This document shows, in pieces, positions 1-64,000 of a stretch of 64,000 nucleotides of DNA. Under the pieces are notes generated by a model that did no database searches, was not told the origin of the DNA, and was given only the letters and a program-made list of their open reading frames with translations. Positions within the stretch are counted from its first letter, which is position 1; the number at the start of each line of letters is the position of its first letter. The stretch covers positions 1 through 64,000 of the forward strand of contig CABMJJ010000011.1 in the NCBI GenBank assembly GCA_902386555.1, in the 5' to 3' direction. Both the position numbers and the translations under genes were made by a program. Source of the DNA: Candidatus Bilamarchaeum dharawalense (lineage in GTDB: Archaea > Micrarchaeota > Micrarchaeia > Anstonellales > Bilamarchaeaceae).

Positions 1-104
1 AGCTCCTTTTTAGTTAGCTTGGTTCATTTCTAACCTCCTTTTAAGTTAGCGTGGTTCCTTTCTAACCTCCTTTTAAGTTAGCGTGGTTCCTTTCTAACCT
101 CCTT
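1..104. repeat. Tandem 32-bp repeat, at least three copies, running off the left edge
   Basis: GTTAG occurs at 13, 45 and 77 and CTAAC at 30, 62 and 94, so the period is exactly 32 bases. Each unit carries GTTAG and CTAAC as short inverted arms followed by a CTCCTT stretch. Copies two and three are nearly identical; the first differs at a few positions. The array begins before the window. It lies just downstream of the gene ending at 133. There are no spacers, so it is a direct tandem array and not a CRISPR. Confidence 0.85.
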
Positions 105-132
105 AGAATTTGGATGACTCTTTTCCAATATA

Positions 133-897
133 TTATTTTTTATCCTGGTCTTGTTTTGACTTGCCAGATTTCTTTTTGGATTTGTCCTTTGTTGGTTTTT
201 CAGTTTCCACTTTTGAGATTGGAATTTTTCCTTGAAGTGGAACGATTGTGGATAGTTGCTTGTTCTCTTGTTGGATGGGCATAAGCCCTTCGGTCTCTGG
301 TTTTTTCTCGTCTGTTTTTAACAATGCCCCTTCTGCCATGGGTTTTGCATGTTTGATTGGCATTTTGGGATCGTAGATAATGATTTCACGAATGTTTGGT
401 TTTTTCTTTAATCTAAGTAGGTATAGGGTTTCGGAAATTATTGTGGAAAGAACACCCATTTTTTTCTGCTCGATTATGGGCTTTAGAGATATTCTTTGCC
501 CAGCTCCCATTGGTGCACCACTAACCAATTCCCACTTGTCTTTTTCACTGTCAAGGCACGTTTTGCAAAGTTTTTTATCATTAAGAATATATACTCGGCC
601 TTCAAGATCACGACCACAGCGATCGCAGGTTTCACTGTAGACCAATTCCTGAATTTTCGGTCTATCGATGTGTACTTCATTTCTTCTGCGGTCTTCATCA
701 CGCATATCCATTATACAGTAAGGGCAGGTAAACTGGCCATTGTACTGTTGAAGCTCGCTGGCCGGAAGGTACATACGACACCTCCAGCAGGGTTTGTTTA
801 ATCCATAGAATAAGCAGGCAGAACAATAGGTTTGTCCATCAGAACCGTATTCTATTTCACCGCTTCGCCCGCATCGTGAACAATTACCTGTAGACAT
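133..897 (-). CDS. Multi-CxxC zinc-finger protein with basic C-terminal tail
   Basis: Function unknown. The N-terminal 120 residues hold at least six CxxC pairs (CSRC, CSAC, CWRC, CPYC, CDRC, CKTC), spaced as three zinc-binding modules reminiscent of LIM or treble-clef fingers. A linker follows. The last ~50 residues are rich in Lys, Glu and Gln and end in a Lys/Ser-rich low-complexity tail. No signal peptide or membrane segment is visible, so it is probably cytoplasmic. It starts 30 bases after the gene at 928-1665 on the same strand, suggesting one transcript. The zinc fingers and basic tail suggest nucleic-acid or protein binding, which is inference. No catalytic motif is seen. Confidence 0.75.
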   Translation of the reverse strand: MSTGNCSRCGRSGEIEYGSDGQTYCSACLFYGLNKPCWRCRMYLPASELQQYNGQFTCPYCIMDMRDEDRRRNEVHIDRPKIQELVYSETCDRCGRDLEGRVYILNDKKLCKTCLDSEKDKWELVSGAPMGAGQRISLKPIIEQKKMGVLSTIISETLYLLRLKKKPNIREIIIYDPKMPIKHAKPMAEGALLKTDEKKPETEGLMPIQQENKQLSTIVPLQGKIPISKVETEKPTKDKSKKKSGKSKQDQDKK

Positions 898-927
898 AGA
901 GGATAATCGTTAAGCGGGTTAAAAAGA

Positions 928-1665
928 CTAGTGGCTATCAAGATAGGATGCCCATTCAGAATGACGGCTTTTCAATTTTTTAATCTGTTCTCGGATATTT
1001 GGTCCGATGGTTGAAATTGTCTCGTGAAGTGCTGATTTGAAATCTCTTGAACCAGTATCGATATGGCGTTCTTCGGCCCATTTGATTATTTGACCTTTCA
1101 CCAAATGAGAGATGGTTGTACTTGTTTCCGTAATATTTTCTTTTGATAATTGAATCAGTTTTAGATCTATTTTAAAGTGGAAACTGGATTCGACCCCTTC
1201 CACATGTACAACCAGTGGTAGAACAACTTTTGTTTTGCCTTTTCCACTAACAGAACCAGAAAAATTAACTGTTGGAAGATAGGGACTTTCTTTTGTACCT
1301 AATTCATTGCCAGAATTAAGGCTAATTGACGGTATAATCCTGGATAGTTTTAATGGAATGATATCATAGGTGAACTGTTTGGCTTTGTTCTTTTGGTATT
1401 TTTCCAAAGCAACATTCTGATTTCTCATAAGCCAATCATAAACAAAAGAAATCTGCTGGTTTTTAGGAAGGGTTTTGATGTATTGGGTCATTTCTTTCAA
1501 AGACTCATGAGGAAGACGGATGATAAGATAGCTGTCAGAAGGGTTTAGCAAAGGCAGAGTAAGAGTGATTGACCGTAATTCTTTACCAACAAATTCAACG
1601 TTTGGTGAGAACATTTTTGCAGCTTGGGTGGTCGGTAAGGTTACATATTCAACAGTTGGTTTCAT
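928..1665 (-). CDS. Hypothetical protein, 245 aa
   Basis: Not recognised. It is a soluble protein with no signal peptide or membrane segment. The first ~170 residues alternate hydrophobic and polar residues as in a beta-rich fold, and the C-terminal ~70 residues are charged and probably helical. It is the first gene of a likely two-gene unit with the zinc-finger gene 928-133 downstream. A TATA-like element sits about 25 bases before the start codon, consistent with a very short leader. No catalytic motif is visible. Confidence 0.65.
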   Translation of the reverse strand: MKPTVEYVTLPTTQAAKMFSPNVEFVGKELRSITLTLPLLNPSDSYLIIRLPHESLKEMTQYIKTLPKNQQISFVYDWLMRNQNVALEKYQKNKAKQFTYDIIPLKLSRIIPSISLNSGNELGTKESPYLPTVNFSGSVSGKGKTKVVLPLVVHVEGVESSFHFKIDLKLIQLSKENITETSTTISHLVKGQIIKWAEERHIDTGSRDFKSALHETISTIGPNIREQIKKLKSRHSEWASYLDSH

Positions 1666-1685
1666 GAGAGAACTACAGTAATAAA

Positions 1686-1696
1686 CTATTTAAATT
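1686..1696 (-). promoter_or_regulatory. TATA-like promoter element for the 928-1665 gene
   Basis: On the minus strand AATTTAAATAG lies 20-31 bases before the ATG at 1665, the usual archaeal distance for a leaderless or short-leader transcript. No BRE was scored. Confidence 0.45.
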
Positions 1697-1920
1697 GAGT
1701 TTTTGTTGTTTGAGAACCACTGTTCAATACCGTCAATTTCTTATTATCTCAAACTCCCTCCTGGGGGTTCTTGGAATTATTCGTGGATTTCAAGTTATAA
1801 TTAAAGAATTTGAATTTTCCTTCTAAACCAAAACTAATTTAACCAAAATTTATTGGGCAACAAAAAAACTAGTTTATCCGTAAAAAGAACTTATTCTTTT
1901 TGAATCTCCTTAATAAAAAT

Positions 1921-1946
1921 AAGAAAAAAATAAGAAAAAAAGAAAG
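1921..1946 (-). terminator. T-rich terminator after the S-layer gene
   Basis: Directly after the stop of the S-layer gene the minus strand reads through several runs of 5-7 T separated by single C or A bases. Oligo-T runs are the normal intrinsic terminator of archaeal RNA polymerase. A strongly expressed surface-layer gene would be expected to have one. Confidence 0.6.
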
Positions 1947-1950
1947 TTTA

Positions 1951-4740
1951 TTAGACTTTCTTGACTTGAGCTAAGAAGTCGTTGGCTGCTTCGAGAGTAT
2001 CGGATGCGTCCTTACCAGCGACCACGATTTTTGATCCCTGGACTACTTCTCGTACAACCTTCTTTTCTGCGCTCCAATCAACTGGGGTACCTTGTAACAA
2101 ACCTGCTGTTACGCTGTTAACTTTGTCACCACCGACTGACACCAAGGTGTTTACACCAACGGCATCTGAATCGAGGATAACCAAGTTACCGTAGCTACCA
2201 GTGTATGGCATTGCAACAGCAACTGATGGTGCGTTGTTTGGCATAATGACTGCCGAAACGCCTGCCATGTCTGCTGTACATGCTGGTGCTCCACCTGCTG
2301 CGCTGCATGCGCCAACAGTTTCAGTTATTTCAAGAACTTTAACTGTTACGCCGCTTACAGTGGTTGATTCACCTTCACCCAGAGTTACAACAGTTTTTGT
2401 TGAGTCTGCTGCGGTGGTACCTGCTGATGCAAGGAACCATTCTGCGTGTGCAAGTTTGTGTGCCATAGCAAGAGTTATAGCGCTCTTATCCATGGAGCTT
2501 AGTTTGGAACCTCTTTCAGAGATGTACCCAACTTCAGCTTTTGCATTTGTCCATTGATTTGTAACTGGACCTGCATAGAAATAACCTAGTTCTTTATCAC
2601 CAGTTATTAAATCTACACCGCCAGCTGCAACATCGATGTCAAAAGATGCATCGTTTGGATTGGCAGTATCTATGTTGGCTACAGCCGCTGTCCAGTAGTC
2701 TGCAAATTCATCTGGTCCTGCTTTTTCTGAAACACCGAATAAGAAGACTGGGGTGTCAGCACCGTCATTTGGTGTACAGTCAGCCATTGGGGATGATGTA
2801 TTAATCAATTCACCAATTAGACCATCCGTACAGGTTACGTCAGTATAGTTCTGGATGGCAATCATACCACCAGGAGTTGTGCTAGATACATTGAAGTCAG
2901 TATCACCGTCTCCAACTTTAGCGTACTCTACTTCCAATCCTCCTGATCCATATTCAAGGTAACCATAGTCACCAGCAGACGAAACTCTCATGAAAACAGT
3001 TCCAGCTGCAACATCAAATGCCGGGGCAGCGTTGCCACCACATGTTGCACTTGCAAGAACTACATAGAAGCTGTTGTCTGACAATGTTCCACCTGGACCA
3101 TCTGTTCTGTCAGATGTAAATACTGATGCAGCATCATCAGATTTTACTTCCATAAATGGTGCTTCTATAGAACAGTTTACCTGAGTGTTTCCACCAGACT
3201 CATTGTATGGACCAATTGATTCGGATATGGTCTTGTCGCTTGACTTTAAGAGGAATTTAAGGTTCACTCTGTCAGACGAAGCAAGGTCCAAACCCTTGTA
3301 GGTCAGTTTCCATGCAGTTGGGTCTTGAACAATTGACACGTAGTCAGATGGGCTCAAGACTGTATCACCGCTGCTGGATATTTCATCAATGTTGTCAGAG
3401 TAGAGGATGATTGTTCTTAATGTATCTGGATCATCTTTTGGTGCTACTGCGCCACCTTTGTTCTTCCATCCAAGTGTTACCATGTAGCCGTTGTTTTTGT
3501 TGTTTGACTCATCAAGCTTATCACCATTTCTTAGTTCAAGCTCTTTTGAGTAAATTGCTACATCAGCCCACTTTGCACCGAAGGTATAACCTGGAGCAAC
3601 TTTGTATACGTGGAATCTGTAGGTAACTCCGTTGATGTTGAATTCTTTTGTGGTTGCTGGGTCGACCTTATCTTTTTTCAAGACATTGCCGTTGGCATCC
3701 AATACCGACAAAATTGCCGATGTTGTATCACCGTGGGCTTCAAGGTCATCCAGTTGGAATTTCAAACCATCAATTGGTAAAGATTCACCCTGGTTTAAGA
3801 TACCAGAGACTGCTTCTTTTGCCAACCAAACAGCTCCACCTTCGGTAAGTTGATATTCATTTTCAATGCTACCGCCTGGCAATTCCATTTGGCTGATAAT
3901 CCAGTCTTCACCAAGGAATTTTACTTTAACCTTGTGTGATGCAGTTCTGTAGTCTTCTGTACATGAGGTAAAGTCATCGCTGACATTTGCTTTTGTACAG
4001 TATGGTATACCCAATTCTTCTGAACCAGGACCATCAAATTTCAAGGTGTATGCCAAGAAATCAAGTCTACCAACCACATCATTTAAATCACCATCATAGT
4101 GGTTGTCACCAACAAGCCATAGGTTTTGTTGTTCAACATAGGTGTTTGAAGAGTCTGGGTCTGTCAAGGTTGCTGGGGCAAATGGCGAAAACATGTTGCC
4201 ATCTACTCGGAACAATGCCTCTTCGGATGGGCCAATGTTACCACCAACAGTACCATCTGTGAATGGGTTTGCATTTTCTGCAGTGTCAGAGCCGCCGAGC
4301 GCGTATATATCGTTGCTCGAACTATCGTGTCCGATTCTGTCCAACAGATCTCTGTTTAGGTAGTCACCGATTAGGTTGTCACCTGTCCAGGTTCCTGCTG
4401 CAACTGAGTTTGGAACAGTTATTTCCAATTTTGCTTTCTCGTTGCTGATTGCACAGGTTCCACTTCCTTCACCTGATGCTGTACAAGCTGCTGTACCTGA
4501 GACTTGTGCAGTCAAGGTTGCACTCTTGTATGCTTCACTTACCATCTTTCCTGCAATCAATGCTGCTGCGACACCATCGCTTGGCATTGCTTTGCTTCCA
4601 ACGACAACTTTTGCCACTGGGGCACCGTTGGCGTCAACCAGCGTAGTTGATCCGAACATAAGTCCGGCAAACGCTGCGGAGCTGGCTAAAATTGTCGCGC
4701 CTGCAACAATTGCGCCGATTTTCTTCAAATTTACTTTCAT
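1951..4740 (-). CDS. S-layer protein (Methanococcus-type)
   Basis: Major surface-layer protein, forming the paracrystalline coat outside the membrane. The N-terminus (MKVNLKKIGAIVAGATILA) has Lys residues followed by a hydrophobic segment and small residues near an AFA site, a typical Sec signal peptide. It strongly resembles the N-terminus of methanococcal S-layer proteins (S_layer_N/S_layer_C families). The next segment, with 'GAPVAKVVVGSKA', also fits that family. The 929-residue body is rich in Gly, Ser, Thr, Asp and Asn and poor in Lys, as expected for an exported beta-rich protein. The C-terminus ends without a membrane anchor. Its own promoter with an SD-like GAGGTGA lies upstream and a T-rich terminator downstream, so it is monocistronic. 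Assignment to the family is from motif memory. Confidence 0.88.
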   Translation of the reverse strand: MKVNLKKIGAIVAGATILASSAAFAGLMFGSTTLVDANGAPVAKVVVGSKAMPSDGVAAALIAGKMVSEAYKSATLTAQVSGTAACTASGEGSGTCAISNEKAKLEITVPNSVAAGTWTGDNLIGDYLNRDLLDRIGHDSSSNDIYALGGSDTAENANPFTDGTVGGNIGPSEEALFRVDGNMFSPFAPATLTDPDSSNTYVEQQNLWLVGDNHYDGDLNDVVGRLDFLAYTLKFDGPGSEELGIPYCTKANVSDDFTSCTEDYRTASHKVKVKFLGEDWIISQMELPGGSIENEYQLTEGGAVWLAKEAVSGILNQGESLPIDGLKFQLDDLEAHGDTTSAILSVLDANGNVLKKDKVDPATTKEFNINGVTYRFHVYKVAPGYTFGAKWADVAIYSKELELRNGDKLDESNNKNNGYMVTLGWKNKGGAVAPKDDPDTLRTIILYSDNIDEISSSGDTVLSPSDYVSIVQDPTAWKLTYKGLDLASSDRVNLKFLLKSSDKTISESIGPYNESGGNTQVNCSIEAPFMEVKSDDAASVFTSDRTDGPGGTLSDNSFYVVLASATCGGNAAPAFDVAAGTVFMRVSSAGDYGYLEYGSGGLEVEYAKVGDGDTDFNVSSTTPGGMIAIQNYTDVTCTDGLIGELINTSSPMADCTPNDGADTPVFLFGVSEKAGPDEFADYWTAAVANIDTANPNDASFDIDVAAGGVDLITGDKELGYFYAGPVTNQWTNAKAEVGYISERGSKLSSMDKSAITLAMAHKLAHAEWFLASAGTTAADSTKTVVTLGEGESTTVSGVTVKVLEITETVGACSAAGGAPACTADMAGVSAVIMPNNAPSVAVAMPYTGSYGNLVILDSDAVGVNTLVSVGGDKVNSVTAGLLQGTPVDWSAEKKVVREVVQGSKIVVAGKDASDTLEAANDFLAQVKKV

Positions 4741-5022
4741 ATATTCACCTCAATTTTTTTTCACCGCCTATATATAGGGCCGTCTAAAAACAATTAACGG
4801 CGGCGTTCTACTTTCTACGGCCCAATCCCAGAAGAGAAATTCCCCTCTGAGTTTTAAGATAGGGGCTACCCTATCTCGATTGTGAGACTGTCTGTCAAAA
4901 TCTTTATAAACATTATGCCCAAACCTAAACTCCAGTTTATAAATGACAGTTTTAACTTAGACAATAGACGTGGACAGTATACGACAATAGTCTTTAATAC
5001 TGTGGCCATTGACGTTTTTTTG
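4741..5022 (-). promoter_or_regulatory. S-layer gene promoter and upstream region
   Basis: The core element is the palindrome CCTATATATAGG at 4767-4778, a strong TATA box. It is followed on the minus strand by an SD sequence GAGGTGA at 4751-4745, four bases before the ATG. The predicted leader is therefore only about a dozen bases but still carries an SD. Further upstream are a 7-bp inverted repeat (GATAGGG, loop GCTA, 4858-4875) and other A/T-rich TATA-like blocks near 4905 and 4940. No gene is supported here. Confidence 0.7.
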
Positions 5023-5883
5023 TCATAAATCAATAGAAAAACCATCCTCGGCTATTTTCGTCTGTGGAAATATATTTTTCGCCTGTTCTAATAATATATT
5101 AGTATTAGCGTATCTCGGACTTACATGTGTTAGGACTAGTTGTTTAACCTTTGCTTTCTTTGCAATCAGTGCAGCATCCTCGGCAGTACTATGCATTCTT
5201 TCTTCAGCATCCTCTTTTTTTGAAGAATCAAATGTTGCTTCGTGGATTAGAACATCGGCGTTGCGAGCTGCTTCAGTCAGATTATCATCAGGTAAACAAT
5301 CTCCACCGTAAACTATTTTTCTACCTGAATTTTTCCAACTAACGTCTTCCAATTTAATTTCTCCTTTTTCTGTTTTCACTTTACCCTTCTTCTGAATTTC
5401 CCTGAATAATTTTCCCTGAAGACCAAGGGAATGGGCTTTGTCCTCGTGGAATTTTATTTTATCATCTTCCTGGAAAATAAACCCGAATGAATTTTTTACA
5501 TGTTTTACTGGAAAGGCACTTACGGTGAAATCTTTTCCACGATAGATCATTCCGTTTTTTAGTTTAGAAACTTTTGCAAATTTATAATTTTCAAAATCCA
5601 TATTTTTTGGAACAAATAAATTTAATGGTCTGGGCGCTGCTGACGAAAGTTTTAGTGTTTCGAGAAGACCAAAAAGTCCAAGATAGTGATCAAGATGAGG
5701 ATGGCTGATAAAGATATGATCGATACTACCATAGCCAACCTTGTATTTCATAAGCTGGCGTTGAGTGCCTTCACCACAGTCCCAGAGCATGAGTTCGCTT
5801 TCGTATTTTATTGCTAGGGCTGGCATTCCACGATCAGTAGTAGGCGTACTGCCAGAAGTTCCAAGGAATGTGATTCGAAGCAT
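5023..5883 (-). CDS. rnz: Ribonuclease Z (tRNA 3' processing)
   Basis: tRNase Z cuts the 3' trailer from pre-tRNAs. From the ATG at 5883 the protein is 286 aa and begins directly with the metallo-beta-lactamase fold (MLRITFLGTSGS). The zinc motif HPHLDH is at residues 61-66. Later conserved features include YGGDC, the 'HEATF' segment and the C-terminal 'THVSPRY' His motif. An upstream in-frame start at 5931 would add 16 residues and overlap the previous gene, so 5883 is preferred. It follows the TrmB-type regulator by 26 bases on the same strand. The interrupted tRNAs in this window are candidate substrates. Confidence 0.93.
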   Translation of the reverse strand: MLRITFLGTSGSTPTTDRGMPALAIKYESELMLWDCGEGTQRQLMKYKVGYGSIDHIFISHPHLDHYLGLFGLLETLKLSSAAPRPLNLFVPKNMDFENYKFAKVSKLKNGMIYRGKDFTVSAFPVKHVKNSFGFIFQEDDKIKFHEDKAHSLGLQGKLFREIQKKGKVKTEKGEIKLEDVSWKNSGRKIVYGGDCLPDDNLTEAARNADVLIHEATFDSSKKEDAEERMHSTAEDAALIAKKAKVKQLVLTHVSPRYANTNILLEQAKNIFPQTKIAEDGFSIDL

Positions 5884-5909
5884 GGAGATCTTTGTATAAA
5901 GTAATATAA

Positions 5910-6641
5910 TTATCTCTTTGCTTTTTGCCAAAGGATTTCAAAATTTTTCCTGTAGCCGTCAGCTACGGTTTTGTCACGTATCAGAACACCATAGGGGTTC
6001 TCAGTAAACATAGCAATTGCAACATAATCTCCAATAATCACTGTCTCGGTAAGTTGCTCAAACTTCTGAGATAGAAACCTAACTCGTGAAAGTGGTTTTT
6101 TGTTTAATTCTTTGCCAAAATCCAGAATTGTCTCGTCAAAAACCTGCCTGGCGGGAATTTTTTTTGCGATCCTTTTTGCATGAAGAAGGTTCCACCAATC
6201 TTCACCCATAATCTCGTAGGTTACTGTTTTTCCACCTCCAAATGTCAGGTATTCTTTGCCGCCAGAATTCAAAAGCCGGGAATAGATTTCGCTTATCCCT
6301 CGCTTGCTCTTGTAGATCGTGGCCTCGGTTTCGGATTTTGAAGCCCGCTGCCTTTTTTTAAGTTCTGGTAAGATTTTTTCAAAGTTTAATTTTTTATCTT
6401 CAATAAAATCAAAAAAATGAGTCGGATCAGTAGCTTGATAGACTTTTCTTTTCCCTTCCAGAATGAAACTAATTATGCCTTTTTCCATTAGACTGTTGAG
6501 GGCACGGTGAACAACAGAATTCTGAAGCCCAGAACGCAAAAGAATGAGATTGGCACCTGAACTGCCAAGCTCAAGAAGAGAGATATAGACTTTGATCTCT
6601 GCAGGAGTAAGACCAAGATCCTCCAAAATCCCCGTGTCCAT
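5910..6641 (-). CDS. TrmB-family transcriptional regulator
   Basis: The N-terminal ~80 residues form a winged helix (LGLTPAEIKVYISLLELG, then a recognition region and 'LMEKGIISFILEGKRKVYQA'), as in archaeal TrmB-type regulators. The C-terminal half resembles the phospholipase-D-like region often found behind this HTH, ending in a 'GVLIRDKTVADGYRKNFEILW' stretch. The effector is unknown. An 8-bp inverted repeat covers its own start region and SD, suggesting autoregulation. It is divergent from the SerRS-like/radical SAM pair and may control it, which is inference. RNase Z lies downstream on the same strand. Confidence 0.82.
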   Translation of the reverse strand: MDTGILEDLGLTPAEIKVYISLLELGSSGANLILLRSGLQNSVVHRALNSLMEKGIISFILEGKRKVYQATDPTHFFDFIEDKKLNFEKILPELKKRQRASKSETEATIYKSKRGISEIYSRLLNSGGKEYLTFGGGKTVTYEIMGEDWWNLLHAKRIAKKIPARQVFDETILDFGKELNKKPLSRVRFLSQKFEQLTETVIIGDYVAIAMFTENPYGVLIRDKTVADGYRKNFEILWQKAKR

Positions 6642-6674
6642 ATCCTCCTATTTGGGAGGATAAATATATAAATA
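6641..6674. promoter_or_regulatory. Inverted repeat plus bidirectional TATA between the TrmB gene and the SerRS-like gene
   Basis: TATCCTCC (6641-6648) and GGAGGATA (6655-6662) form a perfect 8-bp inverted repeat with a 6-base spacer. The minus-strand reading includes the SD (GGAGG) of the regulator gene. AATATATAAATA at 6663-6674 is a TATA box that can serve both directions. It lies 23-34 bases before the ATG at 6697, implying a leaderless plus-strand transcript. Confidence 0.6.
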
Positions 6675-6696
6675 CGGCATAAACTGTAAACATATT

Positions 6697-7653
6697 ATGA
6701 CAATAATAACAACCAAAACCAAACCAATTCCTAGGATTGAGGGGGAGATAATTAGACGGAGTCCCAGCCTACGAACTGCAAGAAAAATCCGAGGTTTTGA
6801 TAGTTTAGTGGAAAATAACATGGTTGGAGAATTTTTAAAAAATTCAGGACAATTTGTAATATTGCCGAAAGGAGCACGACTAATGAAAGCAATTTGCACC
6901 TTACTTGATAGATGTATTAGAAAACCATTGGGTTTCGAAGAAGTGTTTTTGCCAAAAATTGCTCCTGTTGATAGTTTTAGAAAAGCAGGGATTCTTGGTA
7001 AATGGGATGGCTATCTTATAGCTGCCATACCTTTCTCCGATACTCATGGCGTTACCGAAGAATATCTTCTGGATCCACTTCAATGTACTACATTCTACCA
7101 ATTTCATGAAAACAAAGTCATTGATACCAGCATGGGACCAGTGAAATGGTTTGATAGCTCAGGACCAACCTATAGAAATGAAGATTCTGACAGGATTGTT
7201 CCACTTGTGAAACAACGAGAATTTCACAGAGCAGAATTTGTTTATATGGGAACTCGAGCTCATGTCATTCAAATTAGAGAAGAATGTCTTGCCAGATTGG
7301 AAAGAATGTGTAGGGATCTGGGACTAGGATATCGCATTGTTGTTGGCAGTGGGTGCTATCAACTGGAATCTGGCAAATCAGAGATGCCACAAACAGTAGA
7401 AGAGATCCCAATCAAAGACCTGGAAATCCATTGTCCTGGTTATGAAAACGGAGGATCATTTTTGGAAGTTGCAGGTAGTGCAGTGCTTGGAACGATTATA
7501 ACATCAAGATTCAAAATCAGAGACCAGAATGGAAATGAGTTATGGAGCGGCTGCACCGGGATTGGCCTTGAGAGATTGATGTTTGCCGTGCTTACGAACT
7601 ATGGCGTAGATTTCGATAATCTCCCAGTTACGGTTCAGGAGGCGATGGCATGA
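6697..7653 (+). CDS. Stand-alone SerRS-like class II ligase (amino acid:carrier-protein-ligase-like)
   Basis: Class II aminoacyl-tRNA-synthetase catalytic core without a tRNA-binding arm, 318 aa. Motif 2 reads REFHRAEF (residues 174-181) and motif 3 reads GCTGIGLERL (285-294). C130 (in 'PLQCTTFY'), E180 and C286 sit where the three zinc ligands lie in the atypical methanogen SerRS and in the amino acid:[carrier protein] ligases. The length fits the latter group, which load glycine or alanine onto a carrier protein instead of tRNA. The substrate here is unknown and no carrier-protein gene is seen nearby. Its stop overlaps the start of the radical SAM gene by four bases. The start is placed by a TATA box ~25-30 bases upstream. 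It could instead be a degenerate tRNA synthetase. Confidence 0.75.
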   Translation: MTIITTKTKPIPRIEGEIIRRSPSLRTARKIRGFDSLVENNMVGEFLKNSGQFVILPKGARLMKAICTLLDRCIRKPLGFEEVFLPKIAPVDSFRKAGILGKWDGYLIAAIPFSDTHGVTEEYLLDPLQCTTFYQFHENKVIDTSMGPVKWFDSSGPTYRNEDSDRIVPLVKQREFHRAEFVYMGTRAHVIQIREECLARLERMCRDLGLGYRIVVGSGCYQLESGKSEMPQTVEEIPIKDLEIHCPGYENGGSFLEVAGSAVLGTIITSRFKIRDQNGNELWSGCTGIGLERLMFAVLTNYGVDFDNLPVTVQEAMA

Positions 7654-8354
7654 GCGCAAATATGGTGTATAAATTTGCGACCCCATACGATCCAAAGGCA
7701 ACTGTTTTGTATGTGAATATAGTGCCACGTTATTTCTGTACGAACTCCTGCAGATTTTGCAGCAGAAAAGATGCAATTCAAGGAAGACCGAATATCTATG
7801 AAAAGAAAGCCGGAACGAATTTGTGGCTACCCAAAGCGCCAATGTTTGAAGACGTAGTACGCGAATTAGAAGTAAGAAGAACAGTGGAAACAACTGAAAT
7901 CGCGTTTGTTGGATTGGGCGAACCTCTTTTGCAATTTGAACTCGTAAGAAACATAATCACTAGGATAGGGACGGATGGATTTCATGGTAAGGTAAGGATA
8001 GATACCAATGGCTTGGTCAAATGTTGGCGTAAAAATGATCCTGCGCAGGAATTACAAAAAGCTGGCTTGGATGAAATAAGAATATCTGTTAATGCAGTGG
8101 GCAGTGATGAATACACTTCAATTTCTAGACCAAAACAAAGAGATGCATTCGAAAAATTATGTGAATTCGTAAGAGATTGCATCAAAAATGGCATAGATAC
8201 CTACCTAAGTTTTGTGGTTGGCTTTGATGATGGAGAAGTAAAAACAAGAACAGCAGAAGAGTATCAAAAATTTGCCAGAATCCTTGGTGTTCAAGAAAAA
8301 AATGTTATAATTAGACAGTACGTTCCACCGTTAGAACAAAATCTCCGGAGTTAA
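7650..8354 (+). CDS. Radical SAM protein, TatD-associated-like
   Basis: The 4Fe-4S motif is CTNSCRFC (C-x3-C-x2-C) near residue 30. 'FVGLGEPLL' matches the GGEP-type SAM-binding strand, 'RIDTNGL' is the second SAM-binding strand, and 'EIRISVNAVGSDEY' follows. The order and wording resemble the small TatD-associated radical SAM family. The reaction is unknown. At 234 aa it is a minimal radical SAM core without extra iron-sulfur domains. The start overlaps the stop of the SerRS-like gene (ATGA at 7650), implying translational coupling and a shared pathway. Its last 24 bases overlap, tail to tail, the gene on the opposite strand. Confidence 0.85.
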   Translation: MSANMVYKFATPYDPKATVLYVNIVPRYFCTNSCRFCSRKDAIQGRPNIYEKKAGTNLWLPKAPMFEDVVRELEVRRTVETTEIAFVGLGEPLLQFELVRNIITRIGTDGFHGKVRIDTNGLVKCWRKNDPAQELQKAGLDEIRISVNAVGSDEYTSISRPKQRDAFEKLCEFVRDCIKNGIDTYLSFVVGFDDGEVKTRTAEEYQKFARILGVQEKNVIIRQYVPPLEQNLRS

Positions 8355-9281
8355 ATCCTTATAGCCAAGATCAGATTGATCCAGCAATTCAAATATTTTT
8401 TCTAAAGACTCTAAAGAAAATCCAAGAGCAGGAGCAGCTTCCCTCAGCTCAAATAAATTTTCCTTTCTATCTGGCGAATTCGGTAATGGAATCAATGACA
8501 CCAAACTTTTTTGTGTGTAATCAAAAACTGCAGATCTAACCTCAGGACCACTGGCTGAGCGTAACGATCGAAGAACATGCGCGATTTCTGCACCAGTACT
8601 AAGAGGACCTTCCTTTTGTATTCTTCTAACAAAAACCAGAGTGGAGTTGAATGGAGAAATCGCGTACATACCAAAACCACGGCCAAGCAAAAGCAGCATT
8701 CCAACAAAATCCAAAGAGAACTTGGTTAATTTTGTCGAACAGATAACATATTTTGATTCTCTTTTAGTTAGGGCAGCTGCATAGAGAAGAAGCTGAAATT
8801 CTCGCCTTTTATCAGTTATAACATAGGAACGACCTAGAACAAGCACATCGTCAACAATATACCCATCCAGAGCGCCAATAATATTATTGGTATTGGTTTT
8901 CATGCAGATAACAAAATGTCCAGAAACATCTTGAAAGGGTGATGTGCCCAACATGTCCAAAACTTTTTGAAAATCCGGTGAAGCACGGCTTAAACAATAG
9001 AATTTCAGGCCTTTGCTAAATATCATGTTCTTCAATGCCTGTCGGCTTTCCCAGGCAGGTAATTTATCCAAATCAGGAGAAAATTCTTGAGACGAAGATT
9101 CTTTTGGAAGCGCAACCTTAAGCACAATCGGCTCCATCAAAATATTTTCTTCGGTTTTTAATTTTTGTATGGGTTTGATTTTTATTTTTTTTATGTGAAT
9201 TTTGGGTTTGGACTTTTGGCGATGCGAAATTTTGGATTTGATTTTTGGTTTTGATTTTTTAACACGCTTAGCCTTGGCCAT
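8331..9281 (-). CDS. Hypothetical protein with Lys-rich N-terminus
   Basis: Not recognised. The first ~43 residues are extremely basic (repeated KPKI/KSK blocks), suggesting nucleic-acid contact. The central part, with 'NIIGALDGYIVDDVLVLGRSYV' followed by basic residues and a helix, loosely recalls a GNAT acetyltransferase beta-bulge and pyrophosphate loop, but I cannot confirm it. The C-terminal ~90 residues look helical. No signal peptide or membrane segment. It converges on the radical SAM gene with a 24-base overlap. TATA-like bases lie just before the start (near 9300). Confidence 0.65.
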   Translation of the reverse strand: MAKAKRVKKSKPKIKSKISHRQKSKPKIHIKKIKIKPIQKLKTEENILMEPIVLKVALPKESSSQEFSPDLDKLPAWESRQALKNMIFSKGLKFYCLSRASPDFQKVLDMLGTSPFQDVSGHFVICMKTNTNNIIGALDGYIVDDVLVLGRSYVITDKRREFQLLLYAAALTKRESKYVICSTKLTKFSLDFVGMLLLLGRGFGMYAISPFNSTLVFVRRIQKEGPLSTGAEIAHVLRSLRSASGPEVRSAVFDYTQKSLVSLIPLPNSPDRKENLFELREAAPALGFSLESLEKIFELLDQSDLGYKDLTPEILF

Positions 9282-9339
9282 GAGTAGACAACAAAGTAAA
9301 AACTTATAAATGAAAAGGACCTTCCAGGAATTTTATAAT

Positions 9340-9466
9340 TGGGCCCGCGCGGAATCGAACCGCGAATCTCCCGCGCTCTCAAAACTTTTTATAGACAGTT
9401 TTTGATGAAACTTTTTCCTAAAAAGTTTCTGTGAGGCGGACGTCTTAACCATTCGACTACGAGCCC
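9340..9466 (-). tRNA. tRNA-Val(CAC) with a canonical intron
   Basis: Acceptor GGGCTCG (9466-9460) pairs with CGGGCCC (9347-9341); discriminator A is 9340. The D stem GTC/GAC, anticodon stem TCCGC/GCGGG and T stem CGCGG/CCGCG are all intact. The anticodon CAC is at 9433-9431. The intron sits after A37, at the usual archaeal 37/38 site. The junction folds as a textbook bulge-helix-bulge: a 4-bp helix CUCA/UGAG flanked by the 3-base bulges CA^G and AG^C, with cuts after the second base of each. Mature length is 73 bases. Confidence 0.93.
9376..9429 (-). other. 54-nt intron of tRNA-Val
   Basis: The 5' arm (AAACTTTTTA) pairs with the distal arm TAAAAAGTTT to build the inner helix of the splicing motif. 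The same arm can instead close a perfect local 10-bp hairpin (arm GAAACTTTTT on the plus strand, loop CCT, 9407-9429). The intron therefore has two mutually exclusive folds, only one of which presents the splice sites properly. Confidence 0.85.
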
Positions 9467-9662
9467 AAGACTTGTAGGTATTGGAGGGCACTCCAATTAA
9501 CTACGAACCCAGGTAAACACAGATTTGTGAAAGGATTTTTATTAACTTCTTAAAACGTACTGTGTACCTCGCGAGCCTAAATTGCCATGAGACGAGCGAT
9601 CTATAGACTACATTTGTTTATAGACGTTTATAGTTCTAATGAGATTATATTGGATTTTCTAT
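9467..9662. other. Region between tRNA-Val and tRNA-Gln
   Basis: No gene supported. It contains a 7-bp hairpin (ATTGGAG, loop GGCA, 9480-9497). Right after it, AACTACGAACCCA copies the first 13 or so bases of tRNA-Val as seen on the plus strand (CGACTACGAGCCCA at 9454-9467). This may be a small tRNA-end duplication. An A/T-rich block near 9640-9656 could be the tRNA-Gln promoter. Confidence 0.4.
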
Positions 9663-9853
9663 AGCCCCGTCGTCTAGTTTACCTTTTAGGAAAAGGTAAA
9701 GCCAAAACGGTTTGATTAAATTCGCTTCGCGAATTTTTCACGAGGTGAAAAATCAACAGCCGATTTTTGCGCCTCTTTTTCCTAAAAAGAGGCAACGGTC
9801 AAGGATAGTGGACTTTGGATCCATTGACACCGGTTCGAATCCGGTCGGGGCTA
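9663..9853 (+). tRNA. tRNA-Gln(TTG) interrupted in the D-loop
   Basis: Acceptor AGCCCCG (9663-9669) pairs perfectly with CGGGGCT (9846-9852), and discriminator A is 9853. Anticodon stem GTGGA/TCCAT closes loop CTTTGGA with anticodon TTG at 9815-9817. The T arm is ACCGG/CCGGT with loop TTCGAAT. The D stem GTCT (9672-9675) pairs with GGAT (9803-9806). Between A14-G15 and G18-G19 of the D-loop lie about 116 extra bases. Removing them gives an ordinary 75-nt tRNA-Gln. There is no intron at the canonical 37/38 site. Confidence 0.9.
9680..9795 (+). other. ~116-nt D-loop intron of tRNA-Gln, ends approximate
   Basis: The insertion is almost fully structured. Perfect hairpins lie at 9678-9700 (arm TTTACCTTTT, loop AGG), 9718-9736 (AAATTCGC, loop TTC), 9734-9752 (TTTTTCAC, loop GAG) and 9771-9793 (GCCTCTTTTT, loop CCT). 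The two middle hairpins overlap at 9734-9736 and so compete; both are enclosed by a longer imperfect stem (CGGTTTGATT at 9708 with AATCAA...CCG at 9751-9762). I could not find a clear bulge-helix-bulge at the ends, so the exact splice sites are unresolved. No homing endonuclease motif is encoded. Confidence 0.75.
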
Positions 9854-9867
9854 TCTTATTTTTGCTA

Positions 9868-9890
9868 AATTTTTCGCTGCGCGAAAAATT
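9868..9890 (+). terminator. Hairpin downstream of tRNA-Gln
   Basis: A perfect 10-bp stem (arm AATTTTTCGC) with loop TGC follows the tRNA 3' end by 14 bases. A TTATTTTT run directly after the tRNA is the more likely terminator. The hairpin has the same 10-bp/3-base format as those inside the tRNA introns. Confidence 0.45.
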
Positions 9891-9949
9891 GCAAAACTCA
9901 TTTTAGTAGTAATAAAAAAGGGCCCGAAGTACTCAGATTCCTTAAACAA

Positions 9950-11389
9950 TTAATATTGCCTAGCAGCATATAGATAAATTGTGGCTGGTGCTCCGCAGGC
10001 AATGCATTTTTTGTGTTCTGGTTTCCCATCAGAACCAAACAAAGAACCTCGAACATTAGCCTGGCATTTGTCTTTTACAATTCCAGCACAACTTTCACTG
10101 GTTAATTCATCAGAACAAAATGGAATTCTAACAAAACCATGGCCGGCTTCCAACTTTTTTCCAAGTTCTTCCATTTCATAGGCAAAGGAGAGTTTATCTG
10201 AGAAAAATTTGTCTGCTTTCGCTCGTATATCGTTGTCAAGAGATTCTGCAATTTTGTGGAGACTTTCTTCCAACACATCCAGTTTAACTGAAGTCTTTTG
10301 ACCATTATCTCTTCTTACAATAACAACACTACCAGAATCCACATCCCGCATTCCAATTTCAATACGGATAGGAACGCCTTTCATTTCCCATTCATTGAAT
10401 TTGAACCCGGGAGTTTTTTCCGAGTTATCGATTTTAACAACAAAACAGCATTCAATCATTTTCTTTACTTCTTCACATTTTTCCAATACTTTTGCTTTGG
10501 TCTCGTCTTTGACAATTGGAACAATGACCACCTGAACTGGGGCTAATCTAACCGGTAGAACAAGTCCTTTGTCATCGCCATGGGTTGCAATTATTGCAGC
10601 ATAAATTCTTGAGATACATGGACCGTAGCAGGTTTGCCAAACATGTTCATCTTTCCCATTTTCATCAGTATATTTTATGCCAAAGGCTTTCGAAAAATTC
10701 TGGCCGAGCATGTGTGTAGACGGTAATTGAAGAGCTCGTCCATCAGGCATCAGAGTATCTGCCGCAAAGGTATCTTCGGCTCCAGCAAATTTATCCCACT
10801 GGGGTCTTTTGAAAAATAAAAATGGAACACCAAACTGGCCATGAATTATTTCTTCTGCCATTTCCATATCTTCACGAACCTGGGCCATTGCCTCTTCACG
10901 AGTTGCAAAACAATTGTGGGCCTCGATCCAGTGGAATTCTCTTGATCTGATAAATGGTTTGGTTGCCTTTGTTTCATGACGCCAAACCTGGCATCTTTGA
11001 TATAGTTTAAGAGGAAGATCGGTTTTCCCATGAATCCACAAAGCATACATGGTGTACATTGCCGTCTCGGATGTTGGTCTCATGGCATATTTTTCTTCTG
11101 TTTTATTTCCACCAGCTTCAGTAACCCAAAATACTTCAGGGATAAATCCTTTGACATGGTCGCTCTCTCGAGTAAAATAACTTTCAGGGATTAGAGCTGG
11201 AAACCAGGCTGGCACATGATTACGACCTTCAAGTGCAAATTCATACATGGAATACATTCTATTCATGGTCATCACTGCCCAGGGCATGAAAACCACGAAG
11301 CCCTTGATCCCATACCTAAGATCGCAGAGCTGTGCTTCCTTAGTAATAGTATTATACCATTCTGAAAAGTTTGATTTGGGAATTTTCAT
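9950..11389 (-). CDS. proS: Prolyl-tRNA synthetase, archaeal/eukaryotic type
   Basis: Charges tRNA-Pro with proline. At 479 aa it has the archaeal/eukaryal architecture: class II catalytic core ('YAMRPTSETAMYTMYALWI' and motif 2 'RHETKATKPFIRSREFHWIEAH'), motif 3 region 'THGDDKGLVLP', an anticodon-binding domain after residue ~290, and a C-terminal zinc-type domain with Cys residues ('CSDEL...CAGIVKDKC...CIACG') ending in the conserved Tyr. The bacterial-type editing insertion is absent. It stands alone on the minus strand with T-rich sequence on both sides. Confidence 0.96.
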   Translation of the reverse strand: MKIPKSNFSEWYNTITKEAQLCDLRYGIKGFVVFMPWAVMTMNRMYSMYEFALEGRNHVPAWFPALIPESYFTRESDHVKGFIPEVFWVTEAGGNKTEEKYAMRPTSETAMYTMYALWIHGKTDLPLKLYQRCQVWRHETKATKPFIRSREFHWIEAHNCFATREEAMAQVREDMEMAEEIIHGQFGVPFLFFKRPQWDKFAGAEDTFAADTLMPDGRALQLPSTHMLGQNFSKAFGIKYTDENGKDEHVWQTCYGPCISRIYAAIIATHGDDKGLVLPVRLAPVQVVIVPIVKDETKAKVLEKCEEVKKMIECCFVVKIDNSEKTPGFKFNEWEMKGVPIRIEIGMRDVDSGSVVIVRRDNGQKTSVKLDVLEESLHKIAESLDNDIRAKADKFFSDKLSFAYEMEELGKKLEAGHGFVRIPFCSDELTSESCAGIVKDKCQANVRGSLFGSDGKPEHKKCIACGAPATIYLYAARQY

Positions 11390-11483
11390 GGATAAACATA
11401 ACTACCAATAATTTAAAAATTGAGCAAAGGAGAGGCTAGATTAGGGTAGTAGGGAGCAAATGGAATAAATTAAAAATAAAAAA

Positions 11484-12002
11484 TTATAGAATTAGGGACT
11501 CCAACGAGCTAATTGTTTCGAATACGGATTCAAAAGGACCTCTAAGTGCAAATGCGATGGAAATCAAAACAACTGCCATAACAATGGCAACAGCCACATT
11601 GCCTTTCTTAAGTTCCTTAAGTTCTTCAAGATCTGGAGTGAGTTTATCCACAACGTGAATGGAAAGATAGATTACAATAATCCCAATCAGTATGGCCACA
11701 AAATAATTTGCCAGAGCAAATGCCAACGTCCCAAGTAGGTATTGGGCAGATACTTCGAATTGTATGGCATTTACAAAGCCAAAAATTTGTGGTTCAACCA
11801 GAATAATCAATGAGAGGATGGATGCGGCATAGAGAATACCAACAGCCACATTTCCTTTTTTAATTTCCTTCCATTCATCGATTTGGGAAGTCACTCTGTC
11901 AAGAAGACTCATACCCATGTAGGCAGCATTGGCAGAAAGTGCAATGGCTGCAACAATTTTCACAATGGCCAACATCAGATAGACGATAATGTTCTGGATC
12001 AT
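11484..12002 (-). CDS. Membrane protein with two DUF350-like repeats
   Basis: Four or more hydrophobic helices arranged as two similar halves. Each half has a polar loop ending in a helix with 'KKGNVAVGI' or 'KKGNVAVAI', the signature of the DUF350 membrane family. The function of that family is unknown. I place the start at the second Met (12002), because the TATA box shared with the divergent DHH gene lies only ~20 bases from the alternative start at 12017. The gene may be leaderless. Confidence 0.8.
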   Translation of the reverse strand: MIQNIIVYLMLAIVKIVAAIALSANAAYMGMSLLDRVTSQIDEWKEIKKGNVAVGILYAASILSLIILVEPQIFGFVNAIQFEVSAQYLLGTLAFALANYFVAILIGIIVIYLSIHVVDKLTPDLEELKELKKGNVAVAIVMAVVLISIAFALRGPFESVFETISSLESLIL

Positions 12003-12019
12003 GCAAAGTTGACACATGA

Positions 12020-12033
12020 AATTTATTTAAATT
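12020..12033. promoter_or_regulatory. Shared TATA box between the DUF350 and DHH genes
   Basis: TTTATTTAAATTAG is A/T-rich and nearly symmetric. It lies 18-31 bases before the minus-strand start at 12002 and 21-34 bases before the plus-strand start at 12054, so it fits short-leader transcription both ways. Confidence 0.5.
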
Positions 12034-12053
12034 AGACACTTGCAAGAAAGGTA

Positions 12054-13370
12054 ATGGTTGATGAAAGCATATTTCTTGAAAAATGCGAAGAAGCTAGAGG
12101 ATACGCTTTCTCATTCAAAGATCCGCTTATTGTGCACCACTATGATGCAGATGGAATTAGTTCAGGTGCAGTCGTAGCGAGTGCATTTTTGAAACAGGGG
12201 AAAAAATTCAGAAGGGAGTGTATTAAAAAACTGGATGATGGTGCTCTCGAGCGCTTTGAACGAGAACAGGAAATAATTTTTGTTGATCTTGGTGGAGGAA
12301 ACAAAAAAGTGAATGAACTCAAGGATGTTCTAATTATTGACCATCACCAAACAGAGGGAATTGAAAAATTCCAAATCAATCCGTGTTTGCATGGGATTGA
12401 TGGTGGAACCGAGTTAAGTGCGTCAACAACTGCCTATTGTGTTTTCAGAGAATTGGTTGATGTTGCCATTGTTGGAGCAGCAGGAGATATGCAATCACCA
12501 TTCTCTGGAATGAATAGGTGGGTTTTGGAGCAGGGAATGGAAAAAGGAGATGTAAAAATCGAGGAGGATATTAGATTTTATGGGAGATATTGTAGATCGC
12601 TTGTACAGTTTTTATCCTATTGCGATGATCCCTATATCCCTGGAATATCCTATCGTGAGGACAGGACAGTTGAATTGCTAAATGAATTGAAAATAAATTT
12701 TCAAGAAAACAGAAAATACGTGGATTTAACCATGGATGAAAGAAAATCTCTGATCAGTGCACTTGCAAAAATTTTGATTAACTATGGCCAGTTGAAAAAA
12801 GTAAATGAACTTGTCGGTGAGAGTTATGTTTTTCCAAAACGACCAAAAGACGAGACATTTGAAGCAAATGAGTTTAGCACACTTCTGAATGCATGTGGCA
12901 GGCATTCGCAACCAGATATCGGGGTGATGGTTTGTCTGGGAGATGAAGAAGCGCAGGTACAGGCCAAAAACCTACTTCAGCACCATAGAAAAATGCTGAG
13001 GGATGGAATTGAATATGCAAATAACAAAATCCAAAATCTTGGTGCATTTTATTTTCTAGATGGCCGGGGAATTATTGATGAGGGGATAATTGGCACCGTT
13101 TGTGGAATGGCATTTCAGCAAAAATGGAATAGACCGGTAATTGGAATTGCATCTGGAGAAAATAATACAATAAAAATTTCTGGGCGAGGTTCCAAAAGCC
13201 TTGTTGAAGCAGGACTCAACCTTGGTGAATTAATGAAAAGAGCAGTGGACGAAATTGGCGGTGCTGGTGGCGGACATCGGATTGCAGCAGGTGCATCGAT
13301 TCCGAAGGAAAAATTAAACGAATTCTTGAGGTTTACTGGCAGTTATCTTGGAAAAAACATGCCAAAGTAG
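12054..13370 (+). CDS. DHH/DHHA1 phosphoesterase, archaeal RecJ-like
   Basis: Mn-dependent phosphoesterase or exonuclease of the DHH superfamily. The DHH domain shows 'HHYDADGISSGA' (residues 28-39, D31 and D33), 'FVDLG' and the signature DHH at 96-98 followed by QTEG. The DHHA1 substrate-binding domain ends with 'GGAGGGHRIAAGA' near residue 404. The 438-aa length fits the archaeal RecJ-like/GAN proteins that act with GINS and CMG in replication and repair. The exact substrate cannot be read from sequence. It is divergent from the DUF350 gene with a shared TATA box. Confidence 0.88.
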   Translation: MVDESIFLEKCEEARGYAFSFKDPLIVHHYDADGISSGAVVASAFLKQGKKFRRECIKKLDDGALERFEREQEIIFVDLGGGNKKVNELKDVLIIDHHQTEGIEKFQINPCLHGIDGGTELSASTTAYCVFRELVDVAIVGAAGDMQSPFSGMNRWVLEQGMEKGDVKIEEDIRFYGRYCRSLVQFLSYCDDPYIPGISYREDRTVELLNELKINFQENRKYVDLTMDERKSLISALAKILINYGQLKKVNELVGESYVFPKRPKDETFEANEFSTLLNACGRHSQPDIGVMVCLGDEEAQVQAKNLLQHHRKMLRDGIEYANNKIQNLGAFYFLDGRGIIDEGIIGTVCGMAFQQKWNRPVIGIASGENNTIKISGRGSKSLVEAGLNLGELMKRAVDEIGGAGGGHRIAAGASIPKEKLNEFLRFTGSYLGKNMPK

Positions 13371-13434
13371 ACTACGTCAAGCACCGAAATGCAATAACTA
13401 AGTTTTAAAAGCCAGGGCAATAACTTGACATTCA

Positions 13435-14715
13435 ATGAATCCTACTAGTGCTCGAATTATCGCGCCGAGAGCGATGGTTCAAGAAAAAACTGGCTTAAAT
13501 CGAAATTTGAAGCTAGTCCAACCACTGGAGGAGAGATATCCGAAACCAGATAGATATCATCATACAAAAAGTTCAGCAAAACCTAAACAAACAGTTTGGC
13601 TGGATGGACGTTCACCGATGCGTCCATACTGCTATGCAAAAGGCGGAAGAAAATGGAACCGAGCAGACCAGGAAAGCGAAGGAATGAAATGGGATTACTA
13701 TAGGACCCATAGAAAAACAATTCCACTATTTGAAGGGACTTACCATGATCCAAAATCTTTTGTGAGCACCACAACTGAAGCACATGCAAACGAAGAAAGA
13801 ATAATTGGTTATGAAACAAATGGAAATTTGGTTCAGTTAGTATATTCTAATCATGTCCAACAACATGAAGACGAACACCATGCAACCGGAGCAATAATAC
13901 CAGTTACCCATGACAATTTAGTTCATCATGGAGGATACCCGGTACACTGGACTTACCATAATGGGGACAGTTCAACTGAGCCCAACCACCATACGGACAG
14001 CACACAACATCAAGTGCATGGTACTCATTACGAATATACCATTCATATGGTGGATCATCAATTACATGCACAAAATGAAGCGCATCATGGATCAAACCAC
14101 CACGAAGGAGCAGTTACTGAAGCTGAGTCTCATATGACTCCAGGCCATTCAAGGTTAGTTGGTGGATTCTGGGGAGCGGGACATGGTAATAGTCATGTAG
14201 CTGGAGAACACCACACAGTTCATCATAGTACTGATCATCATGGCGGACAACATCAGGAACATCACTCACATTCTACACATCATCAGGAACACCATGGCGA
14301 TAGCAGCCATAGTGAGAGACATCATGATGCTGGGTTGATTGAAGCAGAAGCTCATATGACACCTGGTCATGCAAGGTTGGTTGGCGGGTTCTGGGGAGCT
14401 GGACACGGTAATAGTCATGTAGCTGGAGAACACCACACAGTTCATCATAGTACGGATCATCATGGCGAACAACATCAGGAACATGTTCATCATAACCAAC
14501 AACATACTCAAGTGGAAGGGCATGGTCTAGAGGTACGTGACCATGCTGTGGTATTAGCACCCATGCACCACCCATTACATGAAGGACCAGCTGGAGTAGA
14601 ACAAGGACAGGTGCAACATGATGCTGAAGTAACAAAAACAGGTGGACATATTGGATCTAATCCTAAAAAAGTTTTCCAGTTAAAAGTGACAAGTGCTTCA
14701 GCAGAGCCCCAATAA
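13435..14715 (+). CDS. Histidine-rich repeat protein
   Basis: Not recognised. About 70 of 426 residues are His, nearly all after residue 130. A basic Pro/Arg/Lys-rich N-terminal segment (residues 1-100) comes first. A 74-residue unit is duplicated: 'MTPGHSRLVGGFWGAGHGNS' and its copy with 'HARL', each followed by an HHTVHHSTDHHG stretch. No signal peptide or membrane span, so it is probably cytoplasmic. High-capacity binding of zinc, nickel or copper is plausible but inferred. A TATA-like TTTTAAAAG about 25 bases before the ATG suggests a leaderless transcript. It precedes the giant-gene cluster on the same strand. Confidence 0.78.
   Translation: MNPTSARIIAPRAMVQEKTGLNRNLKLVQPLEERYPKPDRYHHTKSSAKPKQTVWLDGRSPMRPYCYAKGGRKWNRADQESEGMKWDYYRTHRKTIPLFEGTYHDPKSFVSTTTEAHANEERIIGYETNGNLVQLVYSNHVQQHEDEHHATGAIIPVTHDNLVHHGGYPVHWTYHNGDSSTEPNHHTDSTQHQVHGTHYEYTIHMVDHQLHAQNEAHHGSNHHEGAVTEAESHMTPGHSRLVGGFWGAGHGNSHVAGEHHTVHHSTDHHGGQHQEHHSHSTHHQEHHGDSSHSERHHDAGLIEAEAHMTPGHARLVGGFWGAGHGNSHVAGEHHTVHHSTDHHGEQHQEHVHHNQQHTQVEGHGLEVRDHAVVLAPMHHPLHEGPAGVEQGQVQHDAEVTKTGGHIGSNPKKVFQLKVTSASAEPQ
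14119..14484 (+). repeat. Internal 222-bp duplication in the His-rich gene
   Basis: The unit starting at 14119 recurs at 14341, a period of 222 bases or 74 codons. The first ~145 bases of each copy are highly similar, with a stretch of more than 40 identical bases (GGTAATAGTCATG...). The remainder of the period is degenerate His-rich sequence. The near-identity at synonymous sites indicates a recent duplication. Confidence 0.85.
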
Positions 14716-14826
14716 TTTAAGTAGGAACATGAATCGATAAAAAATTACTGAAAAACAGTCGTCAGTAAGATTAATATATATGGGAATTGGATAATAAAAG
14801 CACAATCTGGAAAAACTGGTGTGCTG

Positions 14827-15153
14827 ATGGCGGGAATAGAAGATAGAATTTTTGAGGAACATGGATTAACTGAAAGATATACTATTTCTGATATTGACGA
14901 GATGGAAAGACAGGCACTGGAAAAAGTAAATAAAGCGCTTTCAGCAATTGAAAATGCAGTTGCAATTTGGGATAGTTCGAAGAAAAGACCAGTTGAACTT
15001 AAACCAAGAATTGAAAAACTTAAGATTTTCCATGATGAATTGAGCAACTGGGAAAAAAGAATACTGCAGACCATGGGCGGTAATGCAGACACAGAAACAC
15101 GGGTAAAACTCCTACGGGAGTTCAGTGATATTTGCCACTCCTACGCCAGGTGA
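14827..15153 (+). CDS. Small helical protein upstream of the giant gene
   Basis: Not recognised; 108 aa, charged and predicted almost entirely helical, with heptad-like Leu/Ile spacing. No Cys or membrane segment. The ATG at 14827 is preferred because GGTG lies eight bases upstream. Its stop is three bases before the start of the giant gene, and its last codons contain that gene's SD (AGGTGA), so the two are surely co-transcribed and likely coupled. It may be a partner or chaperone of the giant protein (inference). Confidence 0.72.
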   Translation: MAGIEDRIFEEHGLTERYTISDIDEMERQALEKVNKALSAIENAVAIWDSSKKRPVELKPRIEKLKIFHDELSNWEKRILQTMGGNADTETRVKLLREFSDICHSYAR

Positions 15154-15156
15154 AAC

Positions 15157-18100
15157 ATGCCACCAAAAGTAGTAGCACCTGAGCTTGATAGAACTGATGA
15201 GGCGCTAAACCGTATTCTGGCCCAGGGAAAACAACAAAATGTAAAACCAGAACTTCTTCCGCTTTTTGCTGCCCTGGAGGATGCCGAGGGTAAAGCAAGA
15301 GCAGTGGTAAAAGTTGCACGGGATGTTGTTGATCCGAAGGTAGGAGTTAGTGATGATACAGCAAGAAGAGATAGGGAAGCAAAAGTCCAAACCGAAGTAC
15401 CTAGATTAATAGGTAATCTTGAGGTTTTAGAAACACAGAACCTCGGGGGTTTGGAGGTACATATCAAAAAAATGCGGGAAGAATTTGCTTTGGCATGGAA
15501 AACCTATGAAGAAGCAAAAACCCAGGAACAAAAAGATAAAGCACTCGAAGCAATGCACCAACTATATCACAAATACCAACCAGTGTTAGAAAAATTACCT
15601 GAGACCATTGCACAGGTTAGGGGTGTGATGACCTCCGGTGCACCACAGGAAATTCAACAAATTTTCATTGGTGCTGCAGGAGCAGCACTGGGTTTCTATC
15701 TTTCTGGAAACCCAGATCGCGCTGACCTGCTATTGAAATCAATTGATACTTTTAATCAAAAACGAGGAATTTTATCTTCTGAAAGTGGTCAAGAGGCATT
15801 GATAGCACTAATCCAACTCACACAGAGATTATGTTCACCAGAAGCAGTTGATATGGATAGGGAATTGCAATCTTTTGAACAAATTGGCAAAAAACTGATC
15901 ACAGGAGACACTCAAAGAAGAACAGAAGCATTGCAGGTTTTTGAATACCAAAGGGTGTTATTGGGGGAACAATGGGAAAGAACAAAGGATCCAAAAGAAA
16001 GAGAATGTATCCAAAAAACCATTGCGGCCCTAGACGAAATGATAGCTAAACTAAAAGACGAACAAAAAAGACAGAGTGTTACCGATGAAGATATGGCCAG
16101 AATGGGCAAACAATGTTTAGTAATAAAAGATATGGAAAGTGCCATAGCCCAAGCACCCACCACTACCGCTAAAGCTGCGATGAGAAGTTTATACATTGCA
16201 CAGTTAGGTGTCCTTGCTGCTGGCGGAAACGATGAGGCAATCGAATTTGCAATTCAAGAGGCCACTGATCACCCTAAGGATGGTGCCTATCTCAAAAAAT
16301 TGGTGCAATATTCAACTGCATTGGCAGCTGCAACAAGCGAGCAACGAATGCAAGCAGAACAGGATTTAATTCTTGCAATGTCACAGAATCTCACGGGTAG
16401 GTTAGATAATGCCATTCCTAGCCTTAGTGAAACTGCAGCAGGAAAAGTTTCGGGGATCCGAGATGGATTAGTTGCCGCCCAACAAAAACCAGAAGAACTT
16501 ACTGTGGATCATTTGAGAACCGCTCGTGCAGCAGTTGAGATGGCAGAGGATTATAAAAAATTCATAGCTTCTGCAACCAGTCTACCCCCGGAAGTTAGAG
16601 AAAGTGCAATTGCCATATACGAAAAAGGATTTGAAGTCCTTGGAACTGGAAATGTGGAACTGGCCCTGGGCTTCATGCAACTGGGCAGACTTTATGCAGC
16701 AACCAAAGATCAAAAACAACGAGAGGAGATTAGTGCACTTGTAAAACAGGTGACAGAACACCCAGAGCGCATAGGAACTATATATGATTATTTGGAAATG
16801 GATGGCACGATAAAATCCCTTAGGGAAGAAGTGCCAAGAGCACCAGCACAAGCAAGACCAGTAATGGAAAAAACAATAGCAGAACTAGAAACTGCAAGAG
16901 CAAGAATGGCAAGTGGAGAGGGGATGGCAACTTCCCAGGATATGGCAAATGTTGAATTACAAATACGCGGACGTATGGCTCAAGATCCTAGATTCAAAGC
17001 TTTGATTGAGCAACAACTCGCCGAGATACGCAAAACGAATCCTCAGGCAACCGAGGATGATGTGATAAAATTAATTGCAAAGGAACAGGCAGAACAAGCA
17101 GCAACAAAAAAAGTAGAAGAAATGGTATCCACCGCCAAAGTCATGGCAAAAACATTCCATGGTCAGAAAACAATAGCACCACCAGTAATAGAAATTTTTG
17201 ATAAAGCAGTGGATGCATTAGTAAAGGGAGATGTAAGAGGCGGTGCAACTCTAAGAGATGCTGCCGAACTTTACCCTAAAGTCAAATCCGCAGAAGATAG
17301 GCAAGTTATATTAGACACCTGTAGAGCCTATGCTAGTGGAGCATATACGATAGAAAAAACACAACAAATTTTAATGATTGAACAGCAACGTGCTACCTAC
17401 GAAACTAAAATTCCACCTGGACGATTAGCAACCAATAGCCAGGCATATTTTGATCTTGCACTTCGTGCAGCACTAAGCGATGATCCAACGGCAAAGGCCA
17501 TCTTTGACCTTGCTGTGCTCTACGCACGAACAGCTGCAACTCAGGAGAAACAGCTTCTACCGGAAATGAAAGAACAGCGTACTGCACATCTTGATTTTGT
17601 TGAACAGAATCTGGGTGACTATGCAGCCACAGCAAAAAAACCACCCAGATTGCTTAAGCTTGAAGAACCCCCAGAAGGGATTGGACTTACTTCAACTGCA
17701 CTGGATGCATTGTCATTTGACACAGCCAAACGCATGCTGGGAGTGGAATATTTAGAGTTCCATATTATGCTTCAGAATATAAGAGGAGCAACTCCAGCAG
17801 AACAACAAGCAAGAGAAGCCCAGTGGGAAAAAGAATCAAGACGATTGCACCAACAGGCAGCCACTGCAAGAACAAGAGGCCAAACCTATCTTGCAGATTA
17901 TTATGAAAGACAAGCAGGCTATGCCAATCCTGCTTTTGTTGCCAGTGCATCAGCTGATGCATTGGAGAGTTTTAGAAAAGGACAGGACGAACAAAAAATT
18001 GCATTGGATCTTGGCCAGGAATTAACAGGGGTTGCAAATGCAGAGATGGGAATGGTAACAAAAAGAACAACTGAACTTATTGCAGAGTTACCACCAGCAG

Positions 18101-21100
18101 TGAAAGCAGAGGCAGAAAGAAAACAACAAGAAGCAAAAGGGGATGAGGCAAAACTTAGAGAATTATATCAGAATCTTTTACTCTACAGAATGCAGCAACA
18201 CCAACAGAGTGGGGATGTGTTGGTTGGATCTGCAACCAGAGTGGGTGAATCGCTTGGACTTTTGGATAAGAGCGTGCGAACAGTAAGAACCATACACTGC
18301 ACAGCTGGAAGATTTGAGCTATTCACAAGTATAAATATAGAGATGGCCTTGGCCAAAGGGCAGAAAACGGATTTTCTTGGAAATGTAATTGAAGGAGAAC
18401 AAACAGCTGCCGACAGACAAGGAATGGAAACCCAGGCTAGAACACTTGGTGGTATTGGAAAAGCTGCGGTTGCCCAACAGGTCAGAATTCAGGAAATAAT
18501 AGGACAGGGAGTTGCCAGAGCAAAAAAAGAGATACGTGATGCCAATGAAGCCGCCCTCACACAAAAAATTGATGAACTAATGGGGATGCTCCGACCACCA
18601 GCAGATGTGGCTCAGTATAAAGCCAGAAGAGAAAGTGCACTGGCTGAAAAAGATGAGAAAGTTCGGATACAAAAACTACAGGACCTCTTTTTAGAACTCG
18701 CAGGAGTTGTTGGCGTGAAGGTTACTGATCAGGAAGCACCCGACAAACCAGTACTTCCAATATACGATGGTGTGGGATCCTATGAAGAGTATAGACGAGT
18801 AGTAAAATTATATTATGCAGAAAAATTTGTTGATGCCAATAGAGCAATGGCACGCGCTTCTTTTGTGATTAGACAGAGTTCAGAGTTGCAGGAGACCTAC
18901 ATTGGTGACGTAAGAGTAACCCAATTAGACAAAGCAACAATGGACGGACAACCTGGCGGATACTTTATTGGGGCAGGTAGAGGGGTTGGACCGCAGGAAC
19001 CACCGGCTCTTGAAGTACTTGCAGTAATGGCCAGACATCTTGACCCCAATGATCCGGATCGAGCACAAATAATAAGAGACATTGACGAGTTACTTCCACT
19101 TGAAGGCGATCCTGCAAATAGTAACGATGTCCGTAATAGAAAGCTAGATATCACGATAAAATTATTGCACAAAAAAGTATACGATCCAACTTCACAGGCA
19201 GGAGCAACGATGATGGATGTTTATGTTGGCGGTCAACATTTCTATTATCATACCGGTGATTATGCTCAAAGACTAAAACAGGCAAGGGCCAAATATGAAG
19301 CAGGAGATACAGCAGGTGCAGAGTCAGATCTTTTCCTAGTTCAAGGCGAGAGAGCACGAGCAGAGAGTGCAACAACATTGGATAGTAAGGCAATGGAAGC
19401 CACCTATACTGCCTGGAGAGATAGGAGAGATGCAGTTATCGGATTATGGAGTAGAATAAGAGAAAAGCTACCAAACCAGGAAGATACACCACGTGCCTAT
19501 GATCAAGCAGTAAAAAGAAACGAAGCACCTACTGCGGCAGTCATACCTGTCCAAGGAAGTATGTTTAGAGATGCAGGAGAGTTTGAAGAAACTGCTGCTG
19601 CATATGAAAAATCAAGAGATGAAACATTGGGGGGACGGGGATTTGCACTGACCCAAAGATTCGTAATGGCCACAATTGCCACTTTGGAGGATCGTAGATC
19701 AGTTAGACTTGAAAGTGGAAAAACCTATGACGAGCTGATTGAAGCCATATCACGTGCAACAACCCCACAAGAACAGGCAAGAGCCACCCAGGAATTTTGG
19801 GATGCTGTAGAGAAAAATCCGCAGGATTTTGCAAGAGTAGCAAAGATGGCCAAATCAGAAGACGGAAGAAGATTTGGATTCATGGAATCCGATGGAATCC
19901 ATTTAGGGGCCAGAGTGATGGAAGCAGGAACCAAGGCAAGGCATGCACAACGCGTAGTCGGATGGCAAAAAGATGAGGAAAATATCAAAGCGGGTATGGA
20001 TGATCTTAGACAGGCTGACGACGATGATATTTATAGAAAACATGAAAAAAGCGAGAGGTATAGGGCAGAGGCCGCTGCACTTGGTTGGGCTCCTCAGCAA
20101 TATACTGCCGACTCATGGAGAGAATTTGCAGCAAGAAGATTTGAGTTGACAATGGGTCTAGCAAGTGAAGAGAATGACTATCGTGCCTATGATATTATTG
20201 CAAACAATGAAACCATCACTTTACCAGTCTATGAATTCAGATCAAGCACCAATAGATATGAAGACGAGTATCCTCTTTACATAACTGTTTATTCTGACGT
20301 AAAAGGATTGCATGGTACACGCACCGCAAGAACCGTTGCAGTTGGATATGAACTCGCAAGTTTAAACCACGATGAATTTGTGGAACGTACATCCTACATA
20401 GACAAGGACTGGTTTGATGATAAACAACCAGAAGCTCGCAAACGTCTTGTAAAGATGGCAGAGGAAAGAACAACACTGGAATTTGCCATGCTTGGTGTGC
20501 GAAGGGAATGGCACCGAGAAGATGGAACAGTATCAGATACTGCTTCGGGAAATGGCTACTGGGTAACTAAAAAATATACACCAACCACAGAACAGCAACA
20601 GGCCACTGAAGCCGCATACCTTCAACATACTTTGTTAACTGAACAGCTTAATGCGAAATTATTTGGTCACAGTGCACCATGGGGAGATGATGCAGTTTTA
20701 GGGTTTATGGATAGAACTGCAGCCCGTGCAAGCGCTGCCTTCCAGTATGCAAATGTTTCTTTAGGTAACAAAAGCGTTGAAGAACGAGAAAGGGCCCAGG
20801 TGGCTTGGAATGATAGCACCCCATTTATAAAAGACGACCATGGAGCCTATCAAGATTATGACAGTAGTTCAAAACAATACCTAACATCCATGGGTAAATG
20901 GCAAAGTGGGTACAGAGTAACTGTTGGCGGAGTCAAGATGACTGTTGCTGTTGTTAGCGGTGTACTTACTGTTGTAGGCGGAACGGTTACCATGCAACCA
21001 GAGCTTGTTGCAATTGGAATAGTGGGAAGCGTAGCTATGGGAGCTGACGCGGTTGCCGCTGGTTTTGAAGAAAGAGAACAGTTGGGTAAGTGGACGGGTT

Positions 21101-23256
21101 GGTCAATATTCCACACTGCATCTGGTGTTGTGATGATGGTTCTCCCAGTTGCAAGTGAATTTGCCACTGCGGGTAGATTAGCAGGTGCAGGTGTTGAAAT
21201 TGCAGGAGAAGTGGCAGGTGGTGCAGAAGCCGTAGTCACAGCAACACGAAGTTTAACATTTGTTCAGAGAGCAGGAAGAGTGTTGTGGGGCGGAGAAGAG
21301 TTATCTGGAATGCAGAGAGCAATTCACATAACTGGCCAGGCTTTGATGGTTAGTGGAGCAGGGGAGGCAATTTACAGATTACCAGAATCAATCAAAATGG
21401 TTAACACTGGTGACCAGACCTGGGTTGAATTTGGATTTGGTATGTTCCAAACAGTAGTACAACCCATATTCACCCATGGAATAGTAGAAGCCAGAATGGC
21501 AACTCAACAAAGAACTGGAGTTCCGGTGTACAGATCACGTGGACGACAGGTAGTGGAAATGTTGGTATTGGGATTGCCACCGGAAAGTGCAACCACTCAT
21601 GCTTTTGCAAGAGAGATCAGAGCCATGCCTTTACCGGAAGCACAGGCCTATCACCAATATGCAGCAGAACGACATATTGATGCCTTACCCATACCAGAAC
21701 AAACTGCAATTCTTAGGGATTATACTGCAGCAAGAAAAGCAAGCGTACAAAGAGGGGAGACACCTCCAACGTTTGGCCAGTTTGCTGCAACCTCACCAAG
21801 AATACAAGCAGCAGGTCACGAAGCAAGTTTCCAATTAGTTGCAACAGGTAGAATGCCTGCAACTTCACTTAGCGATAGTGAATTTACCTATTATCTGGAG
21901 AGACTGAAACATGCAGAACCAGAAGAGGCCTACGCACAAACCTTGAAAGTTGTAAAAACAGAAGGTTGCGAACGGATGGAACAGGTATACAGGGGAGTTC
22001 GGGAGAACTCGTCTTCGGAAGCCCTACTGATTCCATCAGAACGAGCGTATGTGGAAGCAAGAGAAAGAGGTTTGTCACCATCAGATGCAATGGAAGCAGC
22101 AAGGAAAACACCAATTGATCGTGCAGCCGAAATGCGCGAAAATGGAAAAAGAGTGGTAGCAGCAAGAAGAGAACAGTTGGCATTCCGTGCAGAATTAGAA
22201 AGTAGATTTACAAGTACGGAAACCGGATCTGATGGAAGAACAAGATATACAATGGGACGTGGTGAAGAGGCAGCTGTCTATTCAGCTGAACATGTAACAG
22301 CTGCACTGGACATTGTTGGTGCTGCTGAGACTGTGTTAAAGGCCTACCCTGAATTTCATAAATTACCAGCTTCACGCAGAAATGAAATTGTGAGAGATAT
22401 TTTGAAGGATTACCCAGAAACTATTCGAGAGGGAGCAGAAGCACTTGCATCAAATTTACTTTATGTTAGGAATAGAGTAGACAGAAGAATACAATTGGAA
22501 TTTGGACTTGCTGCGGCAAAAGATATTCCAGAAATTGCTCAGCAGCCAGAGTCAATTGCAAGAGCAGCAAAAGCAGAGGAACAACAGATTTTAAGAACGC
22601 AAGTTCCAGCCCAAGATTTGAAACAAATAATAGAACTAAGACAGCAGGAAGCCATAGCGATCAGAGAGGAAGCGCAACAACTTCGCCAGAAAGCAGAGGG
22701 ATTGCAAGGAGAAGAGAAAACAACTGCACTAGCCCGGGCACAATATTTGGAAAAAGTTGCAACGCAGATGGGCGAAGGAACAGAAAGAATACAACAACAT
22801 CTGGAAATTCAGAGACAACGAGCAGAAGCAGTAAGAAGAATAAGAGAAAGAGATGAAGACGAAGGAGTTCGGGCAGTTGCAGAAGCAGAACATGCAACCA
22901 GTATAGGTCCAGCTGCACGTAGAGTGCTAGCCTCATCACCAGAACAATTATTTTCCCAGGACAGAGTTACTGCTGAAATTTTACGAAGAGCAGGATTTGA
23001 AATCGTGGATGGGAGACTGAAACAGGTTAGACAATCAGATTATCTAGTTCGTGATGAACCAATCGAAGGCGCACGAACAGGCATGGGACGAATGGTGGAG
23101 AGTGTAGAAGATTACATATTGGCAGAAGCAGCAGCCGGACGAGAAGTGGATGTCATAGCTTTCCGAGTGGATAAAAAACGCCTTAATCCAACAAATGCCA
23201 TGTTGGGGATGGAGGTAGGAGATGCAGGACTCTCTGCTTACGAAGATGTTGTTTGA
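15157..23256 (+). CDS. Giant helical protein, N-terminal part of a TGA-split gene
   Basis: 2699 codons, no signal peptide. The first ~1900 residues are Ala/Glu/Gln/Lys/Arg-rich, mostly helical and locally TPR-like. Residues ~1918-2033 hold two long hydrophobic stretches (starting 'VKMTVAVVSGVLTVVGGTV' and 'HTASGVVMMVLPVASEFA') that could insert into a membrane. A Gln/Glu-rich coiled-coil region follows (~2480-2580). From residue ~2639 the sequence reads like the start of a GGDEF-type domain: 'RTGMGRMVESVEDYI', then 'VDVIAFRVDKKRLNPTNAML', then 'GMEVGDAGLSAYEDVV'. It then stops at TGA 23254. The same frame continues for 3193 more codons. SD AGGTGA directly precedes the ATG. Function unknown. 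The reading frame itself is certain. Confidence 0.9.
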   Translation: MPPKVVAPELDRTDEALNRILAQGKQQNVKPELLPLFAALEDAEGKARAVVKVARDVVDPKVGVSDDTARRDREAKVQTEVPRLIGNLEVLETQNLGGLEVHIKKMREEFALAWKTYEEAKTQEQKDKALEAMHQLYHKYQPVLEKLPETIAQVRGVMTSGAPQEIQQIFIGAAGAALGFYLSGNPDRADLLLKSIDTFNQKRGILSSESGQEALIALIQLTQRLCSPEAVDMDRELQSFEQIGKKLITGDTQRRTEALQVFEYQRVLLGEQWERTKDPKERECIQKTIAALDEMIAKLKDEQKRQSVTDEDMARMGKQCLVIKDMESAIAQAPTTTAKAAMRSLYIAQLGVLAAGGNDEAIEFAIQEATDHPKDGAYLKKLVQYSTALAAATSEQRMQAEQDLILAMSQNLTGRLDNAIPSLSETAAGKVSGIRDGLVAAQQKPEELTVDHLRTARAAVEMAEDYKKFIASATSLPPEVRESAIAIYEKGFEVLGTGNVELALGFMQLGRLYAATKDQKQREEISALVKQVTEHPERIGTIYDYLEMDGTIKSLREEVPRAPAQARPVMEKTIAELETARARMASGEGMATSQDMANVELQIRGRMAQDPRFKALIEQQLAEIRKTNPQATEDDVIKLIAKEQAEQAATKKVEEMVSTAKVMAKTFHGQKTIAPPVIEIFDKAVDALVKGDVRGGATLRDAAELYPKVKSAEDRQVILDTCRAYASGAYTIEKTQQILMIEQQRATYETKIPPGRLATNSQAYFDLALRAALSDDPTAKAIFDLAVLYARTAATQEKQLLPEMKEQRTAHLDFVEQNLGDYAATAKKPPRLLKLEEPPEGIGLTSTALDALSFDTAKRMLGVEYLEFHIMLQNIRGATPAEQQAREAQWEKESRRLHQQAATARTRGQTYLADYYERQAGYANPAFVASASADALESFRKGQDEQKIALDLGQELTGVANAEMGMVTKRTTELIAELPPAVKAEAERKQQEAKGDEAKLRELYQNLLLYRMQQHQQSGDVLVGSATRVGESLGLLDKSVRTVRTIHCTAGRFELFTSINIEMALAKGQKTDFLGNVIEGEQTAADRQGMETQARTLGGIGKAAVAQQVRIQEIIGQGVARAKKEIRDANEAALTQKIDELMGMLRPPADVAQYKARRESALAEKDEKVRIQKLQDLFLELAGVVGVKVTDQEAPDKPVLPIYDGVGSYEEYRRVVKLYYAEKFVDANRAMARASFVIRQSSELQETYIGDVRVTQLDKATMDGQPGGYFIGAGRGVGPQEPPALEVLAVMARHLDPNDPDRAQIIRDIDELLPLEGDPANSNDVRNRKLDITIKLLHKKVYDPTSQAGATMMDVYVGGQHFYYHTGDYAQRLKQARAKYEAGDTAGAESDLFLVQGERARAESATTLDSKAMEATYTAWRDRRDAVIGLWSRIREKLPNQEDTPRAYDQAVKRNEAPTAAVIPVQGSMFRDAGEFEETAAAYEKSRDETLGGRGFALTQRFVMATIATLEDRRSVRLESGKTYDELIEAISRATTPQEQARATQEFWDAVEKNPQDFARVAKMAKSEDGRRFGFMESDGIHLGARVMEAGTKARHAQRVVGWQKDEENIKAGMDDLRQADDDDIYRKHEKSERYRAEAAALGWAPQQYTADSWREFAARRFELTMGLASEENDYRAYDIIANNETITLPVYEFRSSTNRYEDEYPLYITVYSDVKGLHGTRTARTVAVGYELASLNHDEFVERTSYIDKDWFDDKQPEARKRLVKMAEERTTLEFAMLGVRREWHREDGTVSDTASGNGYWVTKKYTPTTEQQQATEAAYLQHTLLTEQLNAKLFGHSAPWGDDAVLGFMDRTAARASAAFQYANVSLGNKSVEERERAQVAWNDSTPFIKDDHGAYQDYDSSSKQYLTSMGKWQSGYRVTVGGVKMTVAVVSGVLTVVGGTVTMQPELVAIGIVGSVAMGADAVAAGFEEREQLGKWTGWSIFHTASGVVMMVLPVASEFATAGRLAGAGVEIAGEVAGGAEAVVTATRSLTFVQRAGRVLWGGEELSGMQRAIHITGQALMVSGAGEAIYRLPESIKMVNTGDQTWVEFGFGMFQTVVQPIFTHGIVEARMATQQRTGVPVYRSRGRQVVEMLVLGLPPESATTHAFAREIRAMPLPEAQAYHQYAAERHIDALPIPEQTAILRDYTAARKASVQRGETPPTFGQFAATSPRIQAAGHEASFQLVATGRMPATSLSDSEFTYYLERLKHAEPEEAYAQTLKVVKTEGCERMEQVYRGVRENSSSEALLIPSERAYVEARERGLSPSDAMEAARKTPIDRAAEMRENGKRVVAARREQLAFRAELESRFTSTETGSDGRTRYTMGRGEEAAVYSAEHVTAALDIVGAAETVLKAYPEFHKLPASRRNEIVRDILKDYPETIREGAEALASNLLYVRNRVDRRIQLEFGLAAAKDIPEIAQQPESIARAAKAEEQQILRTQVPAQDLKQIIELRQQEAIAIREEAQQLRQKAEGLQGEEKTTALARAQYLEKVATQMGEGTERIQQHLEIQRQRAEAVRRIRERDEDEGVRAVAEAEHATSIGPAARRVLASSPEQLFSQDRVTAEILRRAGFEIVDGRLKQVRQSDYLVRDEPIEGARTGMGRMVESVEDYILAEAAAGREVDVIAFRVDKKRLNPTNAMLGMEVGDAGLSAYEDVV
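23254..23256 (+). other. In-frame TGA dividing the giant gene
   Basis: The codon order is GTT TGA TTG. Upstream and downstream frames are the same and no other stop interrupts 15157-32838. Single-base changes from AGA, CGA, GGA or TGG would create it. The next codon, TTG, could serve as a start but has no SD before it. The GGDEF-like pattern runs across the codon with no missing part. Confidence 0.85.
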
Positions 23257-26200
23257 TTGGCAACCAGAAAAATAGTTGGCGACGGAGTTGAAAGTAGCGG
23301 GTTTATTATTAAACCACCAGCTGGCCAAGGGGATGAATTAGTTGGAATAATAATTGTACCAAAAGGTCAAGGAAAAAAGGTCAGGGCTCAGTTAGAAGCA
23401 AGTGTGGATCAGGCTACCACCGAAGTAATTGCAGGATTGGATCCAAACGGAGGATTGGTAAGATCACAACGATGGGTGACTAATCCCCGTCAGTTAGTGG
23501 AAGCATCAATCGATATTAGTAACCCCATCACAGTTACAAGAAGAGAAGATGGTACAGTGGTTGCCTTGCATGAGGATGGAAGCGACGCCATGGTTCTTCA
23601 TCCTGAGAGTGGAAGAACAGGATTCTTAGCAACCCAGGTAACAAGAGCAGAATATGACGGTTCTTTGAGTTTTGCCCCAGTTCTAATGGATCGTCTTGGG
23701 GTAAAACCATATGTTGGAGCAGCAAATGATCCAAGAATCGAAAATGCTGGTGCAACTGAAACCATTCCTCATGGTGAAGCATTCGGCATACGTGTTCAGA
23801 TTGATGAGAGAAGTTTATACGAAAAAAGAGTTAGGCCGGGTGAAGAACAGCTACCACCCTATTCAGATATGGAAGGCTATCTTAGAGTAACAAAAAAAGG
23901 ATATGCTGAAGTTGAAGACGATAATTTTGGCATACGCGGATTGAATACCTTCCTTGGTCATGATGGTGCAAATGGAGTGGTACGAGCAGTAGACGATGCA
24001 GTTTTCAGATATGCCAGTGAGCATGGGGTCAAAATACGTAGATTAGGTACGATGAAATATGTTATTGAAGGAGGATCAGCAGCAGATGTTGCTGCTGTTG
24101 AACAATTTGTCACAGAACAACTCCATAGTGCTGGAATGAAATTGAGTGCATCAACAGAACATGCACCTGTAGATGGTGTAGGAGTGGCAGATGCATTAAC
24201 AGCAATTTCAAATGGACACATGCGATTGGAGTGGGGTACTGGAAATTACGATGCTGCCCAGGCAATGATTGCTTCCATGGCACTTGGAACCGATGAAGCT
24301 TTGGCAAGACTTGGCCTTGATCAATTACCTGGAGTTGTGAAACTAGTTAGAGAAAATCCATCCATACGAAATGTGGAAGATTTGCTTGTTGCATTTAGAA
24401 TGACACCTGAACCAGAAGGATCCCAACTGTTTACTGACTTTCATGAATTTGTATTGAAACAAGGTGGGGAATTTTTAGGAAGACTGGAAACACTACGAAG
24501 TCCTGTGCAAACCACAGCATTGGCAAGAGCAGAGGACGTTGCACCATTGATCACACCAAGAGTGGGAGAACCAGTAACAGAAATTAGAGTGAGAACTCTA
24601 GATAGAGGGGACAGTTATTTGCCAGACTTAACAAGTCCACGAAGAGATGGGACCTATAATCAGTCAGGCAGGGGAGTAACTTTTGCATTTGTTGAAATTC
24701 CAGAAGGCACCAGACCAGCACAGGTTTTAGAACAGGTTAGAGCAACAACACCAAAAGCAGAATTTATTATTTATCAAGAAGCAGACGGACGAGTTCGGAT
24801 TATGGCCGGTCCAGAGACCAATGAACAGAATGCTGGAGCAGCTGCAGCAGGTCATTTTGAAAGAGGAGGATTTGAAGAGTACTGCAGATTAAAAACTGGC
24901 CAGAGGGATTTGGTAGGACGAGATGACGAAGGAGTTTTTGTAAGAGGTAAATCTCCTGAAGAAGCCTTGGATCTATTAAAACAATTTATTGCTCTTCCAC
25001 CAGATTTCAGAGGATTGTTGGGTGATAAGGGTGCCGGGATATTTGACCTGCCACCGGGTGAGCAGTATGTCCAATTGTTAGATTATAATAGAAGAAATCC
25101 GCGACAGTCCATAGATCTTAACACATTCACTCGAGACACCAAAACCTATTTGAAAATTGATGTTAAGGTTGCAACAGTGGATGGATTTGCAACAAGAGTA
25201 TTTGGGGACACTTTCCATCCAGAGGAAACATCACTTCCAGAAAGAGATTTCAGATATGACATCCAAGTAACAAGAGCAGAACTTGAACAGATGATGGGTA
25301 GAAGAAGGATAGTTGAAACAGAAAAGATCGGTGCTGGCGGATATACTCTTGCGTTTAAAGTCACTCTAGATGACGGTTCAGTGAAAGTTGTTAAGGTTTC
25401 ATATAATATTGGATCAGAAGCCCAGACCGACCATGCATCGCATCGAGTATTCGGACATGGACGGGATATTGTTGCATTCTCAGATGGGCACTTTGAATTA
25501 ACAGTGGAAGGACTTGCATCTGGGGGATCACTGGCAGATTACAGCGGACGAGGGATAGGTAAACTACTTGTAGAAAAATATGTTGAAGGAAAATATGATA
25601 CAACAACTCCAGAAGGTAGAGCTGCTGCTCAGCAGGCAATGGAAAGAGGAAGACAAGCAGTGGGTGATGCTGTTGCAAGAGCATTTGCAGAAGATATAGT
25701 TTTGGGTTGCCTTGATGATGCCCATGTTGGTAATTATTTCATTGATATTGCACCAGATGGGACAGTAAAAGTGGAAAGAATTGACACATCCGATGGTTTG
25801 AGTTATGATACCACTAGAGCAAGAAAACAAATGGATCGTGAAAATAACGCTTTAACATTTGCAAAGGAACTGGGATTCACTCAGGAAGAATTTTTCAGAA
25901 TGGTTGGAGACCATCTCACTGCATTTGAGAGAGATGGCGCATTGGAAAGAGTAGGAACTGGAACCGCAACCCCACTGGAACCATCTTCAGGTAGATTGCT
26001 GGATGGAAGATACAGCCCAGAAATAGTTAGAAGATATGTTGATCGTGCAAGGCAATTCATGCAAGAAGGAATGGCACCATTTTCCATGGAAGCAGCAGAA
26101 TTTGATCGCCATGTGGCAACAAAAACCCACCTTAGAGAACGACAGGCAGCAGGTGAAAGGCAGGTAGTACGAGGAGGCAGAAAAACCGGAGTGGGCGAAG

Positions 26201-29200
26201 ATAGAATCACATTGGAAAACGGAAAATATATTTTAGAAAGATTGGACGGCGTATTGACAGAGAATCCTGAGGGTTCGGTCTATGTTTTCGTTGATCGAGA
26301 AAATAAAATAGTTGGAATTAGCGGTAACCGGGAAGCTGCACCACCAAAGGGAGCAGCAAAATATGAATTCAGTTTCAATCAGGAAACTGGTGAACTGACA
26401 TTAGTTTCAAAAAGAACATGGACCGACATGATTAGAGGAAGGAGAATCCCAACCGAAGTGATGGCGCTTGATGGATTGGTTGCACCGAGAGTGGAATACA
26501 CTCCAGTGACAGAAGCGCAGGTGGTACCGAAAAGAAGAGTAGTAACAAGACAAATGACTGAACTAGCAGCCAGAGCTTCTGATCCAGTGGCCTATAGGGA
26601 TTTCCTTCAGGGAAATAGAACCGGGGTTCCTGTTGATGTAACTAGATTAAGAGCATCAACTGAATTTTTCGGAGAGGGGAGACAGGTAGGACTGAGAGAA
26701 ATACCGGATGTAGTTAAGCCAAAAAGAGACAGATTTGTTACCCTGGCAAATCAGGATGTTGTAGGAAATGCCCCGGAACTTTACCAAATGCTTTATGATT
26801 CAATAAAAGAAACCTGGACACGCGAGGGTAGACGATTCACTGATTTTGATGTTAAACGTACTGCTGCCCAGGCAGTTGCAGAAGCACATGGAATGCTTCA
26901 TGGAACATTTGACCAAGGATTGATGGATTTCCTTACACGAACATTGCGTACAGGAGACGAAAGGACATATGATGCAACAAGCGATGTGATGGGGATGTTA
27001 CTACAGGGCAGTATGCTCCATCCAAAAGCACATTTTGTAAGAGAGTCATTTACAACCATTGGTGTTTATCCCTATGAATACAATGGTACTGCAGCCATGG
27101 TACCATTGGACGCAATGTTTGAATTAAACTTTATGAATGGTTTTGTGGTTGCTGATTCTGGAGCTTTGGCAAGATCCGGGGTTAGAGCAGTTGCATTTGG
27201 AAATGATGTTTTACTCACTGACCGGGATTCTGTTCAGCATGAGATGCAACACGTTTTCGATCACACCATTGAAGGGCAGGGATTGCATCCCCACTCTACG
27301 GAAGTGGATATGGAATATCGTGCTTTCCTAGCATCAGTTGCATTTTCCGATGATCCTGTAGCAACACTGACATCTTTAAGACAAAGATTTGGAAGGCCAA
27401 GTGGCCAGGAGGTGGAAGTTGGTGCCCACCAAAGAGCAGTAGAAACAATGAGCGGTGAAATGGAAGCAAGACTTCCAAGGGATGCCAGTCCAGAGCTAGT
27501 TAGAAAAGCTGCAAGAGATCTTTTGAATAGCGCCTACCGCAGTGCCTACGGACTTAGCTATGATGAAATATTACAACCATTCCACGGACTTCCTCCGGTT
27601 GAAACTGGTACTGTTGTTCAAAGAGTTTGGGGAGCAATTAGAAGCGGAGGAGAGTTTGCAGCTGATCGACCACTACTATTCCCTGGATCCGGACACGGAC
27701 TGGATGGAGATCCAGCTCGCATGTCAAGTTCAGCTGGACAGCTTCACGGAATTTGCGAAGGATTGTCATCTCACAATCCAGCAGTTGCAGAACGAGCAAG
27801 ACAACAATATCATGCACTTGATCCTGCCATGAGGGAAGCAGTATTATATATGATAGCTGAAGGCTCGGAATATAGATTGGCTGATCCTTCTGAACGTTTA
27901 CGAGTAGCTGAAAAACTTGCAAAAAGTGTTGAGGCAGAAAGAGCAGGCCAGGTGGAACAACTTCCAAGAGATAGATTTGAACAGTTGGCAAGAATTGCAG
28001 ACAGAATTGTTTATGAGGGAGATAGAACTACGCTTGGACAGATTTCCAGATTTCTCACTGGTTATGAAGCAAGAGTGGTAGTAAAATTAACCAATTTAAT
28101 GAACGAAGCAAAAGCAGCCAGCAGGGGAAGAGCAGCACCAGAAAGTTATGTTGAAACCTATTTTGGAGATCGGGTATTGGATCAGGCCAGCAGACCAAGA
28201 CCAATTCAAACAAGAGAAGAAGTTTTAGGACGATTCACCAGTCCGAGCATAAATCCAGATGGTTCAGTAAGAATGCAATCATTTGAAGCAAGATTAGCAG
28301 AAACTGGATTTAGATTGGTTACTGAAAGCAGCGGAGCACTCAAAGTCAGCTATGATCCAAGAAATGGACGAGCACAGGTGAGTTTGGCTTATGATACGCC
28401 CGAGGGACAGAGAACAATTGCAGTTCCATTACCTGAACGAAGAGCCAATGAAGCAGAGCATATTTACCAATACCGCGTCCGGCAACAAATCAGCGAATCC
28501 ATATTGGCAGTTAGGGAACAGGAAACCGCTGCTCTGGTTCCAGATAGCACCAGAGGAGCTCGACGTTTATATTTGATATCACAGGACCATGGTGAAGTTT
28601 TAGGAACAGCAAATGAAAGAGCAGTTGCAAAACAACTTGCACTTGATGCAGACTACCAAAGTGCAGTTAGAAGAGGAGACCGGCAAGCAGCAATGGAAAT
28701 TGCAGAAGAATTTACACCGCTTGTGGAAATTGCAGGATCAACAACCGCAGTAAGCAGAGGAAGATATGTGGACATTGTACAAAATGCCCGCCAGGTAATT
28801 GCCATGGGCGATTTGCATGGTGATGTGGCTGGTGTGGTTGATCAGTTCCTGCGATCTGGAATTTTGATTGATACCATGGAAGGATTGCCAAGAGATTTGC
28901 CACCTGGTGATCCAGGCTATGTTCCATTTGCAAGAAGATATAGAATTAATCCTGACCTTCCACCTGGAACACAAATTGTATTTACAGGAGACTACATGGA
29001 CCGAGGTCCAACAAGCGTGGATGTGATGGAACTGGTCATGTTTATGCAGTATGAGGGAAGGCAAACTGGAGTAACTGTGCATACGCTAAGAGGAAATCAT
29101 GAAGAATTGTTCAGAAGATTTGTTGAAACATACAAAGGATTGAGCCAACAACGAGTGGAGGCCATATTGGCAGGAGATATGTCCCAAGACGTACAGGTAG

Positions 29201-32200
29201 GAACAGCAGGAGTACCATTGAGTATGTTGTGTGCCTGGGGGAGAGTTGGTATGCGAGATACCTTCGCCTCCATAGTAGAGAGATATGGAAGTTGGGAAAA
29301 TTTCATAGCTGCAAATTATGATAATGGAAAGGTAGTAAGAGGAAGTGTGATGGACTTTGTTGGTTCTACCAAAGCAGCAGTTATTATAGATAATAATTAT
29401 TTCACACATGGAGGGCCTGTGATTAGAAGTGATGGACAGCTGGTTACCAGCCCAGCAATGCTTGATCAGCATTTCACAAGATTATTCAGCACACTTGACA
29501 ATCACTGGGCAACAACATTTGCAGATCAGAAAGTTGAAGCTGCAGGAGATTATTCTGCAACCTACATTGATTACCATGGAGATGTTGGCAGGGGATGGAC
29601 TCCTGCAATGAGAACAGCAGACGGACAGGCCTGGATGCAGGCACTTGGTGTAGACCAGGTATATGTTGGCCACTGCCCAGGAGATGGGGTCAGACAAGTT
29701 GGGGATTATGCAACTGCAATAGATGTTGGCATGACAAAAAAATATGGAAGAGGAAATGGCTATGTTGTAATAGATCCTCTAGATAGGAAAGCCCCGATAA
29801 AAGTCTACGAAACTCGATCTGCTGAAGATGCACCAGAATTATTAGGAATACCTGAAGAGGGCTACACACCAAGAGACTTTACCAACGGAAGAGATAGAGC
29901 AACGGTTTTGAGAAATCCGATTAGTGAAGCTGCAGATCAGGGTTATAGGAACATGACTGAAGCTGCCACAGCCCAACCAGATCTTAGAGTTGTACAATCA
30001 GAAACTGTCCCAAAACTGCCATTTAGACAGGGAAATGAACCAAAAGCAGCAACACGCGATGAATACATTGCAAAACTTACCCAGGATCTTCAATATTATA
30101 GCCAGGCAGGGGTGGAACCACCTGCAGAATATCTTGATGCTGTTAGAATGATTCAACTTAATGCACAAAGAGGCATGGACATAGGAGAAACAGCAACTCT
30201 TATGGCAACAAGATTGGTTGATAGGAGTGGCGAAGTTCCACTTGGCACTCCAAGAGAAATGGAACTCACAACTGGGAATATTCAGGGAAGACCAGAATTG
30301 GAAGCCCTATTACCAAAAGGTGCTGAAGGCAAAAAGGCAAGAATGGTTGCAAGAGTTTTAGACTCGTTAACTGAATCAGTTTTACAAAATCGTGTTGACA
30401 TTGATAGCATTCCAGCAGAGTATAGACCCTATGTGGAAAGCATGGCTGGTACAACAAAAGAACAGCGAGCAGAAATAGCAAGACGATCGGCTGTGGAAAT
30501 TGTTGGTGAAAGAGATCGTGCAGCTGTGCCAGGTAGACCGGTACAACCAGTTAGTGAAGCAGAAACAAAGGTTAGAGCATTGGTTCAGGAATATGAATTA
30601 ACAACAAGACATGCACAACGTGGAGATACACTAATGCTATCTCCAGAATTTATGCGGATGACTGATTTGCTTAGCAGACATCCTAGTATGAAACCAGAGG
30701 ACGCTGCAAGAATAGTGGTTGAAGAAAAACGAACTGGGAAACAGATAGAACAACCATTGGAAGAAGCAGCCTATAGAAAACAGGTTGAAGTGTTACCAGA
30801 AAAAAGACAGCAACAATATATCTATGATCATTTTGGAACTGTTCCACCAGATCAGATTACACTTGACAATGCAATGATTATTTTCGGTGATAGGAATGGA
30901 AGCAGAAGAGGAGTGTTCTCAAGCTTCGGTGAAGTATCTAGCAGTGAATCAATGGGAGGCAACGCCGGCCCAATGCGTGTAGCTGTGAATGGGTATTATG
31001 ATCCGCAAACTGGAAGGATAATAGCATTTGGAAACATTCAGGATATTCCTAAATCAATTTTGGCAAAAGGACGGGAGTTTACCTTATTAGTAGATATGTC
31101 AACTGGAAAAATTGATAGGGTGATTACACCTAATGCAAGCGTTCCTGAGTTGGCTGGGCTTGAAGGAATGAAACTTGGTGAAGGAATAGGTCCCCTGCCA
31201 GGAAGAAGTCCTCCAGTGGCAACAGCTCCTCCAGTACCAGTAGATTTGCAATTTAGATATGGAAATTATACAGTTGAAGAGATAGAACCGTACCTACCAC
31301 CTAAATTAGATGGCGATGGTGGAAGAACAGGATTGATAAGAAGACTTTCAAGAGAATTTTATAGACATGCTGAAAATCCAGGAGCAGTCCCAAGAGAATA
31401 CGAAGGGTATGTCACATTATTCGCTCGAATAAAAAATCCAGCAGAGAGAGCACGAGCAATCATTGATGTTGCAACCATGATAGTTGATACCAGCGGACAG
31501 GTAAAACCTGGACCAGTTGCAGATGTGGAAAGAACAACTGGTAATATAGTTAGAGGGCCCGAACTGGAAGGAAGATTGCATAAGGGAGAAACAAAACAGG
31601 TGAGAATGGTTGCAAGAACATTGGATGCATTTGCAGATGCAGTATCACAGAATCACATGAGTTTGGAAATGGTTCCGGAAAAATATAGAGTAGCAGTAGG
31701 AGAGATGATTGGAAGAACTAGAGAACAACAGGCAGGTATGGCAGTTCAGTTTGCAACCGAATTTGAAAGACAACGAATAGCCGTACAGGGGGCATTGGAT
31801 CAAAGAAGCGGAGGACCGAAACCCTATGCAGAAATAGCAACTGAATGGGATACTGCCTCGCCAGTTAGAGCACGTGTGGTTGTGGATCGTTCTGGAACTT
31901 TGGACCGACAGATTGCCTTGAGAATGAGAGTACCAGCTGACCCGTCATTTGACATACTAGGAGCATCAGAAGGAAGAGAATGGTTGTATGAAAGAGCAGT
32001 CCAAGGATCTGAGGCTGAAGCAGAAGGATATGCAAGATTTGTGAAAGCAGTGGAACAAAGAGGAGAGGCATTCAGACCACTACTCTATCTTCTTGGAATA
32101 GGACATGAAGTTTCAGTGCGAGGTGGGGAATCAGTTGTTCTGGGTAGCTGGAATTCATTCCTCTACCAATATGCTGCTTTTGGAGAAAGCGCAGTAAGAG

Positions 32201-32838
32201 GATGGCGCGGAAGCCATGATGTGGATCTTTTCACAAGCATAGAAGCCACTCCTGAGATGATACGTGGCATTCATGCATCTGGAGTCACCACCAGTTTGGA
32301 AAGATCAGTTGCCCATACTGCCAAATTCAGTGGCAGTGTAAGTTATGAACCACTTCATGGCCCCTGTCAATTGGATGTTTATGTTCCAACAACAGTAGCA
32401 GGAAAACGTGGAATGTACATTGAAGGATTGTTTATACCCATGGAAAGAATACATAAGATAAGACTGGAACAATTTGGAATTGATGTTTTGGATCCAGTGA
32501 GCTATGTAACAATGAAGACCTATGCTGGCAGACCGCAGGATGTTGTTGATATTATCGAAACCCTGGGTGCAGTACACGTTCTCAATGGAAGAGGAGTGGA
32601 GATAGGGAACGTACGGGAGATAATAGGTAGATTGGAATATAGAGAAAAGGTTAGCCTTCTAGCCCAATTGGAGGGACTACGAGAAGCAGGTTTTGAAACC
32701 AGCATACCAGTGGATATTGCAAAACAGGTTTTTGCAGACGCATATAGAGAATTGTCAAGACAGGTGGATCCAAAAGACCGACCAAAAACAGGTGGCCGAC
32801 CAGAGCAGGTAGTTGTACGTACGGGCTATCCTAACTAA
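23257..32838 (+). CDS. Giant multidomain protein, C-terminal part: GGDEF-like, kinase-like, zincin, PPP phosphatase, NTase-like
   Basis: 3193 codons in frame with the preceding gene. Numbering starts at the TTG. Residues 1-60 complete the degenerate GGDEF-like domain (GQGDEL at 23-28). A second one lies at ~220-290 ('DDNFGIRGLNTFLGHDGAN', loop reduced to LGTMKYV). A kinase-like domain spans ~689-850: GAGGY loop, K713, 'DDAHVGNYFID' (820-830) and 'IDTSDG' (842-847). A zincin motif HEMQH is at 1328-1332, with E1349 or E1353 as third ligand. A full PPP phosphatase set follows: GDLHGD (1851), GDYMDRG (1911), RGNHEE (1945), HGG (2051), GH (2138). A ~150-residue module occurs twice (~2269-2428, ~2689-2845). 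The C-terminus (~2900-3190) looks like a nucleotidyltransferase (D2988, D2990, D3040). Whether this part is translated alone is unknown. Confidence 0.85.
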   Translation: MATRKIVGDGVESSGFIIKPPAGQGDELVGIIIVPKGQGKKVRAQLEASVDQATTEVIAGLDPNGGLVRSQRWVTNPRQLVEASIDISNPITVTRREDGTVVALHEDGSDAMVLHPESGRTGFLATQVTRAEYDGSLSFAPVLMDRLGVKPYVGAANDPRIENAGATETIPHGEAFGIRVQIDERSLYEKRVRPGEEQLPPYSDMEGYLRVTKKGYAEVEDDNFGIRGLNTFLGHDGANGVVRAVDDAVFRYASEHGVKIRRLGTMKYVIEGGSAADVAAVEQFVTEQLHSAGMKLSASTEHAPVDGVGVADALTAISNGHMRLEWGTGNYDAAQAMIASMALGTDEALARLGLDQLPGVVKLVRENPSIRNVEDLLVAFRMTPEPEGSQLFTDFHEFVLKQGGEFLGRLETLRSPVQTTALARAEDVAPLITPRVGEPVTEIRVRTLDRGDSYLPDLTSPRRDGTYNQSGRGVTFAFVEIPEGTRPAQVLEQVRATTPKAEFIIYQEADGRVRIMAGPETNEQNAGAAAAGHFERGGFEEYCRLKTGQRDLVGRDDEGVFVRGKSPEEALDLLKQFIALPPDFRGLLGDKGAGIFDLPPGEQYVQLLDYNRRNPRQSIDLNTFTRDTKTYLKIDVKVATVDGFATRVFGDTFHPEETSLPERDFRYDIQVTRAELEQMMGRRRIVETEKIGAGGYTLAFKVTLDDGSVKVVKVSYNIGSEAQTDHASHRVFGHGRDIVAFSDGHFELTVEGLASGGSLADYSGRGIGKLLVEKYVEGKYDTTTPEGRAAAQQAMERGRQAVGDAVARAFAEDIVLGCLDDAHVGNYFIDIAPDGTVKVERIDTSDGLSYDTTRARKQMDRENNALTFAKELGFTQEEFFRMVGDHLTAFERDGALERVGTGTATPLEPSSGRLLDGRYSPEIVRRYVDRARQFMQEGMAPFSMEAAEFDRHVATKTHLRERQAAGERQVVRGGRKTGVGEDRITLENGKYILERLDGVLTENPEGSVYVFVDRENKIVGISGNREAAPPKGAAKYEFSFNQETGELTLVSKRTWTDMIRGRRIPTEVMALDGLVAPRVEYTPVTEAQVVPKRRVVTRQMTELAARASDPVAYRDFLQGNRTGVPVDVTRLRASTEFFGEGRQVGLREIPDVVKPKRDRFVTLANQDVVGNAPELYQMLYDSIKETWTREGRRFTDFDVKRTAAQAVAEAHGMLHGTFDQGLMDFLTRTLRTGDERTYDATSDVMGMLLQGSMLHPKAHFVRESFTTIGVYPYEYNGTAAMVPLDAMFELNFMNGFVVADSGALARSGVRAVAFGNDVLLTDRDSVQHEMQHVFDHTIEGQGLHPHSTEVDMEYRAFLASVAFSDDPVATLTSLRQRFGRPSGQEVEVGAHQRAVETMSGEMEARLPRDASPELVRKAARDLLNSAYRSAYGLSYDEILQPFHGLPPVETGTVVQRVWGAIRSGGEFAADRPLLFPGSGHGLDGDPARMSSSAGQLHGICEGLSSHNPAVAERARQQYHALDPAMREAVLYMIAEGSEYRLADPSERLRVAEKLAKSVEAERAGQVEQLPRDRFEQLARIADRIVYEGDRTTLGQISRFLTGYEARVVVKLTNLMNEAKAASRGRAAPESYVETYFGDRVLDQASRPRPIQTREEVLGRFTSPSINPDGSVRMQSFEARLAETGFRLVTESSGALKVSYDPRNGRAQVSLAYDTPEGQRTIAVPLPERRANEAEHIYQYRVRQQISESILAVREQETAALVPDSTRGARRLYLISQDHGEVLGTANERAVAKQLALDADYQSAVRRGDRQAAMEIAEEFTPLVEIAGSTTAVSRGRYVDIVQNARQVIAMGDLHGDVAGVVDQFLRSGILIDTMEGLPRDLPPGDPGYVPFARRYRINPDLPPGTQIVFTGDYMDRGPTSVDVMELVMFMQYEGRQTGVTVHTLRGNHEELFRRFVETYKGLSQQRVEAILAGDMSQDVQVGTAGVPLSMLCAWGRVGMRDTFASIVERYGSWENFIAANYDNGKVVRGSVMDFVGSTKAAVIIDNNYFTHGGPVIRSDGQLVTSPAMLDQHFTRLFSTLDNHWATTFADQKVEAAGDYSATYIDYHGDVGRGWTPAMRTADGQAWMQALGVDQVYVGHCPGDGVRQVGDYATAIDVGMTKKYGRGNGYVVIDPLDRKAPIKVYETRSAEDAPELLGIPEEGYTPRDFTNGRDRATVLRNPISEAADQGYRNMTEAATAQPDLRVVQSETVPKLPFRQGNEPKAATRDEYIAKLTQDLQYYSQAGVEPPAEYLDAVRMIQLNAQRGMDIGETATLMATRLVDRSGEVPLGTPREMELTTGNIQGRPELEALLPKGAEGKKARMVARVLDSLTESVLQNRVDIDSIPAEYRPYVESMAGTTKEQRAEIARRSAVEIVGERDRAAVPGRPVQPVSEAETKVRALVQEYELTTRHAQRGDTLMLSPEFMRMTDLLSRHPSMKPEDAARIVVEEKRTGKQIEQPLEEAAYRKQVEVLPEKRQQQYIYDHFGTVPPDQITLDNAMIIFGDRNGSRRGVFSSFGEVSSSESMGGNAGPMRVAVNGYYDPQTGRIIAFGNIQDIPKSILAKGREFTLLVDMSTGKIDRVITPNASVPELAGLEGMKLGEGIGPLPGRSPPVATAPPVPVDLQFRYGNYTVEEIEPYLPPKLDGDGGRTGLIRRLSREFYRHAENPGAVPREYEGYVTLFARIKNPAERARAIIDVATMIVDTSGQVKPGPVADVERTTGNIVRGPELEGRLHKGETKQVRMVARTLDAFADAVSQNHMSLEMVPEKYRVAVGEMIGRTREQQAGMAVQFATEFERQRIAVQGALDQRSGGPKPYAEIATEWDTASPVRARVVVDRSGTLDRQIALRMRVPADPSFDILGASEGREWLYERAVQGSEAEAEGYARFVKAVEQRGEAFRPLLYLLGIGHEVSVRGGESVVLGSWNSFLYQYAAFGESAVRGWRGSHDVDLFTSIEATPEMIRGIHASGVTTSLERSVAHTAKFSGSVSYEPLHGPCQLDVYVPTTVAGKRGMYIEGLFIPMERIHKIRLEQFGIDVLDPVSYVTMKTYAGRPQDVVDIIETLGAVHVLNGRGVEIGNVREIIGRLEYREKVSLLAQLEGLREAGFETSIPVDIAKQVFADAYRELSRQVDPKDRPKTGGRPEQVVVRTGYPN

Positions 32839-33448
32839 TTTCACGAACTTGGCCCAACGCATTTCTAAAATCAGGATGGCTGGTAAATTCATTTAAATTT
32901 GCCAGAATAGCTGGAACAGTAGTTGGATAGGATTGTGCAAATTGTAGAAGAGAATCTAGATGGGGTTTTGGAAACATAACATCCATTCGCACCAGATTAA
33001 GTAAAAGATCTAAACAACTTTCATCACCAATACGTGAAATGGCAGTGGATATGGCAAATCTAACAGGTCTAGAAGTTCCATATTTTTCAAGAGCTTTTTG
33101 AAGCAGAGGAACCCCTTCAGGTTCGCCATAATCCTGAACAATGGTAACAAAATTACGAACCACCCTGCTTCTTCTTGCAGAATTGGCAAATGCTTCTTTT
33201 GCATGTTCAAAAACAAAATTACATTTACGCAAAACAACCATATCAAGATCGCCGGTTCTCATGTCCAAACGCACTTCAGCTTCTGCAATAATTGCCCTGT
33301 CTTTTTCAGGTATTCTTGCTACCAACGGTTTGACAAGCATGGGCGGCTCAATCTCAGGCCTCTCCGATCTACCAATTCTTCTGGCTGCGGTTATATGAAT
33401 TATTCTGGGGGAAGTGTGATCACAAGGTCCTGGTTGTCTTGCTGACAT
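32831..33448 (-). CDS. HEAT-like helical protein
   Basis: 205 aa. After a ~40-residue Arg/Pro-rich N-terminus the sequence becomes paired amphipathic helices of about 35 residues ('GVPLLQKALEKYGTSRPVRF AI', 'CLDLLLNLVRMDV', 'VPAILANLNEFTSHPDFR'), as in HEAT/Armadillo-like repeats. No catalytic motif is seen. It converges on the giant gene, the stop codons overlapping by eight bases. It is the first of four minus-strand orphan genes beside the giant gene, each separated by ~40-70 bases. A role as a scaffold is inference. Confidence 0.7.
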   Translation of the reverse strand: MSARQPGPCDHTSPRIIHITAARRIGRSERPEIEPPMLVKPLVARIPEKDRAIIAEAEVRLDMRTGDLDMVVLRKCNFVFEHAKEAFANSARRSRVVRNFVTIVQDYGEPEGVPLLQKALEKYGTSRPVRFAISTAISRIGDESCLDLLLNLVRMDVMFPKPHLDSLLQFAQSYPTTVPAILANLNEFTSHPDFRNALGQVREIS

Positions 33449-33519
33449 ATAAAAGAGATATAATTAGTATATTTTATAAATACACATGAATCTATGAATA
33501 ACCACATTTACCAAACAGA

Positions 33520-34086
33520 TTATTCTTTGAGAGAATCTGGATTAACCAGTGGTTTGCAAACAACAGTTCCTGAAGGATTCAAACGCGATAGATAAATCTC
33601 TCTGGAGCTTTTTTTGATATCAACCACGGCAACAAAAAAACCACCTGGATAGGCAGGGGAAGTGGGCAATGTTGCAAAATCTTCCAATTTCCAGCAAATT
33701 CTTTCCAAAGATGCAGACGTGGTTTTTTTACCTTCTAGCACAGAATCTGCAGCCAGATGTACTCTGGGACTCCATCGCTCTTTTAATTTTGAAAATAAAT
33801 CACGTGAGATCACATAGACCTGGGTTGGTCTTGGCCAGTTACGAAGAGAAAACACCAGGGAATCAGGTGGGATTGTGAGTTGGCTTACAAAAGAATCAAC
33901 AGATGCATTGGCATCTTGAGGAAAGGCTAATGATAGGGAAGAGACCAGAAGCTCCCTGGCCTTGGCTTCAGAAGTATGATATTCGGCAACGGCCTGTGGC
34001 ATTGGTCCAGACTTGGGAAATGCACCTCGCCTGAGTTCAGTTGGAGTTGAACCAGTTCTGGCTTGGTTTTGTGATGCCATAAGCAT
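33520..34086 (-). CDS. Hypothetical protein, 188 aa
   Basis: Not recognised. A Ser/Thr/Pro-rich N-terminal ~35 residues is followed by a mixed alpha/beta region without Cys clusters, signal peptide or membrane segments. Two close Met codons (34086 and 34080) are possible starts. A TATA-like AATTTATAAA-type block lies a few tens of bases upstream. Part of the minus-strand orphan group converging on the giant gene. Confidence 0.62.
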   Translation of the reverse strand: MLMASQNQARTGSTPTELRRGAFPKSGPMPQAVAEYHTSEAKARELLVSSLSLAFPQDANASVDSFVSQLTIPPDSLVFSLRNWPRPTQVYVISRDLFSKLKERWSPRVHLAADSVLEGKKTTSASLERICWKLEDFATLPTSPAYPGGFFVAVVDIKKSSREIYLSRLNPSGTVVCKPLVNPDSLKE

Positions 34087-34140
34087 AAATTTGAGAGCTA
34101 GGATTTATAAAAGTGAGAATGAACTTGAAAATATAAGAAA

Positions 34141-34656
34141 TTAGGATATCTCATCGATCTTTTGTGCAAGTTTGGATTTGTACAGTCGCATTACATCCTC
34201 AAGAGGAGCAGAGGGTAACCCACACAGATCGGAACAGGCAACCAACAGGGGTTCAAGATCAATATAGTTTGATAAAATCTCATCAGTTGATTTGGAATAA
34301 TAATCTTTACCAAGCATTTCGCAAACTTGCTTTCGCAAAGTTAAAAACAATGAATGCAAACCAGAACGATTCACGATCAGGACTTTGGAGTTGATGGAAT
34401 TGGTTCTATCAAGAAGAAACATGGCAAGACAAAGTTTAGCAGTGGTGCTTTCCAATTCCTTAAGATCAGATTTGGAAAACAGAATAATTTGTTTTTCCAA
34501 CAAGGCCTGGGCATCGCTTAGAAGAGTGGATTTTTGGTCTTTGATAGAATCAGGTATGGGATTTGCATTCATGGAACCCAATTGGGTGTAGGTTTCTATC
34601 TGATCTCGCCTGTTTTTTGATGAAACACGCAAAATTTCTTCTGGATTATCAGGCAT
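34141..34656 (-). CDS. Hypothetical helical protein, paralogue of the next gene upstream
   Basis: 171 aa, mostly helical. Its C-terminal ~100 residues align with those of the gene at 34699-35307: 'LAMFLLDRT' against LAMYFLDVV, 'YYSKSTDEILSNYIDLEPLL' against YFTKSNEQIIRDYLDAEPII, then VAC/LAC and a similar final helix. The two genes lie in tandem 42 bases apart, so they arose by duplication. No domain is recognised. Cytoplasmic by sequence. Confidence 0.68.
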   Translation of the reverse strand: MPDNPEEILRVSSKNRRDQIETYTQLGSMNANPIPDSIKDQKSTLLSDAQALLEKQIILFSKSDLKELESTTAKLCLAMFLLDRTNSINSKVLIVNRSGLHSLFLTLRKQVCEMLGKDYYSKSTDEILSNYIDLEPLLVACSDLCGLPSAPLEDVMRLYKSKLAQKIDEIS

Positions 34657-34698
34657 GTAGAATTAAACACGTTAGGTGAATAAAAATGTTCTGGAAAA

Positions 34699-35307
34699 TC
34701 AGGAACGCGGTAAAATTGCGTCTATTTCCTCTGCAACAATCATCTTGTACTCCCTTACAGCCTGTTCAAGAGTTTTTAGTTTTACTGAACAAGCAGTCGC
34801 ACACGCAAGTATTATTGGTTCTGCATCAAGATAATCTCTAATGATCTGCTCATTACTTTTAGTAAAATAGGTTGGATCAAGAATTCTTTGAATTGCCTGC
34901 GAGGCAGATTGAAATAGGGCAGACATGGCCGGAGTGTTTGTTTGTGCAGTCCTAGCCTGCATAGCTTCAACAACATCCAAAAAATACATTGCAAGGGAAA
35001 GACGGGCAATTCTTAGGGGAAAATCTTTTGGAACTTGATCTGTGTTAAATGATAATGCCAACGCACCGATCTCTTCGCTCATGGCAATTCGTACTGGTGC
35101 GAATACCCACATTCTTGTTGCAGTGGCAGTCCTCATTTCACGAGTAGCGGATAATTGATCACTGAGCACTGCAGCTCTAAAATCATCTGTAAAACCTTTT
35201 ACCGCTGATTCATGTGCACGAAGAACTCGTTGAACAGTACGCCTATCGTTCGGGACCACAATAATAGGATGTATAGAAATGTTAAAAAATGGTAGTATGC
35301 GGATCAA
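34699..35307 (-). CDS. Hypothetical helical protein, paralogue of 34141-34656
   Basis: About 185-202 aa depending on start. The longest frame begins with TTG at 35307. A GTG at 35259 would give a protein beginning VPNDRRTVQRV and removes a hydrophobic stretch, so it is a good alternative. The C-terminal half matches the downstream neighbour. The N-terminal half ('RRTVQRVLRAHESAVKGFTD') is helical and not shared. Function unknown. Confidence 0.62.
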   Translation of the reverse strand: MIRILPFFNISIHPIIVVPNDRRTVQRVLRAHESAVKGFTDDFRAAVLSDQLSATREMRTATATRMWVFAPVRIAMSEEIGALALSFNTDQVPKDFPLRIARLSLAMYFLDVVEAMQARTAQTNTPAMSALFQSASQAIQRILDPTYFTKSNEQIIRDYLDAEPIILACATACSVKLKTLEQAVREYKMIVAEEIDAILPRS

Positions 35308-35387
35308 AAATGTGTATAATAGTGGAAGTTTTGGCTAATTTAGGAGTCATTACCAAAACAACCATAATCTGCCACTGATTCCACAAG

Positions 35388-35490
35388 ATTTATATATATT
35401 ACCAGTCTTAAAAATTATAGTTATGCTCGTTTTGAGTGCATGGGAGGATAACTGGTCGCCTTGCCAGCGCAGCGATGCGCTGGCCTAATT
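35388..35490 (+). ncRNA. Candidate small transcript: TATA box plus stable hairpin
   Basis: TTTATATATATT at 35390-35401 is one of the strongest TATA boxes in the window. About 23 bases later begins a G-rich stretch leading to a perfect 9-bp hairpin (arm GCCAGCGCA, loop GCGA, 35469-35490), then T-rich sequence. The gene at 35542 has its own TATA box (TTATAAAATTTAG, ~20 bases before its ATG), so the first promoter probably drives something separate. A 21-codon frame starting at 35424 also fits. I do not see C/D-box motifs. Confidence 0.35.
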
Positions 35491-35541
35491 TTCACTGGTC
35501 TTTAGCTTAGCTCTTATAAAATTTAGTTACCCTATAATCTA

Positions 35542-35916
35542 ATGGAAAAATTTATTCTTGCACTTCTTTGGGATGATGGAGATAGATGGGGGATCCAGTA
35601 TTTCAAAGTAGATGCCACGGATGTTGAAGATGCAAAGACAGTTGCTGCCCAGATCATTGTTTCCGAAGTTTACCGCTTCTATGATGTTGCGTATATCCTT
35701 TCAAAAGACAATGCATACCTATTCTCAGGGTCCTATAGTGGACCCGAATTCAAAAAAAGAAAAGAAATTAGAATTTCAGAAAAGGAACAGATGGAATATC
35801 GCAAAAATATAGAAAAGCTGAAACAGGATAGAGAAAAAATAAAAAAACAGCTTGAAAAAAGATTGGGTAACGTATTTGATGAAAAAAATTACATTGGACC
35901 GGTTTTGAGTGATTAA
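35542..35916 (+). CDS. Hypothetical protein, 124 aa
   Basis: Not recognised. The first ~75 residues look like a small alpha/beta domain ('FILALLWDDGDRWGIQYFKV'). The C-terminal ~45 are a Lys/Glu-rich charged helix, probably a coiled coil. No Cys, signal peptide or membrane segment. A TATA box ~20 bases upstream implies a leaderless message. The stop is immediately followed by the ATG of the cupin gene, so the two are coupled. Confidence 0.68.
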   Translation: MEKFILALLWDDGDRWGIQYFKVDATDVEDAKTVAAQIIVSEVYRFYDVAYILSKDNAYLFSGSYSGPEFKKRKEIRISEKEQMEYRKNIEKLKQDREKIKKQLEKRLGNVFDEKNYIGPVLSD

Positions 35917-36282
35917 ATGAAATATAAAACTAGCCTAGGTGAGTGCGTTGAATTTATTGCAGGGGATAGTTCACGCCTTAGAGAGATATTACACCCTGCT
36001 AAACAGAAGATTAAACTGAGGTATTCTCTAGCCCATTTCAGAGTAGCCCCAGGACAAAAAACAGCAAAGCATGCATTGAAAACAAGCGAAGTTTATTTCC
36101 TACTCTCGGGTAGAGGAAAAATGCACATTAGCAATGAGGAATTCGAAGTGGAAGCCAATGATACGATTTACATTCCTCCCGGAGAAGTTCAGTATATTGA
36201 AAATGTTTCTAAAGAAGAACTGGTAGCATTATGCATAGTTGATCCGGCCTGGAAAAAAGAGGATGAAATTATTTACGAATAG
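35917..36282 (+). CDS. Cupin-fold protein
   Basis: Single-domain cupin, 121 aa. The first cupin motif is seen as 'KHALKTSEVYFLLSGRGKMHI', with H, E and G in the usual order. The second is 'DTIYIPPGEVQYIEN', where the usual metal His is Gln. The metal site may therefore be incomplete. Such small cupins bind sugars or act as isomerases or regulators; the ligand here is unknown. It starts directly after the stop of the preceding gene and ends 16 bases before rtcA. Confidence 0.85.
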   Translation: MKYKTSLGECVEFIAGDSSRLREILHPAKQKIKLRYSLAHFRVAPGQKTAKHALKTSEVYFLLSGRGKMHISNEEFEVEANDTIYIPPGEVQYIENVSKEELVALCIVDPAWKKEDEIIYE

Positions 36283-36298
36283 CAAGAGGAAAGTTCAA

Positions 36299-37258
36299 AT
36301 GATTGAAATAGATGGCAGCTTCGGTGAATCTGGTGGTCAAATTATTAGAACATCCATGACACTCTCAGCCATAACAAAAAAACCAGTTAGAATTTTCAAC
36401 ATTAGAGCTGGACGATCAAATCCTGGACTCCAAATGCAGCATCTTACTGCAGTACGGGCAGTGAGAAATATCTGTCGTGGCAGTTTGGAGGGAGCAGAAC
36501 TCGAAAGTAGAGAATTGATTTTCCACCCAGGTGAAATTGTTGGAGGGCGATATGAATTTGATATCGGTACTGCAGGCTCAGTTACTCTGGTTGCCCAAAC
36601 ACTTATCCCGATTCTCCTAAATACCAGCAAGGAAAGCGAAATGAAAATAATCGGCGGAACCCATGTTTTGAAATCACCAGGATATGATTATTTTGAAAAA
36701 GTCTTTGTCCCGGCCATAGCCAAATTTGGAGCCATTGTTGAAACAAAAATGCTTAAACCAGGATATTTTCCAAAAGGAGGCGGGATAATAGATGTGAAGG
36801 TTGCACCGACAAAATTGCACGGGTGTAGTTCCTGGCAACAGAGCAATGAGACATTTGTTATGCTGCGCCTTTCAGATTTACCACTTCCCATTGCAATCAG
36901 AGAGAAGAAGATATTTGTCCAGAATGAAATTGAAAAAATATTTATTCGCCAGGACCAGGCCTACTCTCCTGGAAATGCAGTTACTGCCTGGCGAGGATAT
37001 AGGGGGGCCTATGTGGCCGGGGAAAGGGGAAAACGAGCAGAGGTAGTTGCCCAGGAAGTATTGGATATGTTAAACTCGGAAAAAGATGATGTGGATCTTC
37101 ATCTTGCTGACCAACTTCTTATTTATGCAGCATTGGCAGAAGGACAAACAGCATATAAAACAAGTAAGATAAGCGACCATCTCAGGACAAATGCTGCCAT
37201 AATCACAAAATTTATTGAGAGGGAAATAAAAATTAAAGATAATGAAATTATTTGCTAA
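36299..37258 (+). CDS. rtcA: RNA 3'-terminal phosphate cyclase
   Basis: Converts RNA 3'-phosphate ends to 2',3'-cyclic phosphates using ATP. The family start 'MIEIDGSFGESGGQIIRTSM' is complete, followed by 'IFNIRAGRSNPGLQMQHLTAV' and the C-terminal 'HLADQLLIYAALAEG' containing the His nucleophile (HLADQ). Length 319 aa fits the family. I start at 36299, preceded by a purine-rich GAGGAAAG. An earlier in-frame ATG at 36239 would overlap the cupin gene. An RNA-end role fits the nearby LigT, RNase Z and intron-bearing tRNAs in the window. Confidence 0.95.
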   Translation: MIEIDGSFGESGGQIIRTSMTLSAITKKPVRIFNIRAGRSNPGLQMQHLTAVRAVRNICRGSLEGAELESRELIFHPGEIVGGRYEFDIGTAGSVTLVAQTLIPILLNTSKESEMKIIGGTHVLKSPGYDYFEKVFVPAIAKFGAIVETKMLKPGYFPKGGGIIDVKVAPTKLHGCSSWQQSNETFVMLRLSDLPLPIAIREKKIFVQNEIEKIFIRQDQAYSPGNAVTAWRGYRGAYVAGERGKRAEVVAQEVLDMLNSEKDDVDLHLADQLLIYAALAEGQTAYKTSKISDHLRTNAAIITKFIEREIKIKDNEIIC

Positions 37259-37817
37259 TCGGAGTTACATCTAGGATGGTTCCATTTCGGTGGATATCCA
37301 CTACATAGGAATAGGTTGCTGTTTGGGAATCCCAGGATACTTCCCAGGAATCGGATTTTTCTTTAACAGTGGGCATTGCATTGGTATTACTGAGAATATA
37401 GTTGCTAATGTCTCCAGTTCCAGGAAGTGTGTGCGAAGCGATTATTGCCTCTTCTGGAAATGCAATGGTGCAAAGCCCAACAACACAAACCACACAATTA
37501 CTTGTAATAACTTCTGGTGTTTGTGGTACAAAATTCTGGGCAGGGTAGTTATAGAATATGTGGGTACGCTCAGGACAGGGAGTATCAGCTCCGAGAGTAA
37601 CCTTGGCCTTGACTTCAAGATATTTGCCCGACTCCATGGGTGTCATGGTCATTATGTCTATGTCTGCAGTTGGATATTTAGATCGAAGATCTTCTCGAAC
37701 AAACTTACTTGCATCTGATTCAAATACACCAACTTGAAAAAATTCAACTAATTTTACAAGTACAGCAATAATAAGCAGAAGAAAGATAATCAATAGAACT
37801 TCGCGTCGAATCTCCAT
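37248..37817 (-). CDS. Membrane-anchored hypothetical protein
   Basis: 189 aa. One N-terminal hydrophobic helix (residues ~8-28, 'LLIIFLLLIIAVLVKLVEFF') anchors a soluble domain, probably outside, which contains four Cys in the 80-125 region. The last third ('SWEVSWDSQTATYSYVVDI') recalls a PepSY-like beta unit, but weakly. It is the last gene of the HAM1-S15-S3Ae-NAC run on this strand. Its stop overlaps the end of rtcA by 11 bases. Confidence 0.68.
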   Translation of the reverse strand: MEIRREVLLIIFLLLIIAVLVKLVEFFQVGVFESDASKFVREDLRSKYPTADIDIMTMTPMESGKYLEVKAKVTLGADTPCPERTHIFYNYPAQNFVPQTPEVITSNCVVCVVGLCTIAFPEEAIIASHTLPGTGDISNYILSNTNAMPTVKEKSDSWEVSWDSQTATYSYVVDIHRNGTILDVTPISK

Positions 37818-37841
37818 AAGATCCTAACCCACCTAAGATTT

Positions 37842-38195
37842 TTATTCCTTGCCTAGTGAAAGAATTGCTTCAGCAATGTCTCCCTTGGATTTTTCAAGTG
37901 CATCCTTCGCAGCATCTTCGGAACAACCCGTTTGTTCCATGACCATTTTGATGTCATCACTGCTGGTCTTTTCCTCAGTTCTGACTGTGCCACTTATTTG
38001 AAAGGATTTTTGCCCTTGCATGGTAATTTGCACAACCTGTGGGTTCTCGATTATGATTGCACCAGAAGAAGTTTCGATGGTAACTTTTGATGATTGAATA
38101 TCTTCGCTCTTGATGCCCATCTGCTTCATCATGGCTTGCATCTTTTTTGGATCCAGTCCGCCAGGCATCATATCAAAACCCGCCCCCATAATCAC
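37842..38195 (-). CDS. nac: Nascent polypeptide-associated complex protein (NAC alpha)
   Basis: Ribosome-associated chaperone that meets nascent chains at the exit tunnel. The N-terminal 'MMPGGLDPKKMQAMMKQMGI' is the archaeal NAC opening, followed by the NAC beta-barrel (residues ~35-70) and a C-terminal UBA domain ('TGCSEDAAKDALEKSKGDIA'). The family usually starts at the MMPGG Met (38171), so the eight residues before it may not be translated. It lies in the ribosomal gene run. Confidence 0.93.
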   Translation of the reverse strand: MIMGAGFDMMPGGLDPKKMQAMMKQMGIKSEDIQSSKVTIETSSGAIIIENPQVVQITMQGQKSFQISGTVRTEEKTSSDDIKMVMEQTGCSEDAAKDALEKSKGDIAEAILSLGKE

Positions 38196-38237
38196 AATGG
38201 AGTTGTGTACCCCATCGCGCGTTACAAAAAGTTTTAG

Positions 38238-38260
38238 GGCGCCTTTTACTAAAAGGCGCT
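38238..38260. repeat. Perfect hairpin after the S3Ae gene
   Basis: Arm GCGCCTTTT (38239-38247), loop ACT, arm AAAAGGCGC (38251-38259); a G-T pair extends it to 10 bp. It overlaps the last base of the S3Ae stop codon. It may act as a terminator or processing site between S3Ae and NAC, and it belongs to the same hairpin format found inside the tRNA introns. Confidence 0.7.
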
Positions 38261-38855
38261 ACTTGAAGATTTCGCCTCGTTCTGATTTGCGAACTTCAAC
38301 TCTTTTCATTTTAGTTATTTGTTTGAGTCGGTTGAATATCTTCGAGGATAATCTTCCATAGATAACATCCTGGATAATTTCATCGAAATTTTTCTCAGCA
38401 ACTGCACCCTTACATTCGTCCACAATTAGAGTTCTTAGATTTCTTTTTGTGTTTTCACTTACGCGTGCACCAGTTACTGCGATGATCTTTAATCGTAATT
38501 GTTCGTTATCCTTGGTTTTCTCATCAACAACCTGGTGGATAAGAGACTTACCTCGCCTGGCAAAAGTTCTGATGAATGAGGGTAAAATTTCATGACCAAG
38601 CAATGTGGTGTTTGCATCATTGCCAGTAACATCTTTGATTCTGAATCGTAGGGCAGTGAACATTGCCATCTGAGACCCTCCGCCAGTCATACCAAGTTCC
38701 ATCAAACTTGCTTTCACCACACGGTTAACAAGTAGGTTTTCCTCAGCTGCAACTACTTCGCAGATTTCTCGCGATTCGAACATTGCCGGAGCTTTTACAG
38801 AATACCATTTTTTTGCTTTCCATTTATCAACAACTTTAACTTTTTTACCTGCCAC
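38259..38855 (-). CDS. rps3ae: Ribosomal protein S3Ae (eS1)
   Basis: Small-subunit protein of archaea and eukaryotes. The opening 'KKVKVVDKWKAKKWYSVKAP' is diagnostic, followed by 'FRIKDVTGNDANTTLLGHE', 'RRGKSLIHQV' and the terminal 'GRLSSKIFNRLKQITKMKR'. Length 198 aa is normal. It sits 12 bases after S15. Confidence 0.96.
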   Translation of the reverse strand: MAGKKVKVVDKWKAKKWYSVKAPAMFESREICEVVAAEENLLVNRVVKASLMELGMTGGGSQMAMFTALRFRIKDVTGNDANTTLLGHEILPSFIRTFARRGKSLIHQVVDEKTKDNEQLRLKIIAVTGARVSENTKRNLRTLIVDECKGAVAEKNFDEIIQDVIYGRLSSKIFNRLKQITKMKRVEVRKSERGEIFK

Positions 38856-38867
38856 TCAGAATCACCA

Positions 38868-39323
38868 TCACTTTACTAATAATGCTACTTTTTCACGGTC
38901 ATATTTCCAACCACTTGGAAGCATGCCTTTGGATGAATAGTATTTAGCCAATCTGTGTATTTTTGACTCAACATGACCAAGTTTAACTGTATTGGCCGTG
39001 TCGTTTTTAGAGGCTTTGATATGATTTGTCATGCGAACTGCTTTTTTGATTAAATTAAGAAGGTCATCTGGATATTCGCCGAGAGCATTTTCTTTCTTTA
39101 GGAATGCTTTAAGTGACATGCCTAGAACACCACGCAGATTAGCAACAGAATGCTGATCACGTAGGATAATTCCAATTTTTGTTGGTGGAACCCCTTCCTT
39201 AGCCATCTTCAAAATATTTTCCTTAATCTCGGCTGGTTTAAGTGTTGACCAGGTTGGAGCTGCTTTGCTCTTTGGTCTTTTTGTACCAGCTTTTCCTTTC
39301 TTTTTTGAATGTAATCGAGCCAT
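38868..39323 (-). CDS. rps15: Ribosomal protein S15 (uS15), archaeal type
   Basis: Binds 16S rRNA helix 22 in the small subunit. The archaeal/eukaryal N-terminal extension 'MARLHSKKKGKAGTKRPKSK' is followed by the four-helix S15 core, ending 'KLGHVESKIHRLAKYY'. At 151 aa it matches archaeal forms. It lies between the HAM1 pyrophosphatase and S3Ae genes. Confidence 0.96.
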   Translation of the reverse strand: MARLHSKKKGKAGTKRPKSKAAPTWSTLKPAEIKENILKMAKEGVPPTKIGIILRDQHSVANLRGVLGMSLKAFLKKENALGEYPDDLLNLIKKAVRMTNHIKASKNDTANTVKLGHVESKIHRLAKYYSSKGMLPSGWKYDREKVALLVK

Positions 39324-39341
39324 TTTTTCACCGTTAAGAAT

Positions 39342-39911
39342 TCATCTTCTACTGGTTAGAGTTTTAGAGAATTCTAAAAGAGATTTATATCTATGTGATA
39401 GCTTGTTTTTTAAGGTTATGCTTTCAGCGAACGTCTGATCATGGCCATCAGGTACGAATAGGGGGTCATAACCAAAACCCTCACTGCCACGTCCTTCAAG
39501 AGAAATCTGGCCTGAACATTTACCGCTAAATGTCGATATGTGGGAGGTATCTCGCTTATAGGCGATATATGTTTCGAAATAGGCACTTCGGTTGTTCACA
39601 CCCTGCATGAGTTTCAGAATGCCCTCCAAACCGATTTTTTTAAGTGTCCAGGCTGAAAATGTTCCTGGAAAACCATTTAGAGAATCGATAAAAAGACCAG
39701 TATCCTCAACGAAGACAGGTTGTCTGCATTGTTTGAAGGCAGCAGTGGCTGCTTCACGGGCAATCTCTTCAAGACTATCAGATCGGATTTCACGATGAAC
39801 AAATGGAAAATGTTTTACGGTTATTCCAACAGTCCCAAGAACCTTCTTAGCTTCTTCAACTTTATGCTTATTGCTTGTGGCAAAATAAACTTCCAGTGAA
39901 TCACCCTGCAC
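39342..39911 (-). CDS. XTP/dITP pyrophosphatase (HAM1/RdgB family)
   Basis: Removes deaminated purine nucleotides (ITP, XTP) from the pool. Visible motifs are 'FATSNKHKVEEAKKVLG', 'SLEEIAREAATAAF', 'VFVEDTGLFIDSLNGFPG' and 'GSEGFGYDPLFVPDG'. At 189 aa it is complete. It is the first gene of the run to S15, S3Ae and NAC, a neighbourhood common in archaea. Confidence 0.95.
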   Translation of the reverse strand: MQGDSLEVYFATSNKHKVEEAKKVLGTVGITVKHFPFVHREIRSDSLEEIAREAATAAFKQCRQPVFVEDTGLFIDSLNGFPGTFSAWTLKKIGLEGILKLMQGVNNRSAYFETYIAYKRDTSHISTFSGKCSGQISLEGRGSEGFGYDPLFVPDGHDQTFAESITLKNKLSHRYKSLLEFSKTLTSRR

Positions 39912-39951
39912 AGTAGATTAGGAGTAAATGATTTATGTTCTTTTGCAGGAT

Positions 39952-40092
39952 TTACAATTTGCAATATTTATTATAAAATTCATCATCCTCATAGGTTACC
40001 ATCCTGCAGTCCTTGCATTTAAGTTTCCTCCCTCTATCATCCACCCCGTAGGGTTGATCATCTAAATAAAGCCAATTGTGTTGATCTCCCAT
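39952..40092 (-). CDS. Small CxxC protein, 46 aa
   Basis: A 46-codon frame begins MGDQHNWLYLDDQPYGVDDR and contains CKDC plus one more Cys near the end, a half zinc-ribbon layout. GGTGATG lies eight bases before the ATG, a good SD. It fills the otherwise empty gap between HAM1 and the Lrp gene. The third Cys with no partner leaves the metal site incomplete. Existence is supported by frame, SD and composition only. Confidence 0.45.
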   Translation of the reverse strand: MGDQHNWLYLDDQPYGVDDRGRKLKCKDCRMVTYEDDEFYNKYCKL

Positions 40093-40151
40093 AACCCATC
40101 ACCGGGTTTAGTGCTGCAGGACCTTTATTTTAATCTAACTCCGAATTTTCT

Positions 40152-40205
40152 GAGTAAATACTCAAAAATATGCTAGATTTTAAAAGATATTGGAGTAAAT
40201 ACTCC
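40152..40205 (+). promoter_or_regulatory. Twin palindromic operators and TATA of the Lrp-type gene
   Basis: The 12-bp palindrome GAGTAAATACTC occurs at 40152-40163 and again at 40193-40204, the second extended to 14 bp. The centres are 41 bases apart, about four helical turns, so a dimer or octamer would meet both on one face. A TATA-like GATTTTAAAAG lies between them. The second copy is 13 bases before the ATG. This is a clear autoregulation layout. Confidence 0.78.
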
Positions 40206-40218
40206 ATAAATTGAGAAA

Positions 40219-40665
40219 ATGACGAGCGAAAATTTGGATGATAAGGACATTCTACTGATTGAAGAGCTCAGCAAAGATGCAAAGCTCTCAGAACAAAAAT
40301 TGGCAAGGAAGACCGGCATAGCTATGACCACCGTGCACAACCACCTGAGGAAACTGCGCGAGCTTGGCGTAATAAAAAGATATACTCTCCGCCTAGATTA
40401 TACCAAGCTTGGCAGACCTCTCGTGGCCTATGTTTTAGTTAAAGCCATGCCAGGAGTAAGCCAAAAGGAAATATTGGAGCAGATAGCAAAGATACCGCGT
40501 GTCTGTGAAGTGGCCATGATAACCGGGGAGTTTGATATTATATTCAAAGCACGGGTGGCTTCCATGACCGAGTTGAATGAAATAGTAGTTCAAAAATTAA
40601 GGATGCAAAAAAATATTGGAGACACTCGCACCATGATTAGTTATGAGACAATAGAAATAGATTAA
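40219..40665 (+). CDS. Lrp/AsnC-family transcriptional regulator
   Basis: 148 aa. An N-terminal winged HTH ('DILLIEELSKDAKLSEQKLARKTGIAMTTVHNHLRKL') is followed by the RAM/ACT-like effector domain ('VAYVLVKAMPGVSQKEILEQIAKIPRVCEVAMITGEFDII'). The family forms dimers or octamers and senses amino acids. Two identical palindromes in its promoter indicate self-regulation. It is followed after two bases by an orphan gene, probably co-transcribed. Confidence 0.95.
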   Translation: MTSENLDDKDILLIEELSKDAKLSEQKLARKTGIAMTTVHNHLRKLRELGVIKRYTLRLDYTKLGRPLVAYVLVKAMPGVSQKEILEQIAKIPRVCEVAMITGEFDIIFKARVASMTELNEIVVQKLRMQKNIGDTRTMISYETIEID

Positions 40666-40667
40666 AG

Positions 40668-41513
40668 ATGGCAACTCCAAAGAACAGAACGGTGACGCTT
40701 ATGAAAAATGATAGATCAAAGAAAAAAGAGGAAAAATTAGAACCGCCAACAAAACAGATAACATTGGATGTGCCCCTGCCTACAACACAGGCACAACCAC
40801 CCCAGACCCAATCTCAAAAACCTCCACTTACTCCAGAACAGCTCAAAGCCCAGGAAGAGATGAATGCCACAGTTAAGGAGATAGAAAATGCCATGTATGC
40901 ACTTAGATTCTATCCTGTTGCTGCAAATGAAGAAGCAAAAAATAAGGCAGTTGAAAAATTAGATGAAATTTATTCCAAAGGTAATGAGACAATAAAACAG
41001 CTTATGCTCTACATGATTCATGAGAATTTGGCTGCAAGTTCCGATTTGAAAATAATGCACACCTATGATTATTTCAAAATGAAAAATCCTACCCTAGATC
41101 CAGGCCAAACAAGAATCAATGTTTATCGTGCAATGTTTAACTATCATACTTCAATAGAAGGATTGGTAGAGATGGTCAACCTATTGGGTAGGATGCAGGG
41201 CGATGATGCTGCGAAATTATTGACCTACCACTTTTCTCATTTGTGTGCCTATGAGAGTGAAGCAAATCACATGATTAGGGCATCGATTTTGGAAGCTCTT
41301 GGTAATTCGGAATCGTTGTATGCACTCAGAGCGCTTTTGAATTATGCAAAGTACAATGACAATGATAGAACCTTTGGTAGGGTAGTTAGTGCCTTGATTC
41401 TATGGGATAAGAAAATGGATAAAACAAAAATGACTGACCATGAAAAACAAGCAGTTCGAACAAAAATGAAAGAGTATATGAACCGGGATCAGAGCGAAAA
41501 TCACTATGGCTGA
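40668..41513 (+). CDS. Helical repeat protein downstream of Lrp
   Basis: 281 aa, not recognised. Residues 1-65 are a basic, then Pro/Gln-rich disordered segment. From ~65 onwards it is all-helical with HEAT-like pairs ('IKQLMLYMIHENLAASSDL', 'IRASILEALGNSESLYALRA LL'). No signal or membrane segment. It begins two bases after the Lrp stop, implying a common transcript and autoregulated expression. It may be a regulator partner (inference). Confidence 0.7.
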   Translation: MATPKNRTVTLMKNDRSKKKEEKLEPPTKQITLDVPLPTTQAQPPQTQSQKPPLTPEQLKAQEEMNATVKEIENAMYALRFYPVAANEEAKNKAVEKLDEIYSKGNETIKQLMLYMIHENLAASSDLKIMHTYDYFKMKNPTLDPGQTRINVYRAMFNYHTSIEGLVEMVNLLGRMQGDDAAKLLTYHFSHLCAYESEANHMIRASILEALGNSESLYALRALLNYAKYNDNDRTFGRVVSALILWDKKMDKTKMTDHEKQAVRTKMKEYMNRDQSENHYG

Positions 41514-41561
41514 TAACAGGTTAGTTATTTCACAATCAGTTTTAGTCAGATATGAGATGGA

Positions 41562-42557
41562 TTAGGAGTGGGAAAATTCTAGTTGCGTCTTGCACTGTGC
41601 ATCTTCTTTTAGATATCCAGAAATGAACAGTTTAAAGTAGCCGAGATATGGTATGCGCAGAATGACCTTACCTCTTGATCGATCCTGGGGTATGGGACTG
41701 TTACCCAGTTTATTAGTATAATCATAAACCTGAAGATCAAGAATAGGATTGTTATCACCGCGAGTGAGATAATAGGATTTGCCATCCACATTAATTTTGA
41801 AAAATGCCCGGTGAACAATATCTCCAATCAAAGAATAGATATCACCAACAGGAGGCTGGTAAACAATAACATCATTGGAAAAATTAGTTAGGTATTCAGT
41901 ACCCTTGAACGTAACTGACTTTAAACACGGTTCGTATTTTTTAGTACCGTTGGAATAGGTTAATGAACAGCGTTCGTATTTATAGGTAAAAACACCTTTT
42001 GTCTCAATTAGATTTTCAGGATGTTCAACAAAAAAATTGCACATACCATTCCCATCATGCTGAACACAATAGGAAAATATGGAACCAGGAATGGTAATAT
42101 TTTTATTATCGTAAAATATGGTGGCATCTTGAGTAAGAGAATTTAGTTCGCTTTGACTCATATTAATTTCATGGGCACTAACAGGTGCACCCTGCACAAC
42201 AACAAAATCCCCTCTTTGAAGATTGGGGAGCATACTACAGGAAACAACACCAGAAATTGGTGAACTGGTATTAAGAACAAAGGAAAGACCAAACCAGATG
42301 GCAACTGCGATAGCCAGAGCAATTATGGTATCTACTATTTCATGCTTCCAGCCATGTTTTTGAGCACCTTGTTTGACTTCCATTCCTACAAAAGCAACAA
42401 TTTCAATGACAACCAGTATGGCAATTAAAATCGGGATAAAGTTAAGAGAACCATCCCTGAACAAAAAGTTGGTAATAAGAAAAAGTGCCAATGTGGCAAA
42501 GAGTACGACAATTTGAAATTTAGATTTCTTCAAACTGTCCTTGATTTTTTTAAGCAT
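41562..42557 (-). CDS. Signal peptidase I, archaeal Ser-His-Asp type, enlarged
   Basis: Cleaves signal peptides from exported proteins such as the S-layer protein. Three hydrophobic helices occupy residues ~13-31, ~38-58 and ~74-95. The catalytic Ser is S108 in 'SCSMLP'. The His lies in 'DIVHRAFF' and the Asp in 'TRGDNNP', as expected of archaeal Sec11-like enzymes. Between Ser and His is an unusually long (~120-residue) segment with five Cys, which could form extracellular disulfides. It is eight bases downstream of rpoL and probably in its operon. Confidence 0.88.
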   Translation of the reverse strand: MLKKIKDSLKKSKFQIVVLFATLALFLITNFLFRDGSLNFIPILIAILVVIEIVAFVGMEVKQGAQKHGWKHEIVDTIIALAIAVAIWFGLSFVLNTSSPISGVVSCSMLPNLQRGDFVVVQGAPVSAHEINMSQSELNSLTQDATIFYDNKNITIPGSIFSYCVQHDGNGMCNFFVEHPENLIETKGVFTYKYERCSLTYSNGTKKYEPCLKSVTFKGTEYLTNFSNDVIVYQPPVGDIYSLIGDIVHRAFFKINVDGKSYYLTRGDNNPILDLQVYDYTNKLGNSPIPQDRSRGKVILRIPYLGYFKLFISGYLKEDAQCKTQLEFSHS

Positions 42558-42565
42558 CGTACCAG

Positions 42566-42841
42566 CTATTTGACAATGTCAAGGAATTGTTTTTTGAAAT
42601 CAGAAACTTCATTCTTTATTTCATCAAGTTTTGCAAGTAGAAGCTTGCCCGGTTCACCTTTTTTTGTTCTAAGATAGATTTTAGGTGTTGCCGTTAACGG
42701 GTGTTCTACCTTGTAGGATGCGAATTCAACATCCTTGTCTTCATTTAGTTTCTCAACCAGAAGCTGAGCTAAAGACTGATCAAGATCCCCCAGGTCAAGT
42801 TCAATAATATTCTTTTCATTAACCAAAACTTTTACGTCCAT
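42566..42841 (-). CDS. rpoL: RNA polymerase subunit L (Rpb11-like)
   Basis: Pairs with subunit D in RNA polymerase assembly. From ATG 42841 it is 91 aa: 'MDVKVLVNEKNIIELDLGD', then 'EDKDVEFASYKVEHPLTATP' and 'IYLRTKKGEP', typical of RpoL. The frame continues upstream inside csl4, but that part is Csl4 read in another frame, so the short form is correct. AGGGG eight bases upstream is the SD. It overlaps the csl4 end by 23 bases, a common archaeal csl4-rpoL arrangement. Confidence 0.93.
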   Translation of the reverse strand: MDVKVLVNEKNIIELDLGDLDQSLAQLLVEKLNEDKDVEFASYKVEHPLTATPKIYLRTKKGEPGKLLLAKLDEIKNEVSDFKKQFLDIVK

Positions 42842-43526
42842 AAGAACCCCTATTATCATTTCTTCTTGGTGTACTATTGCCATATCTTGGCCGGTATTCT
42901 CCTCGGCCCTGTCCATATCCGCCCCTCTCTCCGCCATATTCGCGCCTGTTAAAGCGTTCCCTTTGAGGGGGTGGAGCTTCACCTTCAGCAAGTGGAATTT
43001 TTTTGTAATCTTTCCAACCACAGATTCCACAGATGAAAACTTTTTCTTTTAGATTCATCTTCTGCCTACAACGTGGGCAGAATGCACAAACAACACCACA
43101 ATCATTATCCAACATGCTTATATCTATGCCGGATTTCATAATTTTTTGAACTTTGGCTTTGATTATGTCGCCAATTCTAACTTCGTCTCTTACTTCACGA
43201 ACGAAATCATTTTTTATGGCAGTAACGGGCAGAACAGCGTCAAAAGAAACACCACGACCATTACCTTCAACTTCAGCAGACGCAACACAGGTACCAATTG
43301 CCTTGTTTGGACTGACTTTGATCAAAAGGCAGTAGACTATGTCGCCAATTGCAGGTGTTTTGAGTTTTCTTCCTCTTGTTTGAACTGATGCGTGTCCAGG
43401 TGAGGTTTTATTCTCCCCGACGGCCGCAGCGTACACTTCATCCTTTTCCGAATATGTATTCTCACCGGGTTCAGCCTCTTCAGCGCTTGAGAGATGATCA
43501 CCGGGTAGAACTAGCTTCTTTTCCAT
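42819..43526 (-). CDS. csl4: Exosome RNA-binding subunit Csl4 with RG-rich tail
   Basis: Cap protein of the archaeal RNA exosome. The N-terminal domain starts 'KKLVLPGDHLSSAEEAEPGE', the S1 domain occupies ~60-140, and the C-terminal zinc ribbon has CAFCPRC and CGIC. Unlike most archaeal Csl4, the protein continues for ~45 residues of Arg/Gly/Tyr-rich sequence (GGERGGYGQGRGEYRPRYG), an RGG-type RNA-binding tail. SD AGAGGAT precedes the ATG. It overlaps rpoL. Confidence 0.94.
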   Translation of the reverse strand: MEKKLVLPGDHLSSAEEAEPGENTYSEKDEVYAAAVGENKTSPGHASVQTRGRKLKTPAIGDIVYCLLIKVSPNKAIGTCVASAEVEGNGRGVSFDAVLPVTAIKNDFVREVRDEVRIGDIIKAKVQKIMKSGIDISMLDNDCGVVCAFCPRCRQKMNLKEKVFICGICGWKDYKKIPLAEGEAPPPQRERFNRREYGGERGGYGQGRGEYRPRYGNSTPRRNDNRGSYGRKSFG

Positions 43527-43656
43527 TTTAATCCTCTAAAGAGATATGGTTAATAAAAAGAAGAATTTAAATTGCTGCCTTTAGCTGGTTTTGGGCAGTG
43601 GCACATATATTTAAATGCAAAAGCTGAGAGAATTTTAAGGTAATGGATGATTTCCA

Positions 43657-44898
43657 ATGAAGAGACCAATACTAGTGTTATGCATTGATCGGGATAATGA
43701 TCTTTACGAAAAGGCAAAGGTTAGTGGCCCCCTTATCGGTAGAGACAAAAATCTGGAAGGAGCAGTTGCCCTATCATTGGCAGATCCAGAAGATCCTGAT
43801 TCCAATGCAATATATTATGCGGTGAAAATGCATGACAAGATGAAAGTTGATGGACATGCAGTCATAATTGCAACCCTAACCGGCCATAGGAGCTTGGGCT
43901 ATCAGGCTGACAAGGAGATAAGTAGTCAGCTTGAAAAAATAGTGATGGAGTTTAATCCTGTTTCCTGCGTGCTTGTTTCCGATGGCGCTTCAGATGAAGA
44001 GATTTTACCAATAATCAAATCAAGAATAAAGGTTGATTCGACAAAAATTGTTTTTATTAAACAGGCAAAGGAACTTGAAAAAACATATTTCGTTATTTTG
44101 GAAAAATTACGAGATCCGTATTTTGCAAAAATAGCAATCGGTATTCCTGCAGTTTTGATACTGTTGCTTTCCATATCCAGTTATTTGGGACTGGGATGGC
44201 AGCTGGTGGGAATCCTGGTTGGTCTGGTATTACTATTGAGACTTTCCAGATTTGAAGATGCCATAGGTGGAATAATTAAGGATTTCCGATTTTCATTCGA
44301 ACGTACCAGCTGGATTGGATACATTGGTGCCCTGGCGATTATCACCATTGGTGTTTTTGTTGGCTACCAAACATTCCAGAAGGGAATGACCCTTGGCCTT
44401 TCAAATGAGAAACTAGTTGCCCTGGTTGTTGGGAACACCATGTGGATTTTCTTTATAGGGTTACTTGTGATTCTAGTTTCGAAAATTGCAGATGCATTAA
44501 TGGAGAAGAAAAAATACAGGATTGCAAAATACTTGCTTTATTCTGCAGCAGCTGGGTTAACCACATTCGTACTTTTGGTTGGCTGTAGCTGGATAGTTAA
44601 TCTAACCGAACCATATGTGGATTTTGGAACATTTTTACTTTGCATAGGAATCTCTCTGGTGCTTGGTTATCTGGCAACTTCTTTTGTAAACTGGTATCGC
44701 AAGGAAATCCTTCTTGAGATGAAAATCGAGGGTAAGGAAGCCATATCAGAGCATGGAACCTATCTTGGTAAGATAGTTGGCATCGACGGTAAGAAAGGAA
44801 AGCTGATCATTCAAACGGTTTTCGAAAAAAGGTATACCTTGCCCATATCATCAGTAAGCTCAGTGGACGATAATGTTGTTTTGAAAGCCGAGGATTAG
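43657..44898 (+). CDS. DUF373-family membrane protein
   Basis: Archaeal protein of unknown function. A soluble N-terminal ~155 residues ('[21 protein letters not shown]', '[12 protein letters not shown]'-like region and '[14 protein letters not shown]') is the DUF373 signature. About six membrane helices follow (residues ~165-350), then a ~65-residue soluble tail resembling a small-conductance-channel-like beta domain. Its last four bases overlap the end of lonB on the other strand. Confidence 0.9.
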
Positions 44899-46874
44899 TG
44901 AGATAGATTCCTCATCTTCTTCAAAAGAATCTTCTTCTGCGGGCAATCGGAAAGTGCATGCTCAAGAACTTGAGTTATATCACTCACTTCAATTATGATT
45001 ACATCTTTCCTCTTCCTTATTTTTTCATAAACATCCTGGGCATTGGCCTTTGGAATGAGGATCTTTTTTATACCAGATTCAATGGCTGCTTCGATCTTTG
45101 AAGTAACACCGCCAACTGGCAGAACACGCCCACGAACATCAAGAGAGCCGGTCATTGCAACTCCCTGATAAACTGGTATGTTTGCCAATGCAGAGATCAC
45201 GGCAACTGCAGTTGAAATGGATGCACTGTCACCCTCCACACCCTCGTAGGTTTGAAGGAATTGGATGTGAAGATCGGTCTTGGCAATGGCAGTACCTATA
45301 TATTTCTTGAAGATAGCCGAAACATTGTCAACTGCTTCCTTTGCGATAACACCGAGTTTTCCTGTTGCAATTACTTTTCCTTCGCTTTTTGAAGCGGCAG
45401 GTGTTGCTTCTGCAACAATGGGTAACACAAGACCAGTGCGTGAATCACCAAGAACAGCAAGACCATTTACTCTTCCGGTTTCAGCGCCCTTAATAACGAT
45501 GGTCTGATATTCTTTTTTATATTCTATGAGTTTAGCACCAAGCTGACTTTCAATGGATGACGAAATTTTCCTTGCGTCAAAGATTTCCTGTTTTGTAACA
45601 AGAGTTTTTCCTTTTTCTCTTGCAATATCGCCAGCTGCACGAACAAGTCCACCAAGTTCACGCAAATTTAGTGTGAATCTCTTTCTTCGTCCAGACATTC
45701 TTCTTGCTTCCTCGATAATTTCAGCAATTGCATCCTGATCAAAATGGGGTATCTTGCCATCTTTTTTCACTTCCTGGGCAATGAAACGTACAAGGGCTTC
45801 TTCAGTTTTTGGAGTATCTTCCATTGAATCTTCAACATAAACTTCATAGCCAGCACCACGTATTCTGGAACGTAGAGCAGGATGAATATGGGCCATGTCT
45901 GGAAGATTTCCAGATGCAACAAGTACGAAATCAGTTGGCACTGGTTGGGTTTTGACAAGAGCGCCAGAGCTCATTTCGCTTTGCCCAGTTATGGGATACC
46001 TTTTTTCCTGCATGGCAGTGAGAATTTCCTGTTGCCAGTTAATTTTCATGGATGCTATCTCATCAATAAACAGGACACCCTTGTTGGAATGGTGGATCGC
46101 ACCTGCTTCCACACGAAGATGAGCTGGCGTACCCAATCCTCCGCTTTGAAGTGGATCATGTTTAATATCACCAAGAAGAGAACCTGCCCTGGAACTGGTA
46201 CCATCAACAAATGGAGCTGTGAATCTTTCGCTATTATCAACAATTAGCTTCGGACTTACCTGCTCCATAACCATGAGTCTTCGACCAAGACCAGCAGTTG
46301 CATTGGAAATGATATAGAGAAGCCCGAGACCAAGTATGGCAATGGTGATCAGCATCTTTGCGTTCTCAGGAACTTCTGAGCTGAACATCACTGCAAGAAG
46401 TATAAGCCCGAGTATGCCGATTATCAGTAGTGAGGGTGGAGTTTTAGCTTCTTCCTTTGGTTTTTGAAAATTAATCATTCTTCTGCCAAGTCCATTCTTC
46501 AAAATTTTGGCAAGATGAACTCTATCGGTTATTGCTTTGATTTTGGTGAGTTCTGTGGGGGAGTAGTATTTGACAAGGTCCTTGTGTTTGGCAAGATATT
46601 CCGAAGTGGGATAGGTTTTGAGAACCCTGACAAGAGGTTGATTCTCGTTATTTGGATTTGGATAGACAAGTACATCCTCCAGTTCTTCCTTTTCCATTAG
46701 TTCTGCCATGGCCTGGGCCATCATACTTTTACCAGTACCGGGTGGTCCGATGAGGAGAACATTACGCTTTTGCTTTGCTGCTTTTTTGATTATGTCCACT
46801 GCCTTGTCTTGACCGATTATCTGATCGATAAGTCTCTCTGGAACAACGGCTTCTGCCGTGCTTTTGAATTTCAT
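44895..46874 (-). CDS. lonB: Membrane-bound ATP-dependent protease LonB
   Basis: Archaeal Lon: a AAA+ unfoldase fused to a Ser-Lys protease, anchored in the membrane. Walker A is GPPGTGKS (residues ~43-50). Two transmembrane helices (~145-195) are inserted in the AAA domain, as in archaeal LonB. Walker B is '[11 protein letters not shown]'. The protease domain has catalytic Ser in '[10 protein letters not shown]' (~548) and Lys in '[11 protein letters not shown]' (~591). Length 659 aa is normal. It is divergent from the DUF4139 gene with TATA-like sequence between them. Confidence 0.97.
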
Positions 46875-46940
46875 TGATTAATTCAGATAGGATGAAATAT
46901 ATAAGCTTAATCTTAGTTTTATAGTTAGAGTGGTGATCCT

Positions 46941-48920
46941 ATGGAAGGTCTATCTGTTAGAAAAATTGTTTTGTACAAACATGGAGTTGGATATGTTGAG
47001 CGCAGGGGAAAACTTAAAACAGACGAAATCAAGCTACAGTTTAAAAGAGGACAGATGAACGACGTACTGAAAAGTTTACTTGTCTTGGATGCCGGTGGAA
47101 AGGTTACTGGAGTAAGCTATGAATCCCACGAAGAAACAAGTGAGAAACTGAAAAATGCGTTGGAAGTGCCAGAAGGAAAGGCGGTCATGGGTTTTTTGGC
47201 TGCACTAACCGGTTATAATGTAACCATAGTGGCTGGGAAAGTCTTCAGTGGAATTTTGGTTGGGGTAGAGGAAGCGGAAAACAAGGCACCGGAGCAAGGT
47301 GTTGTGATAAACACCGAGCAACAAAAGAGCAGATCGGTTGTTTCGATTTTAGATAACAAGGGAAAAACACATTTTATCAGAGTGGATGAAATCAAAAATG
47401 TTGGGATAGACGATAAAAAAGTACTTGATGACCTGAGATATTACCTTGATCTTACTGCTGCTGAAAGAAAACACGACATAAAAGGGGTAACAGTTCATTT
47501 GGATGGAGATAAAACACATGATCTTGCCATAAGTTATATTATAGAAATGCCAGTTTGGAGAACATCCTATAGATTTGCCTACGATGATAAGGGTTCCCTT
47601 CTTCAGGGCTGGGGCATAATGGATAACTCCCTTGAAGAGGATCTTGAAGATGTTGAAGTAAGTTTTGTTGCTGGCCAACCGATTTCTTTTATCTATGATT
47701 TCTATGCACCTCCACTTGCCTCAAGACCAGTGGTACGGGAATATGTTCGAGCAGTTAGCGCTCCAGTTGAGATGGAATCGTCCATGGATGAGGAGAAAAA
47801 ATCAGAATATATGGATGATGGGGTTTGTGGTGGAGCCATGCCCTGCGCTGTCACCCCAAAAAGTGAGGCTGCACCTCCAGCACCTGGAAAAGGAGCAAGA
47901 TATGCCAGACCAGATGTAATGGTAATGGAGAATTCTGCATCGGTCCAAACAAAAGGGCAGAATCTGGGTGCGTTTTTTAGATATGACATAACCACTCCGG
48001 TGACAGTAAAGCGTGGGGAAAGCGCCATGCTGCCAATTGTCCAGCAGAAAATTGATTGCAAAAAAGTTTATGTATATAATTCAGAAAAAAACTACCAGAA
48101 TCCCATGGTGGCAGTACGATTTGAAAATAGAACGGGGTTGACCCTGGAACGAGGCCCGCTGACAATTTATGACGCTGGAATGTATGCCGGTGAAGCCATA
48201 TTGCCATTCACACCCGAAGGCGCGGAGCAATTTATCGTATATGCAGTTGAACTTGGCGTTGAAGCAAGCAATGAAACCAGAACCGATAGTGTATTCCGCC
48301 AATCTACTCTTTCAGGAGCATATCTGGTGAAGACTTTCTATGAAAAAACAAAGATAAAATATAAAATAAATAACAAAACAAAGGAAGCAAAAAAAATCTT
48401 GCTTGAACAAAGAAAATATCCAGGGTATGAACTTTGTGATACACCGAAACCAGCTGAGCAAACTGAAGGATTTTATCGTTGGTATTTGGACATACCAGCT
48501 GGAAAAACAGTTGAATTTACGGCTGTACAAGCGAGGTTGATGAGCTACAGTGAATCCATATTGAACATGACCGTGGAAACGTTAGAATATTATTTCAAAA
48601 ACGGTCAGATGGATAATAGGATGAAAGAATTTGTTGGCCAGATCATTGCCAAAAACAATGAGATTAGAGATCTGGCACAGGAAAAAGTAAACTTGGATGC
48701 GGAGAGAACGAGATTCCTCCAAGAGCAGGAAAGACTTCGTAAGAACATAGGTGCCCTATCCCAAAGTGGCGATGATGCAGCTCTTAGAAAGAAATATGTG
48801 AAACAATTGGATGACGAAGAAGAAAGAATCCAGGAGATAAACAATAGAATAACCGAGATCGACAATGAGACACTGGAGTTACAAAAACAGGTTAATAAGA
48901 TTCTAAACTCGTTCAAATGA
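46941..48920 (+). CDS. DUF4139-domain protein with C-terminal coiled coil
   Basis: 659 aa, cytoplasmic by sequence. The N-terminal part 'VRKIVLYKHGVGYVERRGKL' and the central 'EMPVWRTSYRF' region match the DUF4139/mucoidy-inhibitor-like family, which is beta-rich and of unknown function. A Pro/Ala-rich loop with 'CGGAMPCAV' lies near residue 295. The last ~100 residues form a long coiled coil. SD-like GGTGAT lies upstream and a hairpin-plus-T terminator follows at once. Confidence 0.83.
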   Translation: MEGLSVRKIVLYKHGVGYVERRGKLKTDEIKLQFKRGQMNDVLKSLLVLDAGGKVTGVSYESHEETSEKLKNALEVPEGKAVMGFLAALTGYNVTIVAGKVFSGILVGVEEAENKAPEQGVVINTEQQKSRSVVSILDNKGKTHFIRVDEIKNVGIDDKKVLDDLRYYLDLTAAERKHDIKGVTVHLDGDKTHDLAISYIIEMPVWRTSYRFAYDDKGSLLQGWGIMDNSLEEDLEDVEVSFVAGQPISFIYDFYAPPLASRPVVREYVRAVSAPVEMESSMDEEKKSEYMDDGVCGGAMPCAVTPKSEAAPPAPGKGARYARPDVMVMENSASVQTKGQNLGAFFRYDITTPVTVKRGESAMLPIVQQKIDCKKVYVYNSEKNYQNPMVAVRFENRTGLTLERGPLTIYDAGMYAGEAILPFTPEGAEQFIVYAVELGVEASNETRTDSVFRQSTLSGAYLVKTFYEKTKIKYKINNKTKEAKKILLEQRKYPGYELCDTPKPAEQTEGFYRWYLDIPAGKTVEFTAVQARLMSYSESILNMTVETLEYYFKNGQMDNRMKEFVGQIIAKNNEIRDLAQEKVNLDAERTRFLQEQERLRKNIGALSQSGDDAALRKKYVKQLDDEEERIQEINNRITEIDNETLELQKQVNKILNSFK

Positions 48921-48948
48921 AAAGAACCTACGGTTCTTTTCCTTTTTT
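48920..48948 (+). terminator. Hairpin-plus-T terminator after the DUF4139 gene
   Basis: Arm AAAAGAACC, loop TAC, arm GGTTCTTTT (48920-48940), followed by CC and six T. It begins at the stop codon. A stem followed by a T run fits a factor-independent terminator; it may also serve the converging TldD/PmbA gene. Confidence 0.7.
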
Positions 48949-48967
48949 ATTTAAAATAATTGAAAAA

Positions 48968-50188
48968 TCAGGAAACAACTTTGATGTTTTTGAATGCGAT
49001 CCTTGGTGCAATCACTGAACCATAGACTTTGGACTCGGATTCGATGGCCTCGATGTTAGCAAACATTTCGAATAAATTCCCGCTTAGCATAAACCCTTTA
49101 ACTGGTTTTTTCTTCCCATTTTCAACCAGGAACGCAGTGCTGACTTCAAGACCAATATCCCCACTGGTTAGATTGGCAGTATGTGAACCATGGGCAGATA
49201 GCAATTCAATATGTTTGCCAAATTCTGCAAGATCCTTACAATTACCTTTTTCGATAACGATGTTGGAAGATCCGATTCCTGGGACTGAACTGTAGGAAGC
49301 ACGGGAACATGCTCCAGACTCAGCAACATTCTCAAGAGCAGCAGTTTCCCTATCATAGAGAAATGACTTGACTTCCCCATTTTCAATGAGTTTATTTTGC
49401 TTGGACGGAGTTCCTTCGTCATCAAAAGGCCTGGAGTCTGTTGCCTGCGCAAGCCCATCTTCATATATGGAAAGCTGATCAGAAAACATTTTTGTTTTTG
49501 TTACTTTGGTTACTCCACGACGCTTCCAATCACCGGAAAATGAAGTGAGCAATGGTCCAAGAATGCTGTCCAATGCTTCCACATCCACCACCAGAAGATA
49601 GGAACCAGGATCGGGTTTTTTTGCCCCGCGCATTTCCTTAGCCATATTTGCAGCATTGGAACCTATCTCAGAAACAGAATCTGGTTTTTTAATTGAAGAG
49701 CAGTAGGCAAAACCAAAACCATCGTCATGCATGCATTCTGCATAAATGGAAAACGTGGACTTACCATACTCACCAAGAAAACCAGAGGTATTTTCTAATT
49801 TAATTGATGAATTATCAGCAGAACAGATAATTCTTGATTTCCCACCGTGAATTTCAGCGGCGGATCGAGCAGATTCAACAAAATCTTTGAGGGAATTAAA
49901 ATCCTCAGGATCCACAGATTTGTCAACAGTATCGGGCATGGTGAATGAGGACTTTTCAGGAAAGGAAAATTTAGTTTTTGCAGAAAATCGTGAAACTTCT
50001 CTTGCATTATCAATGGTTTTTTTAAGATCAGACTCCTTTTGACAGTAGCAAAAACCAAGTCGACCATCATGAAGTACCCGGATGCCGTAACCGGTTACGG
50101 AATCTGTTTCTTTGGTCTTGAGCTCTCCTCCACTGAAAGCTAGACTGGTGGACTTTGAGCTAAAAGAAAAAATTTCATGCTCAGGCAT
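48968..50188 (-). CDS. TldD/PmbA-family metallopeptidase subunit
   Basis: 406 aa from the ATG at 50188. Members of this family process peptides as TldD/TldE pairs. 'GYGIRVLHDGRLGFCYCQ' near the N-terminus and 'YDRETA', 'SGDIGLEVSTAFLVENGKK' and 'GFMLSGNLFEMFANI' near the C-terminus match the PmbA (TldE) side. The HExxxH zinc motif of TldD is not seen, so this is the non-catalytic-type partner. No TldD gene is in the window. The longer start at 50209 lacks support. Confidence 0.86.
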   Translation of the reverse strand: MPEHEIFSFSSKSTSLAFSGGELKTKETDSVTGYGIRVLHDGRLGFCYCQKESDLKKTIDNAREVSRFSAKTKFSFPEKSSFTMPDTVDKSVDPEDFNSLKDFVESARSAAEIHGGKSRIICSADNSSIKLENTSGFLGEYGKSTFSIYAECMHDDGFGFAYCSSIKKPDSVSEIGSNAANMAKEMRGAKKPDPGSYLLVVDVEALDSILGPLLTSFSGDWKRRGVTKVTKTKMFSDQLSIYEDGLAQATDSRPFDDEGTPSKQNKLIENGEVKSFLYDRETAALENVAESGACSRASYSSVPGIGSSNIVIEKGNCKDLAEFGKHIELLSAHGSHTANLTSGDIGLEVSTAFLVENGKKKPVKGFMLSGNLFEMFANIEAIESESKVYGSVIAPRIAFKNIKVVS

Positions 50189-50218
50189 GGTTTTAATTAT
50201 CAGGTGCAATTTAAAATC

Positions 50219-50737
50219 ATGAGACTTTTTGTTGCTGTTCCAGTACCCGAGGATATTAGGAAGAAAGTTTCACTATTGGGAAATGAAATTGCTCAAGATG
50301 GGGTGACTGTTGTTAGACCAGAGAATATGCACCTCACACTAAAGTTCATCGGTGAGGTGGAAGAAGCGGATAGTATCAAAAAATCATTGATTGGAATAAA
50401 ATTTCGAAAATTTGATTGTGTTGTTCGTAGAGTTGGAGTATTTCCAAATGAGAATTATGTGAAGGTGGTCTGGGCAGGAATAGATGGTGGCAGCGAACTT
50501 GATAGGCTTGCAGCTAAAATTAAAGAAAATCTAATTAGATACAAGGATACTGAAAAATTTTCTGCACATCTCACCATCGCCAGAGTAAAAAGAAAACTTG
50601 ATGTTGGTGCATTTCTAGCAAAACATAAACAGGACGAATATGGCAAATTTACAGCCACAAAATTTGAACTTATTCAAAGCATTTTGGGTTCCGATGGACC
50701 AAAGTATATAACCTTGGCTACTTTTAGCTTGGAATAA
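50219..50737 (+). CDS. thpR: RNA 2',3'-cyclic phosphodiesterase (LigT/ThpR)
   Basis: Opens 2',3'-cyclic phosphates at RNA ends. From ATG 50219 (172 aa) it starts 'MRLFVAVPVPEDIRKKV', the usual opening. The two catalytic HxT motifs are HLTLKFIG (~residue 41) and HLTIARVK (~118). Archaeal tRNA splicing leaves 2',3'-cyclic phosphate exon ends, so this enzyme and RtcA may act in that chemistry (inference). Divergent from the PmbA-like gene. Confidence 0.93.
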   Translation: MRLFVAVPVPEDIRKKVSLLGNEIAQDGVTVVRPENMHLTLKFIGEVEEADSIKKSLIGIKFRKFDCVVRRVGVFPNENYVKVVWAGIDGGSELDRLAAKIKENLIRYKDTEKFSAHLTIARVKRKLDVGAFLAKHKQDEYGKFTATKFELIQSILGSDGPKYITLATFSLE

Positions 50738-50762
50738 AATAAGAGAAAAATAAAAGAAAAAA

Positions 50763-51821
50763 TTAGCCGCACTGGGCTGAACCACTTGTTGCTACTCCAG
50801 AACCGGCTGCGCCAAGACCTGCTGCTTCCTGATCAGAACGTAGGACTGTTTGACATTCAGCAGGTGGGGTGGTGAAAGCTGCACAGACGGCCTGTTTTAT
50901 TGCCTCTGCACTTCTACCAACGCTAACTGTTTTGCCATTAAGCACAAAGGTTGGAGAACCCTGTACACCATACTGTTCATTTAGAGCAGCTTCAACTGGA
51001 TATTGTGGATATTGACCACTCACCCAAGTTGACTGATCATTGTAGAGCGAGGTGACACTGTACTGCGAATCGGTTTGAGCCACGCAGCTCTGGATTTTAG
51101 TCGAATCCAATCCCGCAGTTGCAACACATCCCTGATAATCACCAGCAGTAACAAAGCACCTTATGTAAGCAGGTAGTTTTGCCTTTTCTTCTTTTTGGAC
51201 ACAGTAGAGGTAATTGTTACCATCAAGTTCTTTTTTACCATGCATAGCATAGTCAACAAAATGAACTTCAATGTCTGCCTTATCACCAAGCAATTCCATA
51301 ACTGGCACATATGCCTTGAGGAATTGGAGTCCGTAAGGACAGAATGCCATAACGAAGACCTGAGCTTTTGGTCTTGCTGTTTTATCAACCGTGGGGGTTT
51401 GTCCTTGATCGGTTGTTGTGGTGGTATTTAGCTTCTCGCTTGTTTTGAATACTCTACCAACAAGAATGGCACTACCATCATTGGATACATAAACCTGTTC
51501 AGTACCAACAGCCGAACCAGCATTTTTTATGCTGACAGTTACCAAATTAAGATAACTATCAAATGGTTCGATTTTGGTTACTTCAGAGGTATATGGTGCT
51601 GCAAGTAAATTAGCATTTATGTAAGTTTCAACCTTTAGTTTAAGATCAGCATCAGAAAGTTTTTGCCCGGCGGTTTGATTTCCAGAAACAACAACGTTTG
51701 GTTTAAGGATTCCGAAACCTTGGGTCATTATCGATACAACCAGCAATGCTGCCAAGAGTACGATTACAATTCCAAATAGCATTTCTTTACTTATTGCTAC
51801 AGTCTCTCCTTTATCTGTCAA
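50763..51821 (-). CDS. Membrane-anchored thioredoxin-fold (DsbA/GILT-like) protein
   Basis: 352 aa. An N-terminal transmembrane helix (~14-33, 'LFGIVIVLLAALLVVSIMTQ') leads to a Thr/Gln-rich linker and a thioredoxin-like domain from ~150. The active-site position reads 'MAFCPYGLQ', i.e. CxxG, with one Cys where CxxC is usual. Many other Cys (about nine) follow, some able to serve as partner. 'GVQGSPTFVLNG' contains the cis-Pro loop. The domain is probably outside the membrane and may oxidise or isomerise secreted proteins. Confidence 0.85.
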   Translation of the reverse strand: MTDKGETVAISKEMLFGIVIVLLAALLVVSIMTQGFGILKPNVVVSGNQTAGQKLSDADLKLKVETYINANLLAAPYTSEVTKIEPFDSYLNLVTVSIKNAGSAVGTEQVYVSNDGSAILVGRVFKTSEKLNTTTTTDQGQTPTVDKTARPKAQVFVMAFCPYGLQFLKAYVPVMELLGDKADIEVHFVDYAMHGKKELDGNNYLYCVQKEEKAKLPAYIRCFVTAGDYQGCVATAGLDSTKIQSCVAQTDSQYSVTSLYNDQSTWVSGQYPQYPVEAALNEQYGVQGSPTFVLNGKTVSVGRSAEAIKQAVCAAFTTPPAECQTVLRSDQEAAGLGAAGSGVATSGSAQCG

Positions 51822-51959
51822 CGAATCACCTCTAATTAGAGTGTAAACTCCCGCTTTAGATTCCTACATTTAATGTTCCAAATATTTAAATCTTTGGAAT
51901 TGTTTTGGTCTGGATGGAAGAATTATAATATTTATACGATATTAGGTAGTGCTGATTTT

Positions 51960-52652
51960 ATGGTAACTTTAGATCGAGCTATAATCGCAAGCTATGAGAA
52001 GGGTGGAAAGAGATTTGAATTATATATAGATCCGGATGCGGCCTATGCCTACCTGGATAAAAGAAAAACAGACGTAAAGAACATGCTGGTAGCTGAAGAA
52101 GTTTATGCAGATGCAAAGAAAGCAGAGAAAGCAAAACCATCAGATATTCAGACTGTTTTTGGCACCAGTGACATCATGCTTATTCTCGAATTCATCATGA
52201 AAAATGGTGAGGTTCAACTTACCACCGAACAGAAAAGGAAAAAAGTTGAAGAAAAAAGAAAGCAGATAATTGCCATACTTCTAAGAGAAGCAATTGATCC
52301 AAGAACAAAAACACCCCACACTCAACTTAGAATAGAAAATGCCCTGGAACAGGTAAGAATTCACATTGATCCTTTCAAGGATCCAAGGGAACAACTTGAA
52401 GAAGTGGTGAAAGCCCTTCGTCCAGTTTTGCCAATGAAATTCGAGAAAGTGAAGATGGCTGTTAAAGTACCTGCTGCCTTTGCCCATAGGACCTATGGTA
52501 CCCTGAAGAATTATGGAATAGAAAAAGAGGAATGGACAAAAAGCGGAGATCTGATTGTTGTTGTTGAGATTTTCGGCGGTTTGCAGGGAGAGTTTCTTGA
52601 TAAATTAAACAAACTAACCACTGGACAGGTTGAAACAAAACTTTTAACTTAG
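51960..52652 (+). CDS. sdo1: Ribosome maturation protein SBDS
   Basis: 230 aa; works with EF-2-like factors to release anti-association factor 6 from new large subunits. From ATG 51960 the three domains are clear: 'RAIIASYEKGGKRFELYIDP' and 'AEEVYADAKKAEKAKPSDIQTVFGT' (FYSH domain), the helical middle, and the C-terminal ferredoxin-like domain. A TATA element (ATATTTATAC) ~25 bases upstream supports this start over the longer frame from 51873. Confidence 0.95.
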   Translation: MVTLDRAIIASYEKGGKRFELYIDPDAAYAYLDKRKTDVKNMLVAEEVYADAKKAEKAKPSDIQTVFGTSDIMLILEFIMKNGEVQLTTEQKRKKVEEKRKQIIAILLREAIDPRTKTPHTQLRIENALEQVRIHIDPFKDPREQLEEVVKALRPVLPMKFEKVKMAVKVPAAFAHRTYGTLKNYGIEKEEWTKSGDLIVVVEIFGGLQGEFLDKLNKLTTGQVETKLLT

Positions 52653-52985
52653 AGGTTCCTTGTCTTTGAAACCATCTTTTGGCGGGTTTTTTAGCCTGGC
52701 ATAGGCAGCAAGAACAAGATCAAGATAGGATTTGTGAGGAAGATCTGTGCTTAGGGTATAATGTCCACCAGCAACTGGCTTATCTTCATTAACAGTACCA
52801 ACTATTCTGTCGCCTTCCTTACCTGAAACAATGGCGTAGACTTTGAAATTATAACCATTACCAGTATATCTGAACAACGTGGCTTGGTAGGTAGTTGAGA
52901 AGAACAATAACTTGGAAAACTTGATACTTACAGTGGCATGACCGATGATTTCATTGTGCTTTAAAACATGTTCCTGCCTGCTCAT
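52644..52985 (-). CDS. Hypothetical protein, 113 aa
   Basis: Not recognised. Small, soluble, beta-rich ('ATVSIKFSKLLFFSTTYQA'), with a helical C-terminus. The start at 52985 is chosen because ATTTATAAAC, a TATA box, lies ~25 bases upstream. A longer frame from 53057 would run through it. The last nine bases overlap the end of the SBDS gene. Confidence 0.62.
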   Translation of the reverse strand: MSRQEHVLKHNEIIGHATVSIKFSKLLFFSTTYQATLFRYTGNGYNFKVYAIVSGKEGDRIVGTVNEDKPVAGGHYTLSTDLPHKSYLDLVLAAYARLKNPPKDGFKDKEPLS

Positions 52986-53028
52986 CAAATAAAGATGGTA
53001 AAATATGTTTATAAATGCACGTAAGAAT

Positions 53029-53412
53029 TCAAACCAGGGTGATTGTATTTTTAACAAGTACCTGGAGTTGCTTAAAATCAGACTCGGTAACAGCTACAAA
53101 TGAAATGCCGACCTTCGAACCAGCTGGTGCAGAAGACAGTTGTCTCCCGGTACTTTCAATTTTTCCAACTTCGAGGGTTTTTTCAATTAAACTAAGTTTC
53201 ATACCAGGAGTTAGTACTCCGGTGCTGACAGTACCAGTAAGAATGGTATGGGGACCCACACGAAAAATTGCCTCAATAAGGAAAGTTGCACCCACCAAAA
53301 CACCCATAATACAATAGCACCAATCAGAATAAAAAGGACCCAGAGTACTTTTTGAATCTTCCCGGTATTGAGAAAAGGAACCTGGAGGACCATTAAAAAT
53401 CTTTTCTTTCAT
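53029..53412 (-). CDS. EF-Tu domain-2-like beta-barrel protein
   Basis: The C-terminal ~90 residues read like domain 2 of translation GTPases: 'FRVGPHTILTGTVSTGVLTP', then 'GMKLSL', 'KIESTGRQLSSAPAGSKVGI', with the G-V-x-x-G and A-G-x-x-V-G-I pattern. There is no GTPase domain. The N-terminus is uncertain: the full frame gives 127 aa, while an internal Met at 53307 gives a 92-aa barrel. Residues ~28-50 are hydrophobic. A neighbouring frame over the first 180 bases also encodes a strikingly hydrophobic stretch. Confidence 0.6.
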   Translation of the reverse strand: MKEKIFNGPPGSFSQYREDSKSTLGPFYSDWCYCIMGVLVGATFLIEAIFRVGPHTILTGTVSTGVLTPGMKLSLIEKTLEVGKIESTGRQLSSAPAGSKVGISFVAVTESDFKQLQVLVKNTITLV

Positions 53413-53541
53413 AGTAAAACCTGATAGAGAAGATAGCAGGTGCTAAATTCTATACATATTGAGTGTTCCTTATCTCGTACTCGATGAAGTCCAGATGGGA
53501 ACAAAACGGCCTTACCTATAATGTTGATTAGAGGAAGGTTA

Positions 53542-53574
53542 GAAAGGGAACCTGGGTTCCCTTTCAAAAGAGGG
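53542..53574 (+). promoter_or_regulatory. Hairpin next to the SD of rrp4
   Basis: Arms GAAAGGGAACC (53542-53552) and GGTTCCCTTTC (53555-53565) pair perfectly. The SD GAGGG begins five bases later and the ATG is at 53580. Placed in the leader of the exosome operon, it could influence translation or be a processing site. The 3' arm contains no SD sequence, so simple masking is not evident. Confidence 0.55.
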
Positions 53575-53579
53575 AAAAA

Positions 53580-54221
53580 ATGGACAGAAAAATTGTTTTA
53601 CCAGGAGAGAAGATAGCAGATGGAAGGATAAATGCTCCAAACACATTCTCAGACGGTACTGCAACCTATGCAGCAGTTATAGGAATGATGGATGAGGAAA
53701 ACAGGTATGTACCTCTTGAAAACAGGTACAAACCAGTAGTCGGAGATGTGGTTGTTGGTATGGTAACCGATGTAAGACATGCAGGTTACGAAGTTGATCT
53801 AAATCTGCCAGAAGGCGGATTTATCCCAACAAGAGATATTAGACTCACCCTCCAATTGGGAGATTTTGTTATTTGTAAGATTAAATCAGTAAACGAAGTT
53901 GGCGATGTGGATCTTGGTGAAGTTAGAAGATTGCCAAAGGGTAAGATAATTGAATTCCCATCGGCCAAAGTACCAAGACTCATTGGACGAAAAAGCAGCA
54001 TGCTTAATCTTCTGAAGGATTATTCAGGAGGAGAGATTATGGTTGGCAACAACGGCTATGTTTGGATGAGCGAAAGATGTGACATGCCACTTTTGTTGAA
54101 AACCATAAAGGTAATTGAAAGAAAGGCACACAAATCTGGGCTCACAGATGAAATTGCAAATATGCTAAAACAGGAAAAAGGCGAAAGGCCTCAAACTGTA
54201 CAAGGTGAAGAATATGTCTGA
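53580..54221 (+). CDS. rrp4: Exosome RNA-binding subunit Rrp4
   Basis: Cap subunit of the RNA exosome. The N-terminal domain ('DRKIVLPGEKIADGRINAPN'), the S1 domain (~57-125, 'VVVGMVTDVRHAGYEVDLN') and the KH domain ('IEFPSAKVPRLIGRKSSMLN', with the GRKSSM loop) are in the usual order. 213 aa. The downstream rrp41 start overlaps its end by eight bases. Confidence 0.96.
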   Translation: MDRKIVLPGEKIADGRINAPNTFSDGTATYAAVIGMMDEENRYVPLENRYKPVVGDVVVGMVTDVRHAGYEVDLNLPEGGFIPTRDIRLTLQLGDFVICKIKSVNEVGDVDLGEVRRLPKGKIIEFPSAKVPRLIGRKSSMLNLLKDYSGGEIMVGNNGYVWMSERCDMPLLLKTIKVIERKAHKSGLTDEIANMLKQEKGERPQTVQGEEYV

Positions 54222-54960
54222 TAGTAAAGGCACAGTACCGCTGATGATTAACGGTAAAAGAACAGATGGTAGAGAAGTAGAGGATTTGAGAAATTTACGA
54301 ATCGAAGTTGGGATTATCCCGGAAGCAGATGGTTCCGCCTATGTTGAATGGGGAGGGAACAAAATAGTCTGCGGGGTCTATGGACCACGAGAATGTATTC
54401 CAAGACATGATGCAAGCCCCTATCATTCAATAGTAAAATGTAGGTATATGATGTCTCCTTTTGCTTCTCTGGAAGAACACAGCAGAAGCGGACCATCACG
54501 AAGAAGTACCGAGCTTTCTAAAGTAATTCGGGAAGTCTTTGAAAATGTTGTAATTGCAGAAAAATTTCCAAACACACAGATCGATATTTACATTGACGTG
54601 TTGCAGGCAGATGGAGGAACCAGAACAGCATCCATTACTGCAGCAACAGTTGCCTTGGCAAATGCAGGCATACCAATGAAGGACATGGTGGCTTCGGTTG
54701 CAGTTGGAAAAGCAGGGGATACGCTTGTTCTAGACTTGAACAAAGCAGAGGATAATTTCGGCCAATCTGATATGCCCATGGCAATGTCACAGAAAGACAA
54801 AAAATTGCTATTACTCCAGATGGATGGACTTCTCACAAAGGAAGAGGTAATCGAAATGGTGGGAATGGCCGAGAGAGGATGCGAAAAAGTCAATGCAATC
54901 CAAACCAGTGCCCTCAAAAGATTTTATGAGAAGGGCGAAGATGAAACAGTAAAGTGGTGA
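54214..54960 (+). CDS. rrp41: Exosome catalytic subunit Rrp41
   Basis: RNase PH-like phosphorolytic 3'-5' exonuclease. Conserved stretches are 'KRTDGREVEDLRNLRIEVG', 'GPSRRSTELSKVIREVFENV', 'IDVLQADGGTRTASITAA' and the catalytic 'KAEDNFGQSDMPMA'. Start ATG 54214 overlaps the rrp4 stop, with GGTG just upstream. 248 aa. It forms a hexamer with Rrp42. Confidence 0.96.
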   Translation: MSDSKGTVPLMINGKRTDGREVEDLRNLRIEVGIIPEADGSAYVEWGGNKIVCGVYGPRECIPRHDASPYHSIVKCRYMMSPFASLEEHSRSGPSRRSTELSKVIREVFENVVIAEKFPNTQIDIYIDVLQADGGTRTASITAATVALANAGIPMKDMVASVAVGKAGDTLVLDLNKAEDNFGQSDMPMAMSQKDKKLLLLQMDGLLTKEEVIEMVGMAERGCEKVNAIQTSALKRFYEKGEDETVKW

Positions 54961-54983
54961 AAAAATGCAAACTGCATTTTTTC
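54959..54983 (+). repeat. Hairpin between rrp41 and rrp42
   Basis: Perfect 11-bp stem (arm GAAAAAATGCA) with loop AAC, starting within the rrp41 stop codon and followed by a short A/T-rich gap containing a TATA-like stretch before rrp42. It may reduce read-through or mark a processing site in the exosome operon. Confidence 0.65.
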
Positions 54984-55020
54984 TGAATAAAAATGAAGAA
55001 ATTTTTATATGGTGATGATC

Positions 55021-55812
55021 ATGGGAGATGAAGTTAAAGACGTTATTATGGCCCAGATAAGAAGAGACGTACTAAATAATACACTAAGCAAAGGAGTTAG
55101 ATTTGACGGTAGAAAATTTGATGAATACCGGCCAATCGAAGTCCAGCGAGGACCGATAAAAACAGCAGAAGGTTCGGCAGTTGCAAAGATTGGCCAGACC
55201 ATGGTGCTTGTTGCAGCCAAATTCGATATTGTAAAACCATTTCCAGACCGACCAACTCAGGGTGTGATGGTTTCAAATGCAGAACTTTTGCCAACAGCTT
55301 CACCAACATTCGAATCTGGTCCTCCAGACGAATATTCAATTGAAGTGGCAAGAGTAGTTGACCGAGCTTTAAGAAGTGCCGAATGTGTTGACCTTAATTC
55401 ATTCTTTGTTGAAACCGATAAGGTTCTTGGGTTATACCTGGATATTTATGTGTTGAACCATGCAGGGAATTATACTGACACTGCCACATTGGCAGCAACA
55501 GCCGCATTGCTTGACACCAAAATACCAAAAGTAGAGAATGGAGCGATAATTAGAGGAGAATATGCAAAACCACTCAATCCAACCAAGCTTCCACTTACAA
55601 CTACCATGGTAAAGGTAGGTAACAATTGGCTTGTGGATCCTTCCAGAGATGAGGAAAGGGTTTTGGAAACCACACTCACCATTGGAACAACAGAGGAACA
55701 TGTCTGTGCGATGCAAAAAGGAAAGGGTGCGATAACCAAAGATGAACTCGTCGAGGCTATGGAGATAGCTTTTAAAAGAGGAGACGACATAAGAAAAATC
55801 CTTAAGGGGTAG
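55021..55812 (+). CDS. rrp42: Exosome subunit Rrp42
   Basis: Non-catalytic RNase PH-like partner of Rrp41. Recognised by 'VRFDGRKFDEYRPIEVQRGP', 'AEGSAVAKIGQTMVLVAAKF' and 'LDIYVLNHAGNYTDTATLAA'. Three in-frame Met codons lie at 55009, 55015 and 55021. The last is favoured because GGTGAT precedes it at proper spacing. 263 aa. Followed four bases later by L37Ae. Confidence 0.95.
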   Translation: MGDEVKDVIMAQIRRDVLNNTLSKGVRFDGRKFDEYRPIEVQRGPIKTAEGSAVAKIGQTMVLVAAKFDIVKPFPDRPTQGVMVSNAELLPTASPTFESGPPDEYSIEVARVVDRALRSAECVDLNSFFVETDKVLGLYLDIYVLNHAGNYTDTATLAATAALLDTKIPKVENGAIIRGEYAKPLNPTKLPLTTTMVKVGNNWLVDPSRDEERVLETTLTIGTTEEHVCAMQKGKGAITKDELVEAMEIAFKRGDDIRKILKG

Positions 55813-55816
55813 AAAT

Positions 55817-56053
55817 ATGTATACTGCAAAATATGGTGCTTCAATTAGAAAACTCGTGGATAAGGCAATTCTAGCAAAACGCACGAAGTACGAATGTCCA
55901 AAATGCCATAAGCTAAAGGTAGCCAGAAAAGGAAATGCTCTTTGGGCATGTAAATCCTGCGAGGCTGTCTTTGCCGGTGGCGCCTATTCATTCAAAAGCG
56001 AAGCTGGCGAAATAGCTGCAAGAATTATCAACGAATATTCAAAATCTTCTTGA
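55817..56053 (+). CDS. rpl37ae: Ribosomal protein L37Ae (eL43)
   Basis: Large-subunit zinc-ribbon protein, 78 aa. 'KYGASIRKLVDKAILAKRTK' is followed by CPKC and CKSC, so its zinc site is intact. It sits in the classic archaeal order Rrp42-L37Ae-RpoP-Brix-Pcc1-prefoldin beta. Confidence 0.96.
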   Translation: MYTAKYGASIRKLVDKAILAKRTKYECPKCHKLKVARKGNALWACKSCEAVFAGGAYSFKSEAGEIAARIINEYSKSS

Positions 56054-56066
56054 TTGGAGGGATTTC

Positions 56067-56198
56067 ATGGGAGAATATAAAGATCAAAAAAGTGGGGCAA
56101 ACATCTCAACAGGAGAAAAGTTTGCATTTCCAACTACAGGAGCAAAAATTCTACTCAAAGCACGCCCACCAATAGCAAAGGAAGTCAAGTCTGACTAA
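56067..56198 (+). CDS. rpoP: RNA polymerase subunit P (Rpb12-like) lacking its zinc cysteines
   Basis: 43 aa with a strong SD (GGAGG, seven bases before ATG), at exactly the rpoP position of archaeal gene order. The C-terminal half 'GAKILLKARPPIAKEVKSD' is the Rpb12/RpoP tail that docks in the polymerase. The N-terminal half aligns with the YKCxxCG...CPxCG zinc ribbon, but D6, S9, F21 and T24 stand where the four Cys belong. No Cys remains. The frame is intact, so it is probably expressed with a metal-free fold. Identity rests on the tail motif and gene order. Confidence 0.8.
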   Translation: MGEYKDQKSGANISTGEKFAFPTTGAKILLKARPPIAKEVKSD

Positions 56199-56236
56199 TT
56201 TTGAATCTTCCAGTAGATTCAAAACACAAGGATAAC

Positions 56237-56476
56237 ATGTACACTACCAGCAGATACGCGTCAACAGAAACAAGAGAACTAGCAAAGAAAATGGCCAAGG
56301 AAAAAGAAGAACCATACACAGCACGCGGAAAAAAAACAATAGATCAGCTGGTAGATTTTGCTAGAAGAAAAGGCGAAGAGAATATAACAGTGGTTGAAGA
56401 ACACGAGAAAAAACCAACAACCTTCGCGCTGATACAAATCGATGAACTCGGCCGATGGAAATGGAAACGGGGATAG
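56237..56476 (+). CDS. Short Brix-domain protein (Imp4-like N-terminal half)
   Basis: Ribosome-biogenesis family. 'MYTTSRYASTETRELAKKMA' and 'YTARGKKTIDQLVDFARRKG' match the start of the archaeal Brix/Imp4-like proteins, including the TTSR and RGKK motifs, and it lies at the family's usual place. It ends at 79 aa, about half the normal length, with the following gene overlapping its end. No continuation is seen in other frames. Start chosen by AAGGAT five bases upstream of the ATG. Confidence 0.72.
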   Translation: MYTTSRYASTETRELAKKMAKEKEEPYTARGKKTIDQLVDFARRKGEENITVVEEHEKKPTTFALIQIDELGRWKWKRG

Positions 56477-56706
56477 GCATAAAAGCAACGTGCTCGATGA
56501 AAATCGAGTTTCCTGATGAGAAATCTGCAGAAGCAGCAGAAAAGGCGATATCCCATGAAGGCGATGTTGGAAATCGATCCACAACAAGAATAACTAAAAA
56601 AGGAAAGGTATTAACACTAGACATAGATGCTCATGATGTGGTTGCTCTCAGGGCAACTGCAAATGCATGTCTCCGGGCATTGCAAGTTTTTGAGTCTTTA
56701 AAATAG
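56455..56706 (+). CDS. pcc1: KEOPS complex subunit Pcc1
   Basis: Dimerisation subunit of KEOPS, which makes N6-threonylcarbamoyladenosine at tRNA position 37. The family pattern is 'CSMKIEFPDEKSAEAAEKAI' followed by two strands and the final helix 'ALRATANACLRALQVFESL'. 83 aa from 56455; Met at 56461 is an alternative. It overlaps the end of the Brix gene by 22 bases and precedes prefoldin beta, as in other archaea. Confidence 0.88.
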   Translation: MEMETGIGIKATCSMKIEFPDEKSAEAAEKAISHEGDVGNRSTTRITKKGKVLTLDIDAHDVVALRATANACLRALQVFESLK

Positions 56707-56733
56707 TCCTCAAAGGACAAAAAAGGTGCGAAA

Positions 56734-57099
56734 ATGAAAAAAGAAGCCGAAGATTTGAACCGAGAACTGGTTGAATACGAAAATATGGAAAAACAATTGG
56801 AAGTTCTATTGATTCAAAAACACCAACTCCAAATGCAAATGAACGAGATTAAACATGCATTGGACGAATTGAAAAAAGCCAAGGGAGAGGTTTACCGCTC
56901 GGTTGGTTCAATCTTAATGCACACAACAAAAGAACAGGCTGAAACTGATCTTAAGGAAAGAGATGAACTTGTTGAAGTGAAATTGAATGCAATATCGAAA
57001 CAAGAGGAAAAACTTAGAAGCGTTGTTTTAGATACTCAAAAGAAACTTCAGGAGAAAATGAAAGGTTATGGAAAGAGCGGTGGCGGAGAAGGAGATTAG
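56734..57099 (+). CDS. pfdB: Prefoldin subunit beta
   Basis: Jellyfish-shaped chaperone subunit that hands unfolded proteins to the thermosome. Two long coiled-coil helices flank a beta hairpin ('AKGEVYRSVGSILMHTTKEQ'). 121 aa with a Gly-rich end. SD AGGTG precedes the ATG. Its last 32 bases overlap the DHH gene. Confidence 0.94.
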   Translation: MKKEAEDLNRELVEYENMEKQLEVLLIQKHQLQMQMNEIKHALDELKKAKGEVYRSVGSILMHTTKEQAETDLKERDELVEVKLNAISKQEEKLRSVVLDTQKKLQEKMKGYGKSGGGEGD

Positions 57100-58003
57100 A
57101 TCTTTAGCCAAATATAAAAAAATAGCAATTGCAACCCATAGCCGTGCTGACGTAGATGGCCTTTCTGCTGCCTATGCCTTAACTAAAGTGTATCCGAATT
57201 CTGTGATCTGTAGTTCAGAAGAACCAGGTGAAGGAGCAAAGATGCTGGCAGCTAGGCTTGGGATAAAAGTAGAAGATATTTCTAATTTGAAAAAGAGTGA
57301 TTTTGATGGCCTGGTTGTTGTGGATACCAGTGCGTACACACTTTTACCTGAAGCTAAAGGATGGAAAATTCTAATGATAATTGACCACCACAGAGCAGAG
57401 GGCAGAGACATGCAAAGCGACATCCAGATAGTTGATGTTGAATCACCATCCACCGCCGAGATTATTGCCAATATTCTACCAGAGATGGACAGGGAAACTG
57501 CATTCGCATTGTCAGTAGGAATCATTGCCGATGGTGCACGTTTCAAGTCAGCAAGAACACAGACCTTTGAAACCCTGGCGAAATTGATGACCATAGCCAA
57601 TGCAAACTATTCTGAATTGCTTGCCATCGCAGAACCAGATCCAAAGGATGAGGCAAAAATTGCCATACTTACTGCGATGAAAAGATTGAATTTTATTTAC
57701 ATTGGGGGTTATGTTGTTGCAACCACAGAAGTTGGAAGCAACGAAAGCGATGCAGCTTCGTTAATAGCAGAAGCTGCAGATGTTGTTTTTGTAGCTAAAT
57801 GGAAGGATAGGGAGAAAGAAACTAGAATATCCGCCAGAGCCAGAGCAAGTGTTAAGATTCCGCTAAATGAAGTTATGGATGAAGTTGCAAAAGAACTAGG
57901 TGGAGCAGGTGGAGGGCATAAAAAAGCAGCTGGAGCTGCACTCAAATGTCACACCGATGAAGCTCTCAAAACATGCATTGACATTTTCTCAAAAAAAGTT
58001 TAG
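57068..58003 (+). CDS. DHH-family phosphoesterase (NrnA-like)
   Basis: 311 aa. The DHH domain has 'IATHSRADVDGLSAAYAL', 'VVVDTSA' and 'MIIDHHRAEGRD'; the DHHA1 domain ends with 'LGGAGGGHKKAAGAAL'. Length and layout fit the NrnA-like group acting on short oligoribonucleotides or cyclic-dinucleotide products. Its position directly after the exosome/prefoldin run suggests it clears nano-RNAs made by the exosome (inference). It overlaps pfdB by 32 bases and the end of purA by four. Confidence 0.9.
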   Translation: MERAVAEKEIRSLAKYKKIAIATHSRADVDGLSAAYALTKVYPNSVICSSEEPGEGAKMLAARLGIKVEDISNLKKSDFDGLVVVDTSAYTLLPEAKGWKILMIIDHHRAEGRDMQSDIQIVDVESPSTAEIIANILPEMDRETAFALSVGIIADGARFKSARTQTFETLAKLMTIANANYSELLAIAEPDPKDEAKIAILTAMKRLNFIYIGGYVVATTEVGSNESDAASLIAEAADVVFVAKWKDREKETRISARARASVKIPLNEVMDEVAKELGGAGGGHKKAAGAALKCHTDEALKTCIDIFSKKV

Positions 58004-59277
58004 AAAATAATTGTTTGTTCTCTTCCAGGACCATAGGAAAGTATTGCTACTTTTGCCTTTAATTCTCTTTTAATGAAATTAACATATTGCTGACAGGGTT
58101 CTGGTATTTTTTTGTTTTGCTTGGCTTCTTCCCATTCATCATTGGTGATGATCCAACCTTTGAATGTTTTGTATATTGGTTTAACACTGGCAAGGGAATC
58201 AATATCGCTTGGGAATTCAGTTGTTTTTTTGCCATCTATTTCATAGGCAACGCAAACTTTTAACTGATCAAAACCATTTAGAACGTCGATTTTTGTGATT
58301 ACAAGATCAGTGGTTCCGTTTAGCATGGCGGTGTATTTTAGTGCAACCATGTCCAGCCAGCCACATCTTCTTGGCCTGCCGGTTGTGGTACCAAATTCAC
58401 CACCTTTCTGACGTAATTTTTCACCAATTTCATCACTGAGTTCAGTGGGAAATGGACCACCGCCAACTCGGGTGGTATAGGCTTTAATAATACCAAAAAT
58501 TTTGTTGATTTTTGTTGGTGGGATCCCAGATCCACTGGATGCACTACCAGAGACAGTGTTTGATGATGTAACATAGGGATAGGTACCATGGTCGATATCA
58601 AGTAAAGTCCCCTGAGCACCTTCCAGAAGGATGTTCTTTTTCTCTTTAACTGCTTGGTTAAGAAGGTAGGGTGCATTGACAACTCGTTGTTTTATCTTCT
58701 GACCGAATTCAAAAAGACTGTTGATAATTTGGGCAGAGTTTAGGTCAGAATCTTGACCTGAATAAATTTTAATAAGGGATTTTTTCAGACCAAGAATTTT
58801 GTTGACCCTAGTTTCAAGTTTTTGTCTATCGAGAAGATCAACAATACGAATGGCAGTGGTTCTTGCAGCCTTGTCGCAGTAGGTTGGACCGATTCCTCGT
58901 TTTGTTGTTCCGATTTCGTTTTTGCTGTCCTCGATGCCATCAAGCAACTTGTGCCACGATAAAATAACATGAGCCCTATCACTGATGAATAAATTGCTCA
59001 ATGAAAATCCAGCTGACTCGACTTCGTTAATCTCTTTCAAGAGGCTATCTGGATTTATCACAACCCCATTGCCGATTACCTTGATTTTTTCTGGGTAGAA
59101 AACTCCCGAGGGGATTAGATGCAAACCGAATTTTTTATCTCCAACTTTTATGGTGTGACCAGCATTATCACCACCATTGAACCTAACGATATAGTCATAG
59201 GCACTAGCTAAAAGATCAACAATCTTACCCTTACCTTCGTCTCCCCACTGCATCCCAACTATAACTGAAACTGGCAT
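58000..59277 (-). CDS. purA: Adenylosuccinate synthetase
   Basis: Makes adenylosuccinate from IMP, aspartate and GTP in AMP synthesis. Opening 'VIVGMQWGDEGKGKIVD' holds the GTP loop; 'FNGGDNAGHTI', 'GTTKRGIGPTYCDKAARTTA', 'LLEGAQGTLLDIDHGTYPYV' and 'TTTGRPRRCGWLD' follow. Starting at 59277 (425 aa) it is complete. The upstream TTG start adds five unlikely residues. SD GGTG lies nine bases before the ATG. Confidence 0.97.
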   Translation of the reverse strand: MPVSVIVGMQWGDEGKGKIVDLLASAYDYIVRFNGGDNAGHTIKVGDKKFGLHLIPSGVFYPEKIKVIGNGVVINPDSLLKEINEVESAGFSLSNLFISDRAHVILSWHKLLDGIEDSKNEIGTTKRGIGPTYCDKAARTTAIRIVDLLDRQKLETRVNKILGLKKSLIKIYSGQDSDLNSAQIINSLFEFGQKIKQRVVNAPYLLNQAVKEKKNILLEGAQGTLLDIDHGTYPYVTSSNTVSGSASSGSGIPPTKINKIFGIIKAYTTRVGGGPFPTELSDEIGEKLRQKGGEFGTTTGRPRRCGWLDMVALKYTAMLNGTTDLVITKIDVLNGFDQLKVCVAYEIDGKKTTEFPSDIDSLASVKPIYKTFKGWIITNDEWEEAKQNKKIPEPCQQYVNFIKRELKAKVAILSYGPGREQTIIF

Positions 59278-59311
59278 AGGTGTACACCACAAGTATTAAA
59301 TTTATTGAGAA

Positions 59312-59704
59312 TTACTTTAGAGCTTTCAGAGCAGCCTCATTGTCTGCTGTTCCGAAAAGAACATAGGACAATGTTGGGGTCATGGCAACTGAAAATGCAT
59401 AAACAAGGTTAATGCCATTGGACGAGATTCTACCTGCGGCTTCAGCCATGGTACCGGGTTTATTGGCAAGTGTGATGAGAACTACTTCTTTTTCAACAGC
59501 CTTTAACCCAAGCTCCTTAAGTTTTTTTCTTGCTTTTGGAACATCTAATTTTTCAATAACAAGATGAGTGTTTATTTCGCGATCTTCGGGTGGCATAAGA
59601 ATGGTCTTAACGCCCTCGGCTTCCAAAGCTTTAGCAACAGTAGAGACTTCTTTAAAATTTGGTTTTTCCAAGAACAGTTCAACTACAAGTCTGTTTGCAT
59701 CCAT
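59312..59704 (-). CDS. ACT-domain protein
   Basis: 130 aa from the ATG at 59704, preceded by AGGTGA. The C-terminal part 'VVLITLANKPGTMAEAAGRI' and 'NGINLVYAFSVAMTPTLSYV' is an ACT domain; the N-terminal half is a second, degenerate ACT-like unit. It probably binds an amino acid and regulates a partner enzyme, possibly purA just downstream (35 bases). A TATA box lies ~25 bases before the start. Confidence 0.85.
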   Translation of the reverse strand: MDANRLVVELFLEKPNFKEVSTVAKALEAEGVKTILMPPEDREINTHLVIEKLDVPKARKKLKELGLKAVEKEVVLITLANKPGTMAEAAGRISSNGINLVYAFSVAMTPTLSYVLFGTADNEAALKALK

Positions 59705-59746
59705 ATACTCACCTTCTAAATGTAACAGTGATATATAAAAATCCAT

Positions 59747-59929
59747 TTGATTTTAAATATTGCCTAATTTTTTAAATTTGCGGAGCCATATAATATTGTT
59801 TCTAAAACAGATTTCGCCAAGCTCGCTCATTCATCCCCCAAGAAGAATGAATAGCTCCGAATTCTGTGGAAATTTTTTCCTTGAAGGGGCTACCGCCCCT
59901 TCGGAACCCCGTAACGGGAGATAGGTGGT
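59747..59929 (+). promoter_or_regulatory. Leader region of uppP with hairpins
   Basis: No gene seen. It contains TATA-like blocks near 59755-59795, a hairpin with arms GAAGGGGC and GCCCCTTC (59883-59902) and a smaller one CCCG/CGGG (59908-59918), just before SD GGAG. Another repeat, ATTCAT/ATGAAT, sits near 59830-59850. The structured leader suggests post-transcriptional control or a processed terminator. Confidence 0.45.
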
Positions 59930-60703
59930 ATGGACTTTATTCAGGCGATTATTCTTGGTATTATTCAGGGCATAGCAGAATGGCTGCCGGTTAGTTCTAA
60001 GGCAATGGTTGCATTGGCAGGAAAATTTCTATTTGGTATGAGCTATCAGGATGCATTGAGTACTGCAATATTTTTACACACTGGAACGCTCCTTGCTGCC
60101 ATTGTTTATTTTAGAAAAGAAATTTTTGAAATAGCCCAAAGTGTTTTCAAGAACAAAGATAGGAAATTGTTGGTTTTCCTGATTATAACCACAGCCATAA
60201 CTGGCCTGATGGGCCTTCCTCTGATGTTCGTTGCATTGAATTTTGAATTTCCAGAATTTCTATTTACTATTGTAATTGGCCTGTTTCTGATTGGAATTGC
60301 ATTGTTGCACAAAAACAGAAAGGAGAGCAGCGGAGCCCAATTAACTCCTAAAAAAGCCTTGGTTGCAGGTTTTGCCCAAGGTCTTGCAGCAATTCCTGGA
60401 GTTAGTCGATCGGGGATAACTCTGGCTGCGTTACTGAGTGAAAAATTTGATCTGGAAGAATCACTGAAAATCAGTTTTTTGATGAGTATTCCTGCTGTTT
60501 TTGGTGTTGAACTGGCTTTACCATTGATAAAAGGAAACTTTGTTGTTTCCAGTGATTTAATTGCTGGGAGTTTGGTTGCTGCCATTGTTGGTTTTATTAC
60601 AATTGATGCCTTGCTGAAAATTGCAAAACAAAAAAACTTTTATAAAATAATTTTTGGCCTTGGAATTTTGATTGTAATTTTAGGATTAGGATTACTTTTC
60701 TAA
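59930..60703 (+). CDS. uppP: UppP/BacA-family polyprenyl-diphosphatase
   Basis: Integral membrane enzyme removing a phosphate from polyprenyl diphosphate so the lipid carrier can be reused. Catalytic motifs 'EWLPVSSK' (~residues 18-25) and 'PGVSRSG' (~154-160) are intact, in a 257-aa protein with about eight helices. In archaea the carrier is dolichol-like and serves glycan attachment, for example to the S-layer protein here (inference). Its end overlaps the next gene, tail to tail, by 12 bases. Confidence 0.95.
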   Translation: MDFIQAIILGIIQGIAEWLPVSSKAMVALAGKFLFGMSYQDALSTAIFLHTGTLLAAIVYFRKEIFEIAQSVFKNKDRKLLVFLIITTAITGLMGLPLMFVALNFEFPEFLFTIVIGLFLIGIALLHKNRKESSGAQLTPKKALVAGFAQGLAAIPGVSRSGITLAALLSEKFDLEESLKISFLMSIPAVFGVELALPLIKGNFVVSSDLIAGSLVAAIVGFITIDALLKIAKQKNFYKIIFGLGILIVILGLGLLF

Positions 60704-60910
60704 TTGTTTTTTAAGATTGGATATTAGTTGAGAAAAGGTTAAACCTTTTTTCTGCAGAGAGAGTGCTTCTTCGTAGTGCTTTTTACAGAACCAGGCTGCA
60801 TAAAGCCCCATTGGTGCGTCTGGGCTTGATTCGTAAAGTGCCCATCCGTCAGTTGAACTTTCAAATTCTTTTTCGCAGGCTCTGCAAATCCAAACTTTTG
60901 GTGGTATCAT
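60692..60910 (-). CDS. Small zinc-finger-like protein
   Basis: 72 aa from the ATG at 60910: 'MIPPKVWICRACEKEF' with CRAC, later CKKH, giving a possible C2-C-H zinc site. The frame extends upstream to 60958, but that part is the 3' end of the tRNA-Ser gene and its T-run, so it is rejected. Function unknown. It converges on uppP with a 12-base overlap. Confidence 0.68.
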   Translation of the reverse strand: MIPPKVWICRACEKEFESSTDGWALYESSPDAPMGLYAAWFCKKHYEEALSLQKKGLTFSQLISNLKKQLEK

Positions 60911-60945
60911 GTTTTCACTTTTTAGAAAAAACGCTGAGGGCAGGA

Positions 60946-61004
60946 TTGTCAGTACCATTTTAGCACGCCCGTTTTTGGGCGTACCTTTTTACTAAAAAGG
61001 TACA
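60946..61004 (-). other. 59-nt T-loop intron of tRNA-Ser
   Basis: A bulge-helix-bulge can be drawn: outer helix GCAGG/CCTGC (the T stem), central TTCA/TGAC (three of four pairs), 3-base bulges AA^T on both sides, inner helix GTACC/GGTAC. Cutting after the second bulge base joins TTCAAA to TCCTGC exactly, i.e. between positions 59 and 60. The intron also contains a perfect 10-bp hairpin (arm GTACCTTTTT on the plus strand, loop ACT, 60981-61003), which competes for GTACC, and a second stem ACGCCC/GGGCGT. Confidence 0.82.
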
Positions 61005-61058
61005 TTTGAACCTGCGATCCCGAAGGGACCGGTTTTCAAGACCGGCGCACTACCAGGT

Positions 61059-61092
61059 TTCGCGCCTTGCGCGAATATAACGTTCAAGGCTT
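61059..61092 (-). other. ~34-nt D-loop intron of tRNA-Ser
   Basis: The inner helix GCCTTG/CAAGGC and central helix TCGC/GCGA can form around bulges ATAAA and AA, a relaxed splicing motif. Flanking AAA repeats leave the exact ends ambiguous by up to two bases. A perfect 7-bp hairpin (TTCGCGC on the plus strand, loop CTT, 61059-61075) occupies half the intron and excludes the inner helix. Confidence 0.72.
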
Positions 61093-61133
61093 TATGCGAC
61101 CTCAGCACGAACGAAGTGAGTTATGAGGGCTGG

Positions 61134-61151
61134 TGAACGGATCACCGTTCA
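61134..61151 (-). promoter_or_regulatory. Hairpin between scpB and tRNA-Ser
   Basis: Perfect 7-bp stem TGAACGG/CCGTTCA with loop ATCA, 12 bases after the scpB stop on the minus strand and ~28 bases before the tRNA 5' end. It may end the scpB message or guide release of the tRNA from a joint transcript. Confidence 0.5.
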
Positions 61152-61163
61152 GCTAGACCATAG

Positions 61164-61673
61164 CTACTGTTGAGTTTCAGATGGTAACATTGTTTGGCTC
61201 TCATCCTTAACTTCAGGTTGTTTTTCTTGCACGAAATATTTCTTAAACTTCTCGGTAAGGGTTAATTTGGATGTTCTGCCTGCTTTGTGGGTTTTCACAA
61301 ACCCTGCTTCAACTAATTCATGAACATCTGCATAAATTTTAGGACCTATTTTTTTCACAAGAGTTGATTTTAGGATTCCGTCATTTTTTGAGATATATGC
61401 AAGAGTGCGAAGGGCAGCTTTGCTTATTTCAATATCCTGTGCAAATTGTTTCACACGCTGTAGATAATCATTTCTAACGCGCATGGAATATTTTCCATCC
61501 ATTTCAACTATTTCAATTGCCCTGCCTTCGTAATCTTTTACCAGTTCATCCATTACGGTTTGAAGATAACCTAAAGCTCCAATGCCAGTAAGTGTACGAA
61601 ATTCTTCCAAAGACATGGCACGAGAACTAATGAAAAGAGCAGCTTCGATGAGTTTTTTTTCTTCCTTTTCCAT
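61164..61673 (-). CDS. scpB: Segregation and condensation protein ScpB
   Basis: Kleisin-associated winged-helix protein that works with ScpA and SMC in chromosome organisation. 'KKLIEAALFISSRAMSLEEF' and 'EISKAALRTLAYISKNDGI' mark the two winged-helix units; 169 aa, with a Gln/Pro-rich tail. Its start overlaps the stop of the AK6-like gene by one base, so they are coupled. Confidence 0.9.
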   Translation of the reverse strand: MEKEEKKLIEAALFISSRAMSLEEFRTLTGIGALGYLQTVMDELVKDYEGRAIEIVEMDGKYSMRVRNDYLQRVKQFAQDIEISKAALRTLAYISKNDGILKSTLVKKIGPKIYADVHELVEAGFVKTHKAGRTSKLTLTEKFKKYFVQEKQPEVKDESQTMLPSETQQ

Positions 61674-62188
61674 TAATATCCCTCAACCAATAAACTAGAA
61701 TAGTCAACGGAGTCAATCTTTTTCTTCTTTTGCTTTATTGCTTTCTTTATTTCTTCAATAGAAGAAGAGGGAGATCTTCTGGATGTGTCCAGTTCAAGAG
61801 GTTTTTTCTTGTATATTTGGATTACACGCTGGGTGCAATAGTCCAACATCTCAGTCATAATGTTTTCTTGAATTTTCTTTTTGTTATATTTTCTCTTTTT
61901 CAGACGTTTTTGAAGAACCCTTGGGTGTGTTCTCAGAACAATGATAAAATCAGCAGGGATGAAAAATTCGCAGGCAAGATGACCCTCAACCAAATAGTTT
62001 TTTTTATTTTTTAGAGATCGCATTGCCCCGACTAGTTTTCTAATATCTACTTCGTGTTTTTTGTTTGAAAGTTTTTTAGCCATGACAATTTTTTTGATGT
62101 CCACCAATTCCAGTTTTAGCTCTTTGGCTAAACTTTTTGAAATTGTTGATTTACCTGTTCCTGGAGTTCCTGTTATGATTATCCTCAT
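61673..62188 (-). CDS. AK6/Fap7-like adenylate kinase family NTPase
   Basis: 171 aa. P-loop 'ITGTPGTGKSTISKSLAKEL', the NMP region 'YLVEGHLACEF' and the 'VLRTHPRVLQKRLKKRKYNKKKIQEN' LID-type segment match the archaeal/eukaryotic AK6-Fap7 family. This group acts in small-subunit rRNA maturation with S11 and has adenylate kinase activity. Coupled to scpB and 16 bases after the PadR gene. Confidence 0.9.
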   Translation of the reverse strand: MRIIITGTPGTGKSTISKSLAKELKLELVDIKKIVMAKKLSNKKHEVDIRKLVGAMRSLKNKKNYLVEGHLACEFFIPADFIIVLRTHPRVLQKRLKKRKYNKKKIQENIMTEMLDYCTQRVIQIYKKKPLELDTSRRSPSSSIEEIKKAIKQKKKKIDSVDYSSLLVEGY

Positions 62189-62204
62189 CGGATCACTATT
62201 AGAA

Positions 62205-62513
62205 TTACAGTTTATTTGTTAGAAGCTTGAAATATTCTCTTGCTGAATTTAGGGTGTCTTTGCCTTTTTTTGTTATTGTATAATATTTTCTTCTTTGTTC
62301 CATTTTCGAGGTGATTAACCCTTCATTTTCCAAACGATAGAGCACGATATAGATCATGATTTTGCCTGGTTTAAAAAAGAATTCTTTTTCGATTAATTCG
62401 TCCATTTCATAGGCGTAGATTTTTCGAGATTTGACTAGGGAGAGAATGTAAAGCCAAAGATTACCAGAAGTGAGAAGGCGCTTTAGGCGTTTGATGGGAG
62501 TAGACGTAATCAT
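62205..62513 (-). CDS. PadR-family transcriptional regulator
   Basis: 102 aa winged-helix protein: 'LWLYILSLVKSRKIYAYEMDELIE', 'IVLYRLENEGLITSKMEQRRKYYTITKKGKD', typical of PadR. Only eight bases separate it from the end of the long partial gene upstream on the same strand, so it could be co-transcribed with it or have its own start. No clear SD lies before the ATG. Confidence 0.88.
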   Translation of the reverse strand: MITSTPIKRLKRLLTSGNLWLYILSLVKSRKIYAYEMDELIEKEFFFKPGKIMIYIVLYRLENEGLITSKMEQRRKYYTITKKGKDTLNSAREYFKLLTNKL

Positions 62514-62521
62514 GATATCAG

Positions 62522-64000
62522 CTAGTGCCGTCTTCTTTCTTCCTCTTCATGTTCTTCTTGGGCTTTTTTTAACATTGCTCGAACTTTATCATCAGTTACA
62601 CGGAGCACTGTAAGCCCTGTTCCTTTTTCCTGGTCAACACCATAAAGACCATACGCCGTATTTTCTTGGAATTGTGGTTGTCGTAGTAGATCCTCTGTTT
62701 TTGCTGGTTGACCTTCAACACGTGGAACTTTAGGCAATTGGACATCTAATTGCCCGATAATCTCTTCTGCTTTTGTCATGTCTCCGCTTTTTGCTGCGAA
62801 TAACGCTTTAGTATATACTTCAGCATACTCGGGTTGACCAGTTTCTCCATAAAATCTGGCTTGTTGTGCAATTGTATCAACAGCCTTCTCTGGATGTGCA
62901 CGAATATCTTCTTGAACTCTCCTTTCGTTATCATAAAGTGCGTCTGCTGCCCTTTCAAGTCTAGGTGGATCAGAACGTGGTCCTATTAATGGCTGGAATG
63001 TAGCTGAAGACGGAGGGTTAAGAGGATCGAATACGGTTCCTGCCATAGGTGCAGGAGCACGGGAAAGTTGATATTCGTGCACATATCCATCGGCAGCCAG
63101 AGCAACACCTTTAGTATAAGTAGCCATTATGTCTTGGAATTCAGGGGGGAGGTGCTCTTTTAGTCTGGCCTGTTGTGCTTGAAACTCTTGAACTGCAGCT
63201 GCTTGTACGGCAAATCTTGTACAATCTTGCCCTTCCTGATAAACTCTGGGTGATTCAGGTGTATTTGCCGGGCGATACGATGGCCCATCAATTACGCGTC
63301 CAGCATTATCATAATTAGTTGGACGTGCACCTTCAGAATCAATTGCATGTCCAGCAGCTTGAAGTGCTGCGTATTCTCCAGCTGCAGGTATCAACTTTTC
63401 TGGAATAGGTCCTTTGATTAATAATTCCATTCTAGGATCCTGAAGAGAAACCTGACCGGACGGAGTTAATGGTCTAAGAGGATCAGCTGACACATCCCCA
63501 CCATGTTGTGATGCATTGTGAACGCTATATGCTGAATCTGTTACCCAGTTGAATCGATCTGCAGGTAGTGCTAGGATAATATCTGCGTCTCTTTTGCCAA
63601 CATGTTGAACCAATTCAGTTCGCATATCTACTGCACCAGCCACAATTGCAGGGGTGACTTGTCTAAAATCAATAGCTTGAGCTCTTTCAGCTGCTACTTG
63701 ACCCACAATTACCTGAAAGTCAGGGAGTTTTGGTTCTGGAAGAGTTGGATCTTTTACGCGTGCAGCCATGGCAGCTTGATACTCACCAACAGCAACCATA
63801 TACTTAGGATATGCTGCCTGGGCAGTAGCCGGATCATGTGTGTATGCGTCAGTAACTGCAGTTCGGAATTTTGGTTCGTCCATTTTCTCTAAATCAGCAG
63901 GAGACGTGGATCGTATAACTGTTTCAACAACCCTAGCTTCGGTAACGGGTACACCAGGAAGAGAATCTGCAAAACCAGGTCTACGGATGGTAAAATCTTC
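62522..64000 (-). CDS. C-terminal part of a long Ala/Gln/Pro-rich protein, truncated by the window
   Basis: The frame is open from the right edge to 62522, 492 residues, with no stop before the edge. The ATG at 63883 is therefore probably internal. Composition (Ala, Gln, Pro, Glu; helical stretches such as 'AVQAAAVQEFQAQQARLKEH') and 'EHEEEERRRH' end resemble the first giant gene, and one segment 'EKAVDTIAQQARFYGETGQPEYAEVYTKALFAAKSGD' has TPR-like features. No catalytic motif is visible. It may be the end of another giant protein. Confidence 0.75.
   Translation of the reverse strand, partial: EDFTIRRPGFADSLPGVPVTEARVVETVIRSTSPADLEKMDEPKFRTAVTDAYTHDPATAQAAYPKYMVAVGEYQAAMAARVKDPTLPEPKLPDFQVIVGQVAAERAQAIDFRQVTPAIVAGAVDMRTELVQHVGKRDADIILALPADRFNWVTDSAYSVHNASQHGGDVSADPLRPLTPSGQVSLQDPRMELLIKGPIPEKLIPAAGEYAALQAAGHAIDSEGARPTNYDNAGRVIDGPSYRPANTPESPRVYQEGQDCTRFAVQAAAVQEFQAQQARLKEHLPPEFQDIMATYTKGVALAADGYVHEYQLSRAPAPMAGTVFDPLNPPSSATFQPLIGPRSDPPRLERAADALYDNERRVQEDIRAHPEKAVDTIAQQARFYGETGQPEYAEVYTKALFAAKSGDMTKAEEIIGQLDVQLPKVPRVEGQPAKTEDLLRQPQFQENTAYGLYGVDQEKGTGLTVLRVTDDKVRAMLKKAQEEHEEEERRRH

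Follow-up and report, generated by a model that had tools for sequence, protein, structure and literature searches.

Non-canonical BHB introns of archaeal tRNA genes, as described for Crenarchaeota, Thaumarchaeota and ARMAN/Micrarchaeota, are spliced by proteins, occupy the D-, anticodon and T-loop, can occur several per gene and are cut by endonucleases of broad specificity (PMC6379350, PMC12397907, PMC4033280). Similar introns in different tRNAs are attributed to the Thermoproteales (2010 work, cited in PMC4033280 and PMC4090602). Two further systems bear a partial likeness to the locus studied here: the disruption of tRNA genes by a mobile element in Caldiarchaeum, where tRNA fragments lie beside the interrupted tRNA (PMC3293823), as a fragment-like 5' piece does here before tRNA-Arg, and the hairpin-forming repeats dispersed through the compact genome of sponge mitochondria (PMC2800124). 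Our subject is a tRNA-Gln(UUG) gene whose D-loop holds a 118-nt insertion, which by its sequence is very probably an archaeal tRNA-splicing-endonuclease intron at the non-canonical position 15/16, its hairpins being repeat cassettes at the intron ends. If spliced in this way, it would share the properties named above with the known BHB introns. Unlike in those accounts, position 15/16 is used here by nine tRNAs of one genome under one rule (a comparison at the level of the class), and the introns are long (median 53 nt, n = 32) with a hairpin cassette at their ends. In contrast to what is cited for the Thermoproteales, the whole introns are not alike; common to them is a hairpin unit whose stems change but stay paired and which stands in either orientation and at either intron end. 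Unlike the Caldiarchaeum case, no recombinase-coding element is seen at this locus and the unit is non-coding and about 23-118 nt long, and unlike the sponge repeats the hairpins are tied to tRNA introns and splice sites.

The window, that is the whole 64,000-nt stretch of DNA that was analysed, comes from an archaeal genome assembly of 1.27 Mb in 11 contigs that is 88% complete. ARAGORN calls no tRNA in the window as it stands, and the Rfam tRNA model matches only the 3' part of the gene, with 28.9 bits, slightly below the cut-off of 29. Once the insertion is removed, ARAGORN calls tRNA-Gln(ttg) at 9663-9853 with all stems intact, as a sequence-only reading of this DNA had proposed. In its 3' half the gene shares 84-96% identity with those Gln tRNAs of relatives that match it best. 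Rfam scans at the locus gave no credible RNA family besides tRNA. No other tRNA-Gln(UUG) was found among the own-genome matches in the 11 contigs, the sole other tRNA-Gln being an uninterrupted Gln(CUG) on contig C9. The boundaries of the insertion were set from uninterrupted relatives together with the NNNN-AA^ rule described below. In relatives, a Gln gene without interruption has the sequence GTCTAG-Y-GGTCAAGG (GTCTAG^YGGTCAAGG), whereas here GTCTAG and CGGTCAAGG are spaced by 118 nt, so that the insertion corresponds to 9678-9795. The parts of the gene are as follows.

9663-9677, plus strand: 5' exon, called in the spliced form by ARAGORN, with the acceptor strand, positions 8-9, the D-stem strand GUCU (9672-9675), A14 and G15
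9678-9795, plus strand: putative intron at D-loop position 15/16, 118 nt, boundaries AG^U ... AA^C
9678-9700, plus strand: terminal hairpin 1, TTTACCTTTT/AAAAGGTAAA, 10 bp
9701-9770, plus strand: inner part, from sequence and fold, with tail GCCAAAACGGTTTGATT, two overlapping hairpins and mirrored tail AATCAACAGCCGATTTTTGC
9771-9793, plus strand: terminal hairpin 2, GCCTCTTTTT/AAAAAGAGGC, 10 bp
9790-9793, plus strand: AGGC, which can pair with GUCU (9672-9675) as the 4-bp central helix of a splice motif
9796-9853, plus strand: 3' exon, from the sequence and from ARAGORN on the spliced form

Terminal hairpin 1 is the left end of a repeat; it begins at the 5' splice site and is followed by GCCAAAACGG (9701-9710). 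Terminal hairpin 2, the right repeat end in inverted orientation, stops 2 nt short of the 3' splice site and includes the AGGC, and the hairpin ends and tails of the intron together form an inverted repeat. Between them lie the hairpin AAATTCG/CGAATTT (9718-9736) and, overlapping it, TTTTTCAC/GTGAAAAA, both enclosed by an outer stem, so that the four perfect hairpins of the sequence-only reading, two of them overlapping within an outer stem, are indeed present. The whole gene folds with -75.2 kcal/mol, as against a shuffle mean of -48.15 (z = -6.18), and 0 of 200 shuffles fold as low. The insertion had been put at about 116 nt, which the comparison with uninterrupted relatives corrects to 118 nt; it had also been called long for an archaeal intron, and long it is, but inside the range of 11-129 nt given in PMC4090602.

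The same position is interrupted in related genomes, the comparison that the sequence-only reading had proposed. We count 18 distinct tRNA-Gln introns at 15/16 in two phyla, Micrarchaeota and Aenigmatarchaeota, with lengths of 14-118 nt, the window's being the longest; the count unites the loci of a scan of named genomes with those of further relatives, two spurious parses (145 and 75 nt) having been removed beforehand. The named-genome scan, for which AAYGGYCAAGGATAG served as 3' border, found 14 loci: eight in Micrarchaeota or genomes named only 'archaeon' and six in Aenigmatarchaeota. Within the same order, a strict pattern for the interrupted gene matches at least 8 of 84 genomes and one for the uninterrupted gene at least 12 of 84, the former being a lower bound since such patterns overlook interrupted genes that BLAST finds (G011, G014, G024). 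Some introns at this site in relatives are short (14-19 nt) and free of hairpins, which suggests that the hairpins were placed within a pre-existing intron site. The place of the insertion, previously noted as unusual, is only partly so, because D-loop introns are described in archaea (PMC6379350, PMC12397907).

The 3' ends of these introns follow a common rule. In the 18 Gln introns the last two bases are mostly AA, and bases -6 to -3 pair with the D-stem strand GUCU at four of four positions in 14 introns and at three of four in the remaining 4. When offsets from -4 to +2 were tested, full pairing occurred besides at the rule position solely at -4 (4 of 18), and as background only 32 of the 796 4-mers of these introns would pair fully. 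The rule extends to other tRNAs of the genome: introns at 15/16 are found in Gln, Gly-CCC, two Val, Leu-CAG, Thr, Asp, Lys-CTT and Ile, and the four bases fit the D-stem of their own tRNA in 9 of 9 cases but in just 1 of 66 swaps with tRNAs of another D-stem. These nine introns were drawn by hand, the Asp, Lys and Ile junctions, which can slide, being placed by the AA^ rule; left out of this test were the D-arm introns of three tRNAs, Ala(CGC), Ser(UGA) and Glu(UUC), which do not follow the rule at 15/16. Because the four bases track the tRNA's own D-stem, the intron end appears to imitate the 3' D-stem strand, the splice sites falling within bulges AG^U and AA^Y. An inner helix of the motif is additionally present in several relatives, e.g. 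L086 with GCCUUG by the 5' bulge and CAAGGC by the helix. An outer helix on the exon side is not evident in the motif, which would thus be a relaxed one.

In 8 of 11 precursors the forced splice-motif fold lies no more than 0.8 kcal/mol from the minimum. For the window's tRNA-Gln the motif fold costs 5.5 kcal/mol relative to the minimum, and the predicted probability of the central helix is 0.0, because AGGC is tied up in terminal hairpin 2; the motif fold is also disfavoured in Asp (5.1 kcal/mol) and in the relative in L086 (4.0 kcal/mol). Forcing the helix in the window's gene opens the terminal hairpins, which then pair together, and leaves a 5' bulge larger than 3 nt. In these predicted folds the competition between the splice helix and hairpin 2 for AGGC is the main weakness of reading the insertion as an intron. 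It also accounts for the earlier statement that no normal splice motif could be drawn: this is fair for the present copy, in which a hairpin conceals half of the motif, although AGGC and GUCU are complementary at all four positions.

The genome encodes the enzymes that such an intron would need. The endonuclease gene at C3:78853 specifies an EndA of the Micrarchaeota (epsilon) type, with 428.5 bits across 367 residues to the ARMAN-2 enzyme 4fz2, and RtcB is encoded at C7:142043 (E 4.9e-168). In the alignment to 4fz2, judged by eye, the catalytic Y, H and K are all present, as is the lysine that PMC6379350 names for the ARMAN-specific loop, and the ARMAN-type enzyme is described as broad in specificity (PMC6379350, PMC12397907). 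When the drawn introns were removed in silico, 14 of 14 tRNAs of this genome gained the expected anticodon in ARAGORN, as against 0 of 14 unspliced, and the interruptions account for the failure of standard finders to detect most of these tRNAs. Of seven further splicings, two (Val-CAC and Arg) left the anticodon undefined, since the drawn boundary is about one base off. A second splicing-endonuclease homologue of 166 aa is located at L101:476-976 on the minus strand (G000:C11:87817-88059). By eye, and at positions that we take to be those of M. jannaschii, two of its three catalytic residues are replaced, so that it may be a non-catalytic partner; short second homologues of like kind occur in many genomes of the order.

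Hence the earlier suggestion of an intron is well supported by the shared site, the D-stem-tracking 3' end and an encoded endonuclease of the broad-specificity type. The data show intact exons, one site used in common, a pairing rule that runs through introns and tRNAs alike, and genes for both enzymes; cleavage and ligation of this particular intron are what we infer from sequence. In the mechanism that we propose, AGGC of the precursor would form a helix with GUCU, the 5' strand of the D-stem, in imitation of the D-stem itself, and this helix would leave AG^U and AA^C as the bulges that contain the splice sites. The epsilon endonuclease would cut at both sites and RtcB would join the exons, whereupon the freed GUCU could pair with its true partner GGAU. 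The hairpins presumably fold locally and cap the exon-intron boundary; they might stop the exons and a long intron from misfolding together, and bring the two splice sites close to each other. In the window's intron the end hairpins could pair with one another, which would release AGGC for the splice motif.

The hairpins belong to a genus-level repeat family, with a unit of the form N5-TTTT-NNN-AAAA-N5' plus CCAAAAC. A pattern of left hairpin and tail, TTTTANNAAAA-N(2-14)-CCAAAA, which makes no demand on the stem, matches 28 times in the own genome as against 3 times for a reversed control and is present in 16 of 17 genomes of the genus; a slightly stricter form, applied to 83 genomes of the order, matches in 27 of them and is dense solely in this genus and in g2, which belongs to the same family. 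We retrieved and classified 27 of the 28 own copies: 14 lie in introns of splicing-confirmed tRNAs, three in loci that are tRNA-like by eye, three at a tRNA end, two by tRNA fragments and four elsewhere, and one is a false match in a coding region. As a permissive Rfam scan of 16 repeat loci recognised only one tRNA (L064), tRNA context was assessed through in-silico splicing and through BLAST to mature tRNAs. By the latter, in two other members of the genus, regions around repeat matches resemble mature tRNAs in 15 of 20 cases in G014 (regions that cover part of its matches) and in 11 of 17 in G012 (covering all 18 of its matches); among control tiles of the window 3 of 88 do so, each containing a real tRNA. 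For the hairpin we also built a covariance model, which at 21 positions was set aside as too short for specificity.

Although the pattern leaves the stem free, 125 of 135 outer stem cells are paired in the 27 matches, a value that falls to 56% after partner swap. In a covariation test on 26 distinct rows, with the false match included, 95.7% of stem cells were paired versus 76.2% when shuffled, and the covariation score was 0.558 versus 0.165 (0 of 500 shuffles). The 32 introns of the 21 spliced tRNAs contain 19 hairpins, distributed over 15 introns, and all 19 lie no more than 6 nt from a splice site where 5.9 would be expected. Orthologous introns gain, lose and flip the cassette. The Asn intron carries it 3'-terminally here but 5'-terminally, and in opposite orientation, in G012, the Val-GAC cassette has different stem letters in G012, and the D-loop intron of Lys-CTT has a cassette in G014 and none here. 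The notion of a mobile or structured element settled in the tRNA thus holds in so far as the hairpins form a repeat family, which however sits inside an intron site that already existed. One tentative idea is that the unit moves: as a structured cassette it would spread from one Micrarchaeota tRNA intron to another at the RNA-processing boundary, e.g. by mis-ligation of excised RNA and copy-back into DNA, with selection keeping its copies paired; this is possible, though we would not presume it. Such a cassette, if real, would be a hairpin-built equivalent, in archaea, of introner elements. Being a defined repeat that is gained, lost and flipped at orthologous introns, the unit offers a test of how archaeal tRNA introns originate and grow.

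A somewhat less favoured account of the hairpins, which we regard as unlikely yet worth weighing, sees them as bidirectional terminators or DNA-level elements, e.g. ends of non-autonomous transposons, that are merely located in tRNA loci. The unit is near-palindromic, occurs in both orientations with T4-6 runs on both strands and is gained, lost and flipped at orthologous introns, and four of the 27 copies lie away from tRNA genes while three abut tRNA ends. This account, however, sits poorly with the confinement of all intron copies to the vicinity of a splice site and with the compensatory change that keeps stems paired; moreover, a terminator within a tRNA gene would be harmful, no target-site duplication was seen by eye, and an exact-pattern scan of viral contigs found no copy of the repeat. 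A scan of the same kind for the interrupted tRNA-Gln in viral contigs likewise found none.

Two other explanations concern the gene as a whole. It is improbable that the gene is dead, i.e. that a repeat element inserted and is not removed while another tRNA reads the Gln(UUG) codons. The element is repeated elsewhere in the genome, the splice helix is concealed in this copy, and a second tRNA-Gln(UUG) could be missing from an assembly that is 88% complete; against this stand the intact stems, the close similarity of the 3' half to Gln tRNAs of relatives, the lack of another Gln(UUG) among the own-genome matches and the 17 other distinct introns at 15/16 in two phyla, many without such a hairpin. 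Still more improbable is that the insertion stays unexcised and gives the tRNA an extended, folded D-arm. Its predicted minimum fold does preserve the acceptor, anticodon and T arms alongside the hairpins, but the D-stem is absent from it, the 3'-end rule in nine tRNAs with their own D-stems would be left unexplained, and introns of the anticodon and T-loop bear the same hairpins and must be removed. A spliced intron with hairpin cassettes remains the reading that we adopt. Group I and group II introns were discarded, as no such family reached the gathering score in the window, and none appeared at the locus even when E values up to 5 were admitted. Box C/D sRNAs carry the C box RUGAUGA and the D box CUGA, and the tRNA-Trp intron bears one; neither motif is present in the 118-nt intron, and this candidate was likewise rejected.

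Further tRNA genes of the genome are interrupted, two of them in the window.

9340-9466, minus strand: tRNA-Val(CAC), neighbour of tRNA-Gln, whose intron at the canonical position starts with the same kind of hairpin
60932-61106, minus strand: tRNA-Ser(UGA), with a D-loop intron of 34 nt and a T-loop intron of 59 nt

The T-loop intron of tRNA-Ser(UGA) starts with the hairpin type of the tRNA-Gln intron, and its end, UGACAA^U, recurs in one intron of Leu-UAA and in a T-loop intron in L085. The most heavily interrupted gene is tRNA-Ile(UAU) (L057:813-1103, G000:C3), for which in-silico splicing gives four introns, at 15/16, 37/38, 53/54 and 59/60; four removals (86, 41, 56 and 33 nt) are needed before ARAGORN accepts it. 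In this lineage, then, tRNA genes carry interruptions at several sites and one gene has four, compared with the maximum of three introns per archaeal tRNA gene given in PMC8450103 and PMC4033280. In the limited set of literature searched we found no earlier account of splice-site hairpin cassettes or of a four-intron archaeal tRNA; both look new, whereas the intron class is already known.

A different D-arm site is used in tRNA-Glu(UUC) (L052, G000:C3:14305-15114), where a 32-nt insertion lies at about 21/22, directly before the 3' D-stem strand. Repeat copies also occur next to pieces of tRNA: one (L058, around 1000) is flanked by a short duplicated tRNA 5' piece before tRNA-Arg and another (L060, around 800) by a short duplicated piece resembling a tRNA 3' end after tRNA-Gly, and judging by sequence both pieces look as if they were fragments left by insertion. 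Upstream of the window's tRNAs, a gene at 6697-7653 on the plus strand encodes a 318-aa protein with the class II tRNA-synthetase core alone (PF00587) and overlaps a radical SAM gene (PF04055) at 7650-8354 on the same strand, an unusual pair.

Follow-up and report, generated by a model that had tools for sequence, protein, structure and literature searches.

The described systems closest to the locus analysed here are the PF00990 diguanylate cyclases, the giant open reading frames of ultrasmall host-dependent prokaryotes and the archaeal selenoprotein genes in which UGA is recoded. Diguanylate cyclases such as PleD, WspR and DosC resemble the first GGDEF-like domain of the locus (domain 1) in predicted fold and strand order and in an acidic DE pair at the hairpin, but the hairpin of domain 1 reads GQGDEL rather than GG[DE]EF and the domain has no profile match. 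A second domain (domain 2) differs further: its signature is RRLGTMKY, with no acidic residues at the hairpin. The giant proteins of the Omnitrophota, as described in PMC10066038, also come from very long open reading frames in small genomes and have few recognisable domains; unlike them, the protein studied here carries GGDEF-like, PPP phosphatase and enzyme-like motifs and few hydrophobic stretches. In archaeal selenoprotein genes an in-frame TGA is likewise followed by an open frame, but the relatives of the present gene have neither Cys nor Sec at this position, tRNA-Sec was not found in its genome and the stop is not conserved. According to PMC8037382, archaeal stop-codon readthrough has been shown unequivocally only for selenocysteine and pyrrolysine, and the part of the review PMC8211752 that deals with archaeal recoding treats these two.

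The window is the whole stretch of 64,000 nucleotides that was analysed, positions 1-64000 of contig C11 (96,318 bases) in a source genome of 1.27 Mb, 11 contigs and 88% completeness. The features of the locus are as follows.

15157-23256, forward strand: giant gene part 1, with an ATG start and 2,699 codons, ending at TGA 23254-23256; no Pfam match.
23080-23646, forward strand: predicted GGDEF-like domain 1, which the TGA interrupts; it corresponds to model residues about 11-199, with the TGA as residue 69 in helix 54-76.
23254-23256, forward strand: lone in-frame TGA; relatives have Arg (6/8) or Gln (2/8) in the aligned column.
23257-32838, forward strand: giant gene part 2, 3,193 open codons plus TAA; a TTG abuts the TGA.
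23770-24180, limits approximate, forward strand: putative GGDEF-like domain 2, recognised by its resemblance in sequence (FGIRGLNTFLGH ... RRLGTMKY, a degenerate signature).
28795-29127, forward strand: calcineurin-like (PPP-type) phosphoesterase domain, PF00149 at E 3.1e-8, with GDLHG, GDYMDRG and GNHE.

An earlier note on this DNA, made from the letters and a list of open reading frames, had described two open reading frames at 15157-23253 and 23257-32838 as one gene broken by a single stop. Both were found at these positions, in one common frame and with nothing but TGA 23254-23256 in between, and the motifs that the note had quoted are present (FRVDKKRLNPTNAML, GDAGL, and GQGDEL at part-2 residues 23-28). 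Part 2 encodes the rest of GGDEF-like domain 1, followed by GGDEF-like domain 2 and the PPP-type phosphatase. Neither part contains a further stop. A scan of the whole 96,318-base contig for single stops flanked on each side by 250 or more open codons found TGA 23254 and no other (2,700 and 3,193 open codons). Ten other lone-stop rows are present in the contigs of relatives.

The ATG at 15157 is preceded, at a distance of three bases, by AGGTGA. This motif overlaps the stop of a small open reading frame (about 14815-15153, forward strand) that shares the giant gene's frame and whose TGA at 15151-15153 ends three bases before the giant gene's ATG; the arrangement looks like translational coupling between the two. 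An N-terminal extension of the giant gene was considered and rejected: region 13400-15300, compared with the giant homologues, matched no relative's protein below E 0.3, and there was thus no sign that the upstream sequence is part of the gene. Inside the compared region, an extremely His-rich open reading frame lies at 13435-14715 (forward strand; 426 residues) and holds two near-identical repeats (RLVGGFWGAGHGNSHVAGEHHTVHHSTDHHG), with no Pfam match. A tRNA-Val (CAC) with a 54-base intron is located at 9340-9466 on the reverse strand, and more intron-bearing tRNAs occur elsewhere in the genome, which is archaeal on this evidence.

Undivided homologues, proposed in the earlier note as a check, were sought with a 123-residue query over the TGA site. 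There were eleven matches, spread over 8 of 40 genomes, one of them the own. Besides the own match, eight were strong (E 2.8e-15 or better) and two were weak, in proteins 564 and 591 residues long. All ten non-self matches are free of internal stops. The strong matches are eight genes open across the TGA site in six other genomes of the same genus (G002, G005, G006, G008, and two each in G009 and G015). Their open frames measure 5,818, 8,609, 5,693, 7,301 and 2,312 codons, and 4,310, 3,377 and 1,062 codons where the contig end cuts the gene. No relative was found to have a pair of genes separated by an intergenic gap at the TGA site, an arrangement that the note had set against a single gene. 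In a phylum-wide search, 19 of 295 genomes gave a match, and the only one of 41 match rows with a stop was the window's own. Among these 295 genomes, frames longer than 2,000 codons with the GGDEF-like module were confined to the window's own genus. A comparison of part 1 with plasmid records gave no match, and viral contigs yielded three pattern stretches and no relative.

Parts 1 and 2 were both matched, in order and inside one frame, in all eight homologues. In the 5,693-residue frame of G009C3 the match to part 1 stops at residue 3146 and that to part 2 starts at 3148; colinearity extends over three blocks of part 1 (residues 180-2699), the first 413 residues of part 2 and, further on, the phosphatase region at 1680-2227. 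In part 2, the match to G009C10 ended after residue 381 and that to the contig-cut G015C23 gene after residue 524; for G006C32 and the long G015C23 gene, part 1 was matched only near its end. This variation in matched extent indicates related giant genes that are not all strict equivalents. Identity to the relatives in the junction region is 33-40%, and the collections searched hold no close relative. On G015:C23 two giant genes stand head to tail, of 7,301 and at least 4,310 codons, with the tandem module in both. Each of the eight homologues has exactly one residue at the TGA column: Arg in six (codons AGG, CGG and CGC) and Gln in two (CAG). Of the two residues guessed for this position, Arg proved to be the commonest, and Trp was seen in no relative.

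The structure of domain 1 was predicted with the TGA read as a residue (pLDDT 74, pTM 0.72; block pLDDT 83 around helix 54-76). A 447-residue model spanning domains 1 and 2 agreed on domain 1 with lower confidence (pLDDT 62, pTM 0.44), and domain 1 was therefore folded alone. The prediction suggests a single GGDEF-like fold across the junction; the lack of such a fold would, for the earlier note, have spoken against one gene. When the model was compared by VIA-align, ranks 1-41 among the best 50 entries were GGDEF or diguanylate cyclase entries, identified by title apart from a few, such as ImcA, that we take to be GGDEF proteins. The best entry had Z 9.3 and rmsd 3.7 for 134 aligned residues, spanning model residues about 12-204, a Z near 9 being modest. 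The best Foldseek row was a GGDEF protein (E 9.6e-3, prob 0.99), with none below 1e-3.

Profile searches gave a fainter signal. For the window itself, PF00990 gave no match with an E of 1 or less; over the nine-row alignment of the window and its eight relatives, three rows matched at E <= 1 (best 2e-4), and in one relative the match, at 16.5 bits vs a cut-off of 23.8, crosses the TGA site. Compared with the PDB by sequence, the junction profile gave nothing convincing. The GG[DE]EF signature is incomplete, being GQGDEL in the window and [GS]DE in the relatives. Because of the missing PF00990 match and the incomplete signature, the class is limited to a GGDEF-like fold: domain 1 is predicted to have this fold, short of a demonstrated diguanylate cyclase. 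In domain 1 the alignment also shows Asp, Asn and Asp at eight- and nine-residue spacing, together with [GS]DE. This spacing is that of the metal and guanine contacts of PleD.

By alignment, domains 1 and 2 are two related modules in tandem. The module is also encoded on its own in the genus, in proteins about 540-606 residues long, and similar proteins of about 526-606 residues occur in other genomes of the genus and family. In the own genome, L063:640-2262 (G000:C4) encodes such a protein, of 540 residues, with its GGDEF-like domains arranged in tandem in the same way. These stand-alone copies make it easier to regard the module as an independent unit, and it is this unit that the TGA interrupts. 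Domain 2 appears to be a degenerate partner, domain 1 having kept the residues for nucleotide and metal.

The eight open, undivided frames indicate that the ancestral state was one gene. The statement that the coding sequence 'was, or is, one protein of about 5,890 residues' is borne out by these homologues, by the single aligned residue at the TGA and by the domain predicted over the joint. Sequence comparison and model thus support the reading of one ancestral giant gene of ~5,890 codons. That two genes were separate from the outset and merely abut in frame is hardly conceivable: a TTG does stand immediately 3' of the TGA, but the homologues are undivided with both parts ordered in a single frame, and one domain lies over the joint. 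The undivided homologues rule this arrangement out.

The one-gene reading raises the question of how the TGA is read. TGA ends 22 of 75 selected open reading frames on contig C11 and is a normal stop, and genome-wide reassignment was rejected on this stop use. Selenocysteine was likewise rejected, both on the Arg or Gln at the aligned residue, with no Cys, and on the missing tRNA-Sec: the own genome, 88% complete, gave 0 matches at E <= 0.001 in a search that detected 14 of 14 controls, five of them over the cut-off. The scan for a suppressor tRNA covered 18 tRNA-like stretches and the window's tRNA and was not exhaustive; in this 88%-complete genome ARAGORN called a tRNA in 15 of the 19 stretches, none with a UCA anticodon. 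One tRNA was called 'Stop (tta)', which we took as a misplaced intron of a tRNA-Lys.

Programmed UGA readthrough would have the ribosome insert an amino acid part of the time, so that short and full-length products are both made, and a part 2 that is entirely open and conserved past the TGA would suit it. We consider it very unlikely, however, as the TGA is conserved in no relative, the aligned residue is Cys or Trp in none of the eight, and neither tRNA-Sec nor a UCA anticodon was found. The archaeal precedents, moreover, are unequivocal only for selenocysteine and pyrrolysine according to PMC8037382, the same two that are treated in PMC8211752. We would give equally little credence to a regulated site, by readthrough or reinitiation, with a default product of 2,699 residues and a small share of about 5,890. 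Were such a site real, the tandem GGDEF-like and phosphatase domains would be made only on passing the stop, and the recoding would be of a kind absent from the sections of the archaeal review at hand (PMC8211752).

A functional split, in which translation of part 2 would begin by termination-reinitiation, at TTG 23257 or at some start further on, and the pieces would associate, is better placed and still unlikely. The TTG adjoins the TGA, conserved residues are kept in both halves of domain 1, and coupled termination-reinitiation is known in archaea (PMC6728339). However, the cut would fall inside a helix of a compact domain in the model, none of the eight homologues is divided at the TGA site, and the next start in part 2 is a GTG at residue 50, with the first ATG at residue 112. 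As the earlier note had remarked, no Shine-Dalgarno-like motif precedes TTG 23257; this is weak evidence, because a 4-base motif of this kind was found in only 19 of 48 long ATG open reading frames on the contig.

The conservation of part 2 bears on the age of the stop. The window kept 9 of 11 columns invariant in the other eight rows before the TGA, and 28 of 35 after it; by the same measure the other rows ranged from 9/9 to 9/12 before the site and from 28/29 to 28/35 after it. Clear decay past the TGA was absent, and the window and G002's gene lie at the low end for conserved columns; a slight relaxation of constraint in the window may have occurred. Without selection on part 2, neutral change of 0.66-0.90% per site would be enough for three new stops to be expected. 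Since part 2 is free of further stops, the TGA would be young, unless part 2 is translated separately: the dating rests on the absence of those stops, and the bound fails with independent translation of part 2.

As a whole, the locus is probably best explained by one ancestral gene with a young, single-base TGA, either real or a consensus error. A single-base change at an Arg-type position would have placed the TGA in helix 2 of domain 1. The change would be young, either a true nonsense mutation in the population that was sequenced or an incorrect base in the metagenome consensus. Consensus error alone, with no stop in the organism's gene and the TGA a wrong base in the metagenome assembly, is a distinct possibility, if not the favoured one. 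It fits a lone substitution in an otherwise open 17.7-kb frame and homologues that are uninterrupted in 8 of 8 cases, but no other sign of error was found in the contig, where a second lone stop flanked on either side by 250 open codons is absent. We rank a real nonsense change slightly ahead. If the TGA is real, the main product would be a 2,699-residue protein without half of domain 1, domain 2 and the phosphatase. We infer that the change is young and that the stop is not recoded. The earlier note had left four alternatives for the TGA: recoding and a split found little or no support, and a fresh nonsense change and a consensus error both remain. In all likelihood there is nothing unusual about the stop: a recent nonsense mutation or an error in the sequence would account for it better than a new mechanism.

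Elsewhere in the giant protein, the phosphatase was the clearest feature. PF00149 scored 34.7 bits in part 2 against a cut-off of 21.5, and Metallophos was the sole Pfam over its cut-off across the two parts. The motifs GDLHG, GDYMDRG and GNHE lie at part-2 residues 1851, 1911 and 1946; GDxHG, GDxxDRG and GNHE are the PPP motifs. Metallophos was also over the cut-off, as the sole such Pfam, in the giant genes of three relatives, in a scan that covered in full these three of the eight homologues. In the fourth long gene, G009C10, the scan took in the first 4,112 residues, up to the last 1,706, and gave no such match. NCBIfam gave only low-scoring matches, far under the cut-off, and part 2 compared with the PDB by sequence gave weak PP2A matches. 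Other motifs in part 2, all without a profile match, suggest a kinase-like loop and HxxN at residues 692 and 823 (about 25330-25734), an HExxH site at residue 1328 (about 27238) and a nucleotidyltransferase-like region near residue 2976 (about 32182).

Hydropathy analysis revealed few hydrophobic stretches overall, with one such region in part 1 at residues about 1922-1971, and nothing resembling a signal peptide at the N-terminus. Judged from these sequence features, the intact protein may be a large intracellular multidomain signalling scaffold, in which domain 1 would bind GTP or a related nucleotide.

Among the genomes searched, this giant multidomain family appears to be confined to one genus of DPANN-type archaea with reduced genomes. 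The titles found in the literature on Iainarchaeota, Diapherotrites and DPANN included none on such a giant-gene family, and a search for literature linking GGDEF with Iainarchaeota returned nothing. The family is undescribed and is of more interest than the stop. Should domain 1 turn out to bind or produce a guanine nucleotide signal, the giant proteins of these DPANN-type archaea would contain a nucleotide-signalling module, an idea that can be tested on the intact relatives.

Follow-up and report, generated by a model that had tools for sequence, protein, structure and literature searches.

A clade-wide, cysteine-less form of the RNA polymerase subunit Rpo12 (RpoP) in a Micrarchaeota-type DPANN lineage

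The gene at positions 56067-56198 (forward strand) of the window, the 64,000-nucleotide stretch of Candidatus Bilamarchaeum dharawalense DNA analysed here, is very probably the only, functional rpoP (Rpo12/Rpb12) of a DPANN lineage of the Micrarchaeota type. Comparison with its orthologues suggests that all four zinc-ribbon cysteines would have been lost in a single ancestral event, and that the subunit would still dock through its tail and carry the former ribbon as a metal-free module.

The ORF begins with ATG at 56067 and ends with TAA at 56196-56198 (43 codons), and its product, MGEYKDQKSGANISTGEKFAFPTTGAKILLKARPPIAKEVKSD, contains 0 Cys and 0 His. A Shine-Dalgarno sequence, GGAGGG, was read directly at 56056-56061 on the forward strand, separated from the start codon by a 5-base spacer, and similar purine-rich motifs were found upstream of many rpoP orthologues. 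Only 13 bases lie between the L37Ae stop and the rpoP start. The initial annotation had described a 43-aa protein between L37Ae and Brix with a strong Shine-Dalgarno sequence, a retained RpoP tail and D6, S9, F21 and T24 in place of the four cysteines. Each of these points was borne out, with the qualification that the Brix-like ORF is short and its NCBIfam match weak. The four replacements occupied the same columns as the cysteines in an alignment with canonical RpoP. On the basis of the alignments and the pN/pS values given below, the protein was divided into a former zinc-ribbon half (aa 1-24, 56067-56138) and a conserved C-terminal tail, GAKILLKARPPIAKEVKSD (aa 25-43, 56139-56195); it was through this tail that the protein matched 4qiw_P, a chain P of Pyrococcus/Thermococcus type in the PDB (E 0.04).

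Far from aligning poorly with the RpoP profile, six Cys-less sequences matched ten four-Cys RpoP sequences from end to end in hhalign (97.7%, E 2e-12, 41 columns). When the window protein was searched as a single sequence, Pfam returned no match and the NCBIfam RpoP model matched weakly (E 0.0016; 18 of 89 bits for NF001607). The basic tail motif GxKILxKxRPPxAKEV was present, and 0/4 Cys of the CX2C...CX2C zinc ribbon were found in the window protein, as in each of the clade's 49 sequences. By alignment and gene order, we conclude that the ORF is the Rpo12 (RpoP/Rpb12) orthologue; because it has 0/4 ribbon Cys, it is filed by orthology as a Cys-less variant and not as a canonical zinc-ribbon member.

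The Cys-less gene follows L37Ae in the exosome/prefoldin operon, the position that the four-Cys rpoP occupies in other families of the order. Around genes of both types the order is exosome Rrp4-Rrp41-Rrp42, L37Ae and rpoP, followed, though not in all genomes, by Brix, Pcc1, prefoldin beta and DHH. In the window, all on the forward strand, these neighbours include an exosome subunit at 55009-55812, which we take to be Rrp42 from its sequence and its operon position, L37Ae at 55817-56053 (PF01780, E 7.5e-22), Pcc1 of KEOPS at 56455-56706 (PF09341, E 2.9e-12) and prefoldin beta at 56734-57099 (PF01920, E 6.5e-17). The Brix-like ORF 3' of rpoP (56237-56476, forward strand) matched the NCBIfam rRNA maturation model PRK00933 with E 1.5e-7, far under the cut-off. 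At ~79 aa it is only half as long as the known Brix-domain proteins of archaea; it overlaps Pcc1 and could represent a single-domain version that has been shortened.

The distribution of the variant was followed in draft genomes of the window's family (f1), a second family of the same order (f8) and their relatives. Cys-less rpoP was found in 42/43 genomes of the window's family, rpoP not being detected in the remaining one (G036, 85% complete), and in 7/10 f8 genomes. Two of the seven f8 copies, from genomes of 0.5-0.6 Mb (G080 and G055, f8/g28), were very divergent, and rpoP was not detected in three other genomes of that genus (G052, G081 and G082). The tails of the two divergent proteins (L079 and L179) are without the RPP motif (VKKDPDGPVEVSTD); together with the undetected gene in the three genus mates, they may mark a further stage on the way to losing Rpo12. 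Among the other families of the order, an rpoP copy with four or more Cys was present in 30/31 genomes and no copy was detected in 1/31, and in the wider class (f12, f14 to f28) all 32/32 genomes read, the lowest-scoring ones included, had four or more. These counts confirm that Cys-less rpoP is a real, clade-wide variant that extends beyond one assembly.

To place the loss, a tree was built from Rrp41, Rrp42, L37Ae, prefoldin and DHH proteins of 63 loci by a quick method with SH-aLRT values and no bootstrap. All 34 Cys-less rows (28 f1 and 6 f8) formed one clade in this neighbour-protein tree (SH-aLRT 100), and therefore one ancestral Cys loss explains the pattern; the nesting of f8 within f1, with modest support, leaves this unaffected. 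A single loss in the common ancestor of the two families is thus the simplest account.

Both halves of the Cys-less protein are under purifying selection, and the tail is held tighter than the former ribbon. In the Cys-less clade, pN/pS was 0.35/0.80 for the ribbon half and 0.20/0.80 for the tail, and in four-Cys genomes the two halves were alike (0.26/0.87 and 0.28/0.82, respectively); because synonymous sites were saturated, these ratios are upper bounds. In a close pair, pN was 0.03 and pS was 0.35. The faster evolution of the ribbon half in the Cys-less clade could also mean that this half is a decaying remnant, drifting toward loss while the tail alone does the work. In accord with this, the N-terminus is strongly altered in one genome (G001), and the G080 and G055 copies are very degenerate, with none detected in three genus mates. 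Furthermore, a 17-residue C-terminal peptide of Pyrococcus subunit P restores most function, and the basic polymerase functions tested in vitro proceed without the ribbon (PMC2680338), and the RNA polymerase of African swine fever virus is entirely without RPB12 (PMC10881513). Decay, however, predicts frameshifts or truncations, and none were seen among the 49 sequences. The N-terminal half keeps a length of ~24 residues in nearly all of them, with Y4, T/S9, G10 and F21 conserved, and its ratio of about 0.43, itself an upper bound, indicates clear purifying selection. We consider a decaying remnant unlikely, though it is the alternative that survives best, and favour a retained, functional metal-free module.

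A second, canonical rpoP, which the initial annotation had set against its own reading, was not found in these searches: PF03604 gave no match at E<=10 in the window's own genome (88% complete), and a four-Cys RpoP profile run over the 43 draft genomes of the family returned no significant full-length match that had four Cys. In every genome with a detected Cys-less gene, that gene was the profile's best match. It is thus very improbable that a genuine zinc RpoP is encoded at another locus or hidden in assembly gaps, with the Cys-less gene as its paralogue. The incompleteness of the window's genome and the absence of any match in G036 leave some room for such a copy, but no four-Cys copy appeared in 42 family genomes, 15 of them >90% complete, and the ancestral rpoP slot is already occupied.

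The Rpo10 motif CxxC...CC was kept in every Cys-less genome examined, as were two Rpo1 zinc sites and one Rpo2 zinc site (the B' part of Rpo2 was not recovered in G021), and the control protein L37Ae had its four Cys in 34/34 genomes with Cys-less RpoP that were checked. Because these sites are kept, the change does not reflect a wholesale loss of zinc proteins. In the window itself, the zinc sites of L37Ae (CPKC...CKSC) and of a Csl4-like ORF (CAFC and CGIC) are intact, as had been noted initially. The Csl4-like ORF starts near 43535 on the minus strand, apart from the exosome operon, and has a long Gly/Arg-rich C-terminal extension. The window also contains a zinc-finger-like ORF of ~258 codons that starts near 909 on the minus strand and has, close to its start, three CxxC pairs (CSRC, CSAC, CWRC, CPYC, CDRC and CKTC). 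A genus mate (G010) carries two distinct Rpo10 genes, L153 and L158, each with all four Cys.

The residues at the former cysteine positions were themselves restricted. The Cys3 position was Phe in 42/42 sequences of the window's family, suggesting a metal-free hydrophobic core; 38 of these were counted automatically, and four, which the pattern had misplaced or which contain a one-residue gap, were read by eye. In f8 this position was Leu or Ile in five sequences and ambiguous in the two most divergent ones. The Cys4 position was Thr or Ser with one Asn, and the Cys2 position was Thr/Ser. Binding of a metal through other ligands might be imagined, since the Cys1 position is often D6/E6, but no conserved Cys or His was found at any position of the 49 Cys-less sequences, and Thr/Ser, Phe and Thr/Ser stand at the other three sites; this explanation has very little chance of being correct. 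The metal-free Rpb12-like subunit that the initial annotation proposed for this lineage is supported by these data as far as sequence can speak to it, and would extend across the whole clade, beyond what was then claimed.

An artefact of sequencing, binning or reading frame, or a chance ORF, which the use of metagenome-assembled genomes and the blindness of Pfam to the single sequence might suggest, is practically negligible as an explanation and is refuted by family-wide orthologues and pN/pS: the same four losses recur, with intact frames and pN well under pS, in 49 sequences that come from independent assemblies of two families, and the absence of the same four Cys from orthologues in 41 other family genomes upholds the initial exclusion of sequencing error.

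Rpo2 was compared between the Cys-less clade and its four-Cys relatives. Among 554 columns, 22 were conserved among the relatives with four Cys and altered in all members of the Cys-less clade, and five of the 22 fell in one 12-column stretch at Rpo2 residues 60-71 (EADGS to EVKGG; permutation p 0.0015). Further clade-specific changes were located at 371-378 (VQTLVRPDAL to VHTLIRQDVM) and 757-768. By fold, we take these three segments to belong to the protrusion and wall, regions said to flank subunit P. Because the 60-71 loop also varies among solved archaeal Rpo2 sequences, co-adaptation of Rpo2 and Rpo12 is a lead only. A polymerase with a natively metal-free Rpo12, a Phe-centred hairpin core and an Rpo2 docking surface co-adapted near 60-71, 371-378 and 757-768 is therefore put forward tentatively, as a proposal that these alignments leave somewhat short of even chances. 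Rpo2 is split into ORFs of ~489 and ~623 aa in the window genome (G000:C7:212805-225513; L159, L165, L167-L169) and in most relatives, and is fused in f8 and in G030.

Pyrococcus RNA polymerase without P does not form stable open complexes, and P carrying Cys27/30Ser is loosely bound and performs worse than the bare tail (PMC2680338). The latter result indicates that an uncompensated loss of Cys is harmful. We propose that the common ancestor of the two families lost all four ribbon Cys once and that its descendants kept the gene. The Cys-less subunit would most likely dock between Rpo3 and the wall/protrusion of Rpo2 via its basic tail, as has been shown in other archaea, and the docked subunit would support promoter opening, the tail having the essential job. 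The former ribbon may have become a short metal-free module, in which Phe at Cys3 and Thr/Ser at Cys2 and Cys4 probably pack the hairpin once held by zinc, so that the N-terminal hairpin could still aid docking. AlphaFold2 modelling of the isolated window protein with a six-sequence alignment gave a pLDDT of 61 without a clear fold; in the control, an isolated canonical four-Cys subunit without an alignment, pLDDT was 83 and the tail was helical. Models of isolated chains of 43 residues are thus of little value for judging the fold.

The four zinc-ribbon Cys of Rpb12/P have been described as conserved from archaea to eukaryotes (PMC2680338), and the need for the metal has so far been argued from laboratory mutants. 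The clade described here amounts to a natural experiment, in which the metal site was apparently removed once and the tail and gene were kept under selection in two families. That the ribbon Cys were lost and the essential tail kept suggests that an RNA polymerase can be built without the zinc of Rpo12. Reconstitution can now test which part of Rpo12 the enzyme needs, what substitutes for zinc and whether Rpo2 has altered its partner surface. The variant is also a warning for annotators that Rpo12 of this kind escapes the standard family models: because Pfam misses the gene and NCBIfam scores it far under its cut-offs, genomes of this clade would be scored as being without Rpo12. In the open-licence literature, we found no paper on RpoP and Micrarchaeota together, and titles and abstracts likewise yielded none on subunit P in DPANN.

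The window protein resembles archaeal Rpo12 (subunit P) and eukaryotic Rpb12 (ABC10alpha) in size, tail motif, operon position and whole-length profile, and presumably in its place in the enzyme, but its clade is without all four ribbon Cys. Laboratory mutants of the Rpb12/P zinc ribbon and the C-terminal Pyrococcus P peptide likewise have the tail and not the ribbon Cys (PMC2680338). Those, however, were made by engineering, as single or double changes or as truncations, and are partly defective, whereas the form found here is natural and stably inherited; all four Cys have given way to other residues, and selection persists. A parallel loss of Cys zinc knuckles from core information-processing proteins is seen in the bacterial zinc-independent (C-) paralogues of ribosomal proteins (AltRPs, L31p and others), which are reported to be made under zinc limitation beside the zinc form (PMC5912738, PMC9825181). 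In the window clade, in contrast, the Cys-less form is the sole copy, with no four-Cys copy in the 43 family genomes, and the other polymerase zinc sites are kept. The viral RNA polymerases that have no RPB12 (African swine fever virus and vaccinia) also dispense with the Rpb12 zinc ribbon (PMC10881513), but there the entire subunit is missing, whereas in the window clade it persists.

Follow-up and report, generated by a model that had tools for sequence, protein, structure and literature searches.

The window, the whole 64,000-nt stretch of DNA that was analysed, comes from a Micrarchaeota-like archaeon and most probably carries a functional tRNA-Ser(UGA) gene that is interrupted by two introns. 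Both introns would be spliced by an epsilon-2 endonuclease and the ligase RtcB, and the T-loop intron would be a copy of a spreading repeat, here called R1; we put the probability of this reading at roughly 0.93. The exon structure, the presence or absence of the introns in relatives, the helix geometry, and the genes for both enzymes were observed.

Structure and detection of the tRNA-Ser(TGA) gene

The gene lies on the minus strand at 61106..60932 and contains a D-loop intron of 34 nt and a T-loop intron of 59 nt. Taking out 61091..61058 (34 nt) and 61004..60946 (59 nt) leaves GCTGAGGTCGCATAACCTGGTAGTGCGCCGGTCTTGAAAACCGGTCCCTTCGGGATCGCAGGTTCAAATCCTGCCCTCAGCG, a class II cloverleaf with the anticodon TGA. 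Its parts and the neighbouring gene are as follows.

61092..61106, minus strand: exon 1 (5' strand of the acceptor stem, 5' strand of the D-stem, D-loop bases 1-2; GCTGAGGTCGCATAA), with the same joint in the intronless orthologue L107
61058..61091, minus strand: D-loop intron, 34 nt (AGCCTTG...CAAGGCGCGAAA), a relaxed bulge-helix-bulge with a 6-bp intron helix; a homologous 33-nt intron occupies the same site in G006
61005..61057, minus strand: exon 2 (remainder of the D arm, anticodon arm, long variable arm, 5' strand of the T-stem, TTCAAA; starts CCTGG)
61038..61036, minus strand: anticodon TGA, within exon 2
60946..61004, minus strand: T-loop intron, 59 nt, an R1 unit oriented as the tRNA with its hairpin end at the 5' splice site (R1 match C11:60961-61004, minus, E=1.6e-9)
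60932..60945, minus strand: exon 3 (final T-loop base, 3' strand of the T-stem, 3' strand of the acceptor stem, discriminator G; TCCTGCCCTCAGCG)
61164..61673, minus strand: ScpB-like gene upstream of the tRNA gene (Pfam PF04079, E=2e-25)

The boundaries of the D-loop intron were set by matching intronless orthologues, and a naive reading from the AAA bulge would give 33 nt. Placement of the T-loop intron can slide by up to 3 nt because AAT is repeated there.

An intron-tolerant cloverleaf finder was written for the analysis and gave the gene a score of 44.3. The top clearly non-tRNA match in 212 kb of the genome scored 39.1, and the maximum in about 329 kb of Markov-shuffled sequence was 37.2. 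Scores of genuine tRNAs extend down to about 39.3, a few weaker ones were identified by eye, and the identities of the low-scoring tRNAs were likewise judged by eye. Neither ARAGORN (introns on or off) nor Rfam cmscan detected the gene, and a mechanically called 88-aa ORF (60692..60958, minus strand) overlaps its 3' end; a sequence-only reading of the window had foreseen that standard finders would probably miss the gene or call a protein over this end. Genes of this kind can thus escape standard tRNA finders.

That reading had named a separate intact tRNA-Ser(TGA) gene, together with a lack of spliced reads, as the observation that would count against it, and no second intact TGA gene was found in the assembly (1.27 Mb, 11 contigs), which is 88% complete, so that another copy could be missing. 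Serine tRNA genes were found once each for GCT, CGA, GGA, and TGA, those for CGA and GGA being read by eye because stem introns are present. An additional 'tRNA-Ser(TGA)' reported by ARAGORN in L003 was rejected as a misreading, apparently of an initiator tRNA-Met with a stem intron. The DPANN-like character that had been proposed for the genome agrees with its adenylosuccinate synthetase: the nearest named relative, a Candidatus Micrarchaeota archaeon, has a protein with 66% identity to it, and other relatives reach 51% at most.

Comparison with orthologues

At the level of sequence, comparison with same-genus orthologues confirms the presence of two introns. Among 13 same-genus orthologues from 13 species, the tRNA-Ser(TGA) gene occurs in six intron configurations: intronless (G002, G004, and G013), T-loop intron alone (G007 and G010), anticodon-loop intron alone (G001 and G015), D-loop and anticodon-loop introns (G005 and G009), anticodon-loop and T-loop introns (G012 and G014), and D-loop and T-loop introns (the source genome, G000, and G006). 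In the intronless orthologues both junctions are continuous and the exon joints are identical. The conserved C-terminal coding sequence of ScpB adjoins the tRNA gene in several of the loci L104-L107, L111, and L113, providing a synteny anchor.

In an alignment of 15 spliced orthologues, two of them from neighbouring genera, 98.6% of the stem cells are paired and seven pairs are changed on both sides, a number reached in 0 of 500 shuffles; some splice placements were picked to fit the intronless joints, which biases the T-loop and D-loop columns toward agreement and leaves the stems independent. The acceptor stem, whose two strands enclose both introns, holds three of the seven doubly changed pairs. 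The intronless orthologues and this covariation bear out the earlier proposal of a tRNA-Ser(TGA) with inserts of 34 and 59 nt, here placed on the minus strand.

Splicing geometry and processing enzymes

A single cut register, two bases past a four-pair central helix on each strand, was applied to both junctions, and one cut geometry is common to the T-loop and D-loop junctions. The T-loop junction, for which a bulge-helix-bulge had been proposed, is a good one, with three of the four central pairs and a 5-bp intron helix (equalled by 24 of 20,000 dinucleotide shuffles). The D-loop junction is a relaxed bulge-helix-bulge with two of the four central pairs and a 6-bp intron helix (30 of 20,000 dinucleotide shuffles equal it). 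In the predicted fold of the precursor (-74.1 kcal/mol, z = -6.8), both the T-stem and the terminal intron helix are formed.

It is very improbable that the T-loop insert is the only intron and that the D-loop insert stays in the mature tRNA as an enlarged D-arm. The D-loop junction is indeed the weaker of the two in this genome, but orthologues have an ordinary 9-nt D-loop, the same site is filled in G005, G006, G009, and G019 by introns of varied sequence and of 33-47 nt, and the same register applied to the introns of G005, G006, and G009, the three tested, restores a 9-nt D-loop as in the intronless orthologues. The gene is equally hard to see as a decaying pseudogene, wrecked by two insertions and left unspliced: the central helix is mismatched at both junctions and the case for splicing comes from DNA, yet this TGA gene is the only one found, compensatory acceptor pairs are kept in the intron-bearing orthologues, and G006 fills both the D-loop and the T-loop site with intron sequences of its own while its exons are intact.

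A three-unit splicing endonuclease of the type described in ARMAN archaea had been predicted for this genome. A 391-aa protein aligns over residues 4-391 with residues 5-387 of the ARMAN-2 EndA (PDB 4FZ2; E=3e-131). The ARMAN-2 enzyme has catalytic Y236, H251, and K282 and a loop lysine, K161 (PMC6379350), and the alignment shows the corresponding triad (Y235, H250, and K281) and loop lysine (K160) to be conserved. By this full-length match and the retained triad and lysine, the protein is classed from its sequence as a full-length, single-chain three-unit endonuclease like the ARMAN-2 epsilon-2 enzyme (PMC6379350, PMC12397907). An endonuclease gene was present in 40 of 40 genomes checked, nearly all as open frames of about 390-440 aa, and the source genome also has a gene for the RtcB ligase (E=5e-168).

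Unlike in the ARMAN-2 system, a second, standalone endonuclease-domain protein is encoded beside the 391-aa enzyme (166 aa, L020:1459-1959; G000:C11:87817-88059). At least two triad positions are changed in this single-domain relative, where the usual Tyr is replaced by His and the usual His by Lys; because these catalytic residues are replaced, it is probably not catalytic. Short second copies of this kind were seen in most same-genus genomes.

From these observations we infer transcription, cleavage, and ligation of the precursor. The gene would be transcribed into a 175-nt precursor, in which the complementary ends of each intron would meet beside the exon joints to form bulge-helix-bulge-type structures. 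On each strand the broad-specificity epsilon-2 endonuclease would cut two bases past the four-pair central helix, and the exons would be joined by RtcB into an 82-nt tRNA.

The R1 repeat family

The T-loop intron belongs to a repeat family, R1, that is shared with many other introns and was not recognised in the sequence-only reading. R1 consists of the hairpin NNNNCTTTTAGNAAAAGNNNN followed by CCAAAACTGG..TTGCTA. In 18 copies 98.1% of the hairpin cells are paired, and 32 cells are compensated compared with 9.1 in shuffles. Convergence on a mere hairpin was rejected as the source of the likeness, since CCAAAAC..TTGCTA past the hairpin is also conserved, and a known RNA family was rejected since Rfam gave no match over the tRNA-Ser(TGA) locus. 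Further places in the window that carry R1 include the following.

9340..9466, minus strand: tRNA-Val(CAC) with a 54-nt anticodon-loop intron that carries R1 in the same orientation
9663..9853, plus strand: tRNA-Gln(TTG), whose 118-nt D-loop intron consists of a pair of inverted R1 units
38222..38261, minus strand: R1 copy with no recognised tRNA gene around it

A covariance model, after removal of palindromic double counts, identified 57 R1 copies in this genome; this count and those of tRNA genes derive from searches and from retrieved stretches of sequence, and they do not cover the genome exhaustively. About 34 of the 57 copies are inside tRNA introns (26 in automatically parsed tRNA genes and about 8 in genes read by eye), nine sit at most a few bases from an RNA end, and about 14 are elsewhere. 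As tRNA genes make up, by a rough estimate, about 0.5% of the genome, the enrichment of R1 in them is extreme. The abutting copies are located 5' of two Leu tRNAs, 3' of His, Gly, Arg, Ser, and Pro tRNAs, at the 3' end of the SRP RNA (RNA ends at L176:1496, R1 starts at 1496), and at the 3' end of the RNase P RNA (RNA ends at L227:1086, R1 starts at 1088). The latter two may reflect a role in 3'-end formation or an insertion preference. Most introns that bear R1 consist of one unit (about 50-59 nt) or of two units in inverted arrangement (about 75-150 nt).

Orientation was examined in this genome together with the best-scoring matches from G009, G010, G012, G013, and G015, tRNA context not being a criterion. 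In parsed tRNA genes 39 units run along the tRNA and 36 against it. With splice positions assumed to be canonical (anticodon and T-loop) or at a fixed offset (D-loop), and not fitted to R1, the hairpin end coincides with the splice site, at a median distance of 0 to -1 in the larger groups, which cover D-, anticodon, and T-loops and both orientations.

Of 17 same-genus genomes, 16 contain R1, with 2 to 108 copies each, and R1 is plentiful in both sampled genomes of the sister genus g2. Elsewhere in a 295-genome sample of the phylum it is rare, with a single outlier, G156, that has 10 copies. G156 belongs to genus g22 of the same order, outside the R1-rich genera, and its matches suggest horizontal movement or patchy loss.

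How R1 may spread

The T-loop intron would be a copy of this structured repeat, with the hairpin end setting a splice site, and R1 would have spread among the tRNA genes of the genus. Our tentative preference, held at less than even odds, is to see in R1 a small mobile repeat acting at the DNA level, one that turns into a working tRNA intron where it lands, as an archaeal counterpart of introner elements. Its complementary ends would provide the intron helix for the splicing endonuclease whichever way it is oriented, and the permissive three-unit enzyme would allow it to multiply in tRNA genes and at the ends of stable RNAs. R1 has the marks of a mobile repeat in its many dispersed copies with recent expansion and its insertion in either orientation, and such a repeat best explains the balance of orientations and the copies outside tRNA genes.

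A second account, possible although we regard it with some doubt, is that recombination or gene conversion between the T-arms of different tRNA genes brought in the T-loop intron, R1 being old intron sequence that needs no transposition-like step. In G004, tRNA-Leu(TAA) has a T-loop intron that agrees with this 59-nt intron at 58 of 59 positions and is flanked by the same GCAGGTTCAAA/CCTGC arm, and the tRNA-Ser(TGA) of G004 itself is intronless; most R1 T-loop introns also share one orientation. Alone, this exchange leaves unexplained the 39:36 balance of orientations, the occurrence of R1 in D-, anticodon, and T-loops, and the copies that lie between genes or at the ends of SRP RNA and RNase P RNA.

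Movement at the RNA level, in which an excised intron RNA is reverse-ligated into another tRNA and then fixed by reverse transcription and recombination, seems improbable. It would account for the coincidence of the hairpin end with the splice site, and intron transposition by an unknown mechanism has already been proposed for Thermoproteales (PMC4090602), but it would hold one orientation relative to the tRNA, so the balanced orientations disfavour reverse splicing.

For the DNA-level mobile repeat, REP-like mobilisation by a Y1 transposase was considered and rejected, as the presence of Y1 does not track R1 copy number; a search for Y1 transposases gave none in this genome or in the R1-rich G009. 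An exact-pattern search for R1 in viral contigs gave no match. AAT is repeated at the T-loop of tRNA-Ser(TGA) and AAA at the D-loop, but reading other introns by eye shows no consistent target-site duplication.

Relation to known systems

Noncanonical tRNA genes with multiple introns have been reviewed for Thermoproteales and other archaea (PMC4090602). The features shared with these are introns in D-, anticodon, and T-loops, several per gene, at bulge-helix-bulge or relaxed motifs, and rapid gain and loss between relatives; the differences are the Micrarchaeota-like lineage, another endonuclease type, and introns derived from one repeat in both orientations. Near-identical introns at different positions of non-orthologous tRNA genes recall the intron transposition reported in 2010, and, as that case is described where PMC4090602 cites it, the present one is set apart by near-equal orientations, introns made of inverted pairs, and R1 copies that lie between genes or at the ends of tRNAs, SRP RNA, and RNase P RNA. 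In Atabeyarchaeia and Freyarchaeia (Asgard archaea), described in passages of PMC11291895 as having intron-saturated tRNA sets, the majority of tRNA genes are also interrupted, many at noncanonical positions; unlike here, those passages mention no shared repeat family. Gain of tRNA-gene introns was tied to a possible mobile element in Caldiarchaeum too (PMC3293823), which in that case is 1.8 kb long, has a recombinase gene, and lies next to the tRNA, whereas here units of about 55 nt are the introns themselves.

Earlier work has described noncanonical tRNA genes with several introns, transposition of introns, and the broad-specificity epsilon-2 enzyme (PMC4090602, PMC6379350, PMC12397907), and has linked tRNA disruption to mobile elements (PMC3293823). 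What appears to be new is the R1 family, a previously undescribed repeat that would serve as tRNA introns in either direction. A literature search of incomplete coverage returned no account of an R1-like repeat family in Micrarchaeota. In eukaryotes, introner elements are repeats whose ends supply splice sites and which multiply as spliceosomal mRNA introns. R1 resembles them as a repeat with ends that supply splice sites and that multiplies as introns, and differs in forming enzyme-spliced tRNA introns and in that no transposase was identified for it (the Y1 family was looked for). Introner elements are mentioned in PMC11782384.

The origin of archaeal tRNA introns is a long-standing question. 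Within the one genus studied here, a single serine tRNA gene occurs in at least six intron states, donor and recipient introns can be recognised, and R1 ends lie at splice sites in both directions; intron gain can therefore be tested by comparison of close strains. The findings fit the idea that intron spread is permitted by broad-specificity splicing enzymes.

Other tRNA genes and R1-associated loci

Genome-wide, about 44 tRNA genes were recognised, of which about 35 are interrupted. Three introns each were seen in Arg-GCG (C7:39907-40198) and Gly-CCC (C4:29455-29184), and there are possibly four in Ile-TAT (C3 near 71590-71890). A second family of T-loop introns, TTCAAA|AGC...TTTGCCAGCA..GCTGACAA|T, occurs in the T-loops of Leu-TAA and Leu-TAG in this genome and at L119, L121, and L231; because it is present across several genera, it is probably older than R1.

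Partial tandem repeats of tRNA 3' ends often mark past integrations. At L281:330-640 (G015:C21), an intact tRNA-Gly gene is accompanied by partial tandem copies of its 3' end, and R1 adjoins one of these copies. At G000:C3:85521-85562, R1 directly follows a tRNA 5' fragment (GGACTCGTAGCT), a possible tRNA remnant, 27 nt upstream of tRNA-Arg(TCT).
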